The notes beneath the pieces were generated by a model. That model searched no databases, had not been told where the DNA came from, and was given only the letters and a program-made list of their open reading frames with translations. Positions 1 through 64,000 of a DNA stretch of 64,000 nucleotides are shown piece by piece; position 1 is the stretch's first letter, and every line of letters starts with the position of its first letter. Position numbers and translations under genes: made by a program. Source of the stretch: Streptomyces sp. HSG2 (GTDB lineage Bacteria; Actinomycetota; Actinomycetes; Streptomycetales; Streptomycetaceae); NCBI RefSeq assembly GCF_016598575.1, contig NZ_CP066801.1, positions 4,278,001 through 4,342,000 of the forward strand, read 5' to 3'.

Positions 1-220
1 ACCACAGGTCCAGCCGCGTCCAGTCGATCGCCTCCCGGGCCGGCGCGGAGGCGAGGGCGGCGAGCAGACCGTTGCCGTTGCGCCCACCGGTGAGCACCAC
101 GGAGGCGTGACCGCGCGCCGCCTGGGCGTCGACCACGGCGGTGATCAGCCTCGCCGCGGTGGCCCGGGCCATCACCCGCTTGTCCCGGTGGACCACCAGT
201 CGGGGCGCGGGCGCGCTCAC
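1..220 (-). CDS. pgl: 6-phosphogluconolactonase, C-terminus outside window
   Basis: Hydrolyses 6-phosphogluconolactone in the oxidative pentose phosphate pathway (cytosol). Only the first 73 codons are present. Reading starts at a GTG at 220 that shares GTGA with the opcA stop, so the two are translationally coupled. The N-terminus (VVHRDKRVMARATAARLI) and a VVLTGGRNGNGLLAAL glycine-rich segment match the DevB/Pgl family. It is the last gene seen of the tkt-tal-zwf-opcA-pgl operon. The gene is cut by the window edge, not by mutation. Confidence 0.85.
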   Translation of the reverse strand, partial: MSAPAPRLVVHRDKRVMARATAARLITAVVDAQAARGHASVVLTGGRNGNGLLAALASAPAREAIDWTRLDLW

Positions 221-1278
221 TTCGCCGCCGACTTCCGCACCGGCGGCGTCTCCTGCGCCGCGTGCGCCGCGGGCGCCTTCGCCGCTTCCTCGATCGGGGT
301 GGGGACCGCCAGGGGCGCCGACGCCCCTCCCTTGGTCCCGCCGTCGCCGGCCGGGCCGTTCAGGCGCTTCAGGCCTTGGCGCAGGGCCGAGGCGTAGGTG
401 TCGTCGGGGTCCAGCCGCCGCAGTTCCTCGGCGATCAGCTCCGCTGTGTCCCGGCGCTTGAGCGCCACCGCGCGGTCGGGTTGGCCGTGGATGGACAGGG
501 TCGCGAGAGTGCCGTCGCCCCGGTCCAGGGCGATCGGGCCGCAGTCCGTGTCCAACCGGACGGCGGTCAACCCGGGACCGGCGGAGGAGGACCGCTCCAC
601 GGGCACTCCCAACCGCTCGGCGAGCCACATCGCCAGCAGCTCGCGACTGGGGTCGACTTCCTCGCCCTCCACCTGGACGCCCCGTACTTCGCAGGCCACC
701 TGGTCCAGGGCCGCCGCCAGCATCGACCGCCACGGCGTGATCCTGGTCCAGGACAGGTCCGTGTCGCCCGGGGTGTAGTTGCGAGCCCGGGTGATCAGCT
801 CCGCGACGGGCCGCTCGCACGCGTAGGTGTCGGTGACCCGACGCTGGGCCAGGGAACCCAGCGGATCGCTGGCCGGGTTCGTGGGCGCGTCGGCCGGCCA
901 CCACACCACGACCGGCGCGTCCGGCAACAGCAGCGGCAGCACCACCGACTGGGCGTGGTCGACGACCTCGCCGTGCAACCGCAGCACGACCGTCTCGCCG
1001 GTGCCCGCGTCGGTGCCGAGGCGGACCTCGGCGTCCAGCCGGGACCTGGTGCGGTCGCGGGGGGTGCGCGAGACCCGCCTGATCACCACCAGGGTCCGTG
1101 AGGGGTGCTCGTGCGAGGCCTCGCCCGCCGCCTTCAGCGCGTCGTAGGCGTTCTCCTCGTCCGTGACGACCACGAGGGTGAGCACCATGCCGATGGCCGG
1201 CGTGCCGATGGCCCGGCGGCCTTGCACCAGTGCCTTGTTGACCTTGCCGGCTGTCGTGTCGATGAGGTCGATCTTCAT
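217..1278 (-). CDS. opcA: Glucose-6-phosphate dehydrogenase assembly protein OpcA
   Basis: Protein of 353 residues beginning MKIDLIDTTAGKVNKAL, the typical start of actinobacterial OpcA. OpcA is known to support assembly or activity of glucose-6-phosphate dehydrogenase. The ATG at 1278 overlaps the zwf stop as ATGA and the stop overlaps the pgl GTG, so the gene sits in a coupled zwf-opcA-pgl string. A much longer open frame continues upstream but is antisense or out-of-frame readthrough of zwf; the ATG start gives the family length. The C-terminal 35 or so residues are Ala/Pro/Lys-rich and probably disordered. Confidence 0.92.
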   Translation of the reverse strand: MKIDLIDTTAGKVNKALVQGRRAIGTPAIGMVLTLVVVTDEENAYDALKAAGEASHEHPSRTLVVIRRVSRTPRDRTRSRLDAEVRLGTDAGTGETVVLRLHGEVVDHAQSVVLPLLLPDAPVVVWWPADAPTNPASDPLGSLAQRRVTDTYACERPVAELITRARNYTPGDTDLSWTRITPWRSMLAAALDQVACEVRGVQVEGEEVDPSRELLAMWLAERLGVPVERSSSAGPGLTAVRLDTDCGPIALDRGDGTLATLSIHGQPDRAVALKRRDTAELIAEELRRLDPDDTYASALRQGLKRLNGPAGDGGTKGGASAPLAVPTPIEEAAKAPAAHAAQETPPVRKSAAK

Positions 1279-2798
1279 GGCCGGCGCCAGCTCCGTCCGT
1301 CTCGCTCGAGCATGTGGTCCGCCTCGGCGGGTCCCCAGGTACCGGCGGGGTACCGGGCCGGGGCGCCGTGTCGTTCCCAGTACTCCTCGATCGGGTCGAG
1401 GATGCGCCAGGACAGTTCGACCTCCTCGGTTCGGGGGAACAGGTTGGCGTCGCCGAGGAGGACGTCCAGGATGAGTCGCTCGTAGGCCTCGGGGCTCGAC
1501 TCGGTGAAGGACTCGCCGTAGGCGAAGTCCATCGAGACGTCCCTGATCTCCATCGACGTGCCGGGAACCTTCGAGCCGAACCTGACCGTGACGCCCTCGT
1601 CGGGCTGCACTCGGACGACGATCGCGTTCTGTCCCAGCTCCGCGGTGGCGGTGGAGTCGAAGGGGGAGTGGGGGGCGCGTTGGAAAACGACGGCGATCTC
1701 CGTCACGCGGCGGCCCAGCCGCTTGCCGGTGCGCAGGTAGAAGGGGACGCCCGCCCAGCGGCGGTTGTCGATCGCCAGTCTGATCGCGGCGTAGGTGTCG
1801 GTCTTCGACTTCGGGTCGATCCCCTCCTCGTCGAGGTAGCCGATGACCTTGGCTCCGCCCTGCCAACCCGCCGCGTACTGGGCACGCACCGTGTCCCGGC
1901 CCAGGTCCTTGGGCAGCCGGACGGCCCCGAGCACCTTGGTCTTCTCGGCGGCCAACGCGTCCGCGTCGAAGGAGGCGGGTTCCTCCATGGTGGTGAGGGC
2001 GAGGAGCTGGAGCAGGTGGTTCTGGATGACGTCGCGGGCCGCGCCGATGCCGTCGTAGTAGCCCGCCCGGCCACCGATGCCGATGTCCTCGGCCATGGTG
2101 ATCTGGACGTGGTCGACGTAGGACCGGTTCCAGATGGGCTCGAACATCTGGTTGGCGAAGCGCAGCGCCAGGATGTTCTGGACGGTCTCCTTGCCCAGGT
2201 AGTGGTCGATCCGGAAGACCTGGTCCGGGGCGAAGACCTCGTGGACGATCGAGTTGAGCTCCTCGGCGGACCTCAGGTCGTGGCCGAAGGGCTTCTCGAT
2301 GACCGCCCGTCGCCACGCCCCCTCCGACTGATCCGCGAGGCCGTGCTTCTTCAGCTGCTGGATGACGACCGGGAAGGACTTGGGCGGCACCGAGAGGTAG
2401 AAGGCGAAGTTGCCGCCGGTACCCTGGGCCTTGTCCAGTTCCTGGATGGTGTCGCGCAGCCGGACGAAGGCGTCGTCGTCGTCGAAGGTGCCCTGGACGA
2501 AGCGCATGCCCTGCAGCAACTGCTGCCAGACCTCCTCCCGGAACGGCGTGCGCGCGTGCTCCTTGACCGCGTCGTGCACGACCTGCGCGAAGTCCTCGTG
2601 CTCCCAGTCCCGACGGGCGAAGCCGACGAGGGAGAAGCCGGGCGGCAGCAGGCCGCGGTTGGCCAGGTCGTACACGGCGGGCATAAGCTTCTTGCGGGAC
2701 AGGTCGCCGGTGACGCCGAAGATGACCAGGCCCGACGGCCCCGCGATGCGCGGGAGCCGTCGGTCCGCGGGGTCACGCAGCGGATTGCTGCTCGACAA
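1275..2798 (-). CDS. zwf: Glucose-6-phosphate 1-dehydrogenase
   Basis: Oxidises glucose-6-phosphate to 6-phosphogluconolactone with NADP, the entry step of the oxidative pentose phosphate pathway. The 507-residue length is normal. The nucleotide-binding motif GVTGDLSRKKLMPA lies near residue 28 and the substrate-binding motif RIDHYLGKE near residue 197. The start is TTG at 2798, four bases after the tal stop, with GGAGGG inside the end of tal as ribosome binding site. The stop overlaps opcA (ATGA). Co-transcription with tal and tkt links the oxidative and non-oxidative branches. Confidence 0.96.
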   Translation of the reverse strand: MSSSNPLRDPADRRLPRIAGPSGLVIFGVTGDLSRKKLMPAVYDLANRGLLPPGFSLVGFARRDWEHEDFAQVVHDAVKEHARTPFREEVWQQLLQGMRFVQGTFDDDDAFVRLRDTIQELDKAQGTGGNFAFYLSVPPKSFPVVIQQLKKHGLADQSEGAWRRAVIEKPFGHDLRSAEELNSIVHEVFAPDQVFRIDHYLGKETVQNILALRFANQMFEPIWNRSYVDHVQITMAEDIGIGGRAGYYDGIGAARDVIQNHLLQLLALTTMEEPASFDADALAAEKTKVLGAVRLPKDLGRDTVRAQYAAGWQGGAKVIGYLDEEGIDPKSKTDTYAAIRLAIDNRRWAGVPFYLRTGKRLGRRVTEIAVVFQRAPHSPFDSTATAELGQNAIVVRVQPDEGVTVRFGSKVPGTSMEIRDVSMDFAYGESFTESSPEAYERLILDVLLGDANLFPRTEEVELSWRILDPIEEYWERHGAPARYPAGTWGPAEADHMLERDGRSWRRP

Positions 2799-2801
2799 TT
2801 T

Positions 2802-3920
2802 CTAGCCCTCCGAGGGAGCGAGGCGCCGCAGCTCCGCCTCGGTCGACTTCAACAGGTCGTTCCAGGAGGCCTCGAACTTCTCGACGCCCTCGTCCTCCAG
2901 CAGCCTTACCACGTCGTCGTAGGCGATCCCCAGGGCCTCGACGGCGTCGAGGTCGGCGCGGGCCTGCTCGTAGGTGCCCGAGACGGTGTTCCCGGTGACC
3001 TCGCCGTGGTCCTCGGTCGCCGCGAGGGTGGCCTCCGGCATGGTGTTCACCGTGTTGGGCGCGACCAGTTCGGTGACGTACATCGTGTCGCTGTACGCCT
3101 TGTCCTTCACGCCCGTCGACGCCCACAGCGGACGCTGGCGGTTGGCGCCGGCCTTCTCCAGGGCGGCCCAGCGGTCGGACGAGAAGACCTGCTCGTACGC
3201 CTGGTAGGCCAACCGTGCGTTGGCGACGGCCGCCCGACCGCGCACGGCCTTCGCCTCGTCGGTCCCCAGGGCGTCGATCCGCCGGTCGATCTCGGTGTCC
3301 ACGCGCGAGACGAAGAACGAGGCCACGGAGTGGATCGGGGAGAGGTCGAGACCACGCTCGCGGGCCTGCTCCAGGCCGGTCATGAACGCGTCCATGACCT
3401 GTCGGTAGCGGTCCAGGGAGAAGATCAGCGTCACGTTGACGCTGATGCCGTTGGCGATGGTCTCGGCGATCGCCGGAAGTCCGGCCTCGGTGGCAGGGAT
3501 TTTGATGAAGGTGTTGGGGCGGTCCACCAACCAGGCCAGCTGACGGGCCTCGGCGATGGTGGCCCGGGTGTTGTGCGCGAGTCGGGGGTCCACCTCGATG
3601 GAGACGCGGCCGTCGCTGCCGCCGGAGGCGTCGTGGACCGGGCGCAGGATGTCGGCCGCGTCTCGGACGTCCGCCGTGGTGATCATCCGGACGGCCTCCT
3701 CCACCGTCACCCCGCGCGCGGCCAGGTCCGCCAGCTGTCGTTCGTATCCGTCGCCCGACGAGATCGCCTTCTGGAAGATCGTCGGGTTGGTGGTCACACC
3801 GACGACGTGCTGCTGATCGATCAGCTCGGCGAGGTTGCCGGACGTGATGCGCTTGCGGGACAGGTCGTCCAGCCAGATCGCGACGCCCTCCTCGGAGAGG
3901 CGCTTGAGTGCGTCGGTCAT
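2802..3920 (-). CDS. tal: Transaldolase
   Basis: Transfers a dihydroxyacetone unit from sedoheptulose-7-phosphate in the non-oxidative pentose phosphate pathway. The 372-residue length is the long actinobacterial form. The N-terminal signature [14 protein letters not shown] is present, and the Schiff-base lysine lies in [17 protein letters not shown] at 3920 has an AGGAG ribosome binding site. Only 34 bases separate it from the upstream tkt, and zwf follows within four bases, so it is an internal operon gene. Confidence 0.96.
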
Positions 3921-3954
3921 GGAATATGCATCTCCTACGTGTCGTATACGAACG

Positions 3955-6042
3955 TCAGCGCCGTGCGGCGGCGATCGATTCCCGGGCCTGGTCGGCCACG
4001 TTCTCGGCGGTGAAGCCGAACTCCCGGAAGAGCGTCTTGCCGTCGGCGGAGGCCCCGAAGTGCTCCAGCGAGACCACGCGGCCGGCGTCTCCCACGTACT
4101 TGTGCCAGGTCAGGCCGATGCCGGCCTCGACGGCCACCCGGGCCTTGACGGCGGGCGGCAGGACGCTGTCCCGGTACCCCCGCTCCTGCTCCTCGAACCA
4201 CTCCACGCACGGCATCGAGACCACGCGGGTCGGCACGCCCTCGGCCTGCAGCCGCTCGCGTGCCTCCACGGCCAGGTGCACCTCGGAACCGGTGGCGATC
4301 AGGAGCACCTCGGGCTCGCCGCCCTCGGCCTCGAACAGGACGTAGCCGCCTCGGGCGGCGGCGTCGTCCGGCTCGTAGGTCGGCACCCCCTGGCGGGTCA
4401 GAGCCAGCCCGTGCGGGGCGCCCTTGCCGTACTCCTTCGTCCAGCGCTCCAGGATCTCCCGCCAGGCGATGGCCGTCTCGTTGGCGTCGGCGGGTCGCAC
4501 CACGTTCAGGCCCGGGATGGCCCGCAGCGAGGCCAGGTGCTCCACCGGCTGGTGGGTCGGACCGTCCTCGCCCAGGCCGACGGAGTCGTGCGTCCAGACG
4601 TACGTCACCGGCAGGTGCATCAGGGCCGACAGACGCACGGCGTTGCGCATGTAGTCGGAGAAGACGAGGAACGTACCGCCGTAGACGCGGGTGTTCCCGT
4701 GGAGGGCGATGCCGTTCATCTCCGCGGCCATCGCGTGCTCGCGGATGCCGAAGTGGATGGTGCGGCCGTAGGGGTCGGCCTCCGGCAGCGGGTTGTCGGC
4801 GGGCAGGAACGACGACGTCTTGTCGATCGTGGTGTTGTTCGAGCCCGCGAGGTCGGCTGAGCCGCCCCACAGCTCGGGGACCACGGCGCCCAGCGCCTGC
4901 AGCACCTTGCCCGACGCGGCCCGGGTGGCCACACCCTTGCCCGCCTCGAAGACCGGGATCTTCTCCGCCCAACCGGTGGGAAGCTCGCCCGCGGCCACGC
5001 GATCGAACTCGGCCGCGCGCTGGGGATCGGCGTCCCGCCACCGGCGGAAGGACTCCTCCCACGCGGCGCGCGCGGCCCGGCCGCGCTCCACCGCCCCGCG
5101 GGTGTGCGCGAGGACGTCGTCCGCCACCTCGAAGGATCGCGACGGATCGAAGCCGAGGACGCGCTTGGTGGCCGCGACCTCCTCCTCGCCGAGGGCGGAG
5201 CCATGGGCGGCCTCGGTGTTCTGCGCGCTCGGCGCGGGCCAGGCGATGATCGACCGCATGGCGATGAAGGACGGCCGGTCGGTGACCCGCTTGGCCTCCT
5301 CGATCGCCGCGTGGATCGCGTGCGGGTCCAGGTCGCCGTCCGCCTTGGGCTCCACCCGCTGGACGTGCCAGCCGTACGCCTCGTAGCGCTTCACGGTGTC
5401 CTCCGAGACGGCGGTCTCGGTGTCGCCCTCGATCGAGATGTGGTTGTCGTCCCACAGCAGGATCAGATTGCCCAGCCGCTGGTGGCCCGCGAGCGAGGAG
5501 GCCTCCGCGGAGATGCCCTCCTGAAGGCAGCCGTCGCCGGCCACGCAGAAGACGAAGTGGTCGAACGGCGACTCGCCGCGCGGGGCGTCCGGGTCGAAGA
5601 GGCCGCGCTCGTAGCGGGAGGCCATGGCCATGCCGACGGCGTTGGCGACGCCCTGGCCGAGCGGCCCGGTCGTCGTCTCCACGCCGGCGGTGTGACCGTA
5701 CTCGGGGTGCCCCGGGGTCTTCGATCCCCAGGTCCGGAAGGCCTTCAGGTCGTCGAGCTCCAGGCCGAACCCGCCCAGGTACAGCTGGGTGTACAGGGTC
5801 AGGGAGGAGTGTCCGGCGGACAGGACGAACCGGTCGCGTCCGACCCAGCCCGGGTCGCTCGGGTCGTGCCGCATCACCTTCTGGAAGAGGGTGTAGGCGG
5901 CGGGTGCCAGGCTCATCGCCGTCCCCGGATGGCCGTTGCCCACCTTCTGCACGGCGTCGGCTGCCAGGATCCGGGCGGTGTCGACGGCCCGGCGGTCCAG
6001 CTCGGTCCATTCGAGATCTGTTGTGGTCGGCTTGGTGCTCAC
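3955..6042 (-). CDS. tkt: Transketolase
   Basis: Thiamine-diphosphate enzyme that transfers two-carbon units between pentose phosphates. It has 695 residues, the family norm. Seen: the N-terminal [12 protein letters not shown] segment, the ThDP/metal motif beginning GDGCLQEG near residue 168, and the pyrimidine-domain region GSADLAGSN near residue 395. The start is GTG at 6042, with an imperfect purine-rich ribosome site (GGAGAGGAG lies 15 bases further upstream). It is the first gene of the leftward pentose phosphate operon and is divergent from ctaB. Confidence 0.96.
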
Positions 6043-6446
6043 CCTGGGTCAGGGCTCCTCTCCACATGTCGGTTGCCGGTGAACGTGGCCGCGCACCGGC
6101 TGCCGGCTGTCTCGGCATCGGCCGGCCGCTGACGAGCCTACCCTCGCGAGTCGTGGCGGCTTTCCGCCGGAATCCAGAGTGCCGGGACTCGGTCAAGTTC
6201 GCCTGCCGACCTGGCGGGACGGCGTTCGACAGATGAATACGGATGCGCTCATCCGAACGCTCAATCGGGCCGATTCGCGCGCGTCGGAGCGGGCCCGACG
6301 CGCCCCGTCCACCCGGCCGCCAACACGACCCCACCCCCGCTGAGACCGGGGTGCGGGCAACGTCTAAAGTGGCGTGGTACGCGCGGGCCTTTGCCACCGC
6401 TCCATCGGGTGAGGGGCTTGCTGGGATGTCTCTGTCAGGGGTGTGC
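6043..6446. other. Divergent intergenic region between tkt and ctaB
   Basis: About 400 bases with no gene I can support. It must hold the leftward tkt operon promoter and the rightward ctaB promoter. A TCTAAAGT segment at about 6363-6370 resembles a -10 element pointing to ctaB but lacks a convincing -35. Open frames extend ctaB upstream to 6243, but that extension is low-complexity and does not resemble the family. Confidence 0.4.
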
Positions 6447-7394
6447 GTGACGGCCGTTGAATCCCGTCCAGCGGGGGTTGTCGGGACGAACCGGAGCCCG
6501 AGTCGCCGGCCGTTCGGGGCCCGTGTCATGGCGTTCGTGGCGCTGACCAAGCCGCGGATCATCGAGCTTCTGCTGATCACCACCGTTCCGGTGATGTTCC
6601 TCGCCGAGCGGGGCGTGCCCGACATGACGCTGGTGTTCCTCACCTGTCTGGGCGGCTATCTCTCCGCCGGTGGCGCCAACGCGCTCAACATGTACATCGA
6701 CCGCGACATCGACGCCCTGATGGACCGCACTTCCCGGCGTCCACTGGTGACCGGGATGGTCAGCCCGCCCGAGGCGCTGGCCTTCGGTATCGCCCTCGCC
6801 GTCGTGTCGACGCTCCTCTTCGGTCTCACGGTCAACTGGCTCTCCGCGTGGCTCGCCCTGGGCGCTCTCCTCTTCTACGTGGTCGTCTACACGATGATCC
6901 TCAAGAGGCGGACGTCGCAGAACATCGTCTGGGGGGGCATCGCCGGCTGTATGCCGGTCCTGATCGGCTGGTCGTCGGTGACCGGCTCGATGTCGTGGGC
7001 TCCGATCGTTCTCTTCCTGGTGATGTTCTTCTGGACGCCGCCCCACTACTGGCCGCTGTCGATGAAGGTCCGGGACGACTACGCGCGGGTGGGCGTGCCG
7101 ATGCTGCCGGTCGTCGCGTCCAACAAGGTGGTCGCCCGGCAGATCGTCGTCTACAGCTGGGTCATGGTGGCGGTCTCGCTGCTGCTGACCCCGCTCGGGT
7201 ACACGGGGTGGTTCTACACGGTCGTCGCCTTGGTGGCGGGCGGCATGTGGCTGTGGGAGGCGCACGCGCTGCGCGGCAGGGCCCGCGCCGAGGTGACCGG
7301 GGCCGCCCTGAAGGAGATGCGGCTGTTCCACTGGTCGATCACGTATGTCTCGGTCCTGTTCCTGGCGATCGCGATCGATCCCTTCCTCCGCTGA
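6447..7394 (+). CDS. ctaB: Heme O synthase (protoheme IX farnesyltransferase)
   Basis: Adds a farnesyl group to protoheme to make heme O, the precursor of heme A for cytochrome aa3 oxidase; an integral membrane protein. The 315-residue product carries the UbiA-family prenyl-diphosphate motif [15 protein letters not shown] and a second polar loop [12 protein letters not shown], with about eight or nine hydrophobic segments between. The start is placed at GTG 6447 ([10 protein letters not shown]), where family similarity begins as I recall it. ctaA lies nearby on the other strand, so both heme A steps are in the neighbourhood. Confidence 0.94.
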
Positions 7395-7475
7395 GTCGCC
7401 GACCGGGGGCGGGCGTGGCGCGTGCCATGGCACCCGGCGTCGCCGAGTGGCCTACTCGTCGGTAGCATCCAGGTC

Positions 7476-7808
7476 ATGGCAGACACGCAGCAGGCTGACC
7501 GCAAGGCCGAGCGCAAGGTGGCGCGACTGGCCCGGCAGATCGACTCCTTCGCCAAGGCCCACGGCGGTGCACAGGGCCAGGTGGCCTACATCGGCCAGAT
7601 GGGTGCCCGACTCGTCCTCGTCGGCGAGGACGGCGCCTGGGGTGACCTGGTGGCGCCCTCCCGCGACATCGCCCGGAGGGCCGCGGACAAGTCGGGGATC
7701 ACCGTGCACGACGACTTCGACGGCGAGTTCGCCGCCAAGATGCGCACGGGACCGTACGAGTGGTCGCGCATGGCCGGCCTGCAACTGGGCGGCCGTCAGG
7801 GCGACTGA
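7476..7808 (+). CDS. Conserved small actinobacterial protein, unknown function
   Basis: A 110-residue soluble protein starting MADTQQADRKAERKVARLAR. The first third is basic and helical. The rest contains a GQVAYIGQMGARLVLVGEDG segment that looks like a beta-rich core, and no transmembrane or export signal is visible. ATG 7476 is preferred over an in-frame ATG at 7422 because the upstream 18 residues have no family character. A perfect GTGCCATGGCAC palindrome lies 42 bases upstream and a terminator hairpin follows the stop. I do not know its function; its place between ctaB and ctaA is the only clue. Confidence 0.75.
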   Translation: MADTQQADRKAERKVARLARQIDSFAKAHGGAQGQVAYIGQMGARLVLVGEDGAWGDLVAPSRDIARRAADKSGITVHDDFDGEFAAKMRTGPYEWSRMAGLQLGGRQGD

Positions 7809-7812
7809 CGCC

Positions 7813-7841
7813 CCGTCGGGGGCTTGGCGAGATCCCGACGG
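7813..7841 (+). terminator. Hairpin after the small conserved gene
   Basis: CCGTCGGG at 7813-7820 pairs exactly with CCCGACGG at 7834-7841, starting five bases after the stop codon at 7808. There is no U-tract, which is usual for Streptomyces terminators. Confidence 0.6.
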
Positions 7842-8162
7842 CTCACCGCGCCGAAGTCCTTCGCCGGTTCCTCCCGAGCGCCGGGCGAAGCCGCTGGCCG
7901 GTCTGTTCCGCCCCCTCGCGACACCGGACCGGGTGGACCACGACCGGCGAACCCCTCGGCGGCTCTCGGGCGGCTCTCACGCCGCTCTCTCTCCTCGCCG
8001 TCCGGGCGCACGGGCCCCGGGCGGGCGGCGCGAGGCACCTGCGGGGCTCCTCGCTCGGGGCGCTCCCGCCGACCGGTGCCCGATGCCGGGGCGCGTCGAC
8101 ACGAAGGGGTCGTCGCGATCGGAGCCGGCCGGCGGGCCCGGTCGGGCGGAGTCGACGCGTGC
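7842..8162. other. Convergent intergenic region before the ctaA stop
   Basis: About 320 bases between the terminator and the ctaA 3' end. The frames open here on either strand are Arg/Pro/Ser-rich and have no family character. I see no RNA gene or repeat. Confidence 0.4.
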
Positions 8163-9200
8163 CTAGCCGCGTCCGGCGATCGACGCCCCGCTCGCCTCGT
8201 ACGAGTGAGTGTCCGGGTGCTGCGCGGGCGGCCCGGTCAAGGGGAGCGGGGGACGTTCGCGCAGCGAGAGCAGGACGCGCAGCGTCGCGATCCACACCGC
8301 GCACGACCCGAGCATGTGCAGGCCGACGAGGATCTCCGGCAGGTCGGTGAGGTACTGGGCGTAGCCGATCGCGCCCTGGGCGAGAAGGATCAGGAACAGG
8401 TCCCTGGTCCGCGCGGCCGGCCCCGGCGGCGCCTGGTTCGCCCGGAGCGCGAACCACAGGGCGAACGTCAGGGTGACCACGATCCACGCCAGCACGGCGT
8501 GTGCCCGCGTGACGGCCTCCCAGTCCACGGGCATCCGCGCCACGTCGCTGGAGTCGCCGGCGTGCGGGCCCGCGCCCGTGACCACCGTGCCGACCGCGAT
8601 CAGCAGGGCCGTGGCGGCGACCAGCACCCACACCAGCTGCCGCACGGCGGGTCCGACCGAGGCGCGCGGGGCGCCCTCGCCCTCGCCGGCCCGGTGCCAC
8701 ATCACGGTGGCGACGGCGATGAGCGCGGTGGAGAGCATGAAGTGCGCGGCCACGGTGTAGGGGTTCAGCCCGACGAGCACCACGACTCCGCCGAGCAGGG
8801 CGTTGCCCACCACCACCCAGAACTGTGCCCACCCCAGCCGTACCAGTCCGGGCCGGACCGGCTTCGCCGCTCGCGCGGCGACGATCGCCCAGCCGACCGC
8901 GGCGCACAGGACGTAGGTCAGCAGCCGGTTGCCGAACTCGATCGCCCCGTGCACACCCATCTCGCGGGTGGAGGCGAGCGAGTCGGCCGTGCACTTGGGC
9001 CAGGTGGGGCAGCCCAGACCGGAACCGGTCAGTCGGACGGCGCCGCCGGTGACGACGATGATCACCGCCATCGCGAGTGCGGCGAGGGCCGCGCGACGGA
9101 CGGTCCGGGGGTCCGGGGTCCACCGCGCGGCGACGAAGGCGAGCGGGTTGCGCGCCGCGAGGCCGGCGTCGTCTCGGGTCAGATGGGGCACGCGCACCAT
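8163..9200 (-). CDS. ctaA: Heme A synthase
   Basis: Converts heme O to heme A by oxidising a methyl group, in the membrane. It has 345 residues and about eight transmembrane helices. The first extracellular loop carries the paired cysteines GSGLGCPTWPKC; heme-ligand-like histidines occur in AAHFMLST, TRAHAVLAW and GLHMLGS. The start is taken at ATG 9200 (MVRVPHLTRDDAG). It functions with ctaB about 770 bases away on the opposite strand to supply heme A to the terminal oxidase. The C-terminal 30 residues are hydrophilic and variable. Confidence 0.93.
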   Translation of the reverse strand: MVRVPHLTRDDAGLAARNPLAFVAARWTPDPRTVRRAALAALAMAVIIVVTGGAVRLTGSGLGCPTWPKCTADSLASTREMGVHGAIEFGNRLLTYVLCAAVGWAIVAARAAKPVRPGLVRLGWAQFWVVVGNALLGGVVVLVGLNPYTVAAHFMLSTALIAVATVMWHRAGEGEGAPRASVGPAVRQLVWVLVAATALLIAVGTVVTGAGPHAGDSSDVARMPVDWEAVTRAHAVLAWIVVTLTFALWFALRANQAPPGPAARTRDLFLILLAQGAIGYAQYLTDLPEILVGLHMLGSCAVWIATLRVLLSLRERPPLPLTGPPAQHPDTHSYEASGASIAGRG

Positions 9201-9273
9201 GGTAGGCGGGCGATTGTGCACGGCTTCACGAGGGCCCCCGCCAACGGGCCGCTCCCCGAAGAGCGTGCCTGGG

Positions 9274-10053
9274 TCAGTCCCAGCGGAAGAAGCGCCCCGC
9301 CGCGGTGAGCCCGACGACCGCCCAGCCGACGAGGATCGCCAGGGAGGCCCAGGGGGTCCCGCCGCCGTGCTGGAGCACCTCCCGGAGCCCCTCGGAGAGC
9401 GCGGCGAGCGGCGACAGCCCGAGCACCGCCTGGGCCGGCTCCGGGAAGCGGTCCAGCGGGACGACGACACCGCCACCGACGAGCAGCAGCAGGAAGACCA
9501 GGTTCGCCGCCGCCAGCGTCGCCTCCGCCTTCAACGTCCCGGCCATCAGCAGGCCGAGACCGGAGAACGCGGCCGTGCCGAGGGCGAGGAGCGCCAGGAC
9601 CGCGAGAAGGCCCCCACGTGGAGACCATCCCATCGTCAGGGCGACCGAGGACAGCAGCGCGAACTGGAGCACCTCCACGGCCAGTACGGACAGGGTCTTC
9701 GCCGCCATCAGGCCCCGGCGCGGCAGCGGTGAGGCGGCCAGCCGCTTCAGCACTCCGTAGCGGCGCTCGAAGCCGGTCGCGATGGCCTGCCCGGTGAAGG
9801 CCGTCGACATGACCGCGAGGGCGAGGATGCCCGGGGTCAGGAAGTCCACCGCCTCGCCCGTCCCGGTGTCGACGATGTCCAGCGAGCCGAAGAGGACGAG
9901 CAGCACGGTCGGGATGACGACGGTGAGCAGCAGCTGTTCGCCGTTGCGCAGCAGCATCCGGGTCTCCAGCGCGGCCTGGGCGGCGATCATGCGCGTGAGA
10001 GGGGCCGCTCCCGGTCGGGGCGTGTGCGACCCGGTGCCCGTGGTCGTGGTCAA
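9274..10053 (-). CDS. ABC-2 type exporter permease
   Basis: A 259-residue membrane protein with six hydrophobic segments (for example LLTVVIPTVLLVLFGSL and VGWAVVGLTAAGRFF). The ABC-2 architecture and the segment LGLSPLAALSEGLREVL fit drug or polysaccharide exporter permeases. The start is proposed at TTG 10053, sharing TTGA with the stop of the ATPase gene upstream; a later ATG (MIAAQAAL) is possible. It must pair with the ATPase encoded just before it. The substrate cannot be read from the sequence. Confidence 0.85.
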   Translation of the reverse strand: MTTTTGTGSHTPRPGAAPLTRMIAAQAALETRMLLRNGEQLLLTVVIPTVLLVLFGSLDIVDTGTGEAVDFLTPGILALAVMSTAFTGQAIATGFERRYGVLKRLAASPLPRRGLMAAKTLSVLAVEVLQFALLSSVALTMGWSPRGGLLAVLALLALGTAAFSGLGLLMAGTLKAEATLAAANLVFLLLLVGGGVVVPLDRFPEPAQAVLGLSPLAALSEGLREVLQHGGGTPWASLAILVGWAVVGLTAAGRFFRWD

Positions 10054-10973
10054 GAGCGCAGCTCCTTGCCGGTGAGTTCCAGGAAGACGTCCTCCAGCGT
10101 GTGCCGTTCGACCGCGATCCGGTCCGGCAACACGTCGTGCCGGGCACACCACGAGGTGACCGTCGCGAGCAGTCGGGCGTCGACTCCGCCGGCCACGCGG
10201 TAGGAGCCCGGCGACGGCTCGGCGGCGGTGCTGTCCGGGGGCAGCGCGCTGAGCAGGGAGTCGAGATCGAGCCCCGGGCGGCCCGTGAAGCGCAGGGTGT
10301 TCTCGGCGCCGCCCCGGCACAGCGCCTCAGGGGAACCCTGGGCGACGACCCGGCCGGCGTCGACGATGGCGACGTCGTCGGCGAGTCGCTCGGCCTCGTC
10401 CATGTGGTGGGTGGTGAGGATCGCGGAGACGCCGTCCGCGCGGATCTCGCGCACCAGGTCCCAGACCGCGCGTCGGGCCTGTGGGTCCAGGCCGGCGGTG
10501 GGTTCGTCGAGGAAGACCAGCTCCGGGCGGCCGACCACCGCCATGGCCAGTGCCAGGCGTTGTCGCTGGCCGCCGGAGAGCCGGCGGTAGGCCGTCCGCC
10601 CGCAGGAGCCCAGCCCCAGACGTTCGACGAGTTCGTCCACGTCCAGGGGGTGGGCGTGGAGCCGCGCCACGTGGCGGAGCATCTCGTCCGCCCGGGCCCC
10701 GGAGTAGACGCCCCCGCTCTGGAGCATCACGCCGACGCGGGGTCGGAGTCGCTCGCCCTGGCGGACGGGGTCCAGGCCCAGTACCCGGACCGTGCCGGCG
10801 TCGGGTCGCAGGTACCCCTCGCAGGTCTCGACGGTGGTCGTCTTCCCGGCGCCGTTGGGGCCCAGCACCGCCGTGACGCCGGGGTGGGCGACGAGGTCGA
10901 GGTGGTCCACCGCGGTCTTGGGTCCGTACCGCTTCACCAGGCCCCGGACCTGGACCACGGGCTCGCTTCGCAT
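10050..10973 (-). CDS. ABC exporter ATP-binding protein
   Basis: A 307-residue ATPase of the CcmA/DrrA class. Walker A is GPNGAGKTTTVE near residue 39, the signature is LSGGQRQRLALAM near residue 138, and Walker B is LVFLDEPTAGLDP near residue 158; the H-loop TTHHMDEAE follows. The C-terminal 85 residues form the extension common to exporters of this type. It is coupled to the permease downstream. Its start at 10973 faces sufR, so the divergent region with the iron box may serve both. Confidence 0.9.
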   Translation of the reverse strand: MRSEPVVQVRGLVKRYGPKTAVDHLDLVAHPGVTAVLGPNGAGKTTTVETCEGYLRPDAGTVRVLGLDPVRQGERLRPRVGVMLQSGGVYSGARADEMLRHVARLHAHPLDVDELVERLGLGSCGRTAYRRLSGGQRQRLALAMAVVGRPELVFLDEPTAGLDPQARRAVWDLVREIRADGVSAILTTHHMDEAERLADDVAIVDAGRVVAQGSPEALCRGGAENTLRFTGRPGLDLDSLLSALPPDSTAAEPSPGSYRVAGGVDARLLATVTSWCARHDVLPDRIAVERHTLEDVFLELTGKELRS

Positions 10974-11162
10974 GGGTCACGAGTCTAGGCAGCCGCCCCG
11001 CGTCCCCGTGGAGGGGGTGGGGGGGCCGTCGGCGGCCGGGGCCGCCCAGGGCGCCCTTCTCGTCCGCGTGGCACCAGGGCCGCCGAGCCGGGCGCCACGC
11101 GGACGGCGCGGGAGCGGCTCGCCTGATGTCGCCGGGCCGGGTCCGGTGATCGTTGTCGCAGG

Positions 11163-11181
11163 TCAGGTTAGCTTTACCTAA
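11163..11181. promoter_or_regulatory. Iron-box-like palindrome (DmdR/IdeR type)
   Basis: TCAGGTTAGCTTTACCTAA matches the DtxR/IdeR/DmdR iron box TTAGGTTAGGCTCACCTAA at 15 of 19 positions, with both half-sites AGGTTAG and TACCTAA intact. It lies 72 bases upstream of the sufR start and 190 bases upstream of the divergent ABC ATPase start. Inference: iron-dependent repression of the suf operon, on top of SufR. Confidence 0.6.
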
Positions 11182-11252
11182 GTGATACACGGCACCGTGA
11201 GGGGGGTCGACCGCGCTTGCCCGGTTCCGAGGAATTACGCAACAATGGCGTT

Positions 11253-11984
11253 GTGAAAAACGTCGGCGAGGTACCTCACGAGGAGCTCGCGACCGGTGAG
11301 CGGCCCACGCGGAACCGCGTCGCCCGGTCCGTCCTGGACCACGGACCGTCGACGGTCGCGGAGCTCGCCGGACGTCTCGGGCTGACCCAGGCGGCCGTCC
11401 GGCGCCACTTGGACGCGCTGGTCACCGACGGTGTGGTGGAGGCCCGCGAGCGGCGGGTGTACGGCACGCGGTCGCGTGGTCGCCCGGCGAAGGTGTTCGC
11501 CCTGACCGATTGCGGTCGGGACGCCTTCGACCAGTCCTACGACACCCTCGCCGTCGACGCGCTGCGCTGGATCGCGGAGCGTGAGGGCGGCGGTCAGGCG
11601 GTCGCCGCCTTCGCGCGGGCCCGCATCGCCGCGCAGGGCGCGGCCTACCGCAGCGCGGTGGAGTCGGCGACGCCGGAACGACGCGCGGAAGCGCTGGCCA
11701 AGGCCCTGACGTCGGACGGGTACGCTGCCACCGCGCGCAAGGGTCCGGTGGGCGAGCAGCTCTGCCAGCACCACTGCCCGGTCGCCCACGCGGCCGAGAA
11801 GTTCCCGCAGCTGTGCGAAGCCGAGACCGAGTTCTTCGCCGAACTCCTGGGCACCCATGTGCAGCGGCTCGCGACCATCGCCCACGGGGACGGCGTCTGC
11901 ACCACGTTCATCCCCGAGACGTCCCCCACATCCACCACGACCCACCACACATCCGCCAGCACGGCCGGGAGGAACCCCGCATGA
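11253..11984 (+). CDS. sufR: SufR-type Fe-S transcriptional repressor of the suf operon
   Basis: An ArsR/DeoR-like winged-helix regulator of 243 residues. The HTH is at residues 28-70 ([21 protein letters not shown]). The C-terminal half carries [21 protein letters not shown], the cysteine cluster that holds the Fe-S cofactor in SufR proteins. The start is placed at GTG 11253 (VKNVGEV); an in-frame start at 11217 would add 12 residues. It is the first gene of the operon and its stop overlaps sufB as ATGA. The last 20 residues are a Thr/Ser/His-rich tail ([14 protein letters not shown]) with no structural role I recognise. Confidence 0.93.
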
Positions 11985-13402
11985 CTCTCCCCACGGAGAC
12001 TGCCCACCCCGAACTCGAGGGCCTGGGCAAGTACGAATACGGCTGGGCCGACTCCGACGAGGCGGGCGCCTCGGCGCGCCGAGGTCTGGGTGAGGACGTC
12101 GTCCGGGACATCTCCGGGAAGAAGGACGAGCCGGAGTGGATGACGAAGCTCCGCCTCAAGGGGCTGCGTCTCTTCGAGAAGAAGCCCATGCCGAACTGGG
12201 GGTCGGACCTCACGGGGATCGACTTCGACAACATCAAGTACTTCGTCCGTTCCACCGAGCGACAGGCGGAGTCCTGGGAGGACCTGCCCGAGGACATCAA
12301 GAACACCTACGACAAGCTGGGCATCCCGGAGGCGGAGAAGCAGCGCCTGGTCGCCGGTGTCGCCGCCCAGTACGAGTCGGAGGTGGTGTACCACCAGATC
12401 CGCGAGGATCTGGAGGAGCAGGGCGTCGTCTTCCTGGACACCGACACGGCCCTGAAGGAGCACCCCGAGCTCTTCAGGGAGTACTTCGGCACCGTCATCC
12501 CCGCCGGCGACAACAAGTTCGCCGCGTTGAACACCGCCGTGTGGTCCGGTGGCTCCTTCATCTACGTGCCGCCGGGCGTCCACGTGGAGATCCCGCTCCA
12601 GGCGTACTTCCGGATCAACACCGAGAACATGGGACAGTTCGAGCGGACTCTGATCATCGTCGACGAGGGTGCCTACGTGCACTACGTCGAGGGCTGCACC
12701 GCCCCGATCTACAAGAGCGACTCGCTGCACTCCGCGGTCGTCGAGATCATCGTCAAGAAGAACGCCCGCTGCCGCTACACGACCATCCAGAACTGGTCGA
12801 ACAACGTCTACAACCTCGTCACCAAGCGCGCCGTCGCCTACGAGGGCGCGACCATGGAGTGGGTCGACGGCAACATCGGTTCCAAGGTGACCATGAAGTA
12901 CCCGGCCGTCTACCTGATGGGCGAGCACGCCAAGGGCGAGACCCTGTCCATCGCCTTCGCCGGCGAGGGCCAGCACCAGGACGCCGGCGCCAAGATGGTC
13001 CACATGGCCCCCAACACCTCGTCCAACATCGTCTCCAAGTCGGTGGCGCGCGGCGGCGGCCGGACCTCCTACCGGGGTCTGATCGAGATCGGCGAGGGCG
13101 CCCCGGGCGCAAAGTCCAACGTCCTGTGCGACGCCCTCCTCGTGGACACGATCTCCCGTTCCGACACGTACCCCTACGTGGACGTCCGCGAGGACGACGT
13201 CTCGATGGGCCACGAGGCGACCGTTTCGAAGGTCTCCGAGGACCAACTCTTCTACCTGATGAGCCGCGGCCTGAGCGAGGACGAGGCCATGGCGATGATC
13301 GTGCGAGGCTTCGTCGAGCCGATCGCGAAGGAACTGCCGATGGAGTACGCCCTGGAGCTCAACCGGCTGATCGAGCTGCAGATGGAAGGCTCGGTCGGCT
13401 GA
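11981..13402 (+). CDS. sufB: Fe-S cluster assembly scaffold protein SufB
   Basis: Part of the SufBC2D scaffold on which Fe-S clusters form in the cytosol. It has 473 residues. Conserved SufB features are present: [18 protein letters not shown] in the beta-helix core, the scaffold cysteine in [10 protein letters not shown], and the C-terminal block [17 protein letters not shown]. It is coupled to sufR (ATGA) and followed after 59 bases by sufD. Codon use and the high sequence regularity fit a highly expressed core gene. Confidence 0.97.
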
Positions 13403-13461
13403 CCCGGCCGGCACGGACCTCCCACCCCCCTACGCAACGGAAAGCGAGCACCACGACAGCC

Positions 13462-14679
13462 ATGGCCGAGGCCCAGACTCCCGCCATCTCCGGCTCCGCC
13501 GCCGGTGGAGCCCCACCGGTCGGCTCGACGACCGCGGGGGCGATCGCCGTCGCGGCGGAATCCACCGTCGCCACGCGCGCCAGCGCCCCGCCGTCCTACG
13601 ACGTGGCCGACTTCCCGGTCCCGCACGGCCGTGAGGAGGAGTGGCGGTTCACCCCGCTGGAGCGGTTGCGCGGTCTGCACGACGGCACCGCCGCGGCCGA
13701 CGGCTCCGGCGTCAAGGTCGTGATCGAGGCGCCCGAGGGGGTCCTCGTCGAGACGGTCGACCGATCCGACGCCCGGGTGGGCAGGGCCGGCACCCCCGTG
13801 GACCGCGTCGCCGCGCAGGCCTACACCTCCTTCGACCGGGCCACGGTCGTCACCGTTCCCAAGGAGACCGTCCTGACCGAACCGATCCGCGTCGCCGTGC
13901 ACGGCGAGGGCGGGACGGCCTACGGTCACCAGGTGGTCGAGCTGGGGGCGTTCGCGGAGGCGGTCGTGGTGATCGACCACACCGGCGACGCGGTGCTTGC
14001 CGCCAACGTCGACTACGTCCTCGGTGACGGCGCCCGGCTGACCGTCGTCTCCGTGCAGGACTGGGACGACCGGGCCGTGCACGTCGGGCAGCACAACGCC
14101 CTCGTCGGGCGCGACGCGCGGTTCAAGTCGGTCGTCGTCACCTTCGGCGGGGATCTGGTCCGTCTCCATCCCCGGGTCGCCTACGCCGGTCCGGGCGGCG
14201 AGGCCGAACTGCTGGGCCTGTACTTCACCGACGCCGGCCAGCACCAGGAGCACCGCCTCCTGGTCGACCACAACGTCCCGCACTGCCGGTCCAACGTCGT
14301 CTACAAGGGCGCCCTGCAGGGGGACGACGCCCACGCCGTCTGGATCGGCGACGTGCTCATCGAGGCCGCCGCCGAGGGCACGGACACCTACGAGATGAAT
14401 CGCAACCTCGTGCTGACCGACGGCGCCCGCGTCGACTCGGTACCCAACCTGGAGATCGAGACCGGCGAGATCGTCGGCGCCGGCCACGCCTCGGCCACCG
14501 GCCGTTTCGACGACGAACAGCTCTTCTACCTGATGGCCCGGGGAATCCCGGAGTTCGAGGCCCGCCGGCTGGTCGTCCGCGGCTTCTTCGCCGAGTTGGT
14601 CCAGCAGATCGGCCTGCCGGACCTGGAGGAGCGGTTGATCGCCAGGATCGAGCAGGAACTGGAGGCGTCGGTCGCATGA
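13462..14679 (+). CDS. sufD: Fe-S cluster assembly protein SufD
   Basis: Partner of SufB in the SufBC2D scaffold. It has 405 residues. The N-terminal PHGREEEWRFTPLERLRGL and C-terminal DDEQLFYLMARGIPEFEARR blocks are typical, and the conserved histidine is in GAGHASATGRF. The start is ATG 13462 after a weak purine stretch; a longer frame upstream is a shadow of sufB. The first 45 residues are Ala/Gly/Thr-rich and variable. The stop overlaps the Rieske gene as ATGA. Confidence 0.95.
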   Translation: MAEAQTPAISGSAAGGAPPVGSTTAGAIAVAAESTVATRASAPPSYDVADFPVPHGREEEWRFTPLERLRGLHDGTAAADGSGVKVVIEAPEGVLVETVDRSDARVGRAGTPVDRVAAQAYTSFDRATVVTVPKETVLTEPIRVAVHGEGGTAYGHQVVELGAFAEAVVVIDHTGDAVLAANVDYVLGDGARLTVVSVQDWDDRAVHVGQHNALVGRDARFKSVVVTFGGDLVRLHPRVAYAGPGGEAELLGLYFTDAGQHQEHRLLVDHNVPHCRSNVVYKGALQGDDAHAVWIGDVLIEAAAEGTDTYEMNRNLVLTDGARVDSVPNLEIETGEIVGAGHASATGRFDDEQLFYLMARGIPEFEARRLVVRGFFAELVQQIGLPDLEERLIARIEQELEASVA

Positions 14680-14993
14680 CCTTCGTACGCGTCTGCGGAG
14701 CGGACGAACTCCCCGAGGACACCCCGAAGCGGGTCGAGGTCGACGGCACGCCCGTCTCCCTCGTGCGTACCGAGGGCGAGGTCTTCGCGATCCACGACAT
14801 CTGCTCGCACGCGAACGTCTCCCTGTCCGAGGGCGAGGTCGACGACTGCCACATCGAGTGTTGGCTGCACGGTTCGCGGTTCGACCTGCGCTCCGGCAAG
14901 CCGGACGCCCTCCCGGCGACCCGACCCGTCCCCGTATACCCCGTAAAGATCGAAGGGGACGACGTGCTCGTCTCCGTCACCCAGGAGTCCTGA
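14676..14993 (+). CDS. Rieske-type [2Fe-2S] ferredoxin in the suf operon
   Basis: A 105-residue soluble Rieske ferredoxin. The cluster ligands are visible as CSHANVSLSEG (residues 44-54) and CWLHGSRF (residues 63-70), the CxH and CxxH pattern. It resembles the bacterial NirD/BphA3 type. It overlaps sufD by four bases and precedes sufC by seven, so it is made with the Suf machinery. Its role in assembly is not established. It may deliver electrons or be an early client. Confidence 0.9.
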   Translation: MTFVRVCGADELPEDTPKRVEVDGTPVSLVRTEGEVFAIHDICSHANVSLSEGEVDDCHIECWLHGSRFDLRSGKPDALPATRPVPVYPVKIEGDDVLVSVTQES

Positions 14994-15000
14994 GGCACCC

Positions 15001-15788
<788 letters not shown>

Positions 15789-15792
<4 letters not shown>

Positions 15793-17045
15793 CACAGCTG
15801 CCGGGCCTCCTCGACACCGAGACGATCCGCAAGGACTTCCCGATCCTGGATCGCCGGGTCCACGACGACAAGAAGCTCGTCTACCTCGACAACGCCGCCA
15901 CCTCGCAGACCCCGCGCCAGGTCATCGACGCCGTCAGCGAGTACTACGAGCGGTACAACGCCAATGTCCACCGCGGCGTGCACGTGCTCGCGGAGGAGGC
16001 CACGGCGCTGTACGAGGGCGCTCGGGACAAGGTCGCGGAGTTCGTCAACGCCCCCAGCCGCGACGAGGTGATCTTCACCAAGAACGCCTCGGAGTCGCTC
16101 AACCTGGTGGCGAACATGCTGGGCTGGGCCGACGAGCCCTACCGGGTGGACTCCGACACGGAGATCGTCATCACGGAGATGGAGCACCACTCCAACATCG
16201 TGCCGTGGCAGTTGCTGGCCCAGCGGACCGGAGCGAGGCTGCGGTGGTTCGGGCTCACCGACGACGGCCGCCTGGACCTGGCCGACCTGGACCAGGTCAT
16301 CACCGAGAAGACGAAGATCGTCTCCTTCGTCCTGGTCTCCAACATCCTGGGCACCCAGAACCCGGTCGAGGCGATCGTGCGGCGCGCCCAAGAGGTCGGT
16401 GCCCTGGTCTGTGTCGACGCCTCGCAGGCGGCTCCGCACATGCCGTTGGACGTGCAGGCGCTGGGCGCCGACTTCGTGGCCTTCACCGGCCACAAGATGT
16501 GCGGCCCGACGGGTATCGGCGTGCTCTGGGGGCGCCAGGAACTGCTGGAGGACCTCCCCCCGTTCCTGGGCGGCGGCGAGATGATCGAGACGGTCTCGAT
16601 GCACTCCTCGACCTACGCCCCGGCGCCCCACAAGTTCGAGGCCGGTACCCCGCCGGTCGCGCAGGCCGTCGGCCTCGGCGCGGCCGTCGACTACCTGCGC
16701 TCCGTGGGTATGGACAAGATCCTCGCCCATGAACACGCCCTCACCGAGTACGCGGTGGAACGCCTGACCGCTATCCCGGACCTGCGCGTCATCGGCCCCG
16801 CCACGGCCGAGGAACGCGGGGCCGCGATCTCCTTCACCCTGGGTGACATCCACCCGCACGACGTGGGGCAGGTGCTCGACGAGCAGGGCATCGCCGTGCG
16901 GGTCGGGCACCACTGCGCTCGCCCGGTCTGCCTGCGCTACGGAATTCCCGCGACCACCCGGGCGTCGTTCTATCTGTACTCCACACCGGCGGAGATCGAC
17001 GCCTTGGTCGACGGCCTGGAGCACGTACGGAACTTCTTCGGCTGA
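15789..17045 (+). CDS. sufS: Cysteine desulfurase SufS
   Basis: PLP enzyme of the group II cysteine desulfurases that mobilises sulfur from cysteine for SufU. It has 418 residues. The PLP lysine is in FTGHKMCGPTGIG near residue 236 and the catalytic cysteine in RVGHHCARPVC near residue 374. The start is GTG 15789, coupled to sufC; sufU follows after 16 bases. The order sufS-sufU is the Gram-positive arrangement in which SufU accepts the persulfide. Confidence 0.97.
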
Positions 17046-17061
17046 CGGGACGAGCGATCGT

Positions 17062-17532
17062 ATGAAACTGGATTCCCTGTACCAGGACGTCATCCTGGAC
17101 CACTACAAGAATCCGCACGGGCGCGGGCTCCGGGAGGGCGACGCGGAGGTGCACCACACCAACCCCACGTGTGGTGACGAGATCACCCTCAGGGTCAGGT
17201 ACGACGGCACCACGGTGGCCGACGTCTCCTACGAGGGGCAGGGCTGCTCGATCAGTCAGGCCTCCGCCTCCGTGCTCAACGAGCTGCTGGTCGGCAAGGA
17301 CCTCGCCGCGGCACGGCGGATCCAGGAGACCTTCCTGGAACTGATGCAGTCCAAGGGCCGGGTAGAACCCGACGAGGCGATGGAGGGCGTGCTGGAGGAC
17401 GCGGTGGCCTTCGCCGGGGTCTCCAAGTACCCCGCGCGGGTGAAGTGCGCCCTGCTCAGCTGGATGGCCTGGAAGGACGCGACGGCCCAGGCGCTCGACG
17501 AGGGCGCCGGAGCCGAGAAGGAGACGACATGA
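17062..17532 (+). CDS. sufU: Zinc-dependent sulfur-transfer protein SufU
   Basis: A 156-residue IscU-like protein that accepts sulfur from SufS in Gram-positive bacteria. The three ligand cysteines lie in NPTCGDEITL, EGQGCSISQAS and ARVKCALLSW; the aspartate next to the first is the usual zinc ligand. The region between the second and third cysteines is longer than in IscU, which marks SufU. ATG 17062 follows the sufS stop by 16 bases. The stop overlaps sufT as ATGA. Confidence 0.96.
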   Translation: MKLDSLYQDVILDHYKNPHGRGLREGDAEVHHTNPTCGDEITLRVRYDGTTVADVSYEGQGCSISQASASVLNELLVGKDLAAARRIQETFLELMQSKGRVEPDEAMEGVLEDAVAFAGVSKYPARVKCALLSWMAWKDATAQALDEGAGAEKETT

Positions 17533-17861
17533 GCGAGACCGTCGAGATGAAGCCCGCCTCGGAGGAAGAGGTACGCGAGGCGCTGATGGACGTCGTCGAC
17601 CCGGAACTGGGTATCGACGTCGTCAACCTGGGTCTGATCTACGGCATCCACGTGGACGACGCGAACATCGCGACCATCGACATGACCCTCACCTCGGCGG
17701 CCTGTCCGCTGACGGACGTGATCGAGGACCAGGCCAAGTCCGTCACGGACGGGCTGGTCGGCGAGTTGCGGATCAACTGGGTCTGGATGCCGCCGTGGGG
17801 CCCCGACAAGATCACCGATGATGGTCGGGAGCAGTTGCGGGCGTTGGGCTTCAACGTCTGA
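17529..17861 (+). CDS. sufT: SufT/MIP18-family metal-sulfur cluster protein (DUF59)
   Basis: A 110-residue DUF59 protein. Seen: the characteristic DPELGIDVVNLGLIY block and TLTSAACPLTDVI with the conserved cysteine. Relatives (SufT, PaaD, MIP18) act in Fe-S maturation. It is the last gene of the operon, overlaps sufU by four bases, and is followed within 20 bases by a strong hairpin. Confidence 0.93.
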   Translation: MSETVEMKPASEEEVREALMDVVDPELGIDVVNLGLIYGIHVDDANIATIDMTLTSAACPLTDVIEDQAKSVTDGLVGELRINWVWMPPWGPDKITDDGREQLRALGFNV

Positions 17862-17880
17862 CCCGAGTCGGCACACCGCG

Positions 17881-17915
17881 AGGCGGCACGCGACGGCAGT
17901 CGCGGTGCCGCCTTT
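17881..17915 (+). terminator. Terminator of the suf operon
   Basis: Stem AGGCGGCACGCGAC (17881-17894) pairs with GTCGCGGTGCCGCCT (17899-17913) with a single-base bulge and a GGCA tetraloop, followed by TT. It begins 20 bases after the sufT stop. Confidence 0.8.
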
Positions 17916-17938
17916 CGGCGTCTCCGGGGAAGCGACGT

Positions 17939-17956
17939 TGTGTACGCTCGTACACA
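17939..17956. promoter_or_regulatory. 18-bp palindromic operator abutting the SMR start codon
   Basis: TGTGTACGCTCGTACACA is a perfect inverted repeat (8-bp arms, CT centre) whose last base is the A of the SMR ATG. A TACGCT hexamer inside it (17943-17948) could be a -10 element. The TetR gene is the next-but-one gene, so autoregulation is the natural reading. Confidence 0.65.
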
Positions 17957-18276
17957 TGGGATATCTGCTCCTTGCCGGAGCCATCGCCGCAGAGGTCGCC
18001 GCCACCACCGCGATGAAGTACAGCGAGGGTTTCACCCGACTGATCCCCTCCCTGCTGACAGCGCTGGGGTACGTCGTCTCCTTCACCCTGCTCGCGCAGA
18101 CCCTCCGCACCATCGCGGTGGGCACGGCGTACGCGATCTGGGCCGGGGTGGGCACGGCGGCCATCGCCACGATCGGTGTCCTCTTCCTCGGCGAGGGCAT
18201 GACCGTCGCCAAGGCCGCCGGCATCGCGCTGATCATCCTCGGCGTGGTGGTCCTGAATCTGGGCGGAGCGCACTGA
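17956..18276 (+). CDS. Small multidrug resistance (SMR) efflux protein
   Basis: A 106-residue protein with four transmembrane helices. The membrane-embedded glutamate of SMR pumps is in AGAIAAEVAATTAMKYSEGF (position 13), and the helix IAVGTAYAIWAGVGT is typical. It exports cationic or guanidinium-type compounds by proton antiport, usually as a dimer. No Shine-Dalgarno sequence precedes ATG 17956 because the palindrome occupies that space, so the mRNA may be leaderless. The stop overlaps the TetR start (TGATG). Confidence 0.93.
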   Translation: MGYLLLAGAIAAEVAATTAMKYSEGFTRLIPSLLTALGYVVSFTLLAQTLRTIAVGTAYAIWAGVGTAAIATIGVLFLGEGMTVAKAAGIALIILGVVVLNLGGAH

Positions 18277-18812
18277 TGGCCCGCCGCCACGATCCGGGGC
18301 GCCGCCGACGGATCATCGACGCCGCGATCACGGTGGTCGGCTCCAAGGGCATCGCCGGCCTCAGCCACCGCACCGTCGCCGCCGAGGCGGACGTGCCCCT
18401 GGGTTCGACGACCTACCACTTCCGCACCCTCGACGACCTGTTGGTGGCCGCTCTCCGGCAGGCCAACGAGGGGTTCGCGAGGGTCGTCGCCGATCACCCC
18501 GAAGTGGGCGACCCGGACCGGGACCTCGCCGACGAGCTGGCCCGGCTCCTCGGCGACTGGCTCGGCGGGGAGCGGCAGGGCGTGGAACTGGAGTACGAGC
18601 TGTACCTGGCCGCCCTGCGTCGCCCCGCGCTCCGCCCCGTCGCCGCCGAGTGGTGCGAGGCGGTCGCCGAGCCGATCGCCCGGCGGACCGACCCGACGAC
18701 CGCGCGGGCGCTCGTGGCGTTCATGGACGGTGTCTGCCTCCAGGTGCTGCTGACCGACACGCCCTACGACCACGCGTACGTCCGCGAGATGCTCGCCCGC
18801 CTGATCGGCTGA
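18276..18812 (+). CDS. TetR-family transcriptional regulator
   Basis: A 178-residue TetR protein. The N-terminal HTH is at residues 8-52 with RIIDAAITVVGSKGIAGLSH and the recognition helix near GSTTYHFRTLDDL. The C-terminal ligand domain is not assignable. It is translationally coupled to the SMR gene. The palindrome at 17939-17956 is its likely operator, so it probably represses the pump and itself until a substrate binds. Confidence 0.9.
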   Translation: MARRHDPGRRRRIIDAAITVVGSKGIAGLSHRTVAAEADVPLGSTTYHFRTLDDLLVAALRQANEGFARVVADHPEVGDPDRDLADELARLLGDWLGGERQGVELEYELYLAALRRPALRPVAAEWCEAVAEPIARRTDPTTARALVAFMDGVCLQVLLTDTPYDHAYVREMLARLIG

Positions 18813-18935
18813 CGACCCCTCCGGGCGCTCCCTGCCCGTGCTGTTCGCTTCCGGTGCCGGGACGTGCCCGACGAGTGGGGACGGCGGGCACGGCCCGGTT
18901 CGCCCCCGGCTGCCCCCTCCCGCTAGGTTTCCCTC

Positions 18936-19925
18936 ATGACCGACACCAACGCTTCCCGCACCACCGGCGCCGTGGCCTCCGGCCTCGCCACCGTCGCCGC
19001 CGACGGCACCGTCCTGGACACCTGGTTCCCCGCCCCCCGGCTCGTCGAAGAGCCGGGGCCCTCCGGCACCGAGCGGCTCTCCGCCGAGCGGGCGGTCGAG
19101 GAACTCGGCGAGGACGCGTCCGCCGCCGTCGGGCCGGACCCCCGTCGGGGTGTCGAGGTGGTCGCGGTCCGCACGGTCGTCTCCTCGCTTGACGCCAAGC
19201 CCGTCGACGCCCACGACGTGTACCTGCGTCTGCATCTGCTCTCCCACCGGCTGGTGCGACCGCACGGTCAGAACCTGGACGGGATCTTCGCCCACCTGGC
19301 CAACGTCGCGTGGACCTCGCTGGGTCCCGTCGCCGTCGACGACATCGAGAAGGTGCGCCTGCGTGCGCGCGCCGCGGGATCGCACCTTCAGGTCACCTCG
19401 GTCGACAAGTTCCCGCGCATGACCGACTACGTCCTCCCCTCGGGTGTCCGGGTCGCCGACGCCGACCGGGTCCGGCTCGGCGCGCACCTCGGCGAGGGCA
19501 CGACCGTGATGCACGAGGGCTTCGTCAATTTCAACGCCGGCACCCTGGGGACCTCCATGGTGGAGGGGCGAATCTCCGCCGGGGTCGTGGTCGGCGACGG
19601 TTCCGACATCGGCGGCGGAGCGTCCACGATGGGAACCCTCTCCGGCGGCGGCAACGTGCGCATCAGTGTGGGGGAGCGGTGTCTGATCGGCGCGGAGGCC
19701 GGCGTGGGCATCGCGCTCGGCGACGAGTGCGTCGTCGAGGCCGGGCTCTATGTGACGGCCGGCACCCGGGTCACCCTGCCGGACGGTCAGATCGTCAAGG
19801 CCCGTGAGCTGTCCGGAGTGTCGCACATCCTCTACCGCCGCAACTCGGTCAGCGGCACTGTCGAGGCGCGTCCGAACAACGCGGTGTGGGGCGGCCTCAA
19901 CGACATCCTGCACTCGCACAACTGA
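18936..19925 (+). CDS. dapD: Tetrahydrodipicolinate N-succinyltransferase
   Basis: Succinylates tetrahydrodipicolinate in the diaminopimelate/lysine pathway. It has 329 residues, the size of the actinobacterial DapD. The N-terminal half is the family-specific domain (ending [18 protein letters not shown]). The C-terminal half is a left-handed beta-helix hexapeptide domain ([20 protein letters not shown] to [15 protein letters not shown]). It stands alone, with its own upstream region of 123 bases after the TetR gene. A DapA-like gene lies 1.2 kb away on the other strand. Confidence 0.94.
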
Positions 19926-20001
19926 CCCCGAGGCGCTTCGCCGCCCCGTCGCATACCCCCGGCGCGGCGGAGCGCCGCCGCCCCGCCGCGCGAGCCGGCT
20001 C

Positions 20002-21009
20002 TCAGCGGCCGACGGTCCCCACGTCCACGCGCTGGCCGCGTGAGGAGTCCACCACGACGGGGATGCCGGTGGGGACCTGCCCCTCCAGGCTGTCCAGAAG
20101 CGGCTGGAGCGGCGGCAGGTCGCCCGGGGTGCGGACGTGGATGTACATGGTGCGGGACTGCGCGTCCACGCTCGTGACCGTGGACCCGGGGGCACCGTCC
20201 TCGGCCAGCCACTGCTCCGCCGCGTCCTTGGCCCGGCCCGTCCAGAGGTCGATGAGCAGTGTGGTCACGGTGTTGCCCGCCAGGGGCACGAACACGACGG
20301 CGAACAACAGCGCCATGGCGGCGTACGTCCTCCGGGCCGGCCCGCCCGCCGCCCGGTCGGTCCCGGAGCCGTATCCGAGGGAGGCGAAGACCACCATGCC
20401 CCCGAAGACCAGCGCGAACAGGTTGGACACGAAGAGGACCAGCGAGCCCAGCGCCAGCCACCCCGACAGTTGGCCCAGGCACACTCCGGTGACCACGAGC
20501 GGTGGTACGAGCGAGATGGCGATGGCGACACCCGGCAACACCGCGGCGACGTCCCGCCGGGCGAGGGCGACGGCACCGGCGAAACCCGTGGCCAGAGCAG
20601 CGATCAGGTCCATCAGCCCCGGTGACGTCCGGGAGGAGATCTGACTGTTGTCCAGCAGGGAGTAGTCGCTGGGCAGGGCCATCGAGAAGAAGGCCCCGGC
20701 GGCGATCACGAGCAGGCAGGCGAAGAAGACGATCGGCGCCGACCTCGTTCGGCGCCGCTGCACGGACCCCAGCGCGATGCCCATGATCGGCGTGGACAGC
20801 GGAGCGATGATCATTGCCCCGATCACCGTGGCGGTGGAGTCGGTGAGCACCCCACCGGAGGCGATGACGGACGACAGCAGCAGCATCGTCCAGAACGCCG
20901 AGCGCTTGGACCCGGTGTCCCCGGACGACAGGTCCAGGTCGTCGGTCAACTCGTCCAGGGAGCGGCGCTGGGAGGACGGGAGGACCAGGGCGCGCAGGCG
21001 ACTCGACAT
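20002..21009 (-). CDS. DUF389-family membrane protein
   Basis: A 335-residue integral membrane protein. The segment SVIASGGVLTDSTATVIGAMIIAPLSTPIMG is the characteristic DUF389 block. About seven to eight transmembrane helices follow, and a soluble C-terminal domain of about 100 residues ends the protein. The function of the family is not established. ATG 21009 and an upstream GTG at 21015 are both possible starts; an open frame reaches 21102. It is convergent with dapD over 76 bases. Confidence 0.85.
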   Translation of the reverse strand: MSSRLRALVLPSSQRRSLDELTDDLDLSSGDTGSKRSAFWTMLLLSSVIASGGVLTDSTATVIGAMIIAPLSTPIMGIALGSVQRRRTRSAPIVFFACLLVIAAGAFFSMALPSDYSLLDNSQISSRTSPGLMDLIAALATGFAGAVALARRDVAAVLPGVAIAISLVPPLVVTGVCLGQLSGWLALGSLVLFVSNLFALVFGGMVVFASLGYGSGTDRAAGGPARRTYAAMALLFAVVFVPLAGNTVTTLLIDLWTGRAKDAAEQWLAEDGAPGSTVTSVDAQSRTMYIHVRTPGDLPPLQPLLDSLEGQVPTGIPVVVDSSRGQRVDVGTVGR

Positions 21010-21111
21010 GCGCACCAAACAATCACGAACGGGATCGCGCCGTCGTTCGGGACACGGGGAATCGCCTCGGGGCGCCGGGGATCGGCGGCGGCCTCCAGAC
21101 ACCTCCCGGGG

Positions 21112-22029
21112 TCACGCCTGCGGGGCCACCAGCCGTTCGTACGCCTCGCGGAGCGCCGCGGCGGTCTTCGCGTCCGCCGACCGCAGGGGTGGGCGCACGC
21201 GGCCCGCGGGCAGCCCGAGGTCGCCGAGGAGGGCCTTGGCGGTGACGGCGCCGGGCAGGCCCGAGGCCGTCACGAGCTCGACGAGTTCGGAGAGCCCGAG
21301 CTGTCGGCGGGCCGCCTCGGCGGTGTCGCCTCTCGCGTAGGCGTCCAGGATCGCGCGGACGTGTCGGGGCACCACATTGGCAGCGGTGGAGACGTAGCCC
21401 GTCCCTCCGGTCGCGAGGGTCGGCAGCACGTGCTCCTCGCTGCCCGCGTAGAAGGCCAGGTCCGTCCGGGCCCGTACGCGTTGGGTGCCGAGGGCGTCGT
21501 AGGAGCAGTCCTTGACGGCGACGATCCGCGGGTGTTCGGCCAGTCGGACCATCGTGTCGGGCGTGACCCGGACACCCGTTCGGCCAGGGATGTCGTAGAG
21601 CATGACTGGAAGTCCGGAGGCGTCGGCGACGTCCCGGAAGTGCGCCTCCACCGCCTCGCGGGGCGGCAGGCTGTAGTACGGGGCGACGACGAGGATCCCG
21701 TCGGCCCCGGACTTCTCGGCGGCCTTGGTCAGTTCCACCGTGCGGACGGTGTCGGCGGTGCCTACTCCGGCCACCAGCGGCACTCCGTCACCGACGGCCG
21801 ACCGCACGGCGGCGATCAGCGCGGACTTCTCCGCGTCCGTGGTCGTCGGCGACTCACCGGTCGTCCCCGAGAGGACCAGGCCGTCGCAGCCGCCCTCCAC
21901 CAGTCGGACGGCCAGGCTCGCGGCGCCGTCCCGGTCCAGGGCGCCCGAGGCGGTGAACGGCGTGACCATGGCGCACAGGGCGCGGCCGAAGGGGGCGGGT
22001 GGGACGAGCGAAGATCGTTTCGTGTTCAC
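21112..22029 (-). CDS. 4-hydroxy-tetrahydrodipicolinate synthase family lyase (DapA-like)
   Basis: A 305-residue class I aldolase of the DapA/NanA superfamily. Seen: LSGTTGESPTTTDAEK with the substrate-carboxylate threonines, the catalytic tyrosine in MLYDIPGRTGV, and the Schiff-base lysine in IVAVKDCSYD. The DapA reaction (pyruvate plus aspartate semialdehyde) fits, and dapD lies nearby, but Streptomyces normally carry several DapA paralogues, so substrate is not certain. The start is GTG 22029 (VNTKRSSLVPP). The stop is about 100 bases from the DUF389 start, so they may share a transcript. Confidence 0.88.
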   Translation of the reverse strand: MNTKRSSLVPPAPFGRALCAMVTPFTASGALDRDGAASLAVRLVEGGCDGLVLSGTTGESPTTTDAEKSALIAAVRSAVGDGVPLVAGVGTADTVRTVELTKAAEKSGADGILVVAPYYSLPPREAVEAHFRDVADASGLPVMLYDIPGRTGVRVTPDTMVRLAEHPRIVAVKDCSYDALGTQRVRARTDLAFYAGSEEHVLPTLATGGTGYVSTAANVVPRHVRAILDAYARGDTAEAARRQLGLSELVELVTASGLPGAVTAKALLGDLGLPAGRVRPPLRSADAKTAAALREAYERLVAPQA

Positions 22030-22095
22030 CGGCGCAGTATCCCCCGACGTCTGTACGGGGTCCATCCGCGGGGAGATCGGCCGGGCGACGACGTG

Positions 22096-22140
22096 ACCGT
22101 GCCTCGCGGGTCCGACCGGAGCGGACCCGCGAGGCACGGT
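22096..22140 (-). terminator. Terminator after the secreted endonuclease gene
   Basis: Perfect 19-bp stem: ACCGTGCCTCGCGGGTCCG (22096-22114) and its exact complement (22122-22140) around a 7-base loop. It lies 14 bases past the nuclease stop and 66 bases upstream of the DapA-like start, without a U-tract. Confidence 0.8.
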
Positions 22141-22153
22141 GGGGGAGCGACCG

Positions 22154-23980
22154 TCAGGGACGGAACCGCACGACCTGCGGGTCGTGGTCGCTGATCTGGT
22201 CGTGGAACTCGGCGTTGATGTGCACGCTGTCGTAGGAGAGGCCGGAACCCCGACGGATCGAGGGGCTGACCAGGATCTGGTCGAGCACCTGGCTGTTGCC
22301 CTGGTACACGTACGAGTAGCGGTCGCCGCGCGGCAGCGACTTCACCGCGGACCACAGCGCGCCGTCGGCCTCCAGCAGCCGCGCGGTCTCGGAGAACTCG
22401 AAGTCGTTGATGTCACCGAGGACGACCACGTCCGCGTGCTTGTCGACGGCGAGGATCTCCTTGACGAAGGCGTTGACCGACGTCGCCTGCAGGTGGCGCT
22501 GCTCCTCCGAGTCGCGCGCCGGCGGCTGGTACTGCGAGCTGAGCGCCTGGTCGCCGCCCTTGGAGGCGAAGTGGTTCCCGACCACGAAGACCGTGCGGCC
22601 GCGGAAGACGAACTCGCCCGCCAGCGGCTTTCGGCTGCTCTCCCAGGCGGCGTTCTCCGGGTCCACCCGGCCCGGGGAGGCCGTCAGCGCGGCACCGCCC
22701 GGCACCTTCGTCACGCCGGTCGCGGTCGTGGCGTCGCCGCCCGGACGGTCCGTGAAGGAGACGCGGTCCGGGTTGAACAGGAACACGGTGCGTATGTTCC
22801 CGCCCGGCTGGCCGCCGTCCGCCTTGTCGGCCGGGTCGATGCCGCGCCAGTCGTACCGGGGGCCGCCGGCCGCCACGATCGCGTCGATCAGCGCGCCGAC
22901 GGTCTCGTCCGCTGCCACGGTGCCGTCGTCGGTGGAGCCGCTGTTGTCCTGGATCTCCTCCAGGGACACGATGTCGGGCGCGGCGAGGTTCTCGACGATC
23001 GCCTCGGCGTGGGCGGCGAAGGTGTCGTCCGAGGGGTCGAGGTTCTCGACGTTGTACGTCGCCACGGCCAGTTCGCCGGAGCGCTGGGCCCGGGTGGTCT
23101 CCCGCTCCAGGCCCCCGTCCTCGATCTCCCCCAGGTCGTTGGCGACCAGCGTGTAGCCGCCGTACTGGCTGTAGTCCAGCGGCCCGGAGGTGGTGCCGGC
23201 GAGCCGGTCGCCGACGTTGGCGTCGGGGAAGTCGGCGGAGGAGGCGAGGGACTGGATCTGCAGCCGGCCGCCGTTCTGCGAGGAGTAGGAGCCGTAGACG
23301 GTGCCGCCGCGACGGTTGTCGTGTTGCCGCGGCTTCACCGTGACCCAGAGTTCGCTGTAGGGGTCGGTGGCGCCCACCACCCGGGCGTCGTCGACCCGGA
23401 CGACCATGCCCTCCAGGGACTCGTAGTAGTCGAGGGCGTAGGACTCGGGGCGCAGCGTCAGCCCGTTGATCGAGCCGCCCTCGGCTTCGTCTCCCTCGGG
23501 GGCGTAGGCGGCGGGCACCGAGCGGCCCCCGACCTTCACGGCTTCGGGGAGTTCGTTCCCGGTCGACACGACGGTGGCCGTCGCCTTGGTGATCTCGGTC
23601 AGCGACTGGTTCCCGGACGAGGTCCCGCCCGGGACGTACTCCGTCACGGTGCCGGAGACGGTGACCTCGTCGCCGAGGGAGACCGTCGGGGTGGACCCGG
23701 TGTAGACGAAGACACCCTCACTGGTGGCCGGATCGGAGTCCGGTCGCGGGTCCTGTATCCAAAAGCCCCGGGAGGAGCCGTAGACGCGGACGCCGGTGAC
23801 GATTCCGGCCACGTCGGTGACCTGTTGTCCGGCGTAGGGGGAGAGCCGGGTGGTGCCCTGGATGTCGTGGATGCGCGGGGCGTCGTCGGCGTGCGCGGGA
23901 GAGACGGCGACGACGGTGGACGCGCAGCAGACGGCGGCGACGGTGAGCGCGGCGAGGCGCGCGGACGACTTGCTCGGCAA
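22154..23980 (-). CDS. Secreted endonuclease/exonuclease/phosphatase-family protein
   Basis: An exported protein of 608 residues. It starts at TTG 23980 with a good GGAGGG six bases upstream. A signal peptide (LPSKSSARLAALTVAAVCC, cleavage after AHA near residue 29) is followed by an OB-fold-like region with the GFWIQDP motif. The C-terminal half is an EEP nuclease: YNVENLDPSD, SLEEIQDNSG, NHFASKGGD, LGDINDFEFSE and the catalytic ISDHDPQVV. It is similar in layout to extracellular DNases of actinobacteria. An ATG at 24121 would give a proline/arginine-rich leader and is less likely. Confidence 0.88.
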   Translation of the reverse strand: MPSKSSARLAALTVAAVCCASTVVAVSPAHADDAPRIHDIQGTTRLSPYAGQQVTDVAGIVTGVRVYGSSRGFWIQDPRPDSDPATSEGVFVYTGSTPTVSLGDEVTVSGTVTEYVPGGTSSGNQSLTEITKATATVVSTGNELPEAVKVGGRSVPAAYAPEGDEAEGGSINGLTLRPESYALDYYESLEGMVVRVDDARVVGATDPYSELWVTVKPRQHDNRRGGTVYGSYSSQNGGRLQIQSLASSADFPDANVGDRLAGTTSGPLDYSQYGGYTLVANDLGEIEDGGLERETTRAQRSGELAVATYNVENLDPSDDTFAAHAEAIVENLAAPDIVSLEEIQDNSGSTDDGTVAADETVGALIDAIVAAGGPRYDWRGIDPADKADGGQPGGNIRTVFLFNPDRVSFTDRPGGDATTATGVTKVPGGAALTASPGRVDPENAAWESSRKPLAGEFVFRGRTVFVVGNHFASKGGDQALSSQYQPPARDSEEQRHLQATSVNAFVKEILAVDKHADVVVLGDINDFEFSETARLLEADGALWSAVKSLPRGDRYSYVYQGNSQVLDQILVSPSIRRGSGLSYDSVHINAEFHDQISDHDPQVVRFRP

Positions 23981-24283
23981 CGGTATCCCTCCGGGGACCT
24001 GGCGGAGCGCCGGGACAGGGGCGGGCGTGGGAGCCGCGCCTCGATGGGTTGGGGGAGAGGGGGGTTCCCGCGCGCGTCGCGAACGAGCGCGGGGACGCCC
24101 CCTGACTTCTACGCGCGTCAATCTCCTGTGCGTCCCCGTCGGTTGTCAAGGTTTCGGCCATGTCCGGGAGACCGCCGGGAGATGAACCGGGCGGCATGGG
24201 TCGAAACCCGGCTAGGCTGAGGGGTTGAGTCGTACGGCGTCCGAGGCCGGCGGCGGTCGAGGCGCACCGAGGAGAATCAGCCG
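23981..24283. other. Divergent region upstream of the nuclease gene
   Basis: About 300 bases. On the minus strand a TTGACA (24144-24149 on the plus strand reads TGTCAA) stands about 165 bases upstream of the nuclease start and could be a -35, but no convincing -10 follows at the right distance. The plus-strand side has a GAGGAGA ribosome site for the next gene. Nothing else is seen. Confidence 0.35.
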
Positions 24284-25741
24284 ATGTCAGACAGCTCCAC
24301 CCTGCCGCCCGCGCGGCTGCGTCCCGAAGCGGAGCTGGCCGGAGAGGCCCTGTCCGCGCCGCTGCTCGCCCGCGCCGCGCGCCTGGCCCGCTGGGCCGGG
24401 CCGGACACCCGGGTGGGGGCGGGCGGGGAACTCGTGGACGAGTTGCTCGCCGCCGCCGCCGAGGAACTGGCGCCGGTGGGCGAGAACGCCGAGTTCTCCG
24501 CCGGTGAGGCCTGGGACGTCGCGGTGGCCACCGGACTCGTCGAGATCGTCGACGAGGAAGAGGGGACGGTGGCGGCCGGCGCCGACCTCGCCCTGCTCAC
24601 CGCGGGCTCGCCGCGGGACGTGCTGGAGGTGTGGCTCACCGCCCTGGACGCCGTGATCGCCGACGCGGGCGCCCCCGATCTCGGGGAGTTGGTGGACGCC
24701 GTGGCCGAGGCGGGGGGCGGGGAGGAGATCGACCTGTCCTCGCTCGACTGGGACCCCGACGCGGAGGCCGACTTCCTCGACGCGATCCTCGCCAACCTCT
24801 ACCTGATCACCGTAGGCGAGGACGCCCCGGAGGGCCTCGCGGTGCCGCTGCCCGCCCTCGCGGCCTCCGTCCTCGTCCCCGACGACATGCCGGAGCCGAG
24901 CGACGAGGTCCTGGAGCGGGTGTCGCAGGCCATGGTCCGGCTCGACGAGCAGTTCCGCCTGCTGGAACCGGTCGGGCTGGTGGCCTACCACCCCGTCGAC
25001 GAGGCGCTGCTCGCCGACGTGACGGACGAGACCCCGGCGCCGGCCGAGGAGGCGGAGGCGCCGGTGGACGATTCCGACGTCACCCGCTATGGCATGGTGC
25101 GCCTCACCCCGCTCGGACTGTTCGGGCTGCGTGCCCGGCTGCGGGAGGCGGGCTTCGACGCCCCGGCGGTCGGCGAACTCGCGGACAAGGACGCCGCCGC
25201 GCTGCTGGACGGCACCGCGCGGTTCCCCTCCGGCGCCGCTCAGGCCGAGACCGAGCGCTGGCTCGCGGACCGGGAGCCCCGTGGCGCGGCGGGCGAACTG
25301 CTCGCGGCGGCTCGCGGGGCGGACCCCGCCGCGCCGCTGCGTCGGCTCCGCTGCCAACAGGCGCTGTCGCTCGTCGGGGCGGAGGCCGAGCCCGCGCTCC
25401 GCGAGGTCCTCGACGATCCCGAACTGGGTGGTCTCGCCCGGGTGTGGCTCACCGAGCGTGACGCGGCGGACGTGCCCCCGCCGTCGCAGGACATGGTCTT
25501 CTGGCTGACCGTCGACACCCTGGCCGCGCAGCTGGCGGCCGAAGGCGAGTCCGAGGAACTCCGGGCCTTGGTCGAGGGGCTGGCCGGTCGGCACAGCGGC
25601 TTCTTCGAGACCGTCTGGCGTGTGGACCACCCTGCCACCGCCGACGTCCTGGAGACCGTGGGCCGCCTCCACCCGGACAAGAGAATCGCCAAGGACGCGC
25701 GGAAGGCGGCCTTCCGGGCCCGGTCCCGACGAGGCGAATGA
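24284..25741 (+). CDS. Conserved acidic protein of unknown function
   Basis: A 485-residue, very acidic soluble protein rich in Ala, Glu, Leu and Asp, with no export signal or membrane helix. The whole length reads as amphipathic alpha-helical repeats (for example VGAEAEPALREVLDDPELGG) that recall HEAT-like or TPR-like solenoids. The C-terminus turns basic (KDARKAAFRARSRRGE). ATG 24284 has a GAGGAGA site. It is monocistronic and convergent with the TerD gene. I do not recognise a named family. Confidence 0.75.
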   Translation: MSDSSTLPPARLRPEAELAGEALSAPLLARAARLARWAGPDTRVGAGGELVDELLAAAAEELAPVGENAEFSAGEAWDVAVATGLVEIVDEEEGTVAAGADLALLTAGSPRDVLEVWLTALDAVIADAGAPDLGELVDAVAEAGGGEEIDLSSLDWDPDAEADFLDAILANLYLITVGEDAPEGLAVPLPALAASVLVPDDMPEPSDEVLERVSQAMVRLDEQFRLLEPVGLVAYHPVDEALLADVTDETPAPAEEAEAPVDDSDVTRYGMVRLTPLGLFGLRARLREAGFDAPAVGELADKDAAALLDGTARFPSGAAQAETERWLADREPRGAAGELLAAARGADPAAPLRRLRCQQALSLVGAEAEPALREVLDDPELGGLARVWLTERDAADVPPPSQDMVFWLTVDTLAAQLAAEGESEELRALVEGLAGRHSGFFETVWRVDHPATADVLETVGRLHPDKRIAKDARKAAFRARSRRGE

Positions 25742-25748
25742 CGATTCC

Positions 25749-25787
25749 GTCGGGGGCGGCGACGGCCGCCCGTCGTCCGCCCCCGAC
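25749..25787. terminator. Bidirectional terminator
   Basis: GTCGGGGGCGG and CCGCCCCCGAC form an 11-bp outer stem, extended inside by CGACGG/CCGTCG with a one-base bulge. It lies between two convergent stops (25741 and 25800) and can serve both. Confidence 0.85.
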
Positions 25788-25799
25788 GTCGCCCGCTCT

Positions 25800-26972
25800 C
25801 TACAGGGCCTGGGCCGCCGGCTTCACCATCCCCCGCACGGTGCGCGCCTTGACGAAGTCGCCCATCGCGGTCATCTCCCACTCGCCGGAGTACTGGCGGA
25901 TCAGCTTCGCCATCATCACGCCCGTCTGCGGTTCGGCACCGGTCAGGTCGAACCGCACCAACTCCTCGCCGGTGACGCCGTCCAGCAGGCGGCAGTAGGC
26001 CTTGGCGACCTGGGTGAACTTCTGGCCGGAGAAGGAGTTGACGGTGAAGACCAGACCGGTCACGTCCTGGGGCAGCCGACCGAGGTCGACGGTGATCACC
26101 TCGTCGTCGCCGCCGCCCTCGCCGGTCAGGTTGTCGCCGGAGTGCCGGATCGCGCCGCCGACGATCTGGAGCTTGCCGAAGTAGCAGCTGTCGACGTGGT
26201 CGCGGCGCGGGCCGTAGGCGATCACGGACGCGTCCAGGTCGATGTCCTTGCCGCGGTGGGCCGGTTCCCAACCGAGGCCCATCATGACGGAGGAGAGCAC
26301 CGGCCGGCCGCCCTTCACGAGCGAGACCGTCTGGTTCTTCCGCAGGCTCACCCTGCCCTTGTCCAGATTGATCTTCCCGGAGCCCGCCGTGGGCGCCTGT
26401 GTGGCCGGCGGTGTCGCGGGCGGGGCGGGAGCGGCCACCGGCGGCGCCGCGGCCGGCGCCGGGGTGGCCGGCTCCTCCACCGAGACGCCGAAGTCCGTGG
26501 CGATCCCGGCCAGACCGTCGGCGTATCCCTGACCGACGGCACGCGCCTTCCACGCCCCCTGGCGCCGGTAGATCTCCATGACCACCAGGGCCGTCTCCGT
26601 GCCGAGACGCGGGGGAGTGAAGGTGGCCAGGGCGCCGCCGGAGTCGGCGTCGCGCAGGGTGGCCGTGGGTTCGATGCCCTGGAAGGTCTGCCCGGCCGCG
26701 TCCGGGCTCGCCGTGACGACGATCTTCTCGATGGCAGCGGGCACGGCGTCGGTGTCGATCGAGATCGAGTCCGGTGTGGCTCCGCCACCGGAACGGTGGC
26801 TCACCCCCGGCCCGGTGGGCTGGTTGTAGAACACGAAGTCGTCGTCGGATCGGACCTTGCCGTCCGCGCCGAGCAGCAGGCCCGACACGTCGAGCCGCAC
26901 CGGGGCGGCGACGTCCACCGTCACGCGGGGGGCGGGGAGGGGGATGTTCGAGCCGGGGGTCATAGCTGTCAT
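25800..26972 (-). CDS. Double TerD-domain protein (tellurium-resistance family)
   Basis: A 390-residue cytosolic protein with two TerD domains. The first (residues about 10-175) has DDDFVFYNQP and the calcium-binding-like segment around SISIDTDAVPA. A Pro/Ala-rich linker (about residues 180-215, many APP/PATQ units) leads to a second domain (LRKNQTVSLVKGGR, DLDASVIAYGP, HSGDNLTGEGGGDDEVITVDL). TerD proteins are linked to tellurite and stress responses and bind calcium. ATG 26972 and ATG 26963 both fit; neither has a clear ribosome site. It stands alone, not in a ter operon. Confidence 0.88.
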   Translation of the reverse strand: MTAMTPGSNIPLPAPRVTVDVAAPVRLDVSGLLLGADGKVRSDDDFVFYNQPTGPGVSHRSGGGATPDSISIDTDAVPAAIEKIVVTASPDAAGQTFQGIEPTATLRDADSGGALATFTPPRLGTETALVVMEIYRRQGAWKARAVGQGYADGLAGIATDFGVSVEEPATPAPAAAPPVAAPAPPATPPATQAPTAGSGKINLDKGRVSLRKNQTVSLVKGGRPVLSSVMMGLGWEPAHRGKDIDLDASVIAYGPRRDHVDSCYFGKLQIVGGAIRHSGDNLTGEGGGDDEVITVDLGRLPQDVTGLVFTVNSFSGQKFTQVAKAYCRLLDGVTGEELVRFDLTGAEPQTGVMMAKLIRQYSGEWEMTAMGDFVKARTVRGMVKPAAQAL

Positions 26973-27277
26973 GCCAGGTGAACGAGCCGACCCGGTGAGC
27001 CGTTCCCGTCCGGTGGCCCCGTGGTGCGGGCAGGAGGCGCGCCCGGCACGACGGGCGGGTCGGACGGCCCCCGACCGCCGCCTCCCATCCGGCCCGCGGA
27101 CGCTTTGGCGGCTCCACCGCATGGGGTAGCTCCGGTGGTTCGCCGGTGAGGTGCGGGGGCGGGGCCGGCCGACTCGCCTAGGGTCCGGTGGACGGCGGCG
27201 CCCGTGACCGGCACGCGCCCTGGGGTGTCGGCGCGGCGGCGGGACCGGGACCGGGACCGGAGGACGGAGGCTTGGGC
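26973..27277. other. Divergent region between the TerD and MFS genes
   Basis: About 305 bases that must hold both promoters. The only pattern is a threefold GGGACC repeat at 27241-27258 just before the MFS ribosome site. No operator or RNA gene is recognised. Confidence 0.35.
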
Positions 27278-28834
27278 ATGGCGGGCCGCACAGCCCCTGG
27301 CGAGGACGCCGCGCCACGGCGCGGTCAGGCCCTGCTGGGAATCTGTCTCTCCGCCGCGCTGGTGTGGGTGTCCTTCGCCGACTTCGCCGTCATCATTCCG
27401 ACCCTCGCCGGCGAGTTGGCCGTCACCCTGCCGCAACTGCAGGTCGCCAACAACGTCTTCGGACTCACCGCCGGCGTCTTCGTGCTGGCGGGAGGGCGGC
27501 TCTGCGACGCCTACGGTCGGCGCCGCATGCTGGAACTCGGGCTCGTCGCGCTCGGCCTGGCCTCGCTCCTGGGGTTCGTTGTTCCGGGGTACGCCGGGTT
27601 GGTGGCGAGTCGCGCGCTGATGGGCTGCGCGTCCGCGTTCGTACTCCCCGCCACGCTCTCGCTCATTCCGTCGATCTTCTCGGGGCGGGAGCAATCCCTG
27701 GCGTTCGGCGCGTGGATGGGTACCACGTGGACCGGACAGGCGGGCGCGCCCGCCATCGGCGGTCTGCTGGCGGACCTGCTGGGCTGGCGATCGGTGTTCT
27801 GGGTGACGGCGCCGCTGGCCGCGGTGGCGTGGTGGCTGGTCCGGCGGGGCGTGCTGCGGGAGTCCCGCGATCCGGGCGTGTCCCGACACGTGGATCTCGT
27901 CGGGCTGCTGACCAGCGGACTCGCCTTCTTCTGCCTGATCTACGGCTGTTCCCTGGTCCAGGATCTGGGGTTCACCGACCCGGTGACGCTGGCCCTGCTG
28001 GGCGCGGCCTTGGTGTTCGGCGTGGTCTTCGTCCTGTCTCAACGGGTCGTGGCCGAACCGCTGATGGATCTGGTCCTGTTCTCGTATCCGGCCTTCCGCG
28101 GCTCGTTGACGGCCAACGGTGTGATGAACGCGGTCTTCACCGGGGTCGCGTTCCTGCTCGCGCTGTACCTCCAGGACGTGCTCGGGTACTCGGTGCTCGG
28201 GGCCGGACTGCTGCTGCTGCCCCCCACCGTGACGATCCTTCTGTTCATCCCGGTCGGCGGGTGGATCGAGTCCAGGATCGGTCCGAGAGCCCCGGTGGCG
28301 TGGGGACTGGTGCTGCTCGGAGCGGGCATCCTGATCACCGGGTGGCTCGGCCGCGGGGCCGGCCTGGTCGTCGTCCTCGTCGGGCAGTCGGTGGCCGGTA
28401 CGGGACTGGGCATGCTCTCCGTCCCCATGTCCCGGGCGCTGGTCGCCGGCGCGCCCGCCCGGCTGGCGGGCAGTGCGTCGGGGGTGTTCAAGGAGTCCAG
28501 CATGCTCGGCGGCGCCTTCGGCGTGGCGGTCTTCGCGGCCGTCCAACGCTACTTCGAGGACGACGAAGCGGTGGACGTGGCCATGGCCGCGGGGTTGTCG
28601 GAAGAGGACGCGCTCACCCTGGCGAACTCGGCCGTCGACTCGGCGTTGGCCGACCGGTTGCTGTCCACGCTGCCGCCTGCCACGCGGGATGTCGTCGTCG
28701 CCGCGATGGTCGAGGCCCACGAGGCCGCCACCGGCAAGGCGATCTGGCTCGCGGGCCTGGTGGCGGTGGCCTCGGCGGGCGTGGTGGCGCTGCTCTGGCG
28801 TCCCTACCGTCGGCCGTCGGGGCCCTCCCGGTGA
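27278..28834 (+). CDS. MFS multidrug exporter, DHA2 (14-TM) type
   Basis: A 518-residue membrane transporter with about 14 hydrophobic helices. The cytoplasmic loop between helices 2 and 3 carries GGRLCDAYGRRRMLELG, the MFS motif A, and a motif C-like segment is GAWMGTTWTGQAGAPAIGG. It belongs to the proton-driven drug exporters related to QacA. ATG 27278 has GGAGG upstream. The extracytoplasmic loop near residue 430-460 is acidic (EDDEAVDVAMAAGLSEED). Its regulator is not adjacent. Confidence 0.9.
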   Translation: MAGRTAPGEDAAPRRGQALLGICLSAALVWVSFADFAVIIPTLAGELAVTLPQLQVANNVFGLTAGVFVLAGGRLCDAYGRRRMLELGLVALGLASLLGFVVPGYAGLVASRALMGCASAFVLPATLSLIPSIFSGREQSLAFGAWMGTTWTGQAGAPAIGGLLADLLGWRSVFWVTAPLAAVAWWLVRRGVLRESRDPGVSRHVDLVGLLTSGLAFFCLIYGCSLVQDLGFTDPVTLALLGAALVFGVVFVLSQRVVAEPLMDLVLFSYPAFRGSLTANGVMNAVFTGVAFLLALYLQDVLGYSVLGAGLLLLPPTVTILLFIPVGGWIESRIGPRAPVAWGLVLLGAGILITGWLGRGAGLVVVLVGQSVAGTGLGMLSVPMSRALVAGAPARLAGSASGVFKESSMLGGAFGVAVFAAVQRYFEDDEAVDVAMAAGLSEEDALTLANSAVDSALADRLLSTLPPATRDVVVAAMVEAHEAATGKAIWLAGLVAVASAGVVALLWRPYRRPSGPSR

Positions 28835-28991
28835 CGCGCGGCGGTGCCGGTGGGCGGTCCCCCGACGACGCCCCGGGGATCCGGCGCGGTGCGCCGCGCG
28901 CGAACTCGGACGGCCCGAGCGCGAACACCGGGTTCGGGGAGGGGCGGGCGCGTGGCCTCCTTCCGCGATTCGCCCAGGGAAGGCGAGACCG

Positions 28992-29846
28992 ATGACACAG
29001 ACCCTGGTCCAGGCCCTTCCCCTGTGGGCGCTGCGGTTGCTGGTCCTGGCCGTGGTGGTGGCCGCGGCCCTGGCGATGCTCGCCGTGGTCCGCCGGGTGA
29101 CGCCGCCTCCGACCGGCCGTCCGGCCGAGGGCCTGCGCCCGACCAACCAGGTCGTCGCGGGCCTCCTCGGGGTGGTCGGCATGGTGTACGCGCTGCTCAG
29201 CGGGTTCACCATCTTCAACCAATGGGAGGTGTACATCTCCCTGCGAAACGATGTGCGGTTGGAGGTGTCGGCGCTGAACGCCCTGGCCTCCGGCAGCCAC
29301 GTGCTCGGCGCCGACGACCAGGCGCGGGTGGTCGGCGCTGTGGAGGACTACGCGCGCGCCGTCGTCGCCGAGTGGCCGGCGCTGGCTCGGGGGGACGAGA
29401 GCCTGGCGGCCGAGAACAGCTACGACGAGTTGCTCGACACCGTCGAGGGCGTGCGGGGGGAGACCTCCCAGGAGGACGCCTTCCTGGACACGGCCATGGC
29501 GCTGCTCGCCCAGGTCGCCGAGCGGCACAGTCTCTACGTCCAACTCGCCGAGCAGGGGCATCTGGAGGACCCGGTGTGGTTCGCCCTGTTGGTCGCCGGG
29601 GCGATGACGCTCCTGTTCTGCTGCCTCTTCCTGTCCGACCGTCCCCGGCTGCACCTGGTGATGGTCGTCGGGGTGGCCGTGGTCGTCGCGACGAGCCTGG
29701 TGCTCGTCGTCCAACTCGACAATCCCCTCTCCAGCGGGTTGGAGCTGGGCCCCTCCAGCCACGAGCAGCTCATCTCGGACCTGGCCGAGAGCCGGGGGGC
29801 GGCGGCCCCCGAGGGGTCCGACCCCGGGGGCCGTGCGGTCGGGTGA
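28992..29846 (+). CDS. DUF4239-like (bestrophin-like) membrane protein
   Basis: A 284-residue membrane protein with two N-terminal helices (LWALRLLVLAVVVAAALAML and VAGLLGVVGMVYALLSGF), a soluble helical middle of about 110 residues (FTIFNQWEVYISLRNDVRLE to QLAEQGHLED) and two C-terminal helices. This four-helix arrangement and the FxxF..W/Y region match DUF4239 proteins, which are of unknown function. ATG 28992 lies 157 bases after the MFS gene. A Gly/Ala-rich tail ends the protein. Confidence 0.75.
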   Translation: MTQTLVQALPLWALRLLVLAVVVAAALAMLAVVRRVTPPPTGRPAEGLRPTNQVVAGLLGVVGMVYALLSGFTIFNQWEVYISLRNDVRLEVSALNALASGSHVLGADDQARVVGAVEDYARAVVAEWPALARGDESLAAENSYDELLDTVEGVRGETSQEDAFLDTAMALLAQVAERHSLYVQLAEQGHLEDPVWFALLVAGAMTLLFCCLFLSDRPRLHLVMVVGVAVVVATSLVLVVQLDNPLSSGLELGPSSHEQLISDLAESRGAAAPEGSDPGGRAVG

Positions 29847-29878
29847 CCGGGGAACGCGTCGCCCCGGGGCCCGACGGC

Positions 29879-29918
29879 GTCCGCCCGGTCGTCGTCGTGG
29901 GGCCGCGGCCGGGCGGAC
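29879..29918. terminator. Bidirectional terminator
   Basis: GTCCGCCCGG (29879-29888) pairs exactly with CCGGGCGGAC (29909-29918) between convergent stops at 29846 and 29925. Confidence 0.7.
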
Positions 29919-29924
29919 CCGGGG

Positions 29925-30566
29925 TCAGTCGATCCGGGTCGAGCTGAGCACCGGGCTGGGCGCGGGGTAGCAGGACGTCGGGACGTCGGCCTCGAAGAAC
30001 AGGATGGGCACCCGAGCCGTGAAGGTGAGGCCCGGACTGCTGTACGAGGATCCGGCGAGCCGGGTGGTGACCGTGCCACCGGAGTCTCCCGCGACCAGGT
30101 CCAGCGTCAGGGTGGGGAGCGTGAACGTGCTCCCCCCGTTGATCGGCCCGGGGACGGTCATGACGATCTGGTCCCCGCTGATCGCCACGCTCGGGGTGCC
30201 GGATCCGGTCCCGGACCCGCCCGACAGGCGGTGGCCGGTGACGGTCGCGTCGGAGGGCAGATCGGCCCGGAGCTTTATCTCCTTGATCGACTTGATGGTG
30301 TAGCCGTTCAGCGATCCGGGGACGGTGATCGGCGCGGGGGACAGGGCGATGTCGAAGGCCTCGCCGGAGGCGACGCTCTCGGGTGCCTCGGCGGCGACAC
30401 CGGCGTCGAGGTCGAAGGTCTGTGCCGAGATGACGGGGGGCTTCGCCTGGCAGTCGAGAGCCAGGGGGGTGTCGGCGGCGACGCCGGGCGACGCCGACAG
30501 TCCGACGAGCGCCAGGCAGCCGACGGCCGTCACGGAGAGACGCGGCAGCAGGGATGCGGATCTCAT
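29925..30566 (-). CDS. Small secreted protein of unknown function
   Basis: A 213-residue exported protein. The signal peptide is residues 1-31 (MRSASLLPRLSVTAVGCLAL, cleavage near GVAADTP). The mature protein is beta-rich, Ser/Thr/Gly/Pro-rich and has two cysteines, near its start (LDCQAKPP) and its end (PTSCYPAPS), that could form one disulfide closing a single beta-sandwich domain. GAGGAGATGG precedes ATG 30566. I recall similar Streptomyces and mycobacterial secreted proteins without function. No lipobox, sortase motif or catalytic motif is visible. Confidence 0.8.
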   Translation of the reverse strand: MRSASLLPRLSVTAVGCLALVGLSASPGVAADTPLALDCQAKPPVISAQTFDLDAGVAAEAPESVASGEAFDIALSPAPITVPGSLNGYTIKSIKEIKLRADLPSDATVTGHRLSGGSGTGSGTPSVAISGDQIVMTVPGPINGGSTFTLPTLTLDLVAGDSGGTVTTRLAGSSYSSPGLTFTARVPILFFEADVPTSCYPAPSPVLSSTRID

Positions 30567-30964
30567 TCCATCTCCTCGCGGTGGTGGTACGGGACAGTGC
30601 CGAACAGGGAGCGGTCGGGCCGTCCGGGGCCGTCGGGTCGGCGGGGGAGTGCGACGGTCGGCGGAGTCGCCGTCGGACGCCGGGGCGTGACGGGGCATCG
30701 GGCGGCCTTCATTTGCATGGGCATGTCAGCACGTTCCGTCGATGAAGTACAGGCTCGTGGACGGGTGGCCCCGGGACGGCGCACACCTGGCGCACCGTAG
30801 GTCCCTCGTGTCCGAGGAGTCGCGCGCCGGGGGCGGGGAGGGGGACGCGTGGAACGGTGTGGCCTCGCCCGGGCGTACGCGGGTGCGGGCCGTGGGGGCG
30901 CGTAGCCGGAACGTGACCGTTATTGGGCTGTCCGGCTCGGCCCGGTGCGGCTACGTTCCCAGCG
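30567..30964. other. Divergent region upstream of the beta-helix cassette
   Basis: About 400 bases between two exported-protein genes. It holds an ECF-type promoter candidate for the cassette (annotated separately). Several open frames cross it on both strands but are low-complexity. No RNA gene is seen. Confidence 0.4.
30908..30932 (+). promoter_or_regulatory. Candidate ECF-sigma promoter of the beta-helix cassette
   Basis: GGAAC at 30908-30912 and GTC at 30930-30932 with a 17-base spacer resemble the GGAAC/GTC elements of SigE-type ECF promoters. The start codon lies 32 bases downstream, a normal distance. Confidence 0.35.
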
Positions 30965-33007
30965 ATGATGATGACATGGACACGCCGTTCCCTCGCCCTT
31001 CTCGCCCTGCTGCTGGCGGCGGTGCTGGCCGGTATTCCCGCCGCGTCGGCGCACGAGGAGCGCGAGGTCGGCTTCCCCGACGGCACCGGCAGCGTGCCCG
31101 AGTACCGGGAAGGCGAGCCCGACCTGGTGGTGTGCAAGACGGACAAGGCCGCCTTCGAACAGCGCGTCGCCAAGTTCCCCGAGGAACTGCGCGCCCGCAA
31201 CCTCGCGCTCTACGAGAGATGCGCCCGGGAGGGGTTTCGCCACATCCAGCAGGCCGTGGACGCGGTGGACCGCCCCGGGATGTCGATCGCCGTGCTGCCG
31301 GGTCGCTACGAGGAGGAGCCCTCGCAGCCGGAGCCCACCGGGGCCTGCGCCCGACTGGACGCTCCCCGCGCCTCGCTCGGCTACCAGGTGCTGACGTTCG
31401 ATCAACAGAAGCGGTGCCCGCACAACCAGAACCTCGTCGCGATCCTGGGCAAACGCGACCTGCAGATCGAGGGCACCGGAGCGGACCCGCTCGACGTCGT
31501 CGTGGACGCGGGATACCGGAAGCTGAACGCCGTGCGGGCCGACTCCTCCGACGGCGTCTACTTCCGCAACTTCACCGCCCAGCGGACCACGTTCAACTCC
31601 CTCTACGTTCTGGCGACCGACGGGTTCGTCATCGATCGGGTCCTCACCCGATGGAACGACGAGTACGGCTTTCTGACCTTCGCCAGCGACCACGGCCTCT
31701 ACCGGGACTGCGAGTCCTACGGCAACGGGGACTCGGGCATCTACCCCGGCAGCGCCTCCGACATCAACGACGGTCGGGGCTACGAGGTGCCGCGCTACTC
31801 CATCGAGATCACCGGTTGTCGCAGCCATCACAACCTGCTGGGCTACTCCGGCACCGCCGGAGACTCGGTGTGGGCCCACGACAACGAGTTCGACCACAAC
31901 ATGGCCGGCGCCTCCATGGACAGCGTCTTCCCCGGCCATCCCGGACTCCCCCAGAACCACGCTCGGTTCGAACGCAACCTCATCCACGACAACAACGAGG
32001 ACTACTACCACCACATCGCCGACGGCACCTGCGCCAAGCCGCCCGCCGAACGAGGCTACGAACAGGGGGTGGTCTGCCCCCAGACGTCGGTCCCACCGGG
32101 CACCGGTGTCATGATCGCCGGCGGCAACTGGAACCTCTTCGAGGACAACTGGGTGTACGGGAACGACCGTACCGGCTTCCACCTCAACGCGGTCCCCGCC
32201 TTCATCCGCGGCGACGAGACCTGGTCCAAGCAGACCGACACATCCCACCACAACCGCTTCCACGGCAACCGGCTCGGGATCACCGAGGACGGCGCCGCCC
32301 GCCCCAACGGCACCGACTTCTGGTGGGACGGCCAGGGCCGAGGCAACTGCTGGCAGGAGACCGAAGGCGGCAGCGACCCCCACACCCTGCCCCGGTGCGG
32401 GGACCGGCCCGGCTCGCTCTCCGGTGGATCCCACCGTCTTCTCGGCGAGCCGGTGAAGACCGCTCAGCTCCTGGTCTGCTCCGACTACAGCGCCGGGGCA
32501 CGGCGACTGCCCGCCGGCTGCGACTGGTACGGGGCACGCGGCTTCGAACGGGTGGAGGTGCAGATCGCCTTGGGGGCCGCCGCCGTGCTCGGCCTCGTGG
32601 GCGGGGTGTTGTGGTGGCGGAGGCTTCGCGAGCACCGTTGGGCCACCCTGGCCGCGGCGGCGGGCGCTCTCGGGCTCGCCCTCGACGTCGCGGGGGAGAC
32701 GATCCCCCTGTCGACGACACTCGTCCCGCCCCTCGCCCTGTTGTTGATCGGAGCCTGGTGGACCGTGACGGGACTCGCCCTGCGGCGGCGGAGCCCGGGC
32801 TTCGGCTGGACGACCACCGCGCTCGGACTGCTGACCCTCCTCGACGCCTTCGACCAGGCCGTCGTGATGCTCCCCTGGACTCCGGTGAGCCCGGCCTGGA
32901 TGCGCGGTCTGCTCGGCCTGGTCTGGGTGGTCTGGGCGGTCGCCGCGGCGGCTCGACGACCGGCCGCCGTCACCGAGGCCCCCACCCCGGCGCGGAGCGC
33001 GACGTGA
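30965..33007 (+). CDS. Exported parallel beta-helix protein with C-terminal membrane anchor
   Basis: A 680-residue protein. The start has three ATGs in a row (30965, 30968, 30971), followed by a signal peptide (RRSLALLALLLAAVLAGIPA, cleavage after ASA). Residues about 80-470 are a right-handed parallel beta-helix of the NosD/pectate-lyase fold with repeated N-x-Y/F and H/N-x-x-D turns (FRNFTAQRTTFNSLYV, YRDCESYGNGDSGIYPGSAS, NHARFERNLIHDNNEDYYHH). Residues about 530-670 hold four membrane helices. No pectate-lyase catalytic pattern is clear. It overlaps the next gene by GTGA and heads a three-gene cassette. Confidence 0.85.
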   Translation: MMMTWTRRSLALLALLLAAVLAGIPAASAHEEREVGFPDGTGSVPEYREGEPDLVVCKTDKAAFEQRVAKFPEELRARNLALYERCAREGFRHIQQAVDAVDRPGMSIAVLPGRYEEEPSQPEPTGACARLDAPRASLGYQVLTFDQQKRCPHNQNLVAILGKRDLQIEGTGADPLDVVVDAGYRKLNAVRADSSDGVYFRNFTAQRTTFNSLYVLATDGFVIDRVLTRWNDEYGFLTFASDHGLYRDCESYGNGDSGIYPGSASDINDGRGYEVPRYSIEITGCRSHHNLLGYSGTAGDSVWAHDNEFDHNMAGASMDSVFPGHPGLPQNHARFERNLIHDNNEDYYHHIADGTCAKPPAERGYEQGVVCPQTSVPPGTGVMIAGGNWNLFEDNWVYGNDRTGFHLNAVPAFIRGDETWSKQTDTSHHNRFHGNRLGITEDGAARPNGTDFWWDGQGRGNCWQETEGGSDPHTLPRCGDRPGSLSGGSHRLLGEPVKTAQLLVCSDYSAGARRLPAGCDWYGARGFERVEVQIALGAAAVLGLVGGVLWWRRLREHRWATLAAAAGALGLALDVAGETIPLSTTLVPPLALLLIGAWWTVTGLALRRRSPGFGWTTTALGLLTLLDAFDQAVVMLPWTPVSPAWMRGLLGLVWVVWAVAAAARRPAAVTEAPTPARSAT

Positions 33008-33840
33008 CGGTCCGGCGGGCGGCGCTCGCCCGCCGGACGATGGCGTGCGCGGCGACGATCGGGACCCTCGCCGCGCTCTGCGTGTCCTGCGTCGACCGCC
33101 CCGAGACTCACCACCCCGAGGGCACCGGCCACCAGGTGGCCACCGGCCGGGTCGGGACCCTGTTGCCCGCGGAGGACGGCGACGGCGGCGGGACGTTGCG
33201 CCAGGTGCCGGAGGACCAGGCCCCGGGCGTGGAGCTGACGGTGCGCCCCGACGCCGTGGACGGGTGGACCGTGACCCTGGACGTCACCCGGTTCCGTTTC
33301 ACGCCCGACAGTGTCGGAGGCGCGGCCGTCCTGGGGGCCGGCCACGCCCATCTGCTGGTCGACGGGGAGAAGGTGGCCCGCCTGTACGGGCGGTGGCACC
33401 ACCTGCCCGAACGGGACGTCCCGCCCGGCGCCCGGACCCTCACCGCACGACTCGTGGCCGACGACCACACCGCGTGGGCGGTGCGAGGTCGGCCCGTGGA
33501 GGACAGCACCCCCCTGCCCGGGGCGGCCGAGGGCGACACCCGCCCGAGGGACCCCACGCCCTCGGGCGAGCCGGCGGCCGAGCGAACGTTGGAGATCACC
33601 GTCACGGACGGCCGGGTCACGCCGGCGCCCGGGCGCGTGGACCTGCGCAGGGGCCGGACGCTCACGCTGCGCGTCACCAGCGACACCGACGACGAACTCC
33701 ACGTCCACGGGATGGACCGGTCCGTTCCGTTGACCGCGGGACGTGCCGCAAGCCTCCGGGTGACGCCGGAGCGGACCGGACTGTTCGAGGTGGAGACCCA
33801 CCGCTCCCGGCTGGTGTTGACCCAGCTCGCGGTCCGATGA
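33004..33840 (+). CDS. Exported cupredoxin-like protein, possible lipoprotein
   Basis: A 278-residue exported protein starting at GTG 33004. The signal region ends TLAALCVSC; the lipobox is imperfect (CVSC), so a lipid anchor is only possible. An N-terminal beta domain has GAGHAHLLVDGEKVARLYGRW. The C-terminal 90 residues are cupredoxin-like (LEITVTDGRVTPAPGRVDLR, then HVHGMDRSVPL and FEVETHRSRLVLTQLAV). Histidines and a methionine are present but the copper-ligand cysteine of blue copper proteins is absent. It is coupled at both ends to its cassette neighbours (GTGA and ATGA). Confidence 0.78.
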   Translation: MTVRRAALARRTMACAATIGTLAALCVSCVDRPETHHPEGTGHQVATGRVGTLLPAEDGDGGGTLRQVPEDQAPGVELTVRPDAVDGWTVTLDVTRFRFTPDSVGGAAVLGAGHAHLLVDGEKVARLYGRWHHLPERDVPPGARTLTARLVADDHTAWAVRGRPVEDSTPLPGAAEGDTRPRDPTPSGEPAAERTLEITVTDGRVTPAPGRVDLRRGRTLTLRVTSDTDDELHVHGMDRSVPLTAGRAASLRVTPERTGLFEVETHRSRLVLTQLAVR

Positions 33841-35132
33841 CCCTCGCGGCACGGCTGGCACACGGAGTCGGCTCCCGGCACGACCTGCCCGTGTCCGCGT
33901 TCCACGCCTACGCCGGCGCGTTCGCCGCGCTCCTCTTCTCCTTCCTGGCGTTGGGACTCCTCTGGCCCGAGTCCCGGTACCGCGGCGATCACCCGGGCCG
34001 CCCACTCCCGGCCGCGCTGGGGAGGGCGGCCGACTCCGCGGTGCTCCGCCGCTTGCTGCGGGCGGCGGGGCTCCTCGCCGCCGCCGCCGTCCTGCTCCAC
34101 CTGTGGTTCGGAGCCGGCGACCCCGACCGCAACCCGGCTCCCGGTGCCGTCTACGTGCTGCTCTGGTGCGGACTGATCCCGGCCTCCCTGCTCCTGGGCC
34201 CGGTCTGGAGCCTCCTCAACCCGCTGCGCACGCTGCACGCCCTGGCCTGCCGAATCCTGCGCCGGCCGGGTGAGGGAGCCCGTCCCGACCTGGCCCGTAG
34301 GCTGGGCCACTGGCCCGCCGCGGCCGGCCTGCTGGTCTTCACCTGGCTCGAACTCGCCTCGCCGGACCCGACCTCCCCCCTCGTGCTGTCCACCTTCCTG
34401 TTGGGATACGCGGCCGTGCAGCTGACCGGAGCGGCCGTCTGCGGGCGTGGCTGGTTCGAGCGGTGCGACGCGTTCGAGGTGTACTCGGCGCTCCTCGGCA
34501 GGCTGTCCCCGCTCGGCCGCGCGCCGAACGGACGGCTCGTCCTGCGCGGCCCGCTCCACCGGCTCGCCGGCACGCCGCCGGTCCCCGGACTGGTCGCCGC
34601 GGTCTGCGTCCTGTTGGGAGGAACCATGTACGACGGTGTCTCGGGGACGCCGTCCTGGACGGCCGCCCTCCAGACCTCCCCGCTGGGCCGCACCGGCACG
34701 GCCACTGTCGGCCTGCTGGCCACGACGGCGGGCGTCGCCCTGCTCTACCTCGCCGCGGCCGGGGCCGTCGGATTGATCGCCGGCCCCGTGGCGCGGCCGG
34801 TCGCGGCGTTCGCGCACTCGCTGGTGCCCATCGTCGCCGGGTACCTCGTCGCCCACTACTTCACCCTGCTGACCACCGAGGGCCCCCGCACCGTGGCCTT
34901 GGCCTTCGGCGGCGACGGCGGGTCGGCCGCCCCCGACCCGCCGTTGTCGCCCGGAGGGGTCGCGACGCTTCAGGTCACCGCCGTCGTCCTGGGGCACGTG
35001 CTCGGGGTCGTGGCCGCGCACGACCGGGCCGTGCGGTCGCTCCCGCCGTCGCGCGCGGTCGCCGGCGGTGTCCCCCTGCTGATGGCCATGGTCTGCTACA
35101 CGCTCGGCGGCATCCGGCTCCTCGTCGCCTGA
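33837..35132 (+). CDS. Polytopic membrane protein of the beta-helix cassette
   Basis: A 431-residue integral membrane protein with about ten hydrophobic helices (for example YAGAFAALLFSFLALGLLW, GLIPASLLLGPVWSLLNPL, LLATTAGVALLYLAAAGAVG, LVPIVAGYLVAHYFTLL). Polar intramembrane residues include GPVWSLLNPLRTLH, FERCDAFEVYSALLGRLSPL and HSLVPIVAGYLVAHYF with histidines that could bind metal or heme. No transporter family is certain. It starts inside the preceding gene (ATGA). Its stop is only 17 bases from the convergent penicillin-binding protein stop. Confidence 0.78.
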   Translation: MTLAARLAHGVGSRHDLPVSAFHAYAGAFAALLFSFLALGLLWPESRYRGDHPGRPLPAALGRAADSAVLRRLLRAAGLLAAAAVLLHLWFGAGDPDRNPAPGAVYVLLWCGLIPASLLLGPVWSLLNPLRTLHALACRILRRPGEGARPDLARRLGHWPAAAGLLVFTWLELASPDPTSPLVLSTFLLGYAAVQLTGAAVCGRGWFERCDAFEVYSALLGRLSPLGRAPNGRLVLRGPLHRLAGTPPVPGLVAAVCVLLGGTMYDGVSGTPSWTAALQTSPLGRTGTATVGLLATTAGVALLYLAAAGAVGLIAGPVARPVAAFAHSLVPIVAGYLVAHYFTLLTTEGPRTVALAFGGDGGSAAPDPPLSPGGVATLQVTAVVLGHVLGVVAAHDRAVRSLPPSRAVAGGVPLLMAMVCYTLGGIRLLVA

Positions 35133-35149
35133 GCCCCGGCCCGTCCTCG

Positions 35150-36607
35150 TCAGTCGGCGAGAGCCGCTTCCATCATCGCCTTGGCCACCGGGGCGGCCAA
35201 GCCGTTCCCGCTGACCTCCGAGCGCGCGGCGTCCGACTGCTCGACCAGGACCGCCACGGCCACGCGCTCGCCCGTGTCGTCGGACTCCGCGTAGGAGGTG
35301 AACCACGCGTAGGGCGTCTCGCTGTTGTTCTCGCCGTGCTGGGCCGTGCCGGTCTTGCCGCCGACCGTCGCGCCGGCGATCCGCGCGTTGCCGCCGGTGC
35401 CCTCCTCGACCACGGTGCGCATGGCCGAGGCCAGTTGGTCGGCGGTGTCGGCGCTCATGATCCGCCGGCTGTCGGCCGACGCGTCCAGGTCCTCCAGGAC
35501 GTCGCCGCCGCCGTCGGTGACCTGCGACACCACGTGCGGCGAGACCAGTTCGCCCCCGTTGGCGATGGCCGCCGACACCATGGCCATCTGCAGCGGCGTC
35601 GCCGTGACGTCGAACTGCCCGATGCCGGAGAGCGCGGTCTGCGGGCGGTCCATGTCCTGGGGGTAGACGCTCGGGTAGGCGCGGATCGGGATGTCCTGCT
35701 CCTCGTCGTCGAAGCCGAACTTCTCGGCGGTCTCGCGGACGGCGTCCTGGCCCAGATCCACGGCCATCTTGGCGAACACGTTGTTGCAGGAGTACTGGAG
35801 GGCGGTCCGGATGGTGGCGTTCTCGCAGGGCGCCGCCGGGTTCTCGTTGCTCAGCACGCGCTCGGTGTCGGGCAGGGTGTACGGATCCGGGCTGTCCGTG
35901 GGGTCGTCCACCGAGGAGTACAGCCCGTTCTCCAGCGCCGAGGCGGCGACCACGAGTTTGAACGTGGACCCGGGCGGCAGCGGCCGGCGCAGGGCGCGGT
36001 TGGCGAGTGGCTCGGCCTCGTCGTCGGTGAGCGCCTGCCACGCCGCGGGCGCGGTATCGGCGCCGGTCAGGGTGCCGGGGTCGTACGACGGGGTGGAGAC
36101 CACGGCGAGGATCCTTCCGGTCTCGGGGTCGATCGCCACGGCGGCGCCCTTCTTGTCGCCCAGGGCGTCGAACCCCGCCCGCTGCACGGCCGGGTCGATC
36201 GTGGTGACCACGTTGCCCGGCTCGGCCCGCTGGCCGGTGATCGTGTCCAGCACGGTTCGCAACCGCGGATCGGTGCCGTTGAGGATGTCCTGGTAGATGC
36301 CCTCCAGCTGGGTCGGCGCGTAGGACTGCGAGGCGTAGCCGGTCACCGCCGCGTACAGCTCGCCGTCCTGGTAGGTCCGCTGGTAGGCGAGGTCTCCGCC
36401 GTCCGTCCGGGCCGAACCGGTGATCGACTCGCCGGCCACGATGATGTTTCCGAGCGGCTCCGCGTACGTCCTGATCGCGTTGCGTCGGTTCTCCGTGTCG
36501 TCCGCGAGCGCCTGGGCCTCGTAGAACTGCACCCAGGTCGCCCTGATCAGCAGGGCGAACACCATGAGCAGGGCGAAGACCGAGACGTGCCTGATCGTCT
36601 TGTTCAT
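35150..36607 (-). CDS. Class B penicillin-binding protein (transpeptidase)
   Basis: A peptidoglycan D,D-transpeptidase of the PbpA/PBP2 group with 485 residues. An N-terminal anchor (RHVSVFALLMVFALLIRATWV) leads to a dimerisation region and the transpeptidase domain with PPGSTFK (serine nucleophile), SCNN, and GKTGTAQ. The start is set at ATG 36607 (MNKTIRHVS), the family start, with GGAAG immediately upstream; in-frame ATGs at 36649, 36661 and 36667 would add up to 20 basic residues. It is divergent from the next gene over 163 bases. Its exact role (elongation or sporulation) is not shown. Confidence 0.9.
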   Translation of the reverse strand: MNKTIRHVSVFALLMVFALLIRATWVQFYEAQALADDTENRRNAIRTYAEPLGNIIVAGESITGSARTDGGDLAYQRTYQDGELYAAVTGYASQSYAPTQLEGIYQDILNGTDPRLRTVLDTITGQRAEPGNVVTTIDPAVQRAGFDALGDKKGAAVAIDPETGRILAVVSTPSYDPGTLTGADTAPAAWQALTDDEAEPLANRALRRPLPPGSTFKLVVAASALENGLYSSVDDPTDSPDPYTLPDTERVLSNENPAAPCENATIRTALQYSCNNVFAKMAVDLGQDAVRETAEKFGFDDEEQDIPIRAYPSVYPQDMDRPQTALSGIGQFDVTATPLQMAMVSAAIANGGELVSPHVVSQVTDGGGDVLEDLDASADSRRIMSADTADQLASAMRTVVEEGTGGNARIAGATVGGKTGTAQHGENNSETPYAWFTSYAESDDTGERVAVAVLVEQSDAARSEVSGNGLAAPVAKAMMEAALAD

Positions 36608-36770
36608 CTTCCGGAAGGGACGAGCGGGGCGGGCGAAACGTTCCCTCATCACCGGTGACATCCTCATTTCTCATGTTCCGCTCACGAAACGACGGGCTCG
36701 TCCGACCCGCTGTCGTCCGCGCCCCGCACACGTGATGGACGGGCCCGCGCGCGTACCGCAGAGTGGTGCC

Positions 36771-37820
36771 ATGGAGACCTTCCGGAACCTCGTGCGTGCC
36801 GAATTCGCCCCGGCGAACACCTACCTGAACACCGCCGGAGCCGGGCTGCCGCCGGCGCGCGCGGTTTCGGCGGTGACACGGACGGCGGCGTCCGCCGCAA
36901 CCGGCCGCTTCCCCGACTTGCTCCCGGACGTCGAGGCCGGTCGGGCCGCCTTCGCCCGGATCGTCGGGGTCCACGCCGACCGGGTCGCGGTGGGGTCGTC
37001 CGTCGCCGTCTACAGCGGCCTCGTCGCCACCTCCCTGGCGCCCGGGAGCGAGGTCCTCACGGCGGAGGGCGACTTCAGCTCCCTGGTCAACCCCTTCCAC
37101 GTGCGCGGCGACCTCACGGTCCGGTCGGTGCCCCTGGAGCGGCTCGCCGAGTCGGTCGGTCCGCGGACGGGTCTCGTCGCCGTCAGCTCCGTGCAGTCCC
37201 TCGACGGACGGCTCGTCGATCTGCCGGGCCTGCGCGACGCGGCGCGCGCCCACGGCGCGCGGCTGCTCGTCGACGTCTCGCAGTCCGCGGGGTGGCTGCC
37301 GATCCCGGCGGACGACGTGGACTACCTGGTGGCTGTCGCCTACAAGTGGCTGTTCTGCCCACGAGGCGTCGCCTTCCTCGTCACCCCGGCGGACCTCGGC
37401 GGACTGGTGCCGGTCTTCGCCGGCTGGGCCTCCGGGGAGGACATAGGGGCCGGCTCCTACGACCGGGTCGATCCGCTCGCCCGGTCCGCTCGCCGCTTCG
37501 ACGGCAGTCCGGCGCTGCTCCCCCACACCGGGGCCCGGCCCGCGCTGGAACTGGTGGAGGAACTCGGGGTGGACACCGTGCGGGCCCACGACATCGGCCT
37601 GGCCGACCGCTTCCGGTCGGGGCTGGCCTCGCTGGGACACGAGCCGGTGCCCGCCCCCGGCTCGGCGATCGTCTCCGTGCCCGGACTGGGGCACCGGCGA
37701 GGCGAGCTGAGCCGCGCGGGAGTGGAGGTCGCCGACCGAAAGGGACACCTCCGCGCGGCGTTCCACGTGTACAACACGGCGGCCGACGTCGACCGGCTCC
37801 TGGACGTCCTCTTCGGATGA
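36771..37820 (+). CDS. Class V aminotransferase-fold PLP enzyme
   Basis: A 349-residue PLP enzyme. It begins METFRNLVRAEFAPANTYLN. The PLP-binding lysine is in VAVAYKWLFCPRG near residue 190, preceded by ARLLVDVSQSAGWLPI with the conserved aspartate. It is closest in layout to the cysteine desulfurase/isopenicillin-N epimerase branch but lacks an obvious persulfide cysteine loop, so a desulfurase role is unlikely. The ATG has no strong ribosome site. The substrate is unknown. Confidence 0.85.
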   Translation: METFRNLVRAEFAPANTYLNTAGAGLPPARAVSAVTRTAASAATGRFPDLLPDVEAGRAAFARIVGVHADRVAVGSSVAVYSGLVATSLAPGSEVLTAEGDFSSLVNPFHVRGDLTVRSVPLERLAESVGPRTGLVAVSSVQSLDGRLVDLPGLRDAARAHGARLLVDVSQSAGWLPIPADDVDYLVAVAYKWLFCPRGVAFLVTPADLGGLVPVFAGWASGEDIGAGSYDRVDPLARSARRFDGSPALLPHTGARPALELVEELGVDTVRAHDIGLADRFRSGLASLGHEPVPAPGSAIVSVPGLGHRRGELSRAGVEVADRKGHLRAAFHVYNTAADVDRLLDVLFG

Positions 37821-37858
37821 CCCGTGCCCGGCGCCGCGCGCCGCGGCGACGGAACACG

Positions 37859-37906
37859 CCGGCGGGCCGGCGCTCCCCGTCCCACGGAGGAACGCCGACC
37901 CGCCGG
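37859..37906 (-). terminator. Terminator of the ect operon
   Basis: CCGGCGGGCCGGCGCTCC (37859-37876) opposes GGAACGCCGACCCGCCGG (37889-37906). On the minus-strand RNA the two non-matching positions become G-U pairs, giving an 18-bp stem with a 12-base loop 18 bases past the ectD stop. On the plus strand these would be mismatches, so it points to ectD. Confidence 0.75.
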
Positions 37907-37923
37907 TCGTCGTGACCGGCCCG

Positions 37924-38814
37924 CTAGCGCACCGGGGTGAAGTCCCGCGCGCCGATGAACTCGGGTCGGCGGACGGGAGCGGCGAAGGGCTCGACCGCGG
38001 TGTTCTCCACGCTGTTGAACACGATGAAGACGTTGCTGCGGGGGAACGGCGTGATGTTGTCGCCGGACCCGTGCATGCAGTTGCAGTCGAACCAGGTCGC
38101 CGAGCCCGGCTTGCCGGTGAAGAGCCGGATGCCGTGCTCGCTCGCCATCTCGGTCAGCGCCTCGTCGGAGGGCGTGCCCGCGTCCTGCATCCGCAACGAC
38201 TTCTTGTAGTTGTCCTCGGGTGTCGCGCCGGCGCACCCGAGGAACGTCTTGTGCGAGCCCGGCATGATCATGAGCCCGCCGTTGGTGTCGTGGTTCTCCG
38301 TCAGGGCGATGGAGACCGAGACGGTGCGCATCCGGGGGAGCCCGTCCTCGGCGTGCCAGGTCTCGAAGTCCGAGTGCCAGTAGAAACCACTGGCCCCGAA
38401 GCCGGGCTTGACGTTGATCCTGGACTGATGCACGTAGACGTCCGAGCCGAGGATCTGCCGTGCTCGCCCCACCACCCTCTCGTCGCGCACCAGTTTCGCG
38501 AACACCTCGCTGATCCGGTGCACCTCGAAGACGGAACGGATCTCCTTGGAGCGCGGCTCCACGATCGAGCGCTCGTCGGCCCGGGTCGTGGGGTCGGTGA
38601 CGAGCCGGTTCAGCTCGTCGTGGTAGACGGCGACCTCGTCATCGGTGATCAACTGATCGATGGCGAGGAAGCCGTCGCGCTCGAAGGACCGAAGGTCGCC
38701 GGGCGCGATCGGCCCGGGCGCGTCGGGCGCGCCCCAGACGACCGGGTCCTGCCGGGGCGTGGTCACCTCTGAGGTGCCACGGCTGGGGTAGAGATCGGTG
38801 ACGGTCGCGGTCAC
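37924..38814 (-). CDS. ectD: Ectoine hydroxylase
   Basis: Fe(II)/2-oxoglutarate dioxygenase that converts ectoine to 5-hydroxyectoine. The 296-residue length is normal. The EctD signature FYWHSDFETWHAEDGLPRMR contains the HxD metal ligands, and the second histidine is in NCMHGSGDN. The start is taken as GTG 38814 (VTATVTDLYPS), with GAGGAGG ten bases upstream inside the end of ectC; an in-frame GTG nine bases earlier is too close to that site. It is the last gene of ectABCD and is followed by a strong hairpin. Confidence 0.96.
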   Translation of the reverse strand: MTATVTDLYPSRGTSEVTTPRQDPVVWGAPDAPGPIAPGDLRSFERDGFLAIDQLITDDEVAVYHDELNRLVTDPTTRADERSIVEPRSKEIRSVFEVHRISEVFAKLVRDERVVGRARQILGSDVYVHQSRINVKPGFGASGFYWHSDFETWHAEDGLPRMRTVSVSIALTENHDTNGGLMIMPGSHKTFLGCAGATPEDNYKKSLRMQDAGTPSDEALTEMASEHGIRLFTGKPGSATWFDCNCMHGSGDNITPFPRSNVFIVFNSVENTAVEPFAAPVRRPEFIGARDFTPVR

Positions 38815-38819
38815 GGTCC

Positions 38820-39218
38820 TCACACCTCCTCGGTGAGCAGAGGGTAGACGCCGTTCTCGTCGTGGTCCTCCCGTCCGGTGACGGGCGGGTTGAACACGCA
38901 GATGCAGCGGAAGTCCTGTTTCACACGGAGGGTGTGCCTCTCGTGTCCGTCCAGGAGGTACATGGTGCCGGGGGTGATGGTGTACGACCGGCCGGTCTCC
39001 CGGTCGGTCAACTCGGCTTCGCCCTCCACGCAGACGACGGCCTCGACGTGGTTCGCGTACCACATCGACGTCTCGGTCCCCGCGTACAGGACGGTCTCGT
39101 GGAGGGAGAAGCCGACCTTCTCCTTGGCGAGGACGATCCGCTTGCTCTCCCACGTGCCGGACGCTGACTTCACGTGCCGGTCGGTGCCTTCGATGTCCTT
39201 GAACGAACGGACGATCAC
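38820..39218 (-). CDS. ectC: L-ectoine synthase
   Basis: A cupin that cyclises N-gamma-acetyl-diaminobutyrate to ectoine. It has 132 residues and starts at GTG 39218 ([12 protein letters not shown]). Cupin-typical segments are [33 protein letters not shown] and [14 protein letters not shown]. It lies 5 bases before ectD and 64 bases after ectB. Confidence 0.97.
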
Positions 39219-39282
39219 GGTGTTGCGATGCCTCCTCGGTGAGTGGTGCGTTGCGGAACCGGCGGGCGGGGGCCCGCCGGGA

Positions 39283-40554
39283 TCAGGCGGTCTCGCGCAC
39301 GGCGCGGGCGAGGACCTTGAGGCCCTCGTCCAGCTCGTCGGGGGTGATGGTCAGGGCCGGGAGCAGCTTGACGACCTCGCTCTCCGGACCCGAGGTCTCG
39401 ATCAGGAGCCCCAGCTCGAACGCGCGCTTGGCGATCTTCCCGGCGCGCTCCTTGTCGTGGAACTCCAAGCCGCGGACGAGACCGCGACCCCGGTACTCCT
39501 TGACGTCGGCGAGATTCTCCTCGGTGATGGCGATCAGGTGCTGCTCGACCTGCTCGCCGCGTGCGCGGGTCTGCTTCTCCATCGCCGACCCGTCGGCCCA
39601 GTAGGTCTCCAGCGTGGCGGTGGCGGTCACGAAGGCCGGGTTGTTGCCGCGGAAGGTGCCGTTGTGCTCGCCCGGCTCCCAGACGTCCAGTTCGGGCTTG
39701 AACAGCGTCAGCGACATCGGCAGTCCGTAGCCGCTGATCGACTTGGACACGGTGACGATGTCCGGCGTGATGCCGGCCTCCTCGAAGGAGAAGAACGCCC
39801 CGGTACGACCGCAGCCCATCTGGATGTCGTCGACGATGAGCAGCATGTCCTGGCGCGCGCACAGGTCGGCCAGGGCCCGCAGCCACTCGACCCGGGCCAC
39901 GTTGATGCCGCCCTCGCCCTGCACCGTCTCGACGATCACGGCGGCCGGCTTGTTCAGGCCGGAGCCCTGGTCCTCCAGGAGTCGCTCGAACCAGAGGAAG
40001 TCCTCGACGGTGCCGTCGAAGTAGTTGTCGAACGGCATCGGCGTGCCGTGGACCAGGGGGATGCCGGCGCCGGCCCGCTTGAAGGCGTTGCCGGTCACCG
40101 CGAGCGAGCCCAGCGACATGCCGTGGAAGGCGTTGGTGAAGGAGACGATGGCCTCGCGCCCCTTGACCTTGCGCGCCAGCTTCAGCGCGGACTCCACGGC
40201 GTTGGTGCCCGTCGGGCCGGGGAACATGACCTTGTACGGAAGGTCGCGGGGGCGCAGGACGAGGTTCTGGAACGTCTCCAGGAAGCGCCGCTTCGCGGTC
40301 GTGGACATGTCCAGACCGTGAGTGACGCCGTCCCGCTCCAGGTAGTCGATCAGCGCCCGTTTCAGCACCGGGTTGTTGTGGCCGTAGTTGAGGGACCCGG
40401 CTCCCGCGAAGAAGTCGAGGTACTCGTGGCCGTCCTCGTCGTACATGCGGCTGCCGTGTGCGCGGTCGAAGACTGTGGGCCAGCCACGGCAGTAGCTGCG
40501 CACCTCGGACTCCAGGGTCTCGAAGACGCTCAGGTCGGGCTGGGTGATGGTCAC
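39283..40554 (-). CDS. ectB: L-2,4-diaminobutyrate transaminase
   Basis: PLP aminotransferase that makes 2,4-diaminobutyrate from aspartate semialdehyde, the first ectoine step. It has 423 residues. The aspartate that contacts PLP is in [15 protein letters not shown] and the lysine in [12 protein letters not shown]. The motif [16 protein letters not shown] near residue 111 is typical of class III aminotransferases. The start is GTG 40554 with GAGGAG nearby. Confidence 0.97.
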
Positions 40555-40640
40555 GACGAATCGCTCCTCGTTGCGTGAGGTTCGGTGAGTGGGAGGTCGT
40601 TGGGGCCGGGAGCCGGGTCGGCGGCGTCACCGGCGTGGTC

Positions 40641-41153
40641 TCAGGCGACGCGGCGCAGCGGGCCGATGCGGTACAGCACCTCGGGGTCGTGCGGGGCGTC
40701 GGGGAAAAGACCGGTGTCGAAGAGCACCTCGCGCTCCAGGGGGGCGTCGTGACGCTCGGCGAAGGCGGTGAAGAGTCGTTCGGACGGGGCGTTGCCGGGA
40801 GAGATGGTGGTCTCCACCGTCAGCGGCGCCCGGCCGGCGGCGACGCGGGCGACGAGTCCGTCGAGCAGGGAGGCCGCGAGCCCACGCCCACGGTACGCCT
40901 CGTCCACCGCGACCTGCCACACGAGCAAGGTGTCCGGCCGCTCCGGGCGGAGGTAGCCGGTCATGAATCCCACCGGCGCGCCCCGCTCGTCACGGGCCAC
41001 CGCCGACGTGGCGGCGAAGTCCCGGCACCACAGCAGGTAGCTGTAGGACGAGTTGAGGTCGAGGGTCTTGGAATCCCTGGCTATCCGCCACAGCGCGGCG
41101 CCGTCCGCCACCTTCGGACGATCGATTTGTAGGTCTGCTTGCGCGGCAGTCAT
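40641..41153 (-). CDS. ectA: L-2,4-diaminobutyrate N-acetyltransferase
   Basis: GNAT acetyltransferase for the second ectoine step. It has 170 residues starting MTAAQADLQIDRPKVADGAA. The acetyl-CoA loop is YRGRGLAASLLDGL. The start at ATG 41153 has no Shine-Dalgarno sequence; a TAAATT element ends 8 bases before the ATG, so a leaderless transcript is possible. It is the first gene of the leftward ectABCD operon. A longer in-frame start at 41279 adds residues without family character. Confidence 0.95.
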   Translation of the reverse strand: MTAAQADLQIDRPKVADGAALWRIARDSKTLDLNSSYSYLLWCRDFAATSAVARDERGAPVGFMTGYLRPERPDTLLVWQVAVDEAYRGRGLAASLLDGLVARVAAGRAPLTVETTISPGNAPSERLFTAFAERHDAPLEREVLFDTGLFPDAPHDPEVLYRIGPLRRVA

Positions 41154-41648
41154 GCAAATTGAATTTACCCAGAGAGAATGGAAATTGCATCGCCGGAAGG
41201 GGTTACGGATGAGCGAAGGATGTGGTATCGCGCGAGCGCGACCCGGAGCCGGGAGCCTCGCTGTTTTGGGTGGGTTCATGCGGGATTTTCGGGGCGAATC
41301 GGTCGGGACGTGGAACGGGTCACAATCGCGTAACCTAGTTGAAGCGTGTCCGAAATGAGTCTTTCGTGATCTTTGAATTTTGAGTGTTTAGCCTCCGGGA
41401 AAGCGGGCAGAAGAATACGGGAAGCTACGTTCGGGCGATTTTCCTAAATGTGTTTGATCGTGTAACGGTGATTGCCGTGAATTCGGGTCGCGGAAACGCG
41501 GTGGGAGGCGTCGTGCGTCGGACGGCGCGAGCCGACCGGAGGCGGACGGCCCCCTTCCGCGGAGGCCGCCGTTCCCCTCGGGTCCGGGCTCCCCGCCCGC
41601 CCGCACCAGTGGGGTGGGCCGGTGGCGGCCCGGGGCTAGGGTGCGGGC
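41154..41648. other. AT-rich regulatory region upstream of ectABCD
   Basis: A 495-base stretch with clearly lower GC than its surroundings, the largest non-coding block here. It contains an inverted repeat ATGCAAATT (41151-41159) / AAATTGCAT (41183-41191, one mismatch) over the ectA start, and GlnR-type half-sites (separate entry). Its right end also carries the promoter of the amidohydrolase. No small gene or RNA is recognised. Confidence 0.5.
41319..41345. promoter_or_regulatory. Candidate GlnR-type binding site
   Basis: Three 5-base half-sites at 11-base spacing: GTCAC (41319-41323), GTAAC (41330-41334) and GAAGC (41341-41345), each separated by six bases. This fits the gTnAc-n6-GaAAc pattern of GlnR boxes with one mismatch in the last unit. 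It lies about 166 bases upstream of ectA. GlnR repression of ectABCD has been reported in Streptomyces coelicolor. A further GTTAC-n6-GCGAA is at 41202-41217. Confidence 0.4.
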
Positions 41649-42740
41649 ATGAGCGATGACGTGGTGCTGCACGTGAAGGGGAGGGTGCTCGTCGGACCGG
41701 AGGACGTGCGCGACGATCTCTGGGTGGTCGGCGGTCGCGTCTCCTTCGAGCGCCCCCGTGCCGGCGACGACGTGCGCACGGTCGAGGGATGGGCGCTGCC
41801 CGGGCTCGTCGACGCCCACTGCCATGTGGGACTCGACCGACACGGCGCGGTCCCGGCGGACGTCGCCGAGAAGCAGGCGCTCGCCGACCGTGACGCCGGC
41901 ACGCTGCTGATCCGCGACGCCGGCTCTCCCTCGGACACGCGGTGGATCGACGACCGCGCGGACCTCCCCGAGATCATCAGAGCCGGCCGGCACATCGCCC
42001 GGACCCGCCGGTACATCCGCGGATACGCGTGGGAGATCGAGCCCGAGGACCTCACCGGACAGGTGGCCCGCGAGGCCCGTCGCGGCGACGGCTGGGTCAA
42101 GCTCGTCGGCGACTGGATCGATCGCGATCTCGGCGACCTCTCCGCCTGCTGGCCCCGCGCGGCCCTCGACGCCGCCATCGCCGAGGCGCACCGTCTGGGA
42201 GCCCGCGTCACCGCCCACTGCTTCGCCGAGGACTCCCTCCGGGACCTTGTCGAGGCGGGTATCGACTGCGTCGAGCACGCCACCGGGCTGACCTCCGAGA
42301 CCATCCCGCTCTTCGTCGAACACGACGTGGCCATCGTGCCCACGCTGGTCAACATCGCCACCTTCCCCACGCTCGCCGCCGGCGGCGAGGCCAGGTTCCC
42401 GCGTTGGTCGGCCCATATGCGCAGGCTGCACGCCCGACGCCACGACACCGTCCGTGACGCCTATGACGCCGGGGTCCGCGTCTACGTCGGGACCGACGCG
42501 GGCGGCTCGCTCCCCCACGGGCTCGTCGCGGACGAGGTGGCGGAGTTGGTCGCGGCCGGTCTGCCACCCGTCGAGGCGCTGTCGGCGACGACCTGGGCGG
42601 CTCGGGAATGGCTGGGGCGCCCCGGACTCACCGAAGGGGCCGCCGCGGACCTGGTGGTGTACGACACCGATCCGCGCGCCGACCTCCGCGTCCTGGCCGC
42701 CCCCCGCCGGGTGGTGCTGAACGGCCGAATCGTCGGATAG
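41649..42740 (+). CDS. Amidohydrolase-family protein
   Basis: A 363-residue metal-dependent hydrolase. Metal-binding motifs are LVDAHCHVGLDRHG (residues 54-66), RVTAHCFAEDS, DCVEHATGL and the late aspartate in YVGTDAGGS. The small N-terminal and C-terminal beta domain (DLWVVGGRVSFERPR, RRVVLNGRIVG) is typical of imidazolonepropionase and prolidase-like members. The substrate is not predictable. It is divergent from the ect region and has no obvious partner. Confidence 0.88.
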   Translation: MSDDVVLHVKGRVLVGPEDVRDDLWVVGGRVSFERPRAGDDVRTVEGWALPGLVDAHCHVGLDRHGAVPADVAEKQALADRDAGTLLIRDAGSPSDTRWIDDRADLPEIIRAGRHIARTRRYIRGYAWEIEPEDLTGQVAREARRGDGWVKLVGDWIDRDLGDLSACWPRAALDAAIAEAHRLGARVTAHCFAEDSLRDLVEAGIDCVEHATGLTSETIPLFVEHDVAIVPTLVNIATFPTLAAGGEARFPRWSAHMRRLHARRHDTVRDAYDAGVRVYVGTDAGGSLPHGLVADEVAELVAAGLPPVEALSATTWAAREWLGRPGLTEGAAADLVVYDTDPRADLRVLAAPRRVVLNGRIVG

Positions 42741-42906
42741 AGCCGCGGGCGGGGACCTGAGGGGCGGTATCGGGGCCCGGACCTTCGCGAGCCCGTCGCG
42801 ACCCCCGGCCCGAGCGCGCGATCTCGCGGAGCGCGCCACGGGGCCGCCGAGGGGCCCGGGGCGCGTTGTCCCCGCCCGGCGCGGTTCGGCCGGGGTCCGC
42901 TCGGGT

Positions 42907-43983
42907 TCAGGCCGTTTCGAAGTCCGTCAGGACCGTGCGCAGCGCGAGCGCCAGGGCGTCGGTGACGTCGCCGCCCCGCACCGCCACGCGCAGCCATTCC
43001 GGGCCCAGCCCGGGGAAGGTGTCCCCGCGACGCACCGCGAATCCGCGGGCGCGCAGCCGGCGACGGACGTCCGCGCCCCGGTCCAGCCGGAGCAGGACGA
43101 ACGGTGCCTCGGCGGGCGCCACCACCCGCAGGCCCTCCGGCGCGAACTCCTCCAGCGCGGCGACGAGCCGGGCGCGGTCGACGGCGGTCCGTCGGGCGGC
43201 GCGCTCCGCCTCCGCCAGGGCCTCCGGTCTCACGCACGCCTCCGCCGCGACCAGAGCGGGGGTGGACACCGGCCACAGCGGTTGCGCGCCCGCCAGCTCC
43301 GCCACGATCTCGGGCGCGGCCAGCAGATAGCCGACGCGAAGTCCGGCCAACCCCCACGTCTTGGTCAGGCTCCGCAGGACCACGAGTCCGGGGACGTCGG
43401 TCCGGCCCGCGAGGGATTCTCGCTCGCCGGGCACCGCGTCCATGAACGCCTCGTCCACGACGACGGTCCGCCCGGGCCGGGCCAGGGACGCCACCACGTC
43501 GGCCGGATGCAGCACCGAGGTCGGGTTCGTCGGGTTGCCCAGCACCACCAGGTCCGCGTCGGGCGGCACGGAGGCGGGGTCCAGCCGGAACCCGTGCTCC
43601 GCACGGAGGAGCACCCGCTCCACGCCGTGCCCGGCGGCCCGCAGTGCCACCTCCGGCTCGGTGAACTGGGGGTGCACCACGACCGGCCGGCGAAACCTCG
43701 GCACCCGGGCCAGCAGGACGAAGGCCTCCGCCGCCCCCGAGGTCAACAGGACCCGCTCCGGGGGAAGCCCGTGTCGCGCGGCCACCGCCGCGCGGGCGGC
43801 CCGGTCGTCCGGATAGGCGGCGAGCGCGCCGAGCGAGGCGGCGACGCGTTCCCGGAGCCACCCCGGAGGTGTGCCCGCGCGGACGTTCACCGCCAGGTCG
43901 ACCAGGCTCGCCCCGTCGTCCCGGACCTCGGCGTCCCCGTGGTGAGCGAGGTCCGGGGCCTGATCCCGCCCCTCAGTGCGCAT
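42907..43983 (-). CDS. cobC: CobC/CobD-type PLP aminotransferase (threonine-phosphate decarboxylase-like)
   Basis: PLP enzyme of 358 residues at the 3' end of the cob operon. The PLP lysine is in LRSLTKTWGLAGLRVGYLL near residue 210 and the aspartate in VVVDEAFMDAVPG. Family members decarboxylate threonine phosphate to the aminopropanol unit of B12; the related histidinol-phosphate aminotransferases are excluded only by context. ATG 43983 overlaps the CbiX end by 11 bases. A serine/threonine kinase partner is not adjacent. Confidence 0.85.
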   Translation of the reverse strand: MRTEGRDQAPDLAHHGDAEVRDDGASLVDLAVNVRAGTPPGWLRERVAASLGALAAYPDDRAARAAVAARHGLPPERVLLTSGAAEAFVLLARVPRFRRPVVVHPQFTEPEVALRAAGHGVERVLLRAEHGFRLDPASVPPDADLVVLGNPTNPTSVLHPADVVASLARPGRTVVVDEAFMDAVPGERESLAGRTDVPGLVVLRSLTKTWGLAGLRVGYLLAAPEIVAELAGAQPLWPVSTPALVAAEACVRPEALAEAERAARRTAVDRARLVAALEEFAPEGLRVVAPAEAPFVLLRLDRGADVRRRLRARGFAVRRGDTFPGLGPEWLRVAVRGGDVTDALALALRTVLTDFETA

Positions 43984-44878
43984 GAGAAGGCACGCCGTGC
44001 CCGTGCCCGTGATGGTGTCCGTCGTCGTCCGGGTGGAAGTGGGGGCGCTGCGGCATCCCCACCTTGTCCTCGAAGCCCGGCAGGGCGATCCGGTAGACGC
44101 AGCTGTCGCAGTTCATCCGCAGGTCGCCGGCGACGGCCTCCTCGTACCGCTCCCACACCAGGTCGAGGAGTTCGGGTTCCGGGCCGATGACGTCCGCCGA
44201 GCGGACCTCGATCCCGGTCCGCTCGGCGGCCCACTCGCCGGTCTGCCGCCTCACCCGCTCCGGGAGGATCCCGGTGAACAGGAAGTAGGGCAGTACCACG
44301 ATCCGACGGGCGCCGAGCCGGGCGCACCTCTCCAGCCCCCCGGGCACGTCCGGCTCCGCCAGCGAGACGAACGCCGTCTCCACTCCCGCGTATCCGCGTC
44401 CCTCCCACAGCAGTCGGGCGGCCTTGTGCACCTCGGCGTTGGCGTCCGGATCGGTGGAACCGCGCCCCACCAGCAGCACGGTGGTCTCGGCACGGTCCCA
44501 GGAGGGGTCGGCCGCCTCCGCGATCCGCCGCTCCAGGACGCGCAGCAGCGCGGGGTGCGGACCGAGGGGGCGCCCGTAGGCGTAAGAGATCCCCGGGTGG
44601 CGGTCGCGCTCACGCGAGAGCGCCGCGGGGATGTCGCCCTTGGCGTGCCCGGCGGACACCAGCATCAACGGCACGGCGGCGAAGCGGCGGACCCCGCGCT
44701 CGACCAGCTCGGCCACGGCGTCGCCGAGCGGCGGCGGGGACAGCTCGATGAAGCCGCCGGCGACGGGCAGTTCGGGATGGCGGCGTCCCAACTCCTCGAC
44801 GAAGCGCCGGAACGCGTCGGCGCCGGCCTCGTCCCGGGTGCCGTGGCCGGCGATGAGCAGGGCGGGCGAAGCGGTCAC
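43973..44878 (-). CDS. cbiX: CbiX-type sirohydrochlorin chelatase with Cys motif and His-rich tail
   Basis: A 301-residue chelatase with two fused CbiX modules. The metal histidines are in AGHGTRDEAG and VSAGHAKGD; the second module has LLVGRGSTDPDAN. The C-terminus carries MNCDSCVYR, an MxCxxC motif that binds a Fe-S cluster in characterised CbiX proteins, then a histidine-rich tail (HHHGHGHG). It may insert cobalt or iron into sirohydrochlorin. GTG 44878 overlaps cobH as GTGA with GAGGAG upstream. Confidence 0.9.
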   Translation of the reverse strand: MTASPALLIAGHGTRDEAGADAFRRFVEELGRRHPELPVAGGFIELSPPPLGDAVAELVERGVRRFAAVPLMLVSAGHAKGDIPAALSRERDRHPGISYAYGRPLGPHPALLRVLERRIAEAADPSWDRAETTVLLVGRGSTDPDANAEVHKAARLLWEGRGYAGVETAFVSLAEPDVPGGLERCARLGARRIVVLPYFLFTGILPERVRRQTGEWAAERTGIEVRSADVIGPEPELLDLVWERYEEAVAGDLRMNCDSCVYRIALPGFEDKVGMPQRPHFHPDDDGHHHGHGHGVPSHAH

Positions 44879-45471
44879 GGATTCTCCTCGGACGACGTGA
44901 CGGACAGGGGGTGGTAGAGCAGGGCGTTGAGAGCGGCGGCGGCCACCGCCGACCCGCCCTTCTCGGACACGTTGCTGACGGCGGGCAGCCCGCTCTCGCG
45001 GAGCGCCGCCTTCGATTCGGCCGCTCCGACGAAGCCGACGGGCAGTCCGACGACCAGGGCGGGCGCGGCGTCCAGCCGCAGTAGCTCCTCGAGGGCCGTC
45101 GGGGCGCAGCCGATCACCCACAGGGCGCCGGGGCCGACCTCCTCGTGGGCGAGTCGGACGGCGTGGGCCGAGCGGGTCAGGCCGGGTGCGGCACGGGCCC
45201 GACCGAGGCGGCACACCGTCTCCCGGCGGGTGATGCCGGCGGCGACCATCTCCACGTCCACCACGACCGGAGCGCCGGCGTGCAGCGCCGCGTGCGCCTT
45301 CACCAGCGTGCGCTCGTCCAGGACGAGGTCGTCGGCGTAGGCCGGATCGGCCGTCGCGTGGATGACGCGCTCGACCACGGCCCGGGTCAGCGGAGCCAGG
45401 CCGGAGGTGTCCAACCGGGCGCGCAGCCTGCGGAAGGACTCCACCTCGATCGGATGCACCACCCGGTTCAT
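44875..45471 (-). CDS. cobH: Precorrin-8X methylmutase
   Basis: Shifts a methyl group from C11 to C12 to form hydrogenobyrinic acid. It has 198 residues, close to the family norm. The N-terminal motif VIHATADPAYADDLV contains the catalytic histidine; GALWVIGCAPTALEELL and VSNVSEKGGSAVAAAA are typical. ATG 45471 overlaps cbiG-cobJ (ATGA). Confidence 0.94.
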   Translation of the reverse strand: MNRVVHPIEVESFRRLRARLDTSGLAPLTRAVVERVIHATADPAYADDLVLDERTLVKAHAALHAGAPVVVDVEMVAAGITRRETVCRLGRARAAPGLTRSAHAVRLAHEEVGPGALWVIGCAPTALEELLRLDAAPALVVGLPVGFVGAAESKAALRESGLPAVSNVSEKGGSAVAAAALNALLYHPLSVTSSEENP

Positions 45472-47165
45472 CGCGTCACCTCCGGCCGCTGCCAGCGGTA
45501 GCCGCGCGGCGTCACCATCCGGCCCGCGATCTCGCGGGTGGCGGAGTTGCCGACGGTCACCACCGTCAGCATGTCCACCACGGTCGGGTCGACCTCGGCC
45601 AGCGTCGTCAGCAGGCTGCTCTCGTCCGCGCGCGAGGCGTTGCGCACGACACCGACGGGCGTGGTCGGCGCCCGGTGCGCGGCGAGGACGGCCAGGGCCC
45701 TGGTCAGATGCCGGTCCCGGCCTCGGCTGCGCGGATTGTAGAAGGTCACCACGAGGTCGGACTCGGCCGCCGCCCGTACCCGGCGCTCGATGACCTCCCA
45801 CGGCGTGTGCAGGTCGGACAGGCTCACGGAGACGTGATCGTGTCCGAGCGGGGCCCCCAGGACGGCGCTCGCCGCCAGTGCGGCCGTCACGCCGGGCACC
45901 CCCACCACGTCGATGTCGTCGCCGGCCTCGGCCAGCGCGGGCGACGCCATGGCGTACACCCCCGCGTCGCCGCTGCCGATCAGCGCGACGGCGTGACCGC
46001 GCCGGGCCTCGGAGACGGCGGCCCGCGCCCGCTCCTCCTCGGCTCCCAGGCCCGACGCGAGGACCCGGGTGCCGGGACGCAGCAGGTCCCGGATCTGGTC
46101 CACGTACTGGTCGAGACCGACCAGCACCGACGCCCCGCGCAGTTCCGCGACCGCCCGAGGGGTCAGCAGGTCCCGGGCGCCCGGGCCGAGTCCCACCACC
46201 GCCAGCCGACCGCGTACCGGCCGGCGTGCCACGGCACAGGTCGCCCGGGCGGGAGATCCGTCGGCCCGCACCGACCGGCGCTTGGGCACCAGCAACTCGC
46301 CGCCGTCGACCAGCGCGGCGGCCTCCGCGACGGAGGGGGTGCCCACGGCGGCCAGCGGAGCCCGGGACGGGTTGGGCACCGCTACGCGCGCGAGGGTCTC
46401 GGCGGGGTGGGCGACCAGGGGAACCCCCATTCGCTCGGCCGCGGCGACGATCCCCGCCTCGTCGGCCTTGGCATCCACCGTCGCCAGCGCCGCGACGGAC
46501 GCCGCCGCGAGACCCGCCTCCCGCAGGGCGGCCTCGACGAGCGCGGTGACCTCGTCCTCCGAAACCCCACGGGAGGCGCCGACGCCGACGACGAGGGACG
46601 GCGGACGGAGGACGACCTCCCGCGCGGTCGGCCGCACCAGGCGATCCGTCGACCTGATGGTGTACTCGCCCGCCTCGGCCACCGGCAGGGGCGGCAAGGG
46701 CCACGGCGTGTCCACCGCCAGCGCGACGGGCTCGCCGTCCAACAAGGCCCGGGACACCGCGGCGAGGTCTCCCTCGACGGGCAGCCCGAGCGTGTCCAGT
46801 CCCGGCAGGCCCGCCGCGTCGGTGGCCGTGGTGATCACGGGTTCGGCACCGAGCACCGCCCCCACCTCGCCCGCCAACGCGTTGGCGCCGCCGCCGTGTC
46901 CGCCGAGCAGCGACACCGCGAACCTCCCCGCCTCGTCCACACAGACCACGCCGGGATCGGAGCGCTTGTCCGAGAGCAGCGGCGCCACCATCCGCACCAC
47001 GGCACCGGTGGCCAGGAAGCACACCAGCCCCTCGCACTCCGCGAACGCGGTCCGCACCGCGCCGGCGACGTCGCCCTTGTACACGCGGGTCCGGTCCGGC
47101 CAGGCGGCGGCCAACCGGTCCCGCGCCGCGGTGCCCGCGGCGGTGGCGGAAATCAGGCCGATCAC
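45468..47165 (-). CDS. cobJ: CbiG-CobJ fusion (precorrin-3B C17-methyltransferase)
   Basis: A 565-residue two-domain protein. Residues about 1-320 are CbiG-like (VIGLISATAAG, LVCFLATGAVVRMVAPLL, LLGGHGGGANALA and a C-terminal VGVGASRGVSEDEV domain). Residues about 340-565 are the SAM-dependent ring-contraction methyltransferase (LAVVGLGPGARDLLTPRAV, GSGDAGVYAMAS, VTFYNPRSRGRDRHL). CbiG acts in the oxygen-independent path, so its fusion to CobJ in an aerobic-type operon is notable. The start is GTG 47165 (GTGA with cobL). Confidence 0.93.
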   Translation of the reverse strand: MIGLISATAAGTAARDRLAAAWPDRTRVYKGDVAGAVRTAFAECEGLVCFLATGAVVRMVAPLLSDKRSDPGVVCVDEAGRFAVSLLGGHGGGANALAGEVGAVLGAEPVITTATDAAGLPGLDTLGLPVEGDLAAVSRALLDGEPVALAVDTPWPLPPLPVAEAGEYTIRSTDRLVRPTAREVVLRPPSLVVGVGASRGVSEDEVTALVEAALREAGLAAASVAALATVDAKADEAGIVAAAERMGVPLVAHPAETLARVAVPNPSRAPLAAVGTPSVAEAAALVDGGELLVPKRRSVRADGSPARATCAVARRPVRGRLAVVGLGPGARDLLTPRAVAELRGASVLVGLDQYVDQIRDLLRPGTRVLASGLGAEEERARAAVSEARRGHAVALIGSGDAGVYAMASPALAEAGDDIDVVGVPGVTAALAASAVLGAPLGHDHVSVSLSDLHTPWEVIERRVRAAAESDLVVTFYNPRSRGRDRHLTRALAVLAAHRAPTTPVGVVRNASRADESSLLTTLAEVDPTVVDMLTVVTVGNSATREIAGRMVTPRGYRWQRPEVTR

Positions 47166-48397
47166 GCGGCGACTCCTTCTCTGGGGGAGCGGGGCCGGGA
47201 GCCCCACAACACGAACACGGGGTTGGCGGCCGCGAGTCGGGTCACCTCGCCGGGGAGCGGCGCCAACCGGGAGGACTGCAACAGCACCCCGTCGCACTCC
47301 CAACCGGCGTCGGACAGCGCCGCCCGCGCGGCGGGCACCCGGTCGAGAGCGGCCAGCCCCACGACGACCGCCCGGCGGGCCCGCCGGGCGCACTCGGCGA
47401 CGACGGCCGGCAGATCCCGCCCGCCGCCCCCGACGAACACCGCGTCCGGGTCGTCCAGATCGGCCAGCGCCCGAGGAGCCGATCCGCGGACCACCCGCAC
47501 GTCGACGCCGTGCGCGGCGGCGTTGGCACGCACGCGTTCGACGCCGTCCTCGGCGCGCTCCACGGCGACGGCGGCGGCACCGAGCCGCGCGCACTCCACG
47601 GCGACCGAACCCGAGCCCGCGCCGACGTCCCACACCAGGTCGCCCGGCCGGGGGCCGAGTCGGGCCAGCGCCAACGCCCGCACCTCGAACTTGGTGATCA
47701 TCGAGTCGCGGTGGGCGAACGCGGACTCCTCCAGCGCCCATCCCGCCGGTCCAGGGCCGACCCCCGCGACACTCCTCGCCCGGCCGGACGACCGCGCCTC
47801 GTCCAGGCACAACACCACGCTCACCTCGGGCCCCCAGTCGCGGGCGGCGGCGCGCTCGGGCGTGGTCCGCTCCACCCGCTCACCGGCCGTGCCGAGCGCG
47901 GTCGCCACGATCAGCGTCCGGGCATGCCCGCGCAGCGCGGCGCCCAACTCCGCGGGGCCGGCGCCCGGTCCGGTGAGCACCGCCACCTTGGGGTGGGCCC
48001 GGCACAGGTTCACCGCCGTTCGGGGGTCGCGGCCGTGGGCGCTGGCGACGATCGCGTCGTCCCACGACAGCCCGAGCCGGGCGAAGGCGGCGGCGACGGA
48101 CGACACTCCGGGGCTCACGTCGAGCGCCGTCGGGCCGAAACGTTCCGCCAGCGCTCGCGCGATGCCGAAGAACCCGGGGTCCCCGGAAGCCAGGACCACC
48201 ACAGGGCGCCCCCGGGTCACGTACCGTCCGATGGTCTCCAGTGCCGGGGCCAACGGTCCGAGGACCAGGGTGCGCGCCCCCGCGGGCGGCCGTGCGGCGG
48301 CCAGGTGCCGCCGGGCGCCCACGACCAGGGCGGCGTCGCCGAGCGACTCCGACGCGGGGGGCGCGCCGTCGGCCCCCACGCCGACGACGCGGATCAT
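47162..48397 (-). CDS. cobL: Precorrin-6Y C5,15-methyltransferase (decarboxylating)
   Basis: A 411-residue bifunctional enzyme. The N-terminal CbiE domain has LVLASGDPGFFGIARAL and DVSPGVSSVAAAFARLGL. The C-terminal CbiT domain begins near MITKFEVRALALARL and has the SAM motif VWDVGAGSGSVAVEC. It methylates C5 and C15 and removes the C12 acetate carboxyl. ATG 48397 overlaps cobM by ATGA, and the stop overlaps cobJ. Confidence 0.95.
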   Translation of the reverse strand: MIRVVGVGADGAPPASESLGDAALVVGARRHLAAARPPAGARTLVLGPLAPALETIGRYVTRGRPVVVLASGDPGFFGIARALAERFGPTALDVSPGVSSVAAAFARLGLSWDDAIVASAHGRDPRTAVNLCRAHPKVAVLTGPGAGPAELGAALRGHARTLIVATALGTAGERVERTTPERAAARDWGPEVSVVLCLDEARSSGRARSVAGVGPGPAGWALEESAFAHRDSMITKFEVRALALARLGPRPGDLVWDVGAGSGSVAVECARLGAAAVAVERAEDGVERVRANAAAHGVDVRVVRGSAPRALADLDDPDAVFVGGGGRDLPAVVAECARRARRAVVVGLAALDRVPAARAALSDAGWECDGVLLQSSRLAPLPGEVTRLAAANPVFVLWGSRPRSPREGVAA

Positions 48398-49212
48398 CCG
48401 CTCGCCCCCCGTTCCCTCAGCTCCCGGCGGGCCCGCGGGTCGGCCCTGCGGTGTCCGTGGAAGTGACCCGGGTGGTACAGGTGGGACCGGGTGCCGTGGG
48501 CGGCCAGCGCCGGTCCGACCAGGAAGAGCGTGTGCTTCCACAGACGATGCTCCTTGACCGTCTCCTCCAGTGTGGCGACCGTGCACGTGACGACCAGTTC
48601 GTCGGGCCAGGTCGCCCGGTGCGCGACGACCACCGGCGTGTCGGTCGGGTAGCCGCCCTCCAGGAGTTCCCGCACCAGTTGACCGCTGCGAGCGGCGGAG
48701 AGGAAGACCGCCATCGTCGTCCCGTGCCGAGCGAACGCGCGGACCTCCTCGCCGGCGGGCATCGGCGTCTTGCCCCCGCCGAGCCGCGTCAGCACGACCG
48801 ACTGGGCCACCTCGGGAATCGTCAACTCCCTTCCGGCCAGGGCGGCGACCGCGGAGAAGGCGGAGACACCGGGGACGATCTCGATGGGGACGCCGATCTC
48901 CGCGCACCGGTCCGCCTGCTCCTGGGTGCCGCCCCACAGCGCCGGATCGCCGGAGTGCACACGCGCGACCCGCAGCCCGCGCTCGCGCGCCCGGCGGTAG
49001 ACGGCCACGACGTCCTCCAGGGACATCACGGCGGAGTCCAGGATCTCGGCGTCCTCGCGGGCGTGCTCCAGGACGTCCTCGTGGACCAGGCTCGCCGCCC
49101 AGATGACGATGTCGGCCTCGGCGATGGCCCGGGCCGCGCGGAAGGTCAGCAGGTCGGCGGCACCGGGGCCGGCGCCGACGAAGGTCACCTTGCCACCGGG
49201 GGTGTGGGCCAT
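48394..49212 (-). CDS. cobM: Precorrin-4 C11-methyltransferase
   Basis: SAM-dependent methyltransferase of 272 residues starting MAHTPGGKVTFVGAGPGAADLLT, with VHSGDPALWGGTQEQ and EIVPGVSAFSAVAALAG. ATG 49212 has a moderate purine site (GAGAGAGGA, nine bases). An in-frame GTG at 49365 overlaps the cobI stop as GTGA and would add 51 Pro/Ser/Arg-rich residues; the shorter form matches the family. The C-terminus ends in a His/Arg-rich tail (HPGHFHGHRRADPRAR). Confidence 0.94.
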   Translation of the reverse strand: MAHTPGGKVTFVGAGPGAADLLTFRAARAIAEADIVIWAASLVHEDVLEHAREDAEILDSAVMSLEDVVAVYRRARERGLRVARVHSGDPALWGGTQEQADRCAEIGVPIEIVPGVSAFSAVAALAGRELTIPEVAQSVVLTRLGGGKTPMPAGEEVRAFARHGTTMAVFLSAARSGQLVRELLEGGYPTDTPVVVAHRATWPDELVVTCTVATLEETVKEHRLWKHTLFLVGPALAAHGTRSHLYHPGHFHGHRRADPRARRELRERGASG

Positions 49213-49293
49213 GCGTCGGGGTCCTCTCTCGGGGGTGGGATGTCGCGGGGAGGTCGGGGAGGGGTCCGCCGACGGCATCGACGCGTCCGGGGC

Positions 49294-49316
49294 GGGGGAG
49301 GGGCGTGCCCCCTCCC
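49294..49316 (-). terminator. GC hairpin in the cobI-cobM gap
   Basis: GGGAGGGGC and GCCCCCTCCC pair around two bases (one unpaired C) in the only sizeable gap of the cob operon, 149 bases between the cobI stop and cobM ATG. It may be an attenuator or simply part of the cobM leader if translation begins at 49365. Confidence 0.35.
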
Positions 49317-49361
49317 GGGAAGGGTCGACCGCCCCCGGACGCTCGCGGGGCTCCGAAGGGG

Positions 49362-50093
49362 TCACAGCTTGCCGCCCCTTCCGCCGCCCCGGGGGGCGGG
49401 GGCGATGAGCGTCGACAGGTACGGCAGCTCCGTGTCGCCGATCTCGGCCGCCGGGTGGATCGACTCCTCGGGGAGACCGAGAGCGGAACCCCAGACGGCT
49501 CCCTCCACACGTCCGGTCGCCCGCAGCGCCTCGGCCACCTCGGCCGCCTGCCTGCCGAACTTGTAGGCGACGACCGTGCCCGGCCCTTCCAGCGCCCGCC
49601 TGAGCACCTCGGTACCGGCGGTCACGGGCACCAGGGTCAACGGTTCGGTGCCCTCGGTCAGCACCGCGCCGGAGCGCGCCGCCAGATCCTGCATGGCGGT
49701 CACCCCGGGGACCGTCTCGACGCGGGTGCCGGGCAACGAGCGGACGACGGTCTGCGCCAGGTAGGTGAACGTCGAGTACACGTTGGGGTCGCCGATGGTG
49801 GCGAAGGCGACGGTGCCCCGCGACCGCAGCAGGTCCGCCACCCGCGTGCCCGCCGCGTCCCAGGCGGCCTCCCGGCGGGCCCGGTCGGTGCGCTCGTTCA
49901 GCGCGAACACCACCCGTAGGACCTTCTCCTCGGGGACGTAGTGCCGCACGGTCGCCTCGGCACGTCCTCGTTCGCCGGAGTCCATCACGGGCACCACGAC
50001 GACTCGGGCCGCGCGCAGCGCCTCGACCCCCTTCACCGTCACCAGCTCCGGGTCCCCGGGTCCCACACCGACCCCGACCAGCACGTTGCTCAC
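49362..50093 (-). CDS. cobI: Precorrin-2 C20-methyltransferase
   Basis: SAM-dependent methyltransferase of 243 residues. Typical segments are LVGVGVGPGDPELVTVKGVE, VAFATIGDPNVYSTFTYL and ETVPGVTAMQDLAARSG. GTG 50093 overlaps the cobB stop (GTGA). The C-terminal 10 residues are Gly/Arg-rich (APRGGGRGGKL). Confidence 0.95.
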   Translation of the reverse strand: MSNVLVGVGVGPGDPELVTVKGVEALRAARVVVVPVMDSGERGRAEATVRHYVPEEKVLRVVFALNERTDRARREAAWDAAGTRVADLLRSRGTVAFATIGDPNVYSTFTYLAQTVVRSLPGTRVETVPGVTAMQDLAARSGAVLTEGTEPLTLVPVTAGTEVLRRALEGPGTVVAYKFGRQAAEVAEALRATGRVEGAVWGSALGLPEESIHPAAEIGDTELPYLSTLIAPAPRGGGRGGKL

Positions 50094-51466
50094 GACGCTC
50101 GGCACCTCTCCACGAACCGACGGGCGACACCGGGATCGGCGGCCCAATGGGTGTGCAGATAGCTCGCGTGCACACCGCGCTGTACGAAGCCCTCCACGCG
50201 CCGATCCGGCCCCCCGATCCCCCACGCGGGAGCGGGCCCCGCGCCGGGTTCCACGACGGTCCTGTGGAACTCGTGCGCGCGCGCTCGGGTCCCGGCGCGC
50301 GCCAGGCAGCTGTCGCCGACGGCGACGGCGTCCCGGTAGCCGAGGGCGAGCCGTTCCGACATCCGGGCCCGGGCGTCGAGAACCCCGCACATCGGCCGGC
50401 CGTCCAACTCGCGACAGAGGTACAGCAGCCCCGCGCACTCGGCGGCGACGGCCCCGCCGTTCCGGGCGAACTCCCGGACCGCCCCCCGCAGCGGCTCGTT
50501 CGCCGACAGGTCGCCGGCGTACACCTCGGGAAACCCCCCGCCGATCACCAGGCCGGACGTGCCCGCCGGCAACGCCTCGTCGCGCAGCGGGTCGAAGGCG
50601 ACGACCTCGGCCCCGGCGGCGGCGAGGAGTTCGGTGTGCTCGGCGTAGGAGAAGGTGAAGGCGGGACCCCGCGCGACGGCGACCCGAACCCGCGACCCGG
50701 ATCCCCCCGGCGTCGCGGTGCCGGCGCCTGCCTCCGAGGCCGCGTCCCACGCCGTCCCGGGCAGGGGGCCCGCGCCCCGCGCCAACGCCAGCAGCGCCTC
50801 CAGGTCGCATCCGGACGACACGGCGTGCGCCATCGCCGCCACGGCGTCGACGGCCTCGGGGCGTCGCTCCGCGACGGGAACCAGCCCGAGGTGCCGCGAG
50901 GGTGTCGCCACCCGGGCGGTCCGCCGCAGGACGCCCAGGACGGGTACGCCCACGGACTCCACGGCCTCCCGCGTCAGCGCCTCGTGCCGGTCCGACCCCA
51001 CCTTGTTCAGGATCACCCCGCCGATCCGCGCCTTCGGGTCCCAGGACACGAAGCCGTGCACCAGCGCCGCCGCCGACCGGGCCTGCGCCGAGGCGTCCAC
51101 CACCAACACCACCGGTGCCCGCAGCAGCGCGGCGACCTGGGCGGTGGAGCCCAGCTCCCCGTGCCCCGCCGCACCGTCGAACAGGCCCATGACCCCCTCG
51201 ACCACGGCCACGTCGCAGCCACCGGCGCCGTGCAGGAACAACGGGGCGACCAGGTCCGGCCCGCACAGGAACGGGTCGAGGTTGCGCCCCGTCCGCCCGG
51301 TGGCCAGCGCGTGGTAGCCCGGGTCGATGTAGTCCGGGCCGACCTTGTGCGGGGACACCGACAGGCCCCGCCCGGCGAGGGCGGCCATCAGGCCGGTGGC
51401 GACGGTGGTCTTGCCGCAGCCCGACGAGGGCGCGGCGACGACCAGCCGCGGAGGCGAGGACGTCAC
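50090..51466 (-). CDS. cobB: Hydrogenobyrinic/cobyrinic acid a,c-diamide synthase
   Basis: ATP-dependent amidase of 458 residues that amidates the a and c side chains. The P-loop is APSSGCGKTTVATGL. The C-terminal glutamine amidotransferase domain has the nucleophile in AAECAGLLYL and the histidine in ASYLHTHW. A Gly/Ala-rich insert near residue 240-260 separates the domains. GTG 51466 overlaps cobO. Confidence 0.95.
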   Translation of the reverse strand: MTSSPPRLVVAAPSSGCGKTTVATGLMAALAGRGLSVSPHKVGPDYIDPGYHALATGRTGRNLDPFLCGPDLVAPLFLHGAGGCDVAVVEGVMGLFDGAAGHGELGSTAQVAALLRAPVVLVVDASAQARSAAALVHGFVSWDPKARIGGVILNKVGSDRHEALTREAVESVGVPVLGVLRRTARVATPSRHLGLVPVAERRPEAVDAVAAMAHAVSSGCDLEALLALARGAGPLPGTAWDAASEAGAGTATPGGSGSRVRVAVARGPAFTFSYAEHTELLAAAGAEVVAFDPLRDEALPAGTSGLVIGGGFPEVYAGDLSANEPLRGAVREFARNGGAVAAECAGLLYLCRELDGRPMCGVLDARARMSERLALGYRDAVAVGDSCLARAGTRARAHEFHRTVVEPGAGPAPAWGIGGPDRRVEGFVQRGVHASYLHTHWAADPGVARRFVERCRAS

Positions 51467-52062
51467 CACTCGATACCCCGCTGGCCCTTCTGCCCCGCGT
51501 CCATCGGGTGCCGGACCTTGGACATGTCGGTGACCAGGTCCGCGAAGTCGACGAGTCGGTCGGGCGCGTTCCGTCCGGTGATCACCACATGCTGGGTGCC
51601 GGGCCGGTTCCGCAGGACGGAGATCACCTCGTCGGTGTCGACCCACCCCCAGTGCATGGGGTACGCGAACTCGTCGAGCACGTACAGCCGGTACGTCTCG
51701 GCGGCGAGATCCCGCTTGACCTGCTCCCAGCCCTCCCGGGCCTTCTCCTCGTTGTCGGTCTGCGCGTCCCGCTGGACCCAGGACCAGCCTTCGCCCATCT
51801 TGTGCCAGGCGACGCCGCCCCCCTCGCCGCTGTCGCCGAGGACCCGAAGGGCCCGCTCCTCGCCCACCCGCCACTTGGCGGACTTGACGAACTGGAAGAC
51901 CCCGATCGGCCAACCCTGATTCCAGGCGCGCAGCGCCAGCCCGAAGGCGGCGGTCGACTTCCCCTTGCCCATCCCGGTGTGCACCACCACCAGCGGACGG
52001 TTGCGCCGTTGGCGCGTGGTCAGACCGTCGTCCGGGACCGAGCCCGGCTGTCCCTGGGGCAC
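51463..52062 (-). CDS. cobO: Cob(I)yrinic acid a,c-diamide adenosyltransferase
   Basis: CobO/BtuR/CobA-type adenosyltransferase of 199 residues. The P-loop is HTGMGKGKSTAAFGLALRA, followed by YRLYVLDEFAYPMHWGW and HVVITGRNAPDRL. The start is GTG 52062, which shares TAGTG with the stop of chlID. Confidence 0.96.
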   Translation of the reverse strand: MPQGQPGSVPDDGLTTRQRRNRPLVVVHTGMGKGKSTAAFGLALRAWNQGWPIGVFQFVKSAKWRVGEERALRVLGDSGEGGGVAWHKMGEGWSWVQRDAQTDNEEKAREGWEQVKRDLAAETYRLYVLDEFAYPMHWGWVDTDEVISVLRNRPGTQHVVITGRNAPDRLVDFADLVTDMSKVRHPMDAGQKGQRGIEW

Positions 52063-54176
52063 TAGGCCACCCTCCTCGACTCGTCGCCGCGTACGTCGCG
52101 GACCAGACCGGCGATCGACTCCGCCCTCAGTTCCTCCAGCGTCACGGCCGGGCCGCCCAGGTGGTCGGCGAGCGTTCCCGCCAGCCCCAGGCGCACCGGG
52201 CCCGCCTCGCAGTCGACGACGACCGAGGCGACACCCTCCGCCGCGAACCGGCGCGCGGCGAGCGCCGCCGCGCCCGTCGGCCCGGCACCGGCCCGGCCCG
52301 AAGCCCCGTCGGCGGCCCCCCGCGTAGCCGGCCCCCCGTGGGTGGCCCGCCCGTCCGTCACGACCACCAACAACGCCCGCCGCGACGGGTCGCGCAACCG
52401 CTCCACGCGCAGCACGTCGTGGGCCCTGAGCAGGCCCGCCGCCAAGGGCGTCCGCCCTCCCGTGGGCAGGGTTGCCAGCCGCGCCGCGGCGGCGTCCACC
52501 GAGGACGTCGGCGGCAACGCGACCTCCGCCGTCGAGCCGCGGAACGTCACCAGCCCCACCTTGTCGCGTCGCTGGTACGCGTCGAGCAGGAGGGACAGCA
52601 CGGCCCCCTTGACCGCGCCCATGCGCTGCCGGGCGGCCATCGACCCGGAGGCGTCCACCACGAACAGCACGAGGTTGGACTCGTGCCCTTCGAGGACCGC
52701 CTGGCGGAGATCGTCGCGGCGCACCAGCAGCCCCGGGCCCTTCCGGCCCCGCGCCCGCTGGTGGGGCGCCGCCGCCCGCACCGTCGCCGCCAGGTGCAGC
52801 CGGGTCAGGGCTCCCCGGGGACGGCGCGCCCCGGTCGTCCGGCCGCGTTCGGTGCGGGCCCTCGACCGTCGACCCGAGGACCCCGCGCCGACACCGGGCA
52901 CCCTCAGCACCCGTGCCCGGAACGGTTCCGAGGCCTGCGCGGCGGGCCGTTCACCCGCCCCCGCGGGCCTGGCCTCGCCGGTGCCGCCCGGCTCGGCCGA
53001 GGGCGCCGCCTCCCCGGTGTCCGAATCCGCGGCGTCGGCACCCGAGCCGTCGCCCCCGCCCGGAGCGGGTGGACGGCCGCCGCCCCCGCCGGGCCCGTCC
53101 GGATCGGGCTCGTCGTCGCCGTCTCCCTCGTCGCCCTCCGTCTCGCGGCGCTCGCCCCCGTCCCCGTCCCCGAACTCGCGCAGTGTCTCGTCGAGGCGGT
53201 CCTCGTCCAACCCCGGGGCGTCGAAGGGGTTGCGCCGCCGACGGTGGGGCAGCGCCAACAGCGCCGCCCGCCGCACGTCCTCGGCGAGCACCCGGTCGCG
53301 TCCCGCCCACGCCGCCAGGGCGGTGGCGGTGCGCGCCATCACGATGTCCGCGCGCATGCCGTCCACTTCGAACGCCGCGCAGGTCGCGGCGATCTGCCGC
53401 AGCGCGCCGTCGCCGAGGCCCACCCGGGGCAGGAGCTCCCTGGCCGCGCCGATCCGGCCCCGCACCGCCTCCTCCTCCGAGGCCCACCGGGCGGCGAACC
53501 CGTCCGGGTCGGCGTCGTAGGCGAGTCGCCGCCGCACCACCTCCACTCGCTCGTCCGGCTCACGGGAGGCCGTCACCTCGACGGTCAGCCCGAAGCGGTC
53601 CAGGAGCTGGGGCCGAAGCTCCCCCTCCTCCGGGTTCATGGTCCCCACGAGCAGGAACCGGGCGGCGTGTCGGACCGACACACCTTCGCGCTCCACGTAC
53701 GAGGCGCCCATCGCGGCGGCGTCCAGGAGCAGGTCGACCAGGTGGTCGTGGAGCAGGTTGACCTCGTCGACGTACAGGATGCCGCGGTGCGCGTCGGCCA
53801 ACAGCCCCGGCTCGAAGGCCTTGACGCCCTCGGCCAGCGCCCGCTCGATGTCCAGGGCGCCGACCAGGCGGTCCTCGGAGGCGCCCACCGGGAGCTCGAC
53901 CATGCGGGCGGCCCGATCGGCGACCGGGCCCGCCTCGTGCGGACCGTCCGGGCACCGCGGCTCCGGCGCCTCGGGGTCGCAGGAGAAGCGACAGCCGGGC
54001 ACCACCGACACCCCCGGCAGCAGCGCCGACAGCGCGCGCACCGCCGTCGACTTGGCGGTGCCCTTCTCTCCGCGCACCAACACCCCGCCGACCGCCGGGG
54101 ACACGGCGTTCAACACCAGCGCCAGACGCAGGTCGTCCTGCCCCACGAGGGCCGTGAACGGATAGGGAACGGTCAC
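52062..54176 (-). CDS. ChlI-ChlD fusion subunit of cobaltochelatase
   Basis: A 704-residue protein that combines an AAA+ motor with a VWA module. Walker A is [15 protein letters not shown] near residue 36, Walker [16 protein letters not shown] near residue 123. An acidic, Gly/Pro-rich linker covers residues about 345-470 (for example [16 protein letters not shown]). The VWA domain has the MIDAS motif [13 protein letters not shown] and ends near [11 protein letters not shown]. It replaces CobS and CobT as partner of CobN. GTG 54176 overlaps cobN. Confidence 0.9.
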
Positions 54177-57100
54177 TGGTCGTCGCCCTCCAGATCGCCT
54201 TCGAGCTCCAGATAGGTGGCGCGGAGCCGATCCAGCGTCTCCGCGTCCGGCTCGGCCCACAGACCCCGGTCCGCGGCCTCCAACAGCCGCTCCGTGATCC
54301 CGCGTAGAGCCCAGGGGTTGGACGCCTTCATGAAGTCCCGGTTCTCCGGGGCGAAGACGTACTCGGCGCTGAGCCTCTCGTACATCCAGTCGTCGACGAC
54401 GCCGGCCGTCGCGTCGTAGCCGAAGAGGTAGTCCACCGTCGCCGCCATCTCGAAGGCACCCTTGTAGCCGTGCCGGCGCATGGCGCCCATCCACCGGGGG
54501 TTGACCACCCGCGCGCGGAAGACCCGGTGGGTCTCCTCCCCGAGCGTGCGGGTCCGCACCTGGTCAGGGGTGGCCGAGTCGCCGACGTAGGCCTCCGGCG
54601 AGGCGCCCGTGAGGTGCCGGACCATGGCGACCATGCCGCCGTGGTACTGGAAGTAGTCGTCGGCGTCGGCGATGTCGTGCTCGCGGGTGTCGACGTTCTT
54701 CGCGGCCACCGCGATCCGCCGGAAGGCCGTCTCCATGTCCCCCCGCGCCGCGCGCCCGTCGAGCCCCCGACCGTAGGCGTAGCCCCCCCACACCGCGTAC
54801 ACCTCGGCCAGGTCGGCGTCGCTGCGCCAGTTCCGGGCGTCGATCAACGGCAGCAGCCCCGCCCCGTAGGCGCCCGGCTTGGAGCCGAAGACCCGGGCCG
54901 TGGCGCGCCGGCGGTCGCCGTGGGCGGCGGTGTCCTCCTCCACGTGCGCCCGGACGAAGTTCGTCTCTACGGGCTCATCCAACTCGGCCACGGCCCGGAC
55001 CGCGTCGTCGATCAACGCCACCACGTGAGGGAAGGCGTCCCGGAAGAAGCCGGAGATCCGGACCGTCACGTCGACCCGCGGCCGGCCCAGCTCCTCCGGG
55101 GCGACGATCTCGAAACCCGTCACCCGTCGGGAGGCGTCGTCCCACACGGGACGGCATCCCAGCAGCGCCAGGATCTCGGCGATGTCGTCGCCCTGGGTGC
55201 GCATCGCGGAGGTGCCCCAGACCGTCAGGCCCACGGAGCGCGGGTAGGAGCCGTTGTCCCGGAGATACCGTTCCACCAGCGAGTCCGCCAACGCCTGGCC
55301 CACCTCCCAGCTCAGCCGGGAGGGGATCGCCTTGGGATCCACCGAGTAGAAGTTGCGTCCGGTCGGCAGCACGTTGACCAGACCGCGCGTCGGCGACCCC
55401 GAGGGCCCGGCGGGGACGTAGCCGCCCTCCAGGGCCCGCAGGATATTCCCGATCTCGTCCGTGGTGCGCTCCAGCCTCGGCACCACCTCCCGGCACGCGA
55501 ACTCCAACACCGCGACGGCGGCGGGAAGCTCGACGCCCAGCACCTCACGGACGAGGGCGGGCACCGTCGCGGCGTCCCACCCGCGTTCCTCCATCCCCTC
55601 CGCCATCCGCCGGCACAGCGTCTCCAGCAGATCGACGACGTCCGAGGCGGTCCGCGACGGCCCGGCCACCAGATCGCCGAGGCCGGCCGCCGGACGCGCG
55701 GGCGCGCCCGGCTCGGCCAGCAGCTCCTTCTCCACCAGACCGAAGTGCGCCGCCAGCGCCGCCCGCAGACCGGGCAGGGCGTCTGCGCGCCCGCCCCACA
55801 CCTGCGATGCGCGCAGGACCGCCAGCACCAGGTTGACCCGGGGCGCGCCGACCGGGCCGCCGCCCAGCACATGGAGGCCGTCGCGGATCTGCACGTCCTT
55901 GATCTCGCAGAGGTAGCCGTCGATGTGCATCACGAACTCGTCGAAGGCATCGTCGTCGGGCTGCTCGTCGACGTGGAGATCGTGGTGGAGTTCGGCGGCC
56001 TTGACCAGGGTCCAGATCTGCGCGCGGACCGCCGGTGCCTTGGCCGGGTCCAGGTCTCCGACGAGGGCGTACTCGTCGAGGAGCTGCTCCAGCTTGGCCA
56101 GGTCCCCGTAGGTGTCGGCGCGGGCCATCGGCGGTACCAGGTGGTCGACGACCGTGGCGTGACCGCGGCGCTTGGCCTGGGTGCCCTCCCCGGGATCGTT
56201 GACGATGAACGGGTAGACCAGAGGCAGGTCTCCCAGGACGGCGTCCGGGGCGCACCCGGCGCTCAGCCCCAACCCCTTGCCCGGCAGCCACTCCATCGTG
56301 CCGTGCTTGCCCATGTGCACGACGGCGTCGACGCCGAAGCCGTCTTCCAGCCAACGGTATGCGGCCATGTAGTGATGGGAGGGCGGCATGTCGGGGTCGT
56401 GGTAGATGGCGATGGGGTTCTCGCCGAAGCCACGCGGCGGCTGGATCATCACCACGACGTTCCCGAACCGCAGGGCGGCGAGCACGATGTCGTCGCCGTC
56501 CACGTAGAGGGAGCCGGGAGGTTCGCCCCAGGCCCGCACCATGGACTCCCGCAGGTCGGGGTCGAGCCGGTCGAACCAGGCCGTGTAGTCGGCGAGCGGC
56601 ACCCGGGCGGGCGCGGCGGCCAACTGCGCCTCCGTCAGCCACTCCAGGTCGTGGCCACCGGCCTCGATCAGTCGGTGGATCAGCTCGTCACCGCCGGCCG
56701 GGTAGTCGGAGAGCGTGTAGCCGGCCTCGCGCAGCGCGTCCAGGACCCGGACCGCGGATGCCGGCGTGTCCAGCCCCACGGCGTTGCCGACCCGGGAGTG
56801 CTTGGTCGGATACGCCGTGAAGACCAGCGCGAGCCTCTTGTCGACGTTCGGCTTGTGCCGCAGGGCGGCGTGCCGCACGGCGATCCCGGCGACACGGGAG
56901 GCGCGTTCGGGGTCGGCGACGTAGACCGGGACGTCGTCCGGTCCCGGCTCCTTGAAGGAGAAGGGAACCGTGACCAGCCGTCCGTCGAACTCCGGGATCG
57001 CGACCTGCATCGCCGCGTCCATCGGGGACAGCGCGGCGTCGGACTCCCGCCAGGCGGCGCGGGACGAGGTCAGGCACAGTCCCTGGAGCACCGGGACGTC

Positions 57101-57871
57101 CAGGTCGGCCAACGCCCCGACGTCCCACGCCTCCTCGTCGTCCGGCGTGTCCCGCGCGGCGGCGCCGCTCACCACCGGGTCCCGGCCGCCCGCCGAGGCC
57201 GACGCGGCGTGGGCACCGCCCGCCGCGAGCACCGTCGCGACCAACGCGTCGGCCCGCCCCAGGATCTCGTACAGCCCCGGCTCCGCCCCCCGCAGCGAAC
57301 CGCAGAAGACGGGAAGGGCGTTGGCCCCGCGTGCCTCGATCGCGTCGCACAAGGTGTCGACGAACGCGGTGTTGCCGCTCAGTTCGTGCGCGCGGTAGAA
57401 GAGCACCCCGACCGTCGGGCGCCCCGGGCGCGAGGCGCGGGAGCCGTGCACGCCGTACTCCGGCATCGAGCGGGGCGCCGCGAAGCCCTCGCCGGTCAGC
57501 AGTACGGTGTCGGACAGGAACCGGGCGAGCTGGGCCAGGTTGCCCGGGCCGCCCTCGACCAGGTACCGCAGGGCCTCCGCGACGACACCGGCCGGCACCG
57601 ACGACTCGGCCATCAGCTCGGCGTCCGGCACCGACTCGCCGCCGAGCAGCACCGTGGGGACGCCCGCCGCCCGCAGGGCGGCCAGACCGTCCTCCCAGGC
57701 GCGTCGCCCGCCCAGCAGCCGGACCACGGCGACGTCGGCCCCGGCCACCAGCCGCGGCAGCTCCTCGCGGACGTCCACGCGGGTCGGGTTGGCGATCCGG
57801 TACCCGGCGCCGGAGGCGCGAGCGGCCAACAGGTCGGTGTCGGCGGTGGACAACAACAACACAGTGCTCAT
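54173..57871 (-). CDS. cobN: Cobaltochelatase large subunit CobN
   Basis: A 1232-residue chelatase that inserts cobalt into hydrogenobyrinic acid a,c-diamide. Conserved blocks include [59 protein letters not shown] and [17 protein letters not shown]. The length is normal. ATG 57871 overlaps cobQ (ATGA), with the motor subunit gene directly downstream. Confidence 0.97.
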
Positions 57872-59415
57872 GCGGGTGCTCCCGGTGGAATGAAGGGCAG
57901 TCCTTCGGGCGCGCCGGACTCGACGAGTCGCCACAGCGCGTCCGTGTCCGCGTGCTGTTCGATCAGATCGCCGAGTCGGTCGAGCTGCCGCTCGCGCAGT
58001 ACGGCGAAGGAGGTGTCCGGCGACGGCACGAAGCGGCGGCCCGTCGCGGCGGCCACCTCTCGCAGGAAGGCCCGGCGGAAGCCGTCGGACTCCAGGGCGC
58101 CGTGCCAGTGGGTTCCCCAGGTCCACCCGACCCGGCAGCCGTCCAGCGGCCGTCCCCGCTCGTCGGCGAGGAAGCCCTCGCCGCCGGTGACCTCGGCGAC
58201 GCCATGGTGGATCTCGTAGCCCTCGACGGCCTCCCCGAGGGCCCTGCCGGCCGGGCGCGCCAGGGTCTTCTCGGCCGCGAACCGCACGCGCACGGGCAGC
58301 ACGCCGAGTCCGTCGACGACACCCCTGCGGCTCTCGACCTCGTCCTCGACGCGTTCGGCGAGGATTTGGTACCCGCCACAGATCCCCAGCACCGGTCGGC
58401 CGTCGGCCACCCTGCGGAGCAGGGCCTCGGCCAGACCGCGCTCCCGGAGCCAGTCGAGCGCCCCGACGGTTCCCCGCGTTCCCGGCAGAACCACCAGGTC
58501 GGCGTCGGCCAGCTCCTCGGGCCGGTCCACGAACCGGACCAGGACACCGGGTTCGGCGGCGAGGGCGTCGACGTCCGTGAAATTGGACATCAACGGGACG
58601 GCGCAGACGGCGACCCGCAGCACGTCCTCCCCGAGCGGGGCGGCGACCGCCGACTCGCGGACCGCGCCGCGCGGCGAGACTCGCAGTCCGTCCTCCTCGT
58701 CGATGCCCAGCCCGCGGCGGTGGGGCAGCACCCCGTAGGTCGGTCGCCCGGTCAGACCGAGGAGCATGTCCGTGCCCGGACGCAGCAGGGAGGCGTCACC
58801 TCGGAACTTGTTGATCACGAAACCGGCCACGAGCGCCTGGTCCTGCGGCGACAGCAGGGCGAGCGTGCCGTGGAAGGCCGCGAACACCCCGCCCCGGTCG
58901 ATGTCGCCCACGACCACCACCGGGAGCCCGGCCCCCCGGGCGACCGCCATGTTCACGATGTCGGTACGGCGCAGGTTGATCTCCGCCGGGCTCCCGGCGC
59001 CTTCGCAGATCACCGCGTCGTGGGTGCTTCGCAACTCGGTCAGGCAGCCCAGGACCGTGTCGAGCAGTCTCCGCCGGCTCCCGCCGTGATAGTCGCGCGC
59101 GCTCATCTCGCCGATCGGTCTGCCCAGCAGCACGACCTGGCTTCGACTCTCCCCGCCGGGCTTGAGGAGCACCGGGTTCATCAGCGCCGTGGGTTCCACC
59201 CGGCAGGCCTGCGCCTGCATCGCCTGGGCGCGCCCGATCTCGGCGCCCTCGCGGGTCACGAAGGAGTTGAGCGACATGTTCTGCGCCTTGAACGGCGCGA
59301 CCTTGACGCCCTGACGCGCCAGCCAGCGGCAGATGCCCGCCGTGACGACGCTCTTGCCGGCGTCGGACGTGGTGCCGGCGACCAGCAGTCCGCCGCCGCT
59401 CCCGCGTGCCCTCAC
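57868..59415 (-). CDS. cobQ: Adenosylcobyric acid synthase (glutamine-hydrolysing)
   Basis: ATP-dependent amidase of 515 residues for the last four side chains. The P-loop-like N-terminus is LLVAGTTSDAGKSVVTAG, then FKAQNMSLNSFVT. The glutaminase Cys is in LGICGGYQIL and the His in TWGTHWHGALESDG. GTG 59415 overlaps cobD (GTGA). Confidence 0.96.
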   Translation of the reverse strand: MRARGSGGGLLVAGTTSDAGKSVVTAGICRWLARQGVKVAPFKAQNMSLNSFVTREGAEIGRAQAMQAQACRVEPTALMNPVLLKPGGESRSQVVLLGRPIGEMSARDYHGGSRRRLLDTVLGCLTELRSTHDAVICEGAGSPAEINLRRTDIVNMAVARGAGLPVVVVGDIDRGGVFAAFHGTLALLSPQDQALVAGFVINKFRGDASLLRPGTDMLLGLTGRPTYGVLPHRRGLGIDEEDGLRVSPRGAVRESAVAAPLGEDVLRVAVCAVPLMSNFTDVDALAAEPGVLVRFVDRPEELADADLVVLPGTRGTVGALDWLRERGLAEALLRRVADGRPVLGICGGYQILAERVEDEVESRRGVVDGLGVLPVRVRFAAEKTLARPAGRALGEAVEGYEIHHGVAEVTGGEGFLADERGRPLDGCRVGWTWGTHWHGALESDGFRRAFLREVAAATGRRFVPSPDTSFAVLRERQLDRLGDLIEQHADTDALWRLVESGAPEGLPFIPPGAPA

Positions 59416-60371
59416 GACCTCGCCCCTCTCGCGCCCGCGCGGACGGCCATCCGTCGGGCGACCACGCACACGGCCAAGGCCGTCAATCCCACGCGCCGGG
59501 ACAGGCGCACCGCCCGGTCGATGTCCGCGATCCGGACCGCGCGCCCCGCCGACCCGTTGAGCACGGGCCGGTGCTCCACTCGTCCGGCGTAGGACAGCGT
59601 GCCTCCCAGCCGCAGCCCGAGGGCTCCGGCGAAGGCCGCCTCCACGGGGCCCGCGTTGGGGCTGGGGTGGAGCGCCGCGTCCGCGTGCCAGGCCCGGGCC
59701 GCGCCTTCGGGGTCGTCGCCGGCCACGACGGCCAGGGCGGCCGTGAGTCGCGCCCCCGGGTAGCCCGCCAGGTCGTCCAGACGGGCGGCGGCCCAACCGA
59801 AGCGCCGGTATCGAGGCGACCGGTGGCCGACCATGGCGTCGAGGGTGTTGACGGCCCGGAAACCGAGCAGCCCGGGTACGCCGAGCGTCGCCCCCCACAC
59901 CAGGGCGCCGACCACCGCGTCGGAGGTGTTCTCGGCGACGGACTCGACGACCGCACGGGCGATTCCCTCGGCGTCCAGGGCCCGGGGGTCCCGTCCGCAC
60001 AGGCGCGGAAGGAGTTCCCGGGCCTGTGCGAGGTCTCCCTCGTCCAGAGCCCGGCCAACCGCCCGTGCTTCCCGCCCCAGCGAGGTCCCGCCGACGACGG
60101 ACCAGGTGGCGGCGGCGGTCAGGGCGACGGACAGGGGGGTGGAAGTACGTCCGGCTCGCGCGAGTGCCGTGCCGAGCGCCGCGACCCCACCGACGCACAC
60201 GGCGACGTGCGCGACCCCGGCCCCGCGGTGGTCGCGCCAGAGCGCGCGCTCCACACGCCCGGCGGCCCGGCCGAACAGGGCGACCGGGTGGCCGCGGCGT
60301 GGGTCGCCGAAGAGGCGGTCGCAGAGCAGGCCGGTGGCGGCGCCGTACGCGAAGACGCGTTCGGCTCCCAC
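59412..60371 (-). CDS. cobD: Adenosylcobinamide-phosphate synthase (CobD/CbiB)
   Basis: Membrane enzyme that joins the aminopropanol unit to adenosylcobyric acid. With GTG 60371 (VGAERVFAYGAATGLLCDRL) it has 319 residues, the family size. Conserved: LFGDPRRGHPVALFGR, VESVAENTSDAVVGAL, RAVNTLDAMVGHRSPRYRRFG, AAALHPSPNAGPVEAAFAG. An in-frame GTG at 60464 would add 31 Pro/Ala-rich residues and lies in a hairpin just after the riboswitch, so it is less likely. It is the first gene of the riboswitch-controlled operon. Confidence 0.9.
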   Translation of the reverse strand: MGAERVFAYGAATGLLCDRLFGDPRRGHPVALFGRAAGRVERALWRDHRGAGVAHVAVCVGGVAALGTALARAGRTSTPLSVALTAAATWSVVGGTSLGREARAVGRALDEGDLAQARELLPRLCGRDPRALDAEGIARAVVESVAENTSDAVVGALVWGATLGVPGLLGFRAVNTLDAMVGHRSPRYRRFGWAAARLDDLAGYPGARLTAALAVVAGDDPEGAARAWHADAALHPSPNAGPVEAAFAGALGLRLGGTLSYAGRVEHRPVLNGSAGRAVRIADIDRAVRLSRRVGLTALAVCVVARRMAVRAGARGARS

Positions 60372-60482
60372 GGGTTCAGCCGATGGGAGGGAGGTGGGGG
60401 GTGGTGCTGGGGGGGCCGGATGGGCAGCCGCGCATGGCGTTGTGTCCTCACTCAGGGTGTCCACGCCCTGGATCGACGAGAC

Positions 60483-60573
60483 CGGCGGCGAGAGTTCCTG
60501 GCTCCCGGGGACACACCCCGGTCACAGTGGCGGGACCGCGCCGGATTCGCACCGGCTTCCTCTCCTGCCGCCG
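60483..60573 (-). promoter_or_regulatory. Cobalamin riboswitch (B12 element), class I
   Basis: On the minus strand the P1 helix is CGGCGGC (60573-60567) with GCCGCCG (60489-60483). Inside are GGAAGCCGGTGCGAATCCGG, the B12-box-like CGCGGTCCCGCCACTGTGACC with its GCCACTG core, and the 3' conserved GAGCCAGGAACTC. A hairpin CAGGG/CCCTG (60470-60453) follows. It stands upstream of cobD, so it should lower expression of the cob operon when B12 is available. Confidence 0.9.
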
Positions 60574-60681
60574 TACTGGCCCGGGAAGTCCACCACGGGC
60601 CGCGAACGGTCGTCAACCCGCCGTTGACCTGCGGCGGGGGAGTGTGCGAAGCCCCACATCCGGGGCGCGCGAACGCCGAAG

Positions 60682-60713
60682 GGGTGCGGGACGTGGTGGT
60701 GTGTCCCGCACCC
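60682..60713 (-). terminator. Terminator of the phosphate transporter unit
   Basis: GGGTGCGGGAC (60682-60692) and GTCCCGCACCC (60703-60713) form a perfect 11-bp stem with a 10-base loop, 36 bases past the stop of the small membrane protein gene. Confidence 0.8.
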
Positions 60714-60749
60714 GGTCGCTCCGTGTCCGGTCGAACGACCGGCCGGTGG

Positions 60750-60971
60750 TCAGGCGACGATCAGGTAGATCCCGTAGGCCACCGCGCCCGCGCACGCGGC
60801 GAAGCAGGCGTAGGCGCCGGCGAGGGACAGGGCCGTGCCTGCCCCCTGGGTGGTGGCGCGTTCGCGCCGCGCCAGGCCGGCGATGCCGAGGGTGAAGAGG
60901 CCCACCAGGGCCACCGTGGCCACCAGGCTGACTCCGAAGACGGAGCCGAGGGCCGCCCAGTCGATCTTCAT
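60750..60971 (-). CDS. Small membrane protein downstream of the phosphate transporter
   Basis: A 73-residue protein with two membrane helices (SLVATVALVGLFTLGIAGL and YACFAACAGAVAYGIYLIV) and a short basic loop between them. ATG 60971 has GGAGA upstream and lies 14 bases after the pit stop, so it is in the same transcript. Similar short genes follow Pit transporters in other Streptomyces. Function unknown; it may be a transporter accessory subunit. Confidence 0.78.
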   Translation of the reverse strand: MKIDWAALGSVFGVSLVATVALVGLFTLGIAGLARRERATTQGAGTALSLAGAYACFAACAGAVAYGIYLIVA

Positions 60972-60985
60972 GCTGCTCTCCTGCG

Positions 60986-62230
60986 CTAGCGGACGGCGGT
61001 GGCCGAGGCGCTCTCGACCTCGGGTGAGGCGGTCGGGCTCGGGATGGTGACCCCGTGGTCGCCGGCGACGGTGGGCGGCGGGACGACGGCGGCCATGGCG
61101 TTGGTCACCACGTCCGGCTCGACGGCGGTGTGCTCGTTGACATTCGTGTGGTCGACCACCTCGCGGCGGGAGATCCGCCAGATCGCGGCGCTGGAGACGA
61201 CCAGGAAGCCCGCGACGAGGGCGGTGCCCCAGGATCCGAACCCGGTGATCCACTCGGCGAGCGCGGCGACCAGCGCCGCCGCCGGCAGCGTCAGCCCCCA
61301 CGCCACGAACATGCGGGTCGCGGTGGACCATCGCACGACGCCGCCCTTGCGGCCCAGGCCCGCGCCCATCACGGCGCCGGAGACCGAGTGGGTGGTGGAG
61401 AGGGAGAAACCGAGGTGGGAGGAGGCCAGGATGACCGTCGCCGCGCTGGTCTGCGCGGTGAATCCCTGCTGCGGTTGGAGGTCGGTGAGGCCCCTGCCCA
61501 TCGTCCGGATGATGCGCCAGCCGCCCAGGTAGGTACCGAGGGCGATGGCGATGCCGGCGGAGAGGATGACCCACAGGGGCGGGTCGGAGTCGGGGGCCAG
61601 GGTGCCGCCAGCGACCAGGGCCAGCGTGATGATGCCCATCGTCTTCTGCGCGTCGTTCGTCCCGTGCGCCAGGGAGACCAGCCCGGCGGAGGCGATCTGG
61701 CCGGCGCGGTAGCCCTTCTCGGAGGCGCGGGTCTCGGCGGATCGGCGGCCCAGGCGGTAGATGAGCCGCGTGCCGATCAGAGCGGCGACACCGGCGACGA
61801 GCGGCGCGGCCAGGGCCGGGATGAGGACCTTGGTGACGAGCACGTCGCCGTGGACGGCTCCGACACCGGCCGAGGCGACCGTGGCACCGATCAGGCCGCC
61901 CATCAGGGCGTGGGAGGAACTGGAGGGGAGCCCGACCAACCAGGTGAGCAGGTTCCACAGGATCGCGCCGACCAGGGCGGCGAAGATGACCTCGGGTCGG
62001 ATGCCGGCCTCGTCGACGAGGCCCTTGGAGATGGTGTTGGCGACCTCGACCGAGAGGAAGGCGCCGACGAGGTTCAACACGGCGGACATGGCGACGGCGA
62101 CCTTGGGCCTGAGGGCGCCCGTGGAAATGGTCGTGGCCATCGCGTTGGCGGTGTCGTGGAAACCGTTCGTGAAATCGAACGCGAGTGCGGTTATCACCAC
62201 TATCGCGAGGATCAGCGAGAAGCTTTCCAT
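60986..62230 (-). CDS. pit: Low-affinity inorganic phosphate transporter (Pit)
   Basis: A 414-residue PiT-family transporter with about ten helices. The two family repeats contain FTNGFHDTANAMATT and LAHGTNDAQKTMGI; a LPSSSSHALMGGLIGA segment and SLSTTHSVSGAVMGAG are typical. The first residues use two rare ATA codons. The C-terminal 60 residues are hydrophilic. A PHO box 48 bases upstream suggests PhoP control, and the small membrane protein gene follows. Confidence 0.94.
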   Translation of the reverse strand: MESFSLILAIVVITALAFDFTNGFHDTANAMATTISTGALRPKVAVAMSAVLNLVGAFLSVEVANTISKGLVDEAGIRPEVIFAALVGAILWNLLTWLVGLPSSSSHALMGGLIGATVASAGVGAVHGDVLVTKVLIPALAAPLVAGVAALIGTRLIYRLGRRSAETRASEKGYRAGQIASAGLVSLAHGTNDAQKTMGIITLALVAGGTLAPDSDPPLWVILSAGIAIALGTYLGGWRIIRTMGRGLTDLQPQQGFTAQTSAATVILASSHLGFSLSTTHSVSGAVMGAGLGRKGGVVRWSTATRMFVAWGLTLPAAALVAALAEWITGFGSWGTALVAGFLVVSSAAIWRISRREVVDHTNVNEHTAVEPDVVTNAMAAVVPPPTVAGDHGVTIPSPTASPEVESASATAVR

Positions 62231-62538
62231 TTACCCAGGCAATCGTTCGAGGTCGTTGGCCGGATGAACGTAGGTAACCTGGGTGAACGGAAGGTGAACT
62301 GATGGGGGTTTCGCGGTGTCCTGCGGCGGGGTTCCGGCCACCGCTCGCGTCGCGCCCGGGGCGGCACCCCCTCCCGGCCCCTCCGACCCCCCGGAATTCC
62401 GGGGTCGCCGCCGTCGGCCACCCCCGATCCCCGGCCATTCGGGGAACCCCGGGAGACGCTCGTCACCCCTCGCGCGCCGCCCCGCTTCGGCGTACGGTCG
62501 CGTCGGCGGGGCGCGCGGGTCGCCCCCGAGGAGGCGCG
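62231..62538. other. Divergent region between pit and the aldolase gene
   Basis: About 308 bases with a PHO box near pit. Two hairpins stand in the middle: CCCCGGAATTCCGGGG (62389-62404, perfect) and CCCCGGCCATTCGGGG, followed by AACCCCGGG. Nothing else is recognised. Confidence 0.4.
62278..62299 (-). promoter_or_regulatory. PHO box (PhoP-binding direct repeats)
   Basis: Two adjacent 11-base units on the minus strand, GTTCACCTTCC (62299-62289) and GTTCACCCAGG (62288-62278), match the Streptomyces PHO-box unit GTTCACC. A weaker unit GTTCATCCG is at 62269-62261. They start 48 bases before the pit ATG. Confidence 0.75.
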
Positions 62539-63213
62539 GTGGGCGGGCGAACGAGCATACGGCGCGCGCGGGTGGATGAGGCCCGCGCCCGGGAGGCGGT
62601 CGTGGCGACCGCCCGGCGCACCGTCGCCGACGGTCTCGTCGTCGGCACCTCGGGCAACGTCTCGGCGAGAGTGGGGGACACGATCCTCGTCACCCCGTCC
62701 GGGGTGCCCTACGACACCCTCGACGCCGAGGACGTCACCGGCGTGGACCTCGACGGCCGCCAGGTGCTCGGCACCCTCGCCCCGACCAGCGAGCTGCCGA
62801 CGCACCTCGCCGTGTACCGGGGGACCGACGCGCGGGCCGTGGTGCACACCCACGCCGTGCACGCCACGGCGGTCTCCACCCTCGTCGCCGAGTTGCCGCC
62901 CGTCCACTACATGGCGGCGACGCTCGGCGGGCCCGTCCGGGTCGCCCCGTACGCCACCTACGGTACGGAGGAACTGGCCGACCACGTGCTCCGCGCGCTG
63001 GCCGACCGCTCCGCGTGCCTCATGCGCAACCACGGGACGCTGACCCACGGCGCCGACCTGGAACAGGCGTTTCACCGCACCGCGCAACTGGAGTGGATGT
63101 GCCGGGTGTGGTTGGCGGCTTCCTCGGTGCCCGGGTCGGCCCCGTCCCTGCTGACCCCGGGCCAGTTGTCGCAGGCCGCCGAACGACTGCGCGGCTACGG
63201 CCCGGACGCCTGA
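62539..63213 (+). CDS. Class II aldolase/adducin-family protein
   Basis: A 224-residue protein of the fuculose-phosphate aldolase type. Seen: the TSGNVSARVGDTILVTPSGV region, ELPTHLAVYR, the zinc histidines in VHTHAVHAT, and LMRNHGTLTHG. GTG 62539 has GAGGAGG upstream; a GTG at 62572 would cut 11 residues. A much longer frame upstream is Arg/Pro-rich and not part of the protein. The substrate is unknown. The gene may be the first of a unit with the next hydrolase gene. Confidence 0.88.
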   Translation: MGGRTSIRRARVDEARAREAVVATARRTVADGLVVGTSGNVSARVGDTILVTPSGVPYDTLDAEDVTGVDLDGRQVLGTLAPTSELPTHLAVYRGTDARAVVHTHAVHATAVSTLVAELPPVHYMAATLGGPVRVAPYATYGTEELADHVLRALADRSACLMRNHGTLTHGADLEQAFHRTAQLEWMCRVWLAASSVPGSAPSLLTPGQLSQAAERLRGYGPDA

Positions 63214-63320
63214 GCCCGCCTTGTAACCCGGCGGACCGAGGAGCCGCTCACCGGGAAAGTCCGGCCGGCCGGCGTGGTCCCGCTCCGGGGACCCGCGGCG
63301 GGACGTCACCCGCCCGCGTC

Positions 63321-64000
63321 GTGCGCTGGCGGTTCGCCGCCGCCGTCGGGAGACTGGGCCGCGTGCGCACTGCCCCCGTGACGGCCGCGGCCGTCGGCGC
63401 GGTCCTGGCGGCCGGCGCGGCGGGTCTCGCCGCGGGCCGGCTCGCCGGCGACGCCGCGCTCAAGGTCTCGCCCGACCGCCCGATGCCCACCGAGCCCCGG
63501 CTCACCGTGCACGGCACCGCCGCCGGCCGGATCACCCTGACCAGGGATCCCGCCGCCCTGCGCCCCGGGCGGTACGGCCTGGTGGGCGACGCGGGCCGCG
63601 CGGTCGTCGGCGACGTCCTGCCGGGCGCCGCCCGCCCGGACACCGTGGTCCGGCGTCTCGAACACCTCGTCCACGGGACTCTCGCGGCGGGCGACCGCGT
63701 CTGGCTCACCCCCGCGCTCCACGTCGGCACCCCCCGCACGGCCCTCGACCTGGACCATCGGGACATCGAGATCGCGGGCGACCTCGGTCCGCTGCCCGCC
63801 TGGTTCGTCCCCGGCACCCGAGGGACCTGGGTGATCGCCGCGCACGGGCTGCCGGCCGGCCGCGAGCACGCCATGAACCTCATGCACCCCCTGCACCGGA
63901 TGCGCCTGCCGGTCCTGGCCCTCGCCCACCGAGGGGACCCGGGCGCCCCCCGCCCGCCCCAGGGACTCCACCGCTTCGGCGAGTCGGAGTGGCGCGATCT
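63321..64000 (+). CDS. Exported alpha/beta hydrolase, C-terminus outside window
   Basis: An open frame that runs off the right end without a stop. GTG 63321 (VRWRFAAAVGR) or GTG 63363 starts it. An N-terminal hydrophobic segment (PVTAAAVGAVLAAGAAGLAA) anchors or exports it. A beta domain (RLTVHGTAAGRITLTR, RYGLVGDAGRAVVGD) precedes what looks like an alpha/beta hydrolase core (TWVIAAHGLPAGREHAMNLM, LPVLALAHRGDPGAP). The nucleophile lies beyond the window. Minus-strand frames over it are shadows. Confidence 0.75.
   Translation, partial: MRWRFAAAVGRLGRVRTAPVTAAAVGAVLAAGAAGLAAGRLAGDAALKVSPDRPMPTEPRLTVHGTAAGRITLTRDPAALRPGRYGLVGDAGRAVVGDVLPGAARPDTVVRRLEHLVHGTLAAGDRVWLTPALHVGTPRTALDLDHRDIEIAGDLGPLPAWFVPGTRGTWVIAAHGLPAGREHAMNLMHPLHRMRLPVLALAHRGDPGAPRPPQGLHRFGESEWRD

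Follow-up and report, generated by a model that had tools for sequence, protein, structure and literature searches.

Among the described systems closest to the locus analyzed here is CopC-CopD (PcoC-PcoD, YcnJ), a copper uptake pair in which coupled genes encode an exported beta-barrel copper protein and a polytopic membrane protein. Such genes also occur in the operons of copper membrane monooxygenases (CuMMOs), those of proteobacteria carrying copC, copD and sometimes pCuAC (PMC6189053). Small exported cupredoxins, PmoD/AmoD, are likewise encoded in CuMMO operons, and Cys residues are among the ligands of the CuA site formed by PmoD (PMC6189053). Other systems are comparable for some of their components: (i) CupA and Cupredoxin_1, which have a membrane-anchored or exported, Cys-poor cupredoxin fold, CupA having a Cys-based binuclear site and a P-type ATPase as partner (PMC7558416), (ii) the FtrABC/FetMP systems of ferrous-iron uptake, which associate a cupredoxin with a membrane protein, and (iii) NosD/NosDFY, which combines a beta-helix protein located outside the membrane with a copper theme. 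The present analysis describes a three-gene cassette that we consider, with slightly better than even confidence, to handle copper outside the cytoplasm, in a way that parallels CopC-CopD and PCu(A)C-type systems without sharing homology with them.

The window, i.e., the whole stretch of 64,000 nucleotides that was analyzed, corresponds to positions 4278001-4342000 of a Streptomyces chromosome of 5.28 Mb. Its + strand carries three open, consecutive and overlapping genes, which were also recovered by a codon-usage gene caller: P1 (30965-33007, 680 amino acids), encoding an exported right-handed beta-helix protein with a C-terminal membrane domain, P2 (33004-33840, GTG start, 278 amino acids), encoding a lipoprotein with an N-terminal metal-type domain and a C-terminal Cys-less cupredoxin domain, and P3 (33837-35132, 431 amino acids), encoding a membrane protein with ten transmembrane helices that belongs to an unnamed family. 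The stop of P1 and the start of P2 overlap by GTGA (33004-33007, + strand) and the stop of P2 and the start of P3 by ATGA (33837-33840, + strand). The coupling that the initial annotation had deduced from these overlaps is borne out by their conservation: the three genes are conserved as proteins across about 70 complete loci, and the overlap measures exactly 4 bp for P1-P2 at 43 of 70 loci and for P2-P3 at 37 of 69, the spacing being mostly within 150 bp in the others. The 4-bp overlap of P2 and P3 is also common among the pairs found outside Streptomyces. No copper-regulator operator was recognized upstream of P1 (inspection by eye only). In most Streptomyces loci, an element that resembles a leaderless promoter, TGAACAwTGCTCTACTCT, directly precedes the start of P1; it is not recognizable in the window. 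A defence-system reading of the cassette was dropped, PADLOC giving no match.

Searching genome contigs with P1 revealed 80 loci, mostly from Streptomyces, whose P1 orthologues are about 68-81% identical. When the flank is long enough, P2 and P3 are found downstream, with few exceptions. Cassette-type P1 is present in 36 of 169 Streptomyces genomes and orthologous P3 in 35, all of which carry both (Fisher p 1.7e-35, not corrected for phylogeny); the only genome carrying P1 without P3 is a fragmented assembly (about 1770 contigs, 82% completeness). The cassette is kept together in about a fifth of Streptomyces species. Since it lies between a homogentisate dioxygenase gene and a TetR gene in 58-59 of 67 Streptomyces loci, the linkage observed there could be inherited synteny. 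The flanks are different, and the cassette still whole, in the window and its two nearest relatives (L015, L016) as well as in Nocardioides (L066) and Nonomuraea (L142). In all, the cassette occupies at least four unrelated genomic contexts. Furthermore, a rearrangement has split the cassette in one genome (G012), where P1-P2 are located at 8.71 Mb and P3, with transposase-like genes on both sides, at 7.82 Mb; all three genes persist. The co-conservation of the three genes expected by the initial annotation is therefore real, P1 and P3 being co-retained in 35 of the 36 Streptomyces genomes carrying P1 and in unrelated contexts. Outside the Streptomyces, Nocardioides and Nonomuraea loci, relatives of P1 without P2-P3 and P2-P3 pairs without P1 were found. 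The surroundings of about 80 Streptomyces loci contained no seed copper gene, and the usual neighbor there is homogentisate dioxygenase, which counts against a copper reading. The PCuAC matches obtained at these loci are P2 itself.

The AlphaFold2 model of P2 comprises two beta domains (pLDDT 83), and its lipobox Cys29 and its THH motif are conserved in orthologues. The C-terminal domain (33571..33837, + strand, residues 190-278), delimited by profile, fold and conservation, has invariant H233, H235 and E264, carries H266 in most relatives and lacks any Cys. Although the single sequence falls just under the cut-off of Cupredoxin_1, a profile of 28 relatives compared with the PDB matches CuA domains (E 7e-6) as well as nitrite reductase, nitrosocyanin and nitrous oxide reductase, and Foldseek relates the model to cupredoxins (E 4e-6). 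The domain aligns with the copper- and zinc-bound B. anthracis Cupredoxin_1 and with CupA (Z about 11), nitrosocyanin and FtrB being further structural matches. Profile and predicted structure together thus confirm the cupredoxin beta-sandwich fold for the predicted domain, placing it in this superfamily. Type 1 and CuA sites have a Cys plus His/Met in the C-terminal loop, and no Cys is present in the domain. The profile search and the predicted structure agree with the initial description of a histidine-containing, cupredoxin-like protein devoid of the usual copper cysteine. Therefore, P2 differs from CupA and from PmoD/AmoD by the lack of Cys ligands and by its pairing with P3, and it also differs from CopC, which it does not match.

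The N-terminal domain of P2 (33220..33501, + strand, about residues 73-166), which includes GHAHL, WHHLP and DDH motifs, is missing from the P2 proteins of other genera. Its homologue is a PCu(A)C chaperone from Sulfitobacter, which it matches in the C-terminal part (E 3e-9 for P0002 and 1e-15 for the L086 orthologue), the N-terminal part of this chaperone being a PCu(A)C domain (Pfam 4.7e-9). On Sulfitobacter plasmids, the gene encoding this fusion is divergent from a P3 gene, and the same order is found in a second strain. P2 is thus related to PCu(A)C chaperones by a domain found fused to PCu(A)C beside P3, but is itself devoid of any PCu(A)C domain (Pfam). Alphaproteobacterial plasmids carry free-standing copies of the N-terminal domain next to CbtA/CbtB and DUF1636 genes, which indicates a domain of metal systems whose metal preference is uncertain.

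The AlphaFold2 model of P3 has ten transmembrane helices (pLDDT 82), and the positive-inside rule suggests that both its N and C termini are outside. All 39 aligned members, which cover three major groups, share H340, H387, H395 and M418, located in the membrane, in helices 8-10; the protein of about ten helices with intramembrane histidines announced by the initial annotation is thus retrieved. His9, in an AHG motif, is kept in 35 of the 39 members and comes after an AxA site in those that have a signal peptide (L133, L137, L138, L145, L155). The putative N-terminal His of P3 members and of mature P1 recalls CopC and similar copper proteins, as a resemblance and not as a test. The 39 members gave only isolated weak matches and no family in Pfam and NCBIfam; P3 has no counterpart at E < 0.001 among PDB folds, Foldseek and VIA-align giving middling helical matches. 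A relationship with CopD was rejected, none of the 39 members matching Pfam CopD (PF05425) and the comparison with an alignment of actinobacterial CopD giving an hhalign P-value of 0.5; besides the cassette, the host genome also carries CopD genes. Assignment to the FTR1 iron permeases was likewise rejected, none of the 39 members matching FTR1 in Pfam at E 0.1. Proteins of this kind are possibly annotated as fenitrothion hydrolase. The P3 family is present in 73 of the 396 sampled genomes of Actinomycetota and also in Alpha- and Betaproteobacteria and in haloarchaea. Pden_4445 of Paracoccus, for which a low-copper N2O phenotype was reported (PMC7558416), is possibly a P3.

A link with copper comes from the relatives of P2 and P3. 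All five CuMMO loci found in Mycobacteriales carry a P2-P3 pair within 11 kb. The only four actinobacterial plasmid records with CuMMO genes (NBB4, PH-06, Rhodococcus ZPP and Rhodococcus WAY2) all carry the pair within about 2 to 11 kb. Since the P3 of PH-06 belongs to a different branch (38% identity to that of NBB4), the association between CuMMO and P2-P3 probably arose at least twice. In a check carried out once the hypothesis had been framed, a single one of 397 Mycobacteriales genomes was CuMMO-positive, and its P3 lies 2.4 kb from the CuMMO genes, in the order amoC-amoA-amoB-x-y-P2-P3 with nothing else between; downstream of amoCAB, P2-P3 thus occupy the position of copCD in proteobacterial operons (PMC6189053). 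Other mycobacterial P2-P3 pairs adjoin CopC, CtaG-like and TlpA-like genes, a galactose-oxidase-like gene lies 3 kb from the pair of Pseudonocardia, and haloarchaeal P3 genes are found beside a heavy-metal P-type ATPase gene or near multicopper oxidase/plastocyanin genes. In view of the relatives of P2 and P3 located inside the gene clusters of CuMMOs, which are copper-dependent enzymes that oxidize hydrocarbons, the cassette probably serves to capture copper, or to deliver it, outside the membrane. Of the initial interpretation, which is partly supported as a whole, metal handling at the membrane thus finds support, the metal being most likely copper in view of the CuMMO operons and of the PCu(A)C fusion. 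Many chromosomal actinobacterial P2-P3 pairs have no recognized copper neighbor, and no CuMMO was found in the genome of the window itself. Three CuMMO loci from another actinobacterial family are devoid of P2-P3, which counts against a copper reading, as does the location of alphaproteobacterial P3 in catabolic clusters.

P1 is present as a single copy in the genome of the window. Its putative signal peptide (30965..31051, + strand) corresponds to a hydropathy peak at residues 9-27, and mature P1 would begin at His30 (HEER, an invariant H-x-E-R motif), the position of the cleavage site being deduced; H30, E32 and R33 are invariant in 17 P1 relatives, including those from deep-branching Actinobacteria. 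The beta-helix region (31442..32374, + strand, about residues 160-470) was delimited by conservation, by the match to Pfam Beta_helix (E 2.5e-9, residues 188-316) and by the stretch aligned with TIGR03805 (residues 166-413), a beta-helix family for which the score is below the cut-off (27.4 of 141.5 bits). The C-terminal membrane domain (32552..32950, + strand, about residues 530-662) was delimited by hydropathy, with three clear peaks, including by eye a weaker fourth helix. A beta-helix followed by C-terminal helices, as initially described, is therefore confirmed. The link that had been drawn with NosD is not supported: P1 scores below the cut-offs of both NosD models (14.6 bits for a cut-off of 23.6 with PF05048 of Pfam, and 11.2 for 300 with TIGR04247 of NCBIfam), carries its own membrane domain, and has no NosF/NosY-like ABC genes among the called neighbors in the window, so that membership of NosD was ruled out. 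The membrane domain was observed only in cassette-type P1, the deep relatives ending near residue 524 or carrying other domains, and hhalign detected no relation with other small membrane proteins encoded near P3. The P1 relatives from deep-branching Actinobacteria have neither P2-P3 nor copper neighbors, and two of them apparently carry cell-wall-binding repeats as a fusion. Of the proposed scheme, the function assigned to P1 is therefore the least secure element.

Copper capture by P2 and its transfer to P3 is the simplest account of the fold, of the conserved His/Met residues, of the CuMMO position and of the PCu(A)C fusion. P2, as a lipoprotein, would be anchored at the outside of the cytoplasmic membrane, where copper could be bound by His/Glu sites in the Cys-less cupredoxin domain and by the His-rich N-terminal domain. 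It would then hand copper to P3, which would move it into or across the membrane, or else load a cuproenzyme, membrane-bound or secreted, with it. P1, the anchored beta-helix protein encoded in all cassette genomes, would be an accessory, perhaps a wall-side collector or a docking scaffold. That the metal is copper in Streptomyces, which way it is passed on and what P1 does are all deduced.

Among the other explanations, the least unlikely is that P3 is a redox or assembly factor and not a transporter, its His pairs ligating heme or copper and P2-P3 passing electrons or maturing cuproenzymes. The invariant His/Met set within the membrane helices of P3, the CuA electron-transfer domains among the profile matches of P2 and the presence of P2-P3 in a CuMMO operon, where both electron and copper supply are incompletely explained, would all fit this explanation, but P2 does not have the Cys residues that ligate copper in CuA and type 1 sites, which makes fast electron transfer through it unlikely, and no heme-binding signature was recognized. 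It appears quite improbable that P3 serves catabolic clusters as a general membrane protein, involved in the uptake or conversion of organic compounds, with incidental copper links. Alphaproteobacterial P3 genes are indeed found in nicotinate or other catabolic clusters (e.g., tannase/feruloyl esterase) without any cupredoxin, actinobacterial ones occur in hydrocarbon clusters, and most Streptomyces cassettes adjoin homogentisate dioxygenase; however, these catabolic neighbors share no common substrate, a cupredoxin gene lies directly upstream of P3 in 23 of 29 non-Streptomyces loci, and CopC and PCu(A)C are found among the neighbors. Lastly, ferrous-iron uptake of the FtrABC/FetMP kind, with P2 as FtrB and P3 as permease, the archaeal versions including a P19-type protein, is about as unlikely: although FtrB of Brucella ranks with the best structural matches of the cupredoxin domain (Z 10.2) and the P3 of Haloferax adjoins a protein with an Fe2+ transport (P19-like) domain, no P3 family member matches FTR1 in Pfam, no P19 gene was recognized beside the actinobacterial P2-P3 pairs examined, and the enzymes of the mycobacterial clusters carrying P2-P3 are copper enzymes.

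Extending the copper-handling reading, it is conceivable, more tentatively, that P3 is the founder of a new family whose members, in bacteria and archaea, transport copper or load cuproenzymes in partnership with Cys-less cupredoxins and would supply CuMMOs in Mycobacteriales, and that Streptomyces gained P1 as a surface collector, giving a three-part machine for copper acquisition. The route of copper to the active sites of CuMMOs and the movement of extracellular copper in Gram-positive bacteria are open questions. As P3 belongs to no named family of Pfam or NCBIfam, has no counterpart among solved structures, is widespread, has invariant intramembrane His/Met residues and, in one actinobacterial genome, stands in a contiguous series with amoCAB, it constitutes a concrete and testable candidate. 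Copper steers development and secondary metabolism in Streptomyces; therefore, an additional copper system in this genus, if real, would matter for its physiology.

Most Streptomyces loci (e.g., L053 and L030) carry a strongly conserved element, TGAACAwTGCTCTACTCT, a few bases 5′ of the start codon of P1, the exported beta-helix protein with a C-terminal membrane domain; this element, which resembles a leaderless promoter, is diverged in the window. Two loci of relatives (L181, 8092-11307; L182, 8089-11334) appear to encode fusions of a P1-type beta-helix with repeats resembling the cell-wall-binding type 2 and with a C-terminal membrane helix. Such fusions look like surface anchoring by another route.

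The N-terminal domain of the lipoprotein P2 (P2N-domain) is also found on alphaproteobacterial plasmids, in metal cassettes ordered CbtB-CbtA-P2N-domain and accompanied by DUF1636 (L207, 5870-7312; L208, 5891-7363; L210, 5843-7300), whose third protein has no name.

Additional copies of P3, the 10-TM membrane protein, were also observed. One genome encoding a copper membrane monooxygenase has a third copy (L198, 8255-9353) that appears disrupted and adjoins an intact CopC-like gene. One Streptomyces carries a second, divergent P3 (L123, 6199-9494) without P1 or P2, whose neighbours, by eye, encode a BlaI/CopY-type regulator, a metallopeptidase-like protein and a four-helix membrane protein.

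Other gene groups of the window, all named by eye only, are SUF-type Fe-S cluster assembly genes (15001-17861), an ectoine/hydroxyectoine-like cluster (hydroxylase, synthase, aminotransferase and acetyltransferase; 37924-41111) and a cobalamin biosynthesis-like run (cbi/cob methyltransferases and others; 42907-50105), which does not adjoin the P1-P2-P3 cassette in other Streptomyces.

Directly 5′ of P2-P3, several actinobacterial chromosomes carry a gene encoding a membrane protein of ~610 aa (L124, 6192-8051; relatives in L126, L127, L129, L130 and L197). This protein, which belongs to no Pfam family, is a possible further partner of P2-P3.
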